A DNA stretch of 17,712 nt. Source: Rhodocyclaceae bacterium UBA2346 (lineage in GTDB: Bacteria > Pseudomonadota > Gammaproteobacteria > Burkholderiales > Rhodocyclaceae). Below the pieces are notes generated by a model that was not told where the DNA came from, did not search any database, and was given only the letters and a program-made list of their open reading frames with translations. The position numbers were made by a program, and so were the translations under genes. Position 1 is the stretch's first letter; every line of letters starts with the position of its first letter. The DNA lies in NCBI GenBank assembly GCA_002344625.1, contig DDUE01000046.1:1-17712 (forward strand), read 5' to 3'. Shown here in pieces: positions 1 through 17,712 of this stretch.

Positions 1-1362
1 CATCCAGATTGACATTCGGCGATGCAATCTTGGCACTTCGATGCCGGGCCGAATAGGCCAGCGGGGGATGTGGGAAGTCCCTTTGTAGTCGTTCGGGAAT
101 TTAGTGAGATGTGATGATGTCATCTCCTTTGCATGGGACGCGACCTCTTCCAGTAGCCCTGCCCACCGATGCAGCGCTATTTGGCGCTCCTCGAAGTAGT
201 CGTACTGGTTGTAGATCCCTTCTACATCACGCACCTTGTGGTTCAGTGCCCGTTCGGCCACAAATCGATCTATACCCAGCGCCGCCATGTGGGTGCGGGC
301 GGTGCGACGCATATCGTGCACGGTGAAGTGTTCAATGTGGTCCAGTGGCAGGCGGCATAGTGCGACGTTTAGTGTGTCCGGGCTGATGTGACCGAAACGG
401 TTCTTTCTTGGCACGCCGCCCTTCGTGTGGATCAGCCGCCGCGCTGGGAACACGTACTCGCTATTGCACGAGAACACCCGGACCTCTTCCAGCCAACGCA
501 GCACTGGAACAGCCAACGGGATGTCGATGGACTGGCCCATCTTCGTGCGCGACGGGTGCAGCGACCAGACGCCTCGTTCAAGGTCGAACTCCGACCACTT
601 GGCCGACAGCAGTTCCATCTTGCGCACGCATAAGGCAAGCAGCAGCCACACCGCCAGTTCGTTCGGGCGGCCAAAGTTCGGCGTGTCCAGCATAGCCTTC
701 GCAAATGCTGCGAGTTCATCGCGGTTCAGCCAGCGCTGCCGTGATGTCTCGGTGCCACCGGCGTCGGAGATCTCGAATCCGGAGACCGGATTGGCGTCGA
801 TCCACCGGCGCTTCACGGCGAAGTGAAACATGCGGAACAGGTAGCGCAGCGCATCGTTGGCCACGGTCGGCGCGCCCGCGTCGAGGATGCGTGTGAGCAC
901 CTTGTCGACGTGCAGCGGCCGGACGTCCGTTACACCGAGCTTGCCGATCGCCGGATCGATGTGGCGGCGGATAACCCGCAGAACGACTTCTGGGTGCTTG
1001 TGGACCTTGGCGATGTGACGCTCGTACCAGGCCTGGGCGAGGGCCGCAACGGTGGTCAGCTCCTGGGCCTTGAGCCGCTCGGCCCGTTTCTCCGCTGCAA
1101 CGTCCACGCCCTGCTGGATGCGTGCCCGGTTCAGGCGCGCCGCCTCGCGGGCATCCTTGAGCGATAGGTCGGGATAGCGGCCGAGCACCTTCTCGCGAGC
1201 ACTGCCGCCGAAGCGGTAGCGAAGGATCCACGATGCCTGGCCCTTCCGCGCGCCGGCGGTCGTAGCCACGAAGTTGAGGCCCCCGCCGATGCCACGATGC
1301 ATGGCTCCTGCCGTGAGCCATGCTCTCAGCGTCTTGTCAGTGACGCGTTCTGTCTCAGTCAT
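1..1362 (-). CDS. Tyrosine (P4-type) integrase, open at the left window edge
   Basis: Site-specific DNA recombinase expected to integrate and excise the mobile element lying left of the window. The frame is open for 454 codons from the ATG at 1362 to base 1, with no stop yet. Residues about 1-100 form the arm-binding DUF4102-like N-domain (FRYR/GRYPDLSLKDAR type), about 105-190 the core-binding SAM-like domain, and 210-400 the catalytic domain. The catalytic set is complete: R247 (in LCVRKMEL), K274, H349-x-x-R352 (HDMR), H375 and nucleophile Y384 (GIYNQYDYFEER). A GGAG eight bases before the ATG supports this start. The catalytic domain ends near residue 405, so only a short tail of uncertain length is outside the window. 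It is transcribed away from the core genes, with its promoter region facing yicC. The target site is not identified. Confidence 0.9.
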   Translation of the reverse strand, partial: MTETERVTDKTLRAWLTAGAMHRGIGGGLNFVATTAGARKGQASWILRYRFGGSAREKVLGRYPDLSLKDAREAARLNRARIQQGVDVAAEKRAERLKAQELTTVAALAQAWYERHIAKVHKHPEVVLRVIRRHIDPAIGKLGVTDVRPLHVDKVLTRILDAGAPTVANDALRYLFRMFHFAVKRRWIDANPVSGFEISDAGGTETSRQRWLNRDELAAFAKAMLDTPNFGRPNELAVWLLLALCVRKMELLSAKWSEFDLERGVWSLHPSRTKMGQSIDIPLAVPVLRWLEEVRVFSCNSEYVFPARRLIHTKGGVPRKNRFGHISPDTLNVALCRLPLDHIEHFTVHDMRRTARTHMAALGIDRFVAERALNHKVRDVEGIYNQYDYFEERQIALHRWAGLLEEVASHAKEMTSSHLTKFPNDYKGTSHIPRWPIRPGIEVPRLHRRMSIWM

Positions 1363-1393
1363 AGCGCGATCTCCACAGCGATTCACGAAGAAC

Positions 1394-1466
1394 CTGTGTG
1401 GTAAATATTCGGGCGCTGATCCCGACATCGCGGGGGACAGAATTTCCCACACGATTTACCACACAG
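1394..1466. repeat. 13-bp perfect inverted repeat upstream of the left integrase gene
   Basis: The arms CTGTGTGGTAAAT (1394-1406) and ATTTACCACACAG (1454-1466) are exact reverse complements separated by 47 bases. They lie 32 to 104 bases upstream of the integrase start. Paired sites at this position are usually integrase arm-type sites or an operator for the integrase promoter. Which of these applies here is inference. Confidence 0.75.
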
Positions 1467-1501
1467 AAATCGTGCGCTACGCTGAAATCGCCTGCAACCT
1501 T

Positions 1502-1568
1502 ATGGCACCAAAAACCACCGCAACCGACTGATTTTTCAGGGTTTTGGTGGCATTGAGACCCCCTGAAA
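1502..1568. repeat. Overlapping inverted repeats between yicC and the integrase; candidate att region
   Basis: Two nested symmetries occupy the 67 bases after the yicC stop codon. An imperfect pair (1502-1516 with 1540-1553, GGCACCAAAAACC against GGTTTTGGTGGC) overlaps an exact pair TTTCAGGG (1534-1541) and CCCTGAAA (1561-1568). The second pair could end yicC transcription, but no clear T-run follows on the minus strand. The region could equally hold the junction of the left element. The second copy needed to define an att site is outside the window. Confidence 0.4.
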
Positions 1569-1570
1569 CC

Positions 1571-2437
1571 TCACTCTACGTTCTGCACCTGCTCCCGCAT
1601 CTGCTCGATCAGCACCTTGAGCTCCATCGCGACCCCGCTCACGTCGGTGGCGGCCGATTTCGAGCCGAGGGTGTTGGCTTCGCGGTTGAGCTCTTGCATC
1701 AGGAAGTCCAGCCGCTTTCCGGCCGAGCCACCGCTTTTCAGGATCCGCTCGACTTCGTCGAGGTGGGTGTTGAGGCGGCTCAGCTCCTCGGCCACGTCGA
1801 TGCGCTGCGCGTACAGTGCGACCTCCTGGCGAATACGGTCTTCGTCGAGCGCGGCGGCGGCATCGCGCAGGCGGGCGGCGAGCTTTTCCTGGTGTTCGGC
1901 GACGATCGCGGGTACACGCGGCTGCACTTCGACGACCAGTGCGCGCATCCGCTCGATGCGCTCGGTGATCATCGCGGCCAGCTTCTCGCCTTCGCGGCGG
2001 CGGCTGGCAACCAGATCGTCGAGTGCTTCGCGCGCCAGGGCGCTGATCTCGGGCAGCAGCTGCTCGAAGTCCAGCCCGTCGTCCGCGAGCATGCCAGGCC
2101 AGCGCAGGATCTCGCCCACCGTCAGGCGGGCGCAGGCCGGGACTTTGGCCAGCACCGTCTCCTGGGCGGCTGCGAGCTGGGTTAGCAGGGTCGAATTGAG
2201 CGCGAGCTCGGCGCTGCCTGCGCCGGTGCTCTGCAGGTTGAGACGACATTCGACTTTGCCGCGGCTCAGGCGCGCGGTCATCAGTTCGCGAATCGCCGGC
2301 TCGCAGGCGCGCAGGTCGTCGCCCATGCGAAAGAACAGGTCGAGATAGCGCGAATTGACGCTACGCAATTCGAGATGCAGGCTGACGTGGCCGAGATCAC
2401 GCTTTTGCACCGCAAAGCCGGTCATGCTATGGATCAT
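1571..2437 (-). CDS. yicC: YicC/YloC family endoribonuclease
   Basis: Protein of 288 aa, almost the same length as E. coli YicC (287 aa). It starts MIHSMTGFA, has the N-terminal block with LRSVNSRYLDLFFRM and LSRGKVECRLNL, and ends with the conserved block REANTLGSKS followed by ELKVLIEQMREQVQNVE, which nearly repeats the E. coli C-terminus. The family is a metal-dependent endoribonuclease linked in enterobacteria to small-RNA turnover. The frame stays open upstream to 3658, but that extension lies antisense to the kinase gene. The ATG at 2437 has CGGAG eight bases before it and gives the family N-terminus, so it is chosen. The gene is divergent from the kinase-rph run, matching the yicC/rph neighbourhood in E. 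coli. In many betaproteobacteria gmk follows yicC; here the integrase lies there instead. Confidence 0.96.
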   Translation of the reverse strand: MIHSMTGFAVQKRDLGHVSLHLELRSVNSRYLDLFFRMGDDLRACEPAIRELMTARLSRGKVECRLNLQSTGAGSAELALNSTLLTQLAAAQETVLAKVPACARLTVGEILRWPGMLADDGLDFEQLLPEISALAREALDDLVASRRREGEKLAAMITERIERMRALVVEVQPRVPAIVAEHQEKLAARLRDAAAALDEDRIRQEVALYAQRIDVAEELSRLNTHLDEVERILKSGGSAGKRLDFLMQELNREANTLGSKSAATDVSGVAMELKVLIEQMREQVQNVE

Positions 2438-2656
2438 CTGGGACTCCGGGTAAAGTGGATGGAATGGCCCAATTATCCAGCATGTGCGAACGGGATCGCG
2501 ATTTCCCTGCATGAATTCGGCACCAGCGCGGACGTTCGTGAGCGCCTGGCCGCGCCCCAGGCCCCGTCCCGACACAAGTTGGCAACCGCCGGCGTCATCT
2601 CGGATTACACTGAACCACCTTGACGGCGCCAGGCGCCCCGACCACGCCTCGACACG
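2438..2656. promoter_or_regulatory. Divergent intergenic region between yicC and the kinase gene
   Basis: This 219-base spacer must hold promoters for both directions. For yicC, a minus-strand GATAAT-like -10 is visible near 2475, without a convincing -35. For the kinase run, TTGGCA (about 2579) is followed at a slightly long spacing by an AT-containing GATTACACT stretch (about 2603-2611). Neither assignment is strong, and nothing else stands out. Confidence 0.3.
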
Positions 2657-3604
2657 ATGCCTCCGCAAATCAACGCCGCGCTGCCCCCCGGATATCAACT
2701 CGATCAGTACCGTATCGAGCGGCAGCTTTCGCTCGGCGGCTTTTCGATCGTGTATCTCGCTTTCGATCCGGAAGGCTTGCCGGTCGCGGTCAAGGAGTAT
2801 CTGCCCAACTCGCTCGCGTTGCGCAAGGACGGTCAGACCTCGCCCCAGGTGCCTGCCGAGAACCAGCCCGCGTTTCGCTATGGCATGAAGTGCTTCTTCG
2901 AGGAAGGCCGGGCGCTGGCCAAGCTGATGCATCCCAACGTGGTGCGCGTGCTCAACTTCTTTCGCGCCAACGACACCGTCTACATGGTGATGCAGTTCGA
3001 GCAGGGCCGTACCCTCAACGAATACATCGGCAAGCATCGCGGCGAGGTGCGAGAGCGCTTCATCCGCGGTGTATTCACCCGCATGCTCAACGGCTTGCGC
3101 GAAGTGCATGCCCACAAGCTGCTGCACCTCGACATCAAGCCGTCCAACATCTACCTGCGCACCGACGGCACGCCGGTGCTGCTCGATTTCGGCGCCGCAC
3201 GCCAGACCCTGATGACCGACCAGCCCATCCTCAAGCCGATGTACACCCCGGGTTTCGCCTCGCCCGAGCAATATCAGCATCGCGACGCGCTCGGCCCGTG
3301 GAGCGACATCTACAGCGTCGGGGCCAGCCTGTATACCTGTGTGGTGGGCACCGCACCGCCGCGCTCCGATGAGCGGGTCAAGGAAGACGCGCTGGTGCCG
3401 GTCACGCGCACGCACGCGTCGCGCTACTCCGAGCAGTTGCTGCAGACCATCGAATGGTGCCTGAAGCTCGACCCGCTGCAACGCCCCCAAAGCGTCTATT
3501 CGCTGCAAAAGGCGCTGATGCGCAAGGAGGCGGGCGAGGCCATGCCGGCAACCTGGTACGCCGATATCGGCACGCGACTCAAGTCCTTCATCGGACGCAC
3601 TTGA
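2657..3604 (+). CDS. Hanks-type serine/threonine protein kinase
   Basis: Soluble protein kinase of 315 aa made of one kinase domain with no membrane segment or sensor domain. The main Hanks motifs are present: a divergent glycine loop LGGFSIVY (26-33), ATP-binding lysine K46 in VAVKEYLP, an alpha-C glutamate in FFEEGRAL (82-83), catalytic loop HLDIKPSN (H157, D159, K161, N164; HLD in place of HRD), metal-binding DFG (177-179) and SPE (202-204). It is therefore predicted to be active. The next gene encodes a PP2C phosphatase 10 bases downstream, so the two probably set the phosphorylation of shared targets. No strong ribosome-binding site precedes this ATG, but the kinase domain begins 15-20 residues later, which suits it. 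Substrates cannot be deduced. Confidence 0.92.
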   Translation: MPPQINAALPPGYQLDQYRIERQLSLGGFSIVYLAFDPEGLPVAVKEYLPNSLALRKDGQTSPQVPAENQPAFRYGMKCFFEEGRALAKLMHPNVVRVLNFFRANDTVYMVMQFEQGRTLNEYIGKHRGEVRERFIRGVFTRMLNGLREVHAHKLLHLDIKPSNIYLRTDGTPVLLDFGAARQTLMTDQPILKPMYTPGFASPEQYQHRDALGPWSDIYSVGASLYTCVVGTAPPRSDERVKEDALVPVTRTHASRYSEQLLQTIEWCLKLDPLQRPQSVYSLQKALMRKEAGEAMPATWYADIGTRLKSFIGRT

Positions 3605-3614
3605 GGTCAGCCCA

Positions 3615-4532
3615 GTGAAGTTCACCATCTTCCAAGAGAGCCGTATCGGCCGGCGCAAGGCAAATCAGGACCGCACCGCCTACAGTTATTCGCGCGATGC
3701 CCTGCTGATGATCGTCGCCGACGGCATGGGCGGGCATCTGCATGGCGAGATTGCCGCGCAGATCTCGGTGCAGTTCATCACCGAAGCCTTTCAGCGCGAG
3801 GCCACGCCAGCCCTGCCCGACCCGATTTTCTTCCTGTCGCGGGCACTCACCAACGCCCACAACGCGATCGTCGACTACGCTTTCGACAAGCACCTGCCCG
3901 AGGCCCCCCGCACCACCGTGGTGGCATGTATCGTCCAGGAAGGCTTCGCCTACTGGGCGCATGCCGGCGATTCGCGCCTGTACACGCTGCGACGCGGCCG
4001 GATCGCGGTGCGCACCCGCGACCATTCGCGCGTGCAGATGATGATGGACCAGGGCCTGCTCGACGAAGCGGGCGCCGCAAACCATCCCGGCCGCAACCGC
4101 ATCTACAGCTGCCTCGGCGGCAATCACCCCCCGCAGATCGAGTACTCGAAGCCGTTCCAGCTGCGCGACGGCGACATCGTGATGCTGTGCTCCGACGGTT
4201 TGTGGGGCCCCCTCAAGGACGACGACGTGCTGGCCGGCCTGGCCGGCGCCGACGTGATGCAGGCCGTCCCAAAGCTGCTCGACCACTCGGAAGCGCTTGC
4301 CGGCAAGCTGTGCGACAACCTTTCGATGGTTGCGATGTGCTGGCAGGACGATACCGGCGCGGTCGCGGGCGACTCGATCTCGACCCGCACCATGGCGCAG
4401 GACCGCTTCACCACCCGGCTCGACACGTTCGACCGCAACCGCAGCTCGGCCAACGCATTCGATCTCACCGAAGACGAAATCGAACGCGCGATCGCCGAGA
4501 TCAACTCAGCCATCCAGAAATTCAGCAAATAG
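3615..4532 (+). CDS. PP2C-family serine/threonine phosphatase
   Basis: Metal-dependent protein phosphatase of 305 aa, expected to reverse phosphorylation by the kinase encoded just upstream. PP2C motifs with their metal ligands are present in order: NQDR (D19), VADGMGGH (D36, G37), AHAGDSRLY (D119), LCSDGLWG (D194) and CDNLSMV (D234). No transmembrane segment or fused sensor is visible. Residues about 245-305 form an acidic, polar tail after the catalytic domain. The start is GTG at 3615, preceded by TGAGG about ten bases upstream, and the spacer after the kinase stop is only 10 bases, which indicates one transcript. The gene ends seven bases before rph. Confidence 0.93.
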
Positions 4533-4539
4533 GACCGCA

Positions 4540-5256
4540 ATGCGCCCCAGCAACCGCAAGCCCGACCAACTCCGCCCCATCCGGATCACCCGCAACTACA
4601 CCCGCCATGCCGAAGGCTCGGTGCTGATCGAGTTCGGCGACACCCGGGTGCTATGTACCGCCAGCGTCGAAGACAACGTTCCGCCTTTTCTGCGCGGCAG
4701 AGGGCAGGGCTGGCTCACCGCCGAGTACGGCATGTTGCCGCGCTCGACCCACACCCGCAGCGCCCGCGAGGCCGCCAAAGGCAAGCAGAGCGGCCGCACC
4801 CAGGAGATCCAGCGCCTGATCGGCCGCAGCCTGCGCGCGGCGGTGGATCTCAAAGCCCTGGGCGAACGTCAGGTCATCATCGACTGCGACGTGCTGCAGG
4901 CGGACGGCGGCACCCGCACCGCGTCGATCACCGGCGCATGCGTGGCCGTGCACGATGCGCTCGAACGCCTCGTCGCCACCGGCAAGCTGGCGAGCAATCC
5001 GATGCACACGCTGGTCGCCGCGGTCTCGGTCGGCATCGTCGCCGGCGAGGCGGTGCTCGACCTCGACTATGAAGAAGACGCGGCCTGCGACACCGACATG
5101 AACGTGGTCATGATGGCCGGCGGCGGTTTCATCGAAGTACAAGGCACCGCCGAAGGCCAGGCGTTCAGCCACGCCGAACTCGACGCCCTGCTGCGACTGG
5201 CCGAACGCGGTATCGCCGAGCTGGTCGAAGCGCAGAAAGCGACCCTCGCCGGCTGA
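4540..5256 (+). CDS. rph: Ribonuclease PH
   Basis: Phosphate-dependent 3'-5' exoribonuclease that trims the 3' ends of tRNA precursors and takes part in rRNA turnover; the family forms a hexameric ring. The protein has 238 aa, the length of intact E. coli RNase PH. Landmarks are [14 protein letters not shown] (57-70), the phosphate-binding stretch [15 protein letters not shown] (85-99), [19 protein letters not shown] (115-133) and the acidic site DTDMNVV with D180 and D186. The ATG at 4540 follows AGGACC and gives the conserved [10 protein letters not shown]-terminus; the longer open frame upstream overlaps the phosphatase gene and is not coding. It lies between the phosphatase gene and rdgB in a compact run. 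Confidence 0.97.
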
Positions 5257-5270
5257 AAGGAGTATCCGCC

Positions 5271-5867
5271 ATGCTCGACCGCCTCGTCCTCGCCAGCAAC
5301 AACGCCAAGAAGGCCGCGGAGCTCGCTGCGCTGCTTGCGCCGCTGGGCATCACGGTAGTGCCGCAATCCGATTTCGATGTGCCCGAGGCCGACGAACCCC
5401 ATCCGACCTTCGTCGAGAACGCACTGGCCAAGGCCCGCCATGCCGCGATGCTGACCGGTCTGCCGGCCATCGCCGACGACTCTGGCCTGTGCGTCACCGT
5501 CCTGGGCGGCGCCCCGGGCGTCATGTCCGCCCGCTATGCCGGCGAGCCCCGCTCGGATGCGCGCAACAATGCGCTGCTGCTCGAGCGCCTGGCCGGCGAG
5601 CACGACCGGCACGCGTATTTTTACTCGGTGGTGGTTCTGGTACGACATGCCGACGACCCGCGCCCGTTGATCGCCGACGGCGAGTGGCACGGCGAGATCC
5701 TCGAGACACCGCGCGGCGAAGGCGGATTCGGCTATGACCCGCTGTTCCACATTCCCGAACTCGAACAAACGGCGGCCGAACTCGACCCGCCGCTCAAGAA
5801 CACCCTCAGCCATCGCGGCGCGGCCATGCGCCACCTGCTCCAGCGCCTGCAGAGCGGCGAGGTCTGA
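5271..5867 (+). CDS. rdgB: XTP/dITP pyrophosphatase (Ham1/RdgB)
   Basis: House-cleaning enzyme that hydrolyses non-canonical purine nucleotides (dITP, XTP, ITP) to the monophosphate and pyrophosphate, keeping them out of DNA and RNA. Length is 198 aa (E. coli 197). Family motifs are SNNAKK (9-14), FVENALAKA (47-55), the catalytic DDSGL (D69, D70), GFGYDPLF (152-159) and SHR (180-182). A strong ribosome-binding site, AAAGGAG, lies eight bases before the ATG. It is 14 bases after rph and 11 before hemW, so it is almost certainly cotranscribed with them; the rph-rdgB-hemW order recurs in betaproteobacteria. Confidence 0.97.
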   Translation: MLDRLVLASNNAKKAAELAALLAPLGITVVPQSDFDVPEADEPHPTFVENALAKARHAAMLTGLPAIADDSGLCVTVLGGAPGVMSARYAGEPRSDARNNALLLERLAGEHDRHAYFYSVVVLVRHADDPRPLIADGEWHGEILETPRGEGGFGYDPLFHIPELEQTAAELDPPLKNTLSHRGAAMRHLLQRLQSGEV

Positions 5868-5878
5868 TTCATACCGCC

Positions 5879-7108
5879 ATGAAAGTCATTCCACTGGTCG
5901 CAAGAGCCCCCGCGGCGGGCACGCCGGATCCGGCACGCCCCGCCCTCGCGAGTTCGCCGCCGCTGTCGCTGTACGTGCATTACCCCTGGTGCGTCAAGAA
6001 ATGCCCGTATTGCGACTTCAATTCGCATGCGTTGCGCGGTGACGGCCACGCCCTCGACGGCGACACCGAGCGCGCCTACATCGACGCCCTGCTGGCCGAC
6101 ATCGAATCCGCCCTGCCGCAGGTGTGGGGCCGCCGGGTGCTTTCGGTGTTCATCGGAGGCGGCACCCCCAGCCTGATGTCGGCCGCCGCGCTCGACCGGC
6201 TGCTGACCGGCATCCGGACGCTGCTGATGCTCGACCCCCTGGCCGAGATCACGCTCGAGGCCAACCCCGGCACTTTCGAGGCCGCGCGCTTTCGCGACTA
6301 CCGCGCCGCCGGCGTCAATCGCCTGTCGATCGGCGTGCAGAGTTTCGACGACGACCAGCTCGCCCAGCTCGGCCGCATTCATGACGGCAACGCCGCGCGG
6401 CGTGCGATCGAGATCGCACTCGCACACTTCGAGCGGGTGAACATCGACTTGATGTACGCCCTGCCACGGCAAACCCTTGCTGCCGCGCTGCGCGACCTCG
6501 ACACCGCCCTCGCCTTCGGGCCGGGCCACCTGTCGTGCTACCAGCTCACGCTCGAGCCCAACACCCCGTTTCACCACGCCCCGCCGCCGCTACCCGACGG
6601 CGATCTCGCCGCCGACATGCAGGACGCCATCGAAGCACGGCTCGCCAGCGCCGGCTTCGAGCACTACGAGACGTCCGCCTTCGCCAAACCGGGCCAGCAA
6701 AGTCGCCACAACCTCAACTACTGGACCTTTGGTGACTACCTCGGCATCGGTGCCGGCGCGCACGGCAAGCTCTCCAGCCACACCGGCATCGTGCGCGAAA
6801 TGCGCCACAAGCACCCCGTCCGTTACCTCGAAGCCGCCGCGGGCCGCGACTTCGTCCAGGAACGGCGCGAAGTCGGCGTCGCCGACCTGCCCTTCGAATT
6901 CATGATGAACGCCCTGCGCCTCAACGGCGGGGTGCCGCTGACGCTGTTTCAGGCACGCACCGGCCTGCCTCTAGACACCATCGAACCGGCCCTGATCGCA
7001 GCACGCCAGGCCGGGCTGGTGAGCATCGCGGAAGAGCATGTCCGCCCTTCCGATACCGGGCGGCGCTTCCTCAACGACCTGCTCGGGCGCTTCCTGCCCG
7101 AGGACTGA
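5879..7108 (+). CDS. hemW: Radical SAM heme chaperone HemW
   Basis: Radical SAM protein of 409 aa, once annotated as oxygen-independent coproporphyrinogen III oxidase but now known as a heme chaperone that delivers heme to respiratory enzymes. The 4Fe-4S motif CX3CX2C is C38, C42, C45 (CVKKCPYCDF). GGGTPS (93-98) is part of the SAM site and HNLNYW (277-282) is the HemW-type heme motif. The motif is CVKKCPYC, the HemW form, so it is not called HemN. The first 28 residues are Pro/Ala-rich and poorly conserved, so the true start may be a few codons later, but no better site with a ribosome-binding sequence is seen. It is the last gene of the run and converges on sppA, with 10 bases between the stop codons. 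Confidence 0.94.
   Translation: MKVIPLVARAPAAGTPDPARPALASSPPLSLYVHYPWCVKKCPYCDFNSHALRGDGHALDGDTERAYIDALLADIESALPQVWGRRVLSVFIGGGTPSLMSAAALDRLLTGIRTLLMLDPLAEITLEANPGTFEAARFRDYRAAGVNRLSIGVQSFDDDQLAQLGRIHDGNAARRAIEIALAHFERVNIDLMYALPRQTLAAALRDLDTALAFGPGHLSCYQLTLEPNTPFHHAPPPLPDGDLAADMQDAIEARLASAGFEHYETSAFAKPGQQSRHNLNYWTFGDYLGIGAGAHGKLSSHTGIVREMRHKHPVRYLEAAAGRDFVQERREVGVADLPFEFMMNALRLNGGVPLTLFQARTGLPLDTIEPALIAARQAGLVSIAEEHVRPSDTGRRFLNDLLGRFLPED
7082..7102. terminator. GC-rich hairpin at the hemW/sppA convergence
   Basis: CTCGGGC and GCCCGAG form a perfect 7-bp stem with a 7-base loop inside the last codons of hemW, just before the sppA 3' end. It could slow polymerase from both directions, but no T-run follows on either strand, so this is only a possible terminator. 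Confidence 0.3.
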
Positions 7109-7118
7109 ATCGATCCGA

Positions 7119-8948
7119 TCAGGGCGCCGCGCATAGGCAATGCACGTACTGGTGCCGGGGATCATTCCAGCCCGACAGCGCATCGAAATCGGTCCGTAAA
7201 ACCGCGAGCACTTGCTCGACCGGCGACGGACGGCTGGCGCGCGCCGGTAACTCGATACCCGTCATGTCGCTCAGGCGACGCATCAAGCGCTGCGCCGTCG
7301 AGAGGCTGGCCTCCGCCCACACGACCTCGTAGTCGCTCAGCCCGGCGCGGCTCGCAGTGGCCTTGAGCGCGGCATCGAGCCCCCCCAGCCCATCGACCAG
7401 CCCCAGCTTCTGGGCGGTTTCACCCGTCCATACGCGGCCGCGCGCGATCAGGTCGACCTCTTCCGGGCTCATCTTGCGCGCATCCCCCACCGTCTTCAGA
7501 AAACGCCGGTAGCCATGTTCGATGCCGATCTGCATCGCCCGCGCGGCGGCATCGTCGAGCGGACGGCGCGGATCGAAGGCGCCGGCCAGCGGCCCGGTGC
7601 TGACACCATCGACGGTGACCCCCAGGCGACCCAGCGGCTCCGCCACCTCGGGCATCATCGCAAAGATCCCGATCGAGCCGGTCAGGGTGGCCGGATGCGC
7701 CCAAATCTCATCCGCCCCCGCGGCGATCCAGTAGCCGCCCGAAGCGGCCGTGGAGCTCATCGACGCCACCACTGGCTTGCCGGCCTTGCGGGTCATTTCG
7801 AGCTCGCGCCGGATCACCTCCGATGCAAACGCACTGCCGCCGGGGCTGTCGATGCGCACCACCAGAGCTTTGATGCTTTCGTCGTCGCGCGCTTCGCGAA
7901 CCAGCTCGGCAAACGAGTCGCCGCCGACCGAGCCGGTGCTGCTGGTGCCGTCGATGATCCCCCCCTGAACCACCAGCACCGCAATCTTTGCGCTTGCAGG
8001 CGCCGCCAGCGCACGATGATGGGCGAGGTAATCGTCCACCGCGACCTGGTTGAAGTCGCCGTCGCCGTCCTCGCCGACCCGGTCCTTGAGCATCGCGGCC
8101 CATTCATCGCGGGTGCTCAGCCGGTCGACCAGCCCGGTGCGCTGCGCCGCCAGCGCCGCATCGCCACCGCTGGCCTCAAGCGCGGCGCCATAGTCGATCA
8201 CGTAGTTGTCGAGCACGTCGAGCGTGATCCTGCGGCTCGCCGAAACATCGTTGCGAAACACGTTCCACAAGCCGTCGAGGAGATCGCGCGAGTTGGCGCG
8301 GTCCTCGTCCGACATGTCGGTGCGGGTGAATGGCTCGCTGAACGACTTGTACTCACCCACCCTGAACACGTGCATCTTGATGCCGAGCTTGTCGAGCGCG
8401 CCCTTGAAATAGCTCACGTAGCGCGCCAAGCCGGTGACCAGCACGAAGCCGTCGGGCGCGAGATGCACTTCGTCGGCCACGCTCGCGAGGTAGTATTGAC
8501 CCTGGGTATAGCGTTCGCCGCGCGCCAGCACCGGCTTGCCACTGGTCTTGAAGGCTTCGATCGCGGTCCGCAGTTCAGCGAGCTTGGACAGCCCGGCGCC
8601 GTCGAGATCGTCCACCTCGATCACGAGCGCCTTGATGCGGTCATCCAGCCGCGCAGCCGCGATGGCCTCGGTCAGGTCGGATAGCGCAGTCTGCGGATCG
8701 GGCGCGCCACCGGCGCGCAGCAAGGCCAGCGGATCCTCGATTTCGCGTTGTTCCACCAGAACGCCGGACGGCGCAATCACCAATGCCGCGCTCGCGGGCA
8801 AGGGCAGTTCCGGGCGCATCAGCACCATGACGACGGCCACGACGACCAGAACGAACACCAGATTGAAAATGAGCACGCGCAGGCCATTCACGGCCCGCCA
8901 CAAGTAAACGAGGATTCTGCCGAAGAACCTGAACAGGCCGGTGATCAT
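7119..8948 (-). CDS. sppA: Signal peptide peptidase SppA, 67-kDa type
   Basis: Membrane-anchored serine protease that degrades signal peptides left after secretion. The protein has 609 aa, matching the long two-domain SppA class. One N-terminal membrane anchor (about residues 21-45, rich in V, L, F) is followed by two S49-type domains. The Ser-Lys dyad is K201 (GEYKSFSEPF) in the first domain and S403 (AASGGYW) in the second, as in E. coli SppA. The chosen ATG at 8948 is one base from the trmB stop and is preceded by GGAGAG at the right spacing, which indicates translational coupling. The longer in-frame start at 8975 would overlap trmB and adds nine polar residues ahead of the anchor. Confidence 0.93.
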   Translation of the reverse strand: MITGLFRFFGRILVYLWRAVNGLRVLIFNLVFVLVVVAVVMVLMRPELPLPASAALVIAPSGVLVEQREIEDPLALLRAGGAPDPQTALSDLTEAIAAARLDDRIKALVIEVDDLDGAGLSKLAELRTAIEAFKTSGKPVLARGERYTQGQYYLASVADEVHLAPDGFVLVTGLARYVSYFKGALDKLGIKMHVFRVGEYKSFSEPFTRTDMSDEDRANSRDLLDGLWNVFRNDVSASRRITLDVLDNYVIDYGAALEASGGDAALAAQRTGLVDRLSTRDEWAAMLKDRVGEDGDGDFNQVAVDDYLAHHRALAAPASAKIAVLVVQGGIIDGTSSTGSVGGDSFAELVREARDDESIKALVVRIDSPGGSAFASEVIRRELEMTRKAGKPVVASMSSTAASGGYWIAAGADEIWAHPATLTGSIGIFAMMPEVAEPLGRLGVTVDGVSTGPLAGAFDPRRPLDDAAARAMQIGIEHGYRRFLKTVGDARKMSPEEVDLIARGRVWTGETAQKLGLVDGLGGLDAALKATASRAGLSDYEVVWAEASLSTAQRLMRRLSDMTGIELPARASRPSPVEQVLAVLRTDFDALSGWNDPRHQYVHCLCAAP

Positions 8949-8949
8949 G

Positions 8950-9738
8950 CTATTGCTCTCCTGGCGCCACGACATTCACGTCACGCGGACGGCGCTGAAA
9001 AATCAGGTCCCAGACGCCGTGTCCGAGCCGCAGGCCGCGGTTCTCGAACTTGGTCAGTGGACGGTAATCGGGGCGCGGCGCAAAGCCGTCGGCCGTGTTT
9101 GCGAGCAAGGGCTCGGCATCGAGCACGTCGAGCATCCAGTGGGCGTATTCTTCCCAGTCGGTCGCACAGTGGAGATAGGCGCCCGGCGCCAGCCGCGATG
9201 CGATCAGCGCGACGAAATCCGGCTGAATGATGCGGCGCTTGTGATGGCGCTTCTTGTGCCACGGATCGGGAAAGAACACGTGCACACCGTGCAGCGCCCT
9301 TTCCGAAACCATGTCGCGCAAGACCTCCACGGCGTCATGCTGCATGATCCTTAGGTTGTCCAGGCGCTCTTCGGCAACCAGTTTGCACAGGTTGCCGACA
9401 CCGGGGCCATGCACCTCGATCGCGAGAAAATCCCGATCGGGCAAGGCTGCCGCAATGCGCGCGGTGGTCTCGCCCATTCCAAAACCGATTTCGACGATCT
9501 TCGGCGCCGCGCGCCCGAATGCGGCGTCGAGATCAAGTGGGGCAGGACGGTAGGACAAGCCGATCAGCGGCATCATTTCGTCGAGACAACGCTGCTGCGC
9601 GACGGTCATGCGCCCCTGGCGCAGCACGAAACTGCGAATCGAGCGGCTGGAAAAGCGTTGTCCCGGATCACACCCGTCGTCATCGTGGCGGACGCCGCCC
9701 TCGCCGGCTTCAGCCGGAACATATCTGTTTTCGCTCAT
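8950..9738 (-). CDS. trmB: tRNA (guanine-N7-)-methyltransferase
   Basis: SAM-dependent enzyme that makes m7G46 in the variable loop of tRNAs. The protein has 262 aa, slightly longer than E. coli TrmB because of an acidic N-terminal segment of about 30 residues before [11 protein letters not shown]. Landmarks are the SAM loop [10 protein letters not shown] (83-92), E108 in AIEVH, D135 in QHDAVEV, the signature [15 protein letters not shown] (155-169) and TKFENRG (228-234). It is the first gene of a two-gene unit with sppA. It is divergent from the tRNA-Gly locus, whose promoter starts 75 bases upstream of the trmB start codon. The start at 9738 lacks a strong ribosome-binding site, so an internal start is possible. 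Confidence 0.95.
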
Positions 9739-9812
9739 GTGCTCGATTACATCATGATTTTGGCAACACGCGAACGATCCAGCGGCTGGAAACGCGATCG
9801 CACTCGTCGCAA

Positions 9813-9841
9813 TTGCATGTCTGTTCGCCGCTGTTTAGAAT
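9813..9841 (+). promoter_or_regulatory. Sigma-70 promoter of the interrupted tRNA-Gly gene
   Basis: TTGCAT (-35) and TAGAAT (-10, five of six consensus bases) are separated by exactly 17 bases and followed by a GC-rich discriminator, as in growth-rate-controlled stable RNA promoters. The predicted transcription start is near 9848, about 25 bases before the mature tRNA 5' end. Transcription from here would run through the exon, the group II intron, the inner tRNA and the maturase gene. Confidence 0.75.
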
Positions 9842-9873
9842 GCGTGGCTCGCGCGCTCGGCGCGACAGTTTTT

Positions 9874-9912
9874 GCGGGTGTAGTTCAATGGTAGAACGGC
9901 AGCTTCCCAAGC
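9874..9912 (+). tRNA. tRNA-Gly(CCC), 5' exon (nucleotides 1-39)
   Basis: This is the 5' half of a tRNA-Gly gene: acceptor strand GCGGGTG, D-arm GTTC/GAAC, anticodon stem strand GCAGC, loop TTCCCAA with anticodon CCC, and the first two bases of the 3' stem strand (GC). It stops where the group II intron begins. Joined to 12581-12615 it gives a perfect 74-nt cloverleaf ending in CCA. The last six bases CCAAGC (9907-9912) are IBS1, complementary to EBS1 in the intron. They include two of the three anticodon bases, so the target lies in sequence that the tRNA cannot easily change. Confidence 0.95.
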
Positions 9913-10725
9913 GTGCGACGCGAGTCGCATAGGTTAGCGCCTACTCGACGTTTTTCGAGAAAAAGCCCAAGTCGTTCAGTCCCTGAAAACGACGCACCTG
10001 CTCGCAGGGGGGATTTTGTTGGTAGCTAATAAGATCGAGGAAACTCGATTTGCCTATGCAGCGAAGGCTGCACAAGTAATCGATCAGCTCCCGCAAGGGA
10101 TGAATTGATCCTGGGGTTCAGCCCCCTGTAGCCTAGGAGCAGTGCGCCGCTGGTAACGGTGGGGTGCCGAGCGCTCCAACAATGTAGCCACCTTATGGGG
10201 TACGCCATATCCCGTGAGGGGTCTGGTGTGATTTCGGGAGTTGCACCCGGATGAGGCGCTAGGCTGGGTTGGATGGTTAACGTAAGTGAACCGCTTATAA
10301 ACGTCGTCAAGCTTGAAAGAGCCAAAGGCAACTTGCAGTATCGGGCTCTGGCCAAAATGGCATGTGATCGGTTGTCCGCTTGCTTGGTGCGGACACGCTG
10401 ACATGTGATCACCGGCGAAATTGCGGAACCTTCCCAACTCTTGTTACTTGTGCGGAACGCGGTAAACCCAATACGTCGTCCGGCCAGTCTGGCGGACAAG
10501 GTGGCCTGTGAGGGTCATTGATGGCGTAGTGGGCAGAGGATGATGGAAAAAGCGAATGCTTCGCTGTAATAGCGGAGATAGGGGATGAAACGATTGCCCC
10601 GACGCGAAAGCGTGCAGACTTCCATCTGGTGACCCGTCGCAAGACTGGTCTGTTAATCGCCGCCCTGCGGGAATGATGTACTATTCCCGCTAGGGGTAGT
10701 TGCGTCCTTCCTTTACGGGAACCGG
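9913..10725 (+). ncRNA. Group II intron 5' ribozyme part (domains I-III and start of IV)
   Basis: These 813 bases have no supported gene; the open frames in them are minus-strand shadows of structured RNA. They begin with GTGCGACGCGAGTCGC and contain many short hairpins, among them the EBS1 hairpin (10373-10395), a GAAA-capped ACGCGAAAGCGT (about 10600) and an 8-bp stem GCGGGAAT/ATTCCCGC (10667-10690) that extends with CCCT/AGGG. A candidate EBS2 is AAGCT at 10309-10313, matching AGCTT at 9901-9905 of the exon, but this is less certain than EBS1. I did not draw the domain boundaries. Confidence 0.8.
10373..10395 (+). other. EBS1 hairpin of the group II intron
   Basis: TGTCCGC (10373-10379) and GCGGACA (10389-10395) form a perfect 7-bp stem with the 9-base loop TTGCTTGGT. 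GCTTGG (10382-10387) in the loop is the exact complement of CCAAGC at the end of the 5' exon (9907-9912). A terminal loop in domain I pairing with the six bases before the splice site is the standard EBS1-IBS1 contact that sets both splicing and retrohoming specificity. Confidence 0.85.
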
Positions 10726-10799
10726 GCGGGTGTAGTTCAATGGTAGAACTTCTGCTTCCCAAGCAGATAGCGTGGGTTCGATTCCCATCACCCGCTCCA
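10726..10799 (+). tRNA. Complete tRNA-Gly(CCC) embedded in the group II intron
   Basis: A full 74-nt cloverleaf with encoded CCA: acceptor GCGGGTG/CACCCGC, D-arm GTTC/GAAC, anticodon stem TCTGC/GCAGA with loop TTCCCAA (anticodon CCC), variable loop TAGC, T-arm GTGGG/CCCAT with TTCGATT. It is identical to the interrupted host tRNA in nucleotides 1-24 and 46-74. The eight differences are at 25, 26, 28, 40, 42, 43, 44 and 45. Two anticodon-stem pairs differ (26:42 G-C to T-A, 28:40 A-T to T-A) and both stay paired, so the copy looks selected for function. IBS1 is unchanged because it lies in the loop, but the bases upstream of it and the first base of the 3' exon differ. No convincing own promoter is seen; it would be released from intron transcripts by normal tRNA end processing. 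Confidence 0.95.
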
Positions 10800-10800
10800 T

Positions 10801-10815
10801 TCAACCGGGGGTTGA
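10801..10815 (+). repeat. Small hairpin between the inner tRNA and the maturase start codon
   Basis: TCAACC-GGG-GGTTGA forms a perfect 6-bp stem starting one base after the tRNA CCA end and ending one base before the maturase ATG. It contains the only G-rich stretch that could act as ribosome-binding site for the maturase. AACCGGG also occurs directly before the tRNA (10720-10726) and after it (10803-10809), a 7-bp direct repeat flanking the embedded tRNA. Functional meaning is uncertain. Confidence 0.5.
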
Positions 10816-10816
10816 T

Positions 10817-12487
10817 ATGGACGCAAGTCTCAACGATTGCGATGTCGCCTCCACGACCTGGCAAGCTTGGCACCACATCCCGTGGGTCGATGCGCACCGG
10901 ATCGTCGCGAGGTTACAGACGCGAATTGCGAAAGCAGCAACAGCGGGGGAGTGGCGGAAGGTTCGCGCCCTGCAGAAGCTCCTGACCAAATCCACCAGCG
11001 CGAAAGCGTTGGCCGTGAGGCGGGTAACGGAGAATCAAGGCCGGAAAACTCCAGGTGTCGATAAGCAAACCTGGGACACACCGGACAAGAAGTGGCAGGC
11101 GGTTGTCGGTCTCGGCAACAAGAGATACAAGCCCTTGCCATTACGTCGCATCTACATCCCGAAAGCCAACGGTGAAAAGCGCCCACTGGGCATTCCAACC
11201 ATGCGTGATCGGGCCATGCAAGCGCTGCACTTATTGGCGCTGGATCCCGTCGCCGAAGTGACCGGCGATGCCCATTCCTACGGTTTCAGACGTGAGCGCT
11301 CGACGGCGGACGCCATCGAACAGGTGCGAAACGCACTTGGTCGCAAGGCCTCGCCGAAATGGGTGCTGGAAGGGGACATCAAAGGCTGCTTCGACAACAT
11401 CAGTCACGACTGGCTGGTCGCCAATGTCTGCATGGACAAAGGCATCCTGCGCAAGTGGCTGAAGGCGGGGTTTATCGAAACGGGAAGGCTTTTTCCCACG
11501 CATACCGGCACGCCACAGGGAGGCATCATTTCCCCGGTGTTGGCGAACATCGCGCTGGACGGCCTGCAACGCGAGCTGACCACACTGTTTTCGACGGTGA
11601 GGGAGGCGCGCGGGGCCAAGGTCAATCTGGTGCGCTACGCGGACGACTTTGTGATTACCGGCAGCTCGAAAGAGTTGCTGGAAAGCAGGATCAAACCTCT
11701 GGTGGAGCGGTTCCTGGCCGCCAGGGGCCTTGGCCTCTCGGAGAAGAAGACCAAAATCACGCAAGTGACGGAGGGCTTCGACTTCCTGGGGTGGAATGTG
11801 AGGTATTTCAATCGCGTGCTGGTCACCCAGCCGTCGAAGAAGAATATCAAGGCGTTCCTCGACAAGGTGCGTACGCTGCTGCGTGAAAGAAAGGCTGCCG
11901 CGCAGACCGAAGTGGTGGACACGCTCGCCCCCGTCATCCGGGGCTGGGCCAACTACCATCGAAGTCAGATGGTATCCCGGACGTTTGCACGATGCGATCA
12001 TCAAATCTGGCAAATGCTGTGGCGTTGGGCGTGCCGCCGTCACCCGAACAAGGGAAAGCGGTGGATCAAACAGCGTTACTTCAAGTCCCTGCAGGGGCGC
12101 GATTGGCGATTTGCGGACAAGGACAAGCTGCTGCCCAGCTTGAGTGAGCACCGGAAACGGCGTCACATCAAGATTATGGGCGAGGCGAATCCCTACGACC
12201 CGAAGTATGACGAGTACTTCTCCAGAAGGCTTGGACAGAAAATGGAGATCATGCTAGAGGGTCGCCGCAAGCTCCGCTGGCTGTGGTGGTGGCAGGAAGG
12301 ACTCTGCCCGATCTGCGACCAGAAAATCACCCGTAAGACGGGGTGGCATCTACACCACATCGTCAAGCGGTCTGAACGGGGCTCGGACAAGCCGACCAAC
12401 CTGGTCTTGCTACATCCGAACTGCCACATGCAGCACCATGTTTTAGAAGGAAAGTACGGCCCTGCTGGCGTCTCGATGTACAAATGA
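10817..12487 (+). CDS. ltrA: Group II intron reverse transcriptase/maturase with HNH endonuclease domain
   Basis: Multifunctional intron-encoded protein of 556 aa that helps the intron fold and splice, nicks target DNA and copies the intron by target-primed reverse transcription. Reverse transcriptase blocks are YIPKANGEKRPLGIPTM (about 113-129), GDIKGCFDNI with catalytic D187, GTPQGGIISP (231-240), YADD (274-277, catalytic D276 and D277) and GFDFLGWNVR (320-329). The maturase (X) segment follows (about 345-470). The C-terminal HNH domain has CPIC (497-500), HLHH (511-514), N528 and CH (536-537). The frame extends upstream to a GTG at 10772, but that lies inside the embedded tRNA; the ATG at 10817 is the sensible start. 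The gene ends 18 bases before domain V. All active-site residues are intact. Confidence 0.94.
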   Translation: MDASLNDCDVASTTWQAWHHIPWVDAHRIVARLQTRIAKAATAGEWRKVRALQKLLTKSTSAKALAVRRVTENQGRKTPGVDKQTWDTPDKKWQAVVGLGNKRYKPLPLRRIYIPKANGEKRPLGIPTMRDRAMQALHLLALDPVAEVTGDAHSYGFRRERSTADAIEQVRNALGRKASPKWVLEGDIKGCFDNISHDWLVANVCMDKGILRKWLKAGFIETGRLFPTHTGTPQGGIISPVLANIALDGLQRELTTLFSTVREARGAKVNLVRYADDFVITGSSKELLESRIKPLVERFLAARGLGLSEKKTKITQVTEGFDFLGWNVRYFNRVLVTQPSKKNIKAFLDKVRTLLRERKAAAQTEVVDTLAPVIRGWANYHRSQMVSRTFARCDHQIWQMLWRWACRRHPNKGKRWIKQRYFKSLQGRDWRFADKDKLLPSLSEHRKRRHIKIMGEANPYDPKYDEYFSRRLGQKMEIMLEGRRKLRWLWWWQEGLCPICDQKITRKTGWHLHHIVKRSERGSDKPTNLVLLHPNCHMQHHVLEGKYGPAGVSMYK

Positions 12488-12505
12488 GGCGTTTGTGGGT
12501 TGCTT

Positions 12506-12580
12506 GAGCCGTATGCAGGGAAACTTGCACGTACGGTTCTTAGGGGAGGAGATTATCGTGAGGTAATCTCCTTACCCTCC
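12506..12580 (+). ncRNA. Group II intron domains V and VI
   Basis: Domain V is 12506-12539: a 34-nt hairpin opening GAGCCGTA and closing TACGGTTC, with the catalytic AGC triad, a two-base CG bulge and a GAAA tetraloop. Domain VI follows (about 12541-12578), pairing AGGAGATTA with TAATCTCCT and AGGG with CCCT. The unpaired A at 12574 is the expected branch-point adenosine, seven positions from the 3' splice site after 12580. The intron ends in CTCC rather than the common AY ending. Confidence 0.92.
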
Positions 12581-12615
12581 TGCATACGTGGGTTCGATTC
12601 CCATCACCCGCTCCA
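12581..12615 (+). tRNA. tRNA-Gly(CCC), 3' exon (nucleotides 40-74)
   Basis: It supplies the rest of the 3' anticodon stem strand (TGC), variable loop ATAC, T-arm GTGGG/CCCAT, acceptor CACCCGC, discriminator T and encoded CCA. With 9874-9912 the anticodon stem becomes GCAGC/GCTGC and every arm pairs. This 3' part is also the attachment site of the integrative element that starts immediately downstream. Confidence 0.95.
12587..12615 (+). other. Predicted attL of the right-hand integrative element (tRNA-Gly 3' end)
   Basis: A tyrosine integrase gene pointing inward begins 239 bases after the tRNA CCA end, the usual arrangement for elements that integrate into tRNA 3' ends; ICEclc-type elements use tRNA-Gly. 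The core must lie in the T-arm and acceptor part. The same 29 bases occur in the intron-borne tRNA (10771-10799), so a second potential target is present 1.8 kb upstream. The attR copy is outside the window, so the exact core length cannot be given. Confidence 0.7.
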
Positions 12616-12624
12616 CTGCATCAA

Positions 12625-12682
12625 TCCACGGAAATCCGTGGAGGTCCATGAAGCGCTGTAAGTCGTTATCGCCAAACGACTT
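12625..12682. repeat. Two hairpin-forming sites after the tRNA, inside the element end
   Basis: TCCACGGA-AA-TCCGTGGA (12625-12642) and AAGTCGTT-7 nt-AACGACTT (12660-12682) are perfect inverted repeats with 8-bp arms. The second is followed by two more T residues and could be a weak terminator for the tRNA transcript. Both could also be integrase or excisionase sites of the att region. Confidence 0.45.
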
Positions 12683-12736
12683 TTCATCGAAGCAGCGTTC
12701 CGGGGCCGTCCACTGAAATCCACCTGAATCCGGGAC

Positions 12737-12760
12737 TTTTGGGCCCATTTTTGGGCCCAT
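12737..12760. repeat. Two exact 12-bp tandem repeats with palindromic cores upstream of the integrase
   Basis: TTTTGGGCCCAT is repeated twice without a gap, giving two TGGGCCCA palindromes 12 bp apart. They lie about 95-115 bases before the integrase start, between the attachment site and the gene. Such spaced copies suit arm-type integrase sites or a regulator controlling int; this role is inferred. Confidence 0.6.
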
Positions 12761-12853
12761 TTTCACGGGTACGGCGGCTTCCGGATTGTTGCTAGAGGCG
12801 CGAGGCTGATGTGACCAGCATGCAGTTCCTGACGAATGTTCAGGAGCTAGAGC

Positions 12854-14704
12854 ATGGTGCTATCAGACATGGCTGTCCGGCGCGCGAAAGCCACCGGCAA
12901 GGCCTACGACCTCTACGACACGTTGGGCTTGTACCTGGCCGTCACCGCCAACGGTGGCAAGAGCTGGCATTTCCGCTACTACTGGCTGAACAAGCGCAAG
13001 CGGATGTCGTTCGGCACCTATCCGGAGGTGTCGCTACTCGAAGCCCGTGCGCTTCGCGACGAAGCACGGGCCTTGGTCGCCAAGGGCATCAATCCCCGTG
13101 TTCACCGCAAGCAGAAGCGTTCGGTTGCCAAGCTCGCCGGTGAGAACACCTTCGAAGCTGTGTACAGGAAGTGGTTCGCCCATCGCGAACTCAGTCTCAA
13201 GAAGGGCCGGCAGTGCACCGCCTCGGTACTCCCACGCATCTTCGACAAGGACGTTCTTCCGTTGTTGGGCAAGCGCACGATCTACGAGATCAAGCGCCCT
13301 GATTTGCTGGAAGTCATCGCCAGGATCGAGCGACGCAAGGCACTGTCCGTCGCCGAGAAGGTGCGGACCTGGTTCAACCAACTGTTCCGCTATGCCCTGG
13401 TGGCCGTGCCGGGTCTGGAACAGAACCCGGCCTCCGATCTCGATGTGGTCGCGGTGCCGCTGCCGCCCGTGAACCACAACCCGTTCCTGCGCATGGCCGA
13501 CCTGCCGAAGCTGTTGCAGCGGGTACGCAAGTATCGCGGCAGGTTGCAGACGCAGCTTGGGTTGCGGCTGCTGTTCCTGACCGGCGTGCGCACCGGCGAG
13601 TTGCGGCTCGCGACGCCGGACCAGTTTCACCTGGACCAAGGACTGTGGATCATCCCGCCCGAGGTCGTGAAGCAGTTGCAGATGGACATGCGCAGGAAGC
13701 GTCAGCAAGCGAAGGACATCCCGCCCTACATCGTGCCGTTGTCTGTGCAGGCCATGGAGGTCGTCCGCTACATGCTGGAGCACTTCAAGCCGGCGCAACG
13801 CTATCTGTTCCGACACGACTTCGATTTGAAGAAGCGCATGAGCGAGAACACGCTCAACACCGCACTCAAGCGCATGGGCTATCGCGATCTGCTGACGGGG
13901 CACGGCATCCGCGCCACGATGTCCACCGCGCTCAACGAGTTTGGCTATCCCAAAGCCTGGGTGGATGCGCAGCTCTCCCATGTCGATCCCAACAAGGTCA
14001 GCGCCACCTACAACCACGCCGAGTACGTGGAGCAACGCCGGCGCATGATGCAGGACTGGGCTGACCGGCTCGACCTCTTCGAGCAGAACATGGTCGAGGT
14101 GGCCAGCATGCCGCTGACCATTCACTTGGAAGGCGGACCCGCAATCGCTAACGAGCAGGCAACCAACGGCCCGCCAACAAGGACAGCCACGACGTCTCCG
14201 ATCCTGCTGGTGACGAAGCCTGGCGATGCGATGCCGCTGGTCTCCGCCGCCACGCATCGACTGTCTGCCGTTGCGTTGCCTCAGCCTGCGGTGCCGACGC
14301 CACTCTCTGATGTCCAGCGCGAGCGGATGGAACTGATCGAAGTCTTCGAGTCACCGCACAACCTGCTGGTCGCCGCGTACGCAAAGATGGCCGGAAAATC
14401 CCGTCGGTGGATCAGCTACGAGATCAAGGCCGGCAACCTGCTGGCGCTGAACGTCGGCAACCGCGGTCAGCGCGTACCCGACTGGCATCTTGACCCGAAC
14501 AAGCACGCCTTGATCCAGGCCGTGATGAAGTTGAACCGCGACGCCGACCCTTGGCGGATCTACCACGCGCTGTTGCAGCTGCACCCGATGCTGGGTCGTC
14601 GCTCAGCCATCGAAGCCGTCACCGCGAACAATCTCGACAAGGCCATCATGGTCGTATCGACCGCCGTGAAGGAAAGCGAATGGACGCCTCTGCAGGTGGC
14701 GTAG
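12854..14704 (+). CDS. IntB13-like tyrosine integrase with long C-terminal extension
   Basis: Recombinase expected to insert and excise the element at tRNA-Gly. The protein has 616 aa, about 200 longer than usual P4-type integrases. Residues 1-90 are the DUF4102-like arm-binding domain (MAVRRAKATGKAYDLYD, FGTYPEVSLLEAR), 100-200 the core-binding domain and 210-410 the catalytic domain with R246 (GVRTGEL), H350-G-I-R353, H376 and Y386 (ATYNHAEYVEQRR). After a Pro/Thr-rich linker (about 420-485), residues 487-605 form a separate helical domain (WISYEIKAGNLLALNVG, DPWRIYHALLQLHPMLG) resembling the toxin-binding domain of MbcA/ParS/Xre antitoxins. Long integrases of this kind are typical of ICEclc-like elements. 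AGGAG eight bases before the ATG fixes the start. Confidence 0.92.
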   Translation: MVLSDMAVRRAKATGKAYDLYDTLGLYLAVTANGGKSWHFRYYWLNKRKRMSFGTYPEVSLLEARALRDEARALVAKGINPRVHRKQKRSVAKLAGENTFEAVYRKWFAHRELSLKKGRQCTASVLPRIFDKDVLPLLGKRTIYEIKRPDLLEVIARIERRKALSVAEKVRTWFNQLFRYALVAVPGLEQNPASDLDVVAVPLPPVNHNPFLRMADLPKLLQRVRKYRGRLQTQLGLRLLFLTGVRTGELRLATPDQFHLDQGLWIIPPEVVKQLQMDMRRKRQQAKDIPPYIVPLSVQAMEVVRYMLEHFKPAQRYLFRHDFDLKKRMSENTLNTALKRMGYRDLLTGHGIRATMSTALNEFGYPKAWVDAQLSHVDPNKVSATYNHAEYVEQRRRMMQDWADRLDLFEQNMVEVASMPLTIHLEGGPAIANEQATNGPPTRTATTSPILLVTKPGDAMPLVSAATHRLSAVALPQPAVPTPLSDVQRERMELIEVFESPHNLLVAAYAKMAGKSRRWISYEIKAGNLLALNVGNRGQRVPDWHLDPNKHALIQAVMKLNRDADPWRIYHALLQLHPMLGRRSAIEAVTANNLDKAIMVVSTAVKESEWTPLQVA

Positions 14705-14731
14705 CGGCCAGGGCAACAGAGTCACCCAGGT

Positions 14732-15358
14732 CTACGCCCCGATCGCCCGCGCGTGTTCGACCAGACGGTCGACGGAGGCAGAAGAAGCGGAGTCGGGACG
14801 AACTAAGTAGGTCGTGATCTCCACGGGCCGATGTGCCAAGGGGCGACCGACAACACCGAGCGGCCGGTATGACTCCACTGTGGCCGCGGGCGCCAAGCAT
14901 ACGCCATAGCCTGCGGCTACCAACGTCATCATCAGGTCGAACGACCGCACTTCGATCGTGCTTGAGGGTGATGCGTCAGTCGCCGCCAGAAGCCGCCCGA
15001 TCTGCGCGCGATAGCCCGCGCCAGCTTGTGCATCCAGGGTGATCCAGACACTGGGCATCATGTGTTCAAGCGACACTGATTCGTGGGCAAGCAATGGATG
15101 CCGACGCGCAACGCCCATCATCAGCGCATCGCGCCAGACGGGGGTAGCGCTGAGGCCACGTGAGACGGGAGCGGATTGGCAAAGGCCCACATCGAAGGTG
15201 CCATCCTCCAGTCCTTGGATCAGTTCCGCTACGGAAGCCTCCCGGAGTCGAACGCGCACGCCAGGTTCGTGCTGGCGATGCAGCGTCAGCAGCGCTGTCA
15301 GCCGGGGATAGACCAGGCTGTCCGACAAAGCGATGTGCAGCGTATCCAGGGAAGTCAT
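14732..15358 (-). CDS. LysR-type substrate-binding domain protein without DNA-binding domain
   Basis: The protein has 208 aa and corresponds only to the effector-binding part of LysR regulators: it begins LDTLHIALSDSLVYPRLTALL, contains FDVGLCQSAPVSRGL, and later TLVAAGYGVCLAPAATVESY. The N-terminal winged helix (about 90 residues) is absent. Upstream of the ATG (AGGTG ahead of it) there is only a short region divergent from the Xre gene and no remnant of an HTH frame, so the short form looks stable. It converges on the integrase gene with 27 bases between stops. It may sense a ligand and act by pairing with a full-length regulator, or be a relic; the sequence does not decide. Confidence 0.8.
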   Translation of the reverse strand: MTSLDTLHIALSDSLVYPRLTALLTLHRQHEPGVRVRLREASVAELIQGLEDGTFDVGLCQSAPVSRGLSATPVWRDALMMGVARRHPLLAHESVSLEHMMPSVWITLDAQAGAGYRAQIGRLLAATDASPSSTIEVRSFDLMMTLVAAGYGVCLAPAATVESYRPLGVVGRPLAHRPVEITTYLVRPDSASSASVDRLVEHARAIGA

Positions 15359-15413
15359 CGCAACACCTGCTCAGCACCTGACGCTAATAAATCCAAGAGC
15401 CGGGTTCGTGTGA

Positions 15414-15425
15414 GTTAAGTTTAAC
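15414..15425. promoter_or_regulatory. Palindrome in the divergent region between the LysR-like and Xre genes
   Basis: GTTAA-GT-TTAAC is a perfect inverted repeat with 5-bp arms, followed by a related GTTTAA at 15429-15434. It sits 38 bases before the Xre start codon and 56 bases from the LysR-like start. An autoregulatory operator for the Xre protein is the natural guess. Confidence 0.45.
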
Positions 15426-15462
15426 GTGGTTTAAGTCGGCGTGATATTCGACGCTTTCATGG

Positions 15463-15768
15463 ATGCAGAAGCGATCGATACAGCGCGGACGACCCGCAGG
15501 AACAACGACCTATGAAGCCTTGCCTGCGCGCGCGTTCGGCGTGGCGGTGCGTGAGGCAAGGACCGTGCAAGGTGTGGCCCAGGAGACCTTGGCGGGCCTG
15601 GCAGGTATCGAGCGTTCGCACATGGGCAAGATCGAGCGGGGCGAGCACATGCCGAACCTGGCGTTGATCCTTCGGATCGCCAACGCGCTGGGGTGCAGCG
15701 CCGCTTCACTGATCGCGACTACCGAATCCCGGTTGGCCGACCAATCGGAATCGGCCGGCCCGAACTGA
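15463..15768 (+). CDS. Xre-family transcriptional regulator
   Basis: Small DNA-binding protein of 101 aa with one helix-turn-helix domain (about residues 25-85): AVREARTVQGVAQETLAGLAG, recognition segment IERSHMGKIERGEHMPNLALI, and the closing helix ILRIANALGCSAASLI. The N-terminal QRGRPAGTTTYEA tail is basic. It is typical of regulators near the integrase end of conjugative elements, where they control excision or transfer genes. No clear ribosome-binding site precedes the ATG. The gene is divergent from the LysR-like gene and converges with the traI remnant. Confidence 0.88.
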   Translation: MQKRSIQRGRPAGTTTYEALPARAFGVAVREARTVQGVAQETLAGLAGIERSHMGKIERGEHMPNLALILRIANALGCSAASLIATTESRLADQSESAGPN

Positions 15769-15801
15769 CGCGCCCCATTTGTCGCCTCCGGCCCATCGAT
15801 C

Positions 15802-16409
15802 TCAAGGGGCCATCACGGATTTGCCGTCGATCAGCTTCAGATACGGATGTTGGCGATGATCTGTGACAGCACATGGGTCGGCTCCTCCAGTAGATAGCCG
15901 TGCAGCCGACGCGACTTGCGCGGCCCGGTCACTTCGCAGGTCCAGATGTTTAATCCGCTGTCCTGCTTGCGATGCAGGTGCAGCCGCTCGAACTGCTTCT
16001 GCACCCATTGCCAATCGGCCAGCTTCTCCTGCTTCGCCAGTGAAGCGACCTGCGGATGTTCTTGAACGTAGCGCTGGAAAACGCCGGGACTGACCAGGTA
16101 CGCGGTGTCAGCCACCGTATGCACCAGCGCCTTCGCATCGTTGAGGATGAGCCGATGGGACTGGAGGCCCTGTCTCAGCCACTCCACGAAGTTTTCACCA
16201 GAGGGCATTGCGCCGCGGGCGTTCTGAAGCGTCGGCGCCGATTCAGGCGCCAATGTCGCAGATGTCGTTGCAGGTGTGGACTCCTCGGTGAGTTCTTCTT
16301 CCGGCGCCAGACTCTGGGGATCATGAGCGTTCAACCGCAAGCGGGCAGCCACGGGTAATGCGGTGCTGGCCCAGTCCGGATTGAAACGGGAAGGCAGGCT
16401 GTACCGACC
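15802..16409 (-). pseudogene. traI: 3' remnant of a MOBH-type relaxase gene (traI), frameshifted
   Basis: The minus-strand frame reads RYSLPSRFNPDWASTALP at its start and later NFVEWLRQGLQSHRLILN, then HTVADTAYLVSPGVFQRYV, the C-terminal TraI_2 domain of relaxases found in integrative conjugative elements. About 190 codons remain, whereas intact proteins exceed 600 aa. Upstream the frame ends at a TAG (16410-16412), and the missing 5' part is replaced by the toxin-antitoxin genes. Near the 3' end the frame reads SQIIANIRI and stops at 15837, while the next frame continues with PYLKLIDGKSVMAP to a stop at 15802, so one base has been lost near 15845. It is broken at both ends and cannot encode a working relaxase. 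Confidence 0.8.
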
Positions 16410-16458
16410 CTACGATGAGTCCTTCTGACCGACCGGAGGCGTGCCATGCTGATCCAGA

Positions 16459-16487
16459 TTGACAGCGTAAGGAAAATTCCTTACCAT
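16459..16487 (+). promoter_or_regulatory. Promoter with embedded operator of the prlF-yhaV operon
   Basis: TTGACA (16459-16464, perfect -35) and TACCAT (16482-16487, -10) are exactly 17 bases apart. Between and overlapping them lies the palindrome GTAAGGAA-AA-TTCCTTAC (16467-16484) with perfect 8-bp arms. A repressor bound there would block RNA polymerase, as expected for autoregulated toxin-antitoxin operons. Transcription would start near 16494, about 20 bases before the antitoxin ATG. Confidence 0.8.
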
Positions 16488-16514
16488 GCGGGCGTTGTCA
16501 TCCCGAGAACTGCC

Positions 16515-16829
16515 ATGCCCGAAATCCATGAAGTCGCGACGCTGACCTCCAAGGGTCAGATCACCCTGCCCAAGCCCATCCGGCAGGCCTTGGGCGTGGA
16601 CACCGGCGGAAAAGTGGCGTTCGACTTGCGCGGGGGCGAAGTCATCGTGACCCGAGCCGACGAACACGAAGACCCGGCGATTGGCGCCTTCCTCGGCTTG
16701 CTGGAGGCGGACATCCGCGCGGGGCGCAACCTCCAGCCGCTGCCGGAGGATCTTGCCCGAGCGATGCTGGCGAACATTGGGCACGCGGTGAACCTCGATG
16801 AAGACATCGAAGGCGAAGTGGAGCTCTGA
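16515..16829 (+). CDS. prlF: Type II antitoxin, PrlF family (AbrB-like)
   Basis: Antitoxin of 104 aa that neutralises the downstream YhaV ribonuclease and probably represses the operon. Residues 1-48 form a swapped-hairpin AbrB DNA-binding domain (VATLTSKGQITLPKPIRQALG, then VAFDLRGGEVIVTRA). The acidic C-terminal half (DPAIGAFLGLLEADI to the end) is the part expected to bind the toxin. The frame opens upstream at an ATG at 16446 with GGAGG before it, but that would place the promoter and operator inside the coding region, so the ATG at 16515 is preferred; it gives the usual family length. Its stop overlaps the toxin start (TGATG). Confidence 0.88.
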   Translation: MPEIHEVATLTSKGQITLPKPIRQALGVDTGGKVAFDLRGGEVIVTRADEHEDPAIGAFLGLLEADIRAGRNLQPLPEDLARAMLANIGHAVNLDEDIEGEVEL

Positions 16830-17296
16830 TGCAGCGGCATGGCTGGACGCTGCTGTTCCACGATGGCGTGGTCGAGCAGTTGCGCAAGCTGCACGTGGCG
16901 GCGCAGCGTGCCGAGCAGAACGACCCAGCGGGATTCGAGGGCAACGCCAACGTCAAGCTGTTCCGGGCGCTGAGCCAGTTGATCCTGGAAGTCGTGCCGA
17001 GCGACCCCGCGCGAGACGAGTTCCGGCAGGGCAATACCCTGGGTGCGGCGTACCGCCACTGGCGGCGCGCGAAGATCGGACGACGCTTCCGTCTGTTCTT
17101 CCGCTACGACTCCAAGGTGAAGGCCATCGTGTACGCCTGGGTCAACGACGAGCAGACCCTGCGATCGGCGGGCAGCAAGTCCGATCCGTATGCGGTGTTC
17201 GAGAAGATGCTGGGGCGAGGCAATCCGCCCGACGATTGGGCGGCCCTGGTCGCGGCAAGCCAAGCGGACTGGGCCGCATCCAAGAAACCAAAATAG
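16829..17296 (+). CDS. yhaV: Type II toxin YhaV (ribonuclease)
   Basis: RelE-superfamily RNase toxin that cleaves mRNA and slows translation when not bound by PrlF. The protein has 155 aa (E. coli YhaV 154) with the family landmarks: GWTLLFHD (5-12), LFRALSQLI (44-52), the core RRFRLFFRYDSK (85-96), WVNDEQTLR (104-112), where E. coli has WMNDENTLR, and YAVFEKMLGRGNPPDDW (121-137). Its ATG overlaps the antitoxin stop by one base, so the two are translationally coupled with the antitoxin first. The pair replaces the 5' part of traI and probably stabilises the element. Confidence 0.92.
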   Translation: MQRHGWTLLFHDGVVEQLRKLHVAAQRAEQNDPAGFEGNANVKLFRALSQLILEVVPSDPARDEFRQGNTLGAAYRHWRRAKIGRRFRLFFRYDSKVKAIVYAWVNDEQTLRSAGSKSDPYAVFEKMLGRGNPPDDWAALVAASQADWAASKKPK

Positions 17297-17318
17297 GCAG
17301 ACACATGAGGTAGTCACG

Positions 17319-17690
17319 ATGAAAGCCTCTCTAAAAATGACGAGGGCGGAGGGCGCCGGCCGAACTCTCGGCCGCGCCTACCGAGCAGCCATGCGTCGAG
17401 AGGCCCATGTCGTGCGGTGGCTGGTTGGCAAGGGCCTGCCGATTTCGGGTGCCAAGGCGATTCTCTGGATCATCAAGCTCGCGGTGATCGGCGTGTTGCT
17501 TTACGTAGCGTTCTGGCTGGCGCTCCTACTGTTGCTTGTCGCCTCCGCGGCTTGGCTGGCTCGTGGCGTGGATCAAACGGAACCAGAAGAGTGGGCAGTC
17601 GGCGATCAGGCGGATCACAAGAAGAGCGTCTTCTATGACCCGATCAACTACAACGACGACCCAGATCCGCGATTCGACGACGATCGCTAG
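17319..17690 (+). CDS. DUF3742 family membrane protein
   Basis: Protein of 123 aa recognisable as the DUF3742 family of integrative conjugative elements; its function is unknown. A basic N-terminal half (GRTLGRAYRAAMRREAHVVR) is followed by a hydrophobic stretch (about 47-82, long enough for one or two membrane passes, KLAVIGVLLYVAFWLALLLL) and an acidic tail ending DPDPRFDDDR. The ATG at 17319 has GAGG about ten bases upstream; the longer frame from 17190 overlaps yhaV and is not coding. It lies 22 bases after yhaV. In related elements it accompanies conjugation genes, so the element here may retain transfer functions beyond the window. Confidence 0.85.
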   Translation: MKASLKMTRAEGAGRTLGRAYRAAMRREAHVVRWLVGKGLPISGAKAILWIIKLAVIGVLLYVAFWLALLLLLVASAAWLARGVDQTEPEEWAVGDQADHKKSVFYDPINYNDDPDPRFDDDR

Positions 17691-17712
17691 GGTCTGTTCA
17701 CAAATGACAAAA
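17691..17712. other. Right window edge, possible insertion-sequence terminus
   Basis: The 22 bases after the DUF3742 stop begin GGTCTGTTCACAAATGAC next to a CTAG. This resembles the terminal inverted repeat of some IS5-like insertion sequences, but too little is visible to decide. Confidence 0.2.

What the first reader, a model, noticed from the sequence alone, without database searches (positions are those of the whole stretch)
9874..12615. Group II intron splits a tRNA gene and carries a complete replacement tRNA of the same identity
Seen: exons 9874-9912 and 12581-12615 join to a perfect tRNA-Gly(CCC); the 2668-nt insert has a GUGYG start, domains V/VI and an intact RT-HNH gene; inside it lies an uninterrupted tRNA-Gly(CCC) (10726-10799). 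Known: bacterial group II introns usually sit in mobile DNA, intergenic sites or after terminators; I recall no bacterial one that interrupts a tRNA and brings its own spare copy. Inference: the spare removes the cost of target disruption, so the intron can spread even if splicing of the tRNA is poor: a natural homing-plus-rescue element.
Basis: partly seen in the sequence, partly recalled or inferred. Interest (0 to 1): 0.96.

Follow-up and report, generated by a model that had tools for sequence, protein, structure and literature searches.

The report
Intron splits tRNA, carries replacement tRNA
A family of bacterial group II introns interrupts the glycine tRNA gene that reads GGG, at one and the same spot, and carries a complete tRNA of the same kind inside itself; this inner copy likely replaces the gene that the intron breaks, so that the element would spread at little cost to its host.

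Summary
A 2,668-nt group II intron (9913-12580) splits tRNA-Gly(CCC) after position 40 and carries an intact tRNA-Gly(CCC) (10726-10799) 17 nt before its maturase gene. A congener (G001) has the uninterrupted gene, identical 74/74 to the joined exons. It is not a one-off: 29 genomes hold the element or its remains, 26 with an intact inner tRNA. All 21 with both junctions seen on one contig use the same bond and tRNA identity. Their maturases form one clade (21 against 44 introns without a tRNA). Of 26 genomes checked, 24 have exactly one uninterrupted tRNA-Gly(CCC): the inner copy in 22, a host-type copy in G662, the empty site in G001. In two decayed elements (G026, G635) domains V/VI and the 3' exon are gone, yet the inner tRNA is intact. 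Inner and outer copies differ most often at base pair 29:41, which straddles the insertion bond (19 of 21; in two introns this is the only difference), so the inner copy would escape the intron itself; 4 of 25 inner copies break this pattern. I read it as a natural home-and-rescue retroelement. Expression, splicing and homing are untested. My searches found no earlier report.

The parts
9874..9912 (+). 5' exon: first 39 nt of the host (outer) tRNA-Gly(CCC)
   Evidence: joined exons fold as tRNA-Gly(CCC); identical to the uninterrupted tRNA of G001
9913..12580 (+). group II intron, 2,668 nt
   Evidence: Rfam D1-D4 and D5/D6 matches; ends set by the empty site in G001
10110..10258 (+). ribozyme part matching Rfam group-II-D1D4-7
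   Evidence: E 4.7e-20
10309..10313 (+). EBS2 candidate AAGCT, complementary to exon -12..-8 AGCTT
   Evidence: inferred
10382..10387 (+). EBS1 candidate GCTTGG in a hairpin loop, complementary to IBS1 CCAAGC (exon -6..-1)
   Evidence: present in 25 of 25 introns long enough to show it, and in L245; inferred
10437..10437 (+). EBS3 candidate (A, to pair with T at exon +1)
   Evidence: A in 23 of 25 aligned introns, G in L026, T in L029, the only one whose exon +1 is A; found by screening columns, inferred
10700..10707 (+). 5' arm of a stem that encloses the inner tRNA
   Evidence: MFE fold
10726..10799 (+). inner, complete tRNA-Gly(CCC)
   Evidence: ARAGORN, Rfam 73.3 bits; only uninterrupted tRNA-Gly(CCC) found in this partial genome
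10819..10826 (+). 3' arm of that stem; overlaps the maturase start codon
   Evidence: MFE fold
10817..12487 (+). intron-encoded reverse transcriptase-maturase with HNH domain, 556 aa
   Evidence: Pfam, TIGR04416, 613.6 bits to PDB 6me0_C
12504..12580 (+). domains V and VI
   Evidence: Rfam RF00029, 70.6 bits
12581..12615 (+). 3' exon: last 35 nt of the outer tRNA-Gly(CCC)
8950..9738 (-). trmB, host gene beside the tRNA, also beside the empty site in G001
   Evidence: TIGR00091; tblastn
12854..14704 (+). tyrosine integrase of an island beside the outer tRNA
   Evidence: Pfam PF13356, PF00589, PF22022

Best explanation
This is a clade of group II introns that occupy one bond of the tRNA-Gly(CCC) gene and carry a complete tRNA-Gly(CCC) of their own, which is predicted to replace the gene they interrupt and so would let them home at little cost to the host. 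Shown by sequence: one fixed site (between tRNA positions 40 and 41), an empty site in a congener, a fixed slot for the inner tRNA just before the maturase start codon, a single clade of maturases, one uninterrupted tRNA-Gly(CCC) per genome, and two cases where the inner tRNA outlives the rest of the intron. Inferred: the maturase-lariat complex recognises the anticodon arm by EBS1-IBS1, EBS2-IBS2 and EBS3-IBS3 pairing and inserts there. The inner tRNA is read through from the host tRNA promoter and cut out by RNase P and the tRNA 3' processing enzymes, from the precursor or from the excised intron. A swapped base pair 29:41 in most inner copies keeps the tRNA fold but spoils -12 and +1 of the target, so that the element would not attack, or mis-splice at, its own rescue copy.
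For: Window anatomy. Empty site in G001, 74/74 identical, with a 1,568-nt upstream alignment at 79%. One clade: 20 of 52 maturases, 100/99; 21 of 65, SH-aLRT 99. Sole uninterrupted tRNA-Gly(CCC) is the inner copy in 22 of 26 genomes checked. Fossils G026 and G635: inner tRNA intact; maturase, domains V/VI and 3' exon not found anywhere in those assemblies. 17 distinct inner sequences: 97.5% of cloverleaf cells paired, 47 double-change cells against 15.6 in shuffles, 0 of 500 as high. Inner copies lack T at +1 in 21 of 25, against 6 of 144 uninterrupted genes in the listed family rows. -12 and +1 differ between outer and inner in 19 of 21; in L028 and L030 nothing else differs.
Against: No RNA data: neither expression of the inner tRNA nor splicing nor homing was seen. 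Four inner copies (L204, L207, L208, L209) keep T at +1, and the split one of G662 also had it, so self-immunity is not universal; the inner copy of L208 even pairs better with its EBS2 than its outer site does. In G662 a host-type tRNA-Gly(CCC), not the inner one, is the intact copy. No promoter-like site was found before either tRNA. The Fisher tests ignore relatedness. The count of pairs with changes on both sides in the inner tRNA is reached by 41 of 500 shuffles. E. coli can live without this tRNA (PMC9981150) and tRNA-Gly(UCC) also reads GGG (PMC7461829), so the need for rescue may be modest. The window's genome is only 52.8% complete.
Confidence: 0.81

Rival explanations
1. The inner tRNA is a structural or regulatory part of the intron: a folded plug in domain IV that hides the maturase start codon, so that cutting it out by RNase P would switch on maturase translation and switch off splicing. 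Its decoding function would not matter.
For: The tRNA sits in a fixed slot 14-24 nt before the maturase ATG, and in the window a stem that covers the start codon encloses it (similar arms by eye in most relatives).
Against: A plug need not be tRNA-Gly(CCC), yet the identity always equals that of the broken target (26 of 26 intact copies). The tRNA is kept in two elements whose maturase and domains V/VI are gone. L245 shows no clear stem and L205 a weak one. This role could coexist with rescue.
Confidence: 0.1
2. Splicing of the outer tRNA is efficient and the inner copy is only a spare that adds dose; the host would not depend on it.
For: In the 21 elements with both junctions, domain V, the ends and the outer exons are intact and the joined exons fold, as expected if splicing is under selection. 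The mismatched stem of some outer tRNAs is native: 19 of 40 genomes of the genus of L023 have it uninterrupted.
Against: In G026 and G635 the outer cannot be spliced and the inner is the only copy found. A dose role does not explain the swapped pair at the insertion bond.
Confidence: 0.06
3. The inner tRNA is an accidental passenger, picked up once and drifting.
For: Single origin on the tree, as one capture would give.
Against: Maturases of the clade differ by up to about 45% from the window's (L245), while every intact inner tRNA still folds and keeps the anticodon; inner sequences take several natural forms of tRNA-Gly(CCC) but no other tRNA, with compensatory changes.
Confidence: 0.02

Closest known systems
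Group II introns with a maturase like that of PDB 6me0 (recalled: T.el4h of Thermosynechococcus, class IIB)
   Same: Ribozyme domains and maturase (613.6 bits to 6me0_C); IIB-like exon recognition is my inference
   Different: Sits in a tRNA gene and carries a tRNA of the target's identity; the nearest introns without a tRNA that I looked at (L033, L039, L008) have no tRNA at their ends
Organellar tRNA group II introns such as trnK-matK (PMC4424553, passages)
   Same: A group II intron with a maturase gene inside a tRNA gene
   Different: Bacterial; MatK is described as a degenerated RT; no replacement tRNA is mentioned in the passages I read
Group I introns in bacterial tRNA genes (PMC4033280, passages)
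   Same: Self-splicing intron in the anticodon arm of a bacterial tRNA gene
   Different: Other ribozyme class; mostly at position 37/38; no replacement tRNA mentioned. That review also has one sentence on group I and II introns at 37/38, citing chloroplast work, while its table lists only group I for bacteria
HomeR home-and-rescue gene drives (PMC7968924, abstract and outline)
   Same: Works like it: homing into a gene while carrying a rescue copy of that gene
   Different: Engineered, CRISPR-based, in flies; here a natural bacterial ribozyme and reverse transcriptase
Genomic islands that integrate at the 3' end of tRNA genes (general knowledge)
   Same: Target a tRNA and leave a working tRNA; such an integrase lies beside this tRNA
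   Different: They restore the 3' end at the junction; here a whole second tRNA is carried inside and the old one stays split

Membership tests
Group II intron | GUGYG 5' end | tested here: met
   GTGCGAC at 9913; L030 has GTACGAC
Group II intron | Catalytic domain V with domain VI | tested here: met
   RF00029, 70.6 bits against a cut-off of 40; also over the cut-off in 14 of the 14 relatives with visible 3' ends among the 18 loci
Group II intron | Domain I-IV scaffold | tested here: met
   RF02012, 98.9 bits against 34
Group II intron | 3' end AY | tested here: not met
   Ends CC in the window; AC in 8 of 21 members, CC in 13 (by eye). A textbook consensus, recalled, not a strict requirement; I keep the filing because the catalytic domains are met
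Group II intron | Encoded RT-maturase | tested here: met
   Pfam and TIGR04416
Group II intron | Splicing and retrohoming activity | not testable with these tools
   needs RNA and mobility assays
Home-and-rescue element (functional class) | Interrupts a conserved target gene at a fixed site | tested here: met
   21 of 21 with both junctions; empty site
Home-and-rescue element (functional class) | Carries an intact copy of the target | tested here: met
   26 of 29 genomes; 2 not assessable, 1 split by an inserted stretch
Home-and-rescue element (functional class) | Rescue copy recoded against the element | tested here: inconclusive
   +1 changed in 21 of 25; 4 keep it
Home-and-rescue element (functional class) | Rescue copy is expressed and functional | not testable with these tools
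   indirect only: sole copy, fossils, pairing kept
Group I tRNA intron | Group I ribozyme core | tested here: not met
   no group I family among the Rfam matches of the window up to E 0.1

The most novel reading that the evidence does not exclude
A natural, self-immune home-and-rescue retroelement: a group II intron that homes to tRNA-Gly(CCC), breaks it, supplies the cell's only tRNA-Gly(CCC), and keeps that copy safe from itself by swapping the one base pair (29:41) that straddles its target bond, while cutting out the tRNA turns the same transcript from splicing to maturase synthesis. By making itself the sole source of the tRNA it would also become hard to lose.
Probability: 0.58. Interest if true: 0.97.

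Novelty: new variant of a known kind. Interest (0 to 1): 0.94.

Why it matters
[quoted passage not shown] This clade shows another way into a conserved gene: bring a replacement. It is a natural counterpart of engineered home-and-rescue drives, at a target where one swapped base pair of an anticodon stem may decide between target and rescue copy. It makes two questions testable: how a selfish intron becomes needed by its host, and how tRNA processing and intron splicing compete on one transcript. It also warns annotators that the only tRNA-Gly(CCC) of some genomes lies inside an intron, while the split one is missed by a tRNA finder.

Tried and rejected
Decay of the outer tRNA: the joined outer tRNA of L023, L025, L026 and L027 has a C28-U42 mismatch, which looked like decay. 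19 of 40 genomes of the genus of L023 have the same stem uninterrupted (counted by eye), so I dropped this. The same check for the genus of L025 was not run (one search failed).

G580 as a fossil: I first took it for a dead element. One search, made while checking this report, found its domains V/VI and 3' exon on another contig, beyond an island integrase that abuts the inner tRNA. It is now counted as an element split by an island, and the fossils are two, not three. The same call showed that the inner tRNA of G662 is split by about 21 kb (the other half and a whole maturase lie at 639,923-641,740 of the same contig), and that G528 has the last 18 nt of an inner tRNA next to foreign DNA.

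A universal rule that the inner copy is recoded: 4 of 25 break it. A universal start-codon stem: not clear in L245, weak in L205. Promoter scan 9600-12900: no sigma-70-like site, which says little. Two genomes of the genus of L023 (G704, G709) and G037 have a tRNA identical to the window's inner copy without an intron nearby; the flanks of G704 and G709 match each other but not G702, G693, L023 or L030; donors or old rescues, open. Junction hits in the phylum sample: of 6, own and G1011 are real; G906, G827, G805 and G830 show no tRNA and no maturase nearby and were dropped. Maturase relatives on plasmids (1,438 records, 2 of them at 60-80% identity, the rest lower) and phages (9 records, all under 60%) were listed, not examined for tRNAs.

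Two viral loci (L132, L133) begin too near the match to show the tRNA slot. L201 was dropped as the same contig as L022. L202 and L203 were not assessable (contigs end after 107 and 335 nt of intron). L213 (split inner) and L216 (mutated 5' exon) are not in the n = 25 recoding count. The family baseline uses the 150 rows printed of a longer list, counted by eye, less 6 inner copies. One search finds only tRNAs within one mismatch of its pattern. In one search only 40 of the 42 and 56 first-look candidates of G557 and G528 were scored.
Full report
OBSERVATION. The window holds a tRNA-Gly(CCC) gene cut after its 39th nucleotide. Exons 9874-9912 and 12581-12615 join to a 74-nt tRNA that ARAGORN folds with anticodon CCC. 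The 2,668-nt insert begins GTGCGAC and matches group II D1-D4 (10110-10258) and domains V/VI (12504-12580) in Rfam. It encodes a 556-residue reverse transcriptase-maturase with an HNH domain (10817-12487). Inside it, at 10726-10799, lies a complete tRNA-Gly(CCC). The two copies differ at 8 of 74 positions, all in or beside the anticodon stem.

EMPTY SITE. G001, of the same genus, has an uninterrupted tRNA-Gly(CCC) identical 74/74 to the joined exons, in a 1,568-nt upstream alignment at 79% identity, with trmB next door as in the window. The insert is therefore an insertion, placed to the base.

RECURRENCE. Two relatives in other genera (G032, G033) showed the same layout among 61 genomes. Ten carry a tRNA-Gly(CCC) just before the maturase (L022-L030, L043), and all ten interrupt tRNA-Gly(CCC) at the same bond. 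In the other 70, and in the 80 viral loci (two not assessable), ARAGORN found no tRNA in that slot. A search by the 5' junction alone found 17 of 297 genomes in the family, in 12 of 68 genera, 2 of 399 in the order, and 6 of 398 in the phylum; of the last 6, two are real (own and G1011) and four look like chance. In 21 both junctions lie on one contig and the exons join to a tRNA-Gly(CCC). Five genera share an identical inner tRNA (window, G032, G530, G538, G026), while the outer tRNAs of the first four are of three kinds (G032 and G530 share one), so the inner copy travels with the intron.

ONE CLADE. The maturases of tRNA-bearing introns form one side of a branch: 20 of 52 with support 100/99, and 21 of 65 with SH-aLRT 99 in a quick tree when L245 (G1011, same class, another family; 54.5% identical) is added. 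The tool warns that the place of the long L245 row is unsure. Within the clade the inner tRNA takes several natural forms of tRNA-Gly(CCC), but never another tRNA.

THE INNER COPY IS THE ONE THE GENOME HAS. With a pattern for uninterrupted tRNA-Gly(CCC), allowing one mismatch, 24 of 26 genomes have exactly one. In 22 it is the intron's inner copy; in G662 a host-type copy beside the split inner one; in G001 the empty site. The two without a match (G528, G557) have contigs that end inside the intron. Two elements are dead. In G026 the outer anticodon is mutated to CGC, part of D1 is deleted, and maturase, domains V/VI and 3' exon are gone. In G635 no maturase, domain V/VI or 3' exon follows the inner tRNA. 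A whole-genome search found none of these elsewhere in either assembly (96% and 100% complete). In both the inner tRNA is intact and the only one found. The 5' exon is retained in each, which fits read-through from the host tRNA promoter (inference). Over 17 distinct inner sequences 97.5% of cloverleaf cells are paired, with 47 double-change cells against a shuffled mean of 15.6 (0 of 500 as high); the number of pairs with changes on both sides is less telling, 41 of 500.

ISLANDS TREAT THE INNER COPY AS A tRNA. In G580 an island integrase follows the inner tRNA directly, and domains V/VI with the 3' exon lie at the end of another contig. In G528 the last 18 nt of an inner tRNA, followed by the maturase gene, stand next to foreign DNA. 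In G662 about 21 kb separate the two parts of the inner tRNA, and a whole host-type tRNA-Gly(CCC) lies about 50 nt inside the left end. That these are integrations at the inner tRNA is my inference.

RECODING. EBS1 GCTTGG (10382-10387) complements IBS1 CCAAGC, and EBS2 AAGCT (10309-10313) complements exon -12..-8. A candidate EBS3 (10437), picked by screening columns, is A in 23 of 25 aligned introns, G in L026 and T only in L029, the one member whose exon +1 is A rather than T. tRNA pair 29:41 lies at -12 and +1. Inner copies lack T at +1 in 21 of 25 introns, whereas of 144 uninterrupted tRNA-Gly(CCC) rows listed in the family only 6 lack it (by eye). Fisher p is about 1e-17 for all and 7e-14 for unique sequences (15 of 18), uncorrected for relatedness. 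Between outer and inner copies of the same intron, -12 and +1 differ in 19 of 21, the most of any position counted; in L028 and L030 they are the only differences. Three inner copies also change IBS1 (L004, L205, L211), as does L245. Four inner copies (L204, L207, L208, L209) keep T at +1, so this is a strong tendency, not a rule.

MECHANISM. The best reading is a homing intron that carries its own rescue. Shown: site, cargo, clade, sole copy, two fossils, recoding in most. Inferred: retrohoming into tRNA-Gly(CCC), transcription from the host promoter, excision of the inner tRNA by RNase P, immunity by recoding. In the window a stem that covers the maturase start codon encloses the inner tRNA (10700-10707 with 10819-10826); similar arms are seen by eye in most relatives but not clearly in L245. 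It suggests that taking out the tRNA frees maturase translation and ends splicing of that molecule; this is speculation.

KNOWN CONTEXT. In the passages I read, one review places a group II intron in an organellar tRNA-Lys gene (PMC4424553). Another lists group I introns for bacterial tRNA genes, with one sentence on group I and II introns at 37/38 (PMC4033280). A survey of prokaryotic group II introns mentions disrupted tRNA genes for archaeal introns (PMC8919778), and the phage survey has tRNA only in a reference (PMC12350094). Searches for an earlier report found none (listings), in an open-access library that lacks most subscription journals. In E. [quoted passage not shown] A glyU deletion strain grew more slowly and plasmid copies rescued it, though the same paper calls the effect weak (PMC9981150, passages). 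The rescue is thus most likely of fitness, not of life.

VERDICT. Observation confirmed; interpretation supported and extended: a group II intron clade with a home-and-rescue design.

Noticed in passing
window 12854-17712: Beside the tRNA lies an island: tyrosine integrase 12854-14704, LysR substrate domain 14732-15358 (-), TraI_2 C-terminal domain 15837-16352 (-), YhaV-type toxin 16829-17296 and DUF3742 17190-17690.
   Followed up: partly
L231 (G662:C23) 3471-4319 and L263 2397-4241: About 21 kb separate the two parts of an inner tRNA, and a whole host-type tRNA-Gly(CCC) lies about 50 nt inside the left end; an inserted element may bring its own replacement tRNA too.
   Followed up: partly
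L227 (G709), L228 (G704), L007 (G037): Intron-free genomes carry a tRNA-Gly(CCC) identical to the window's inner copy; donors, or rescue copies that outlived the intron.
   Followed up: partly
L030 3632 and 4501-6166; L043 4501-6226: L030 starts GTACG instead of GTGCG, and the maturases of L030 and L043 align in two segments, so their frames are probably broken.
   Followed up: no
window 12579-12580 and relatives: The intron ends CC in 13 of 21 members and AC in 8, away from the textbook AY (by eye).
   Followed up: no
window 103-1272 (-): Weak tblastn match (24.7% over 409 aa) to the island integrase: perhaps a second tyrosine recombinase at the left end of the window.
   Followed up: no
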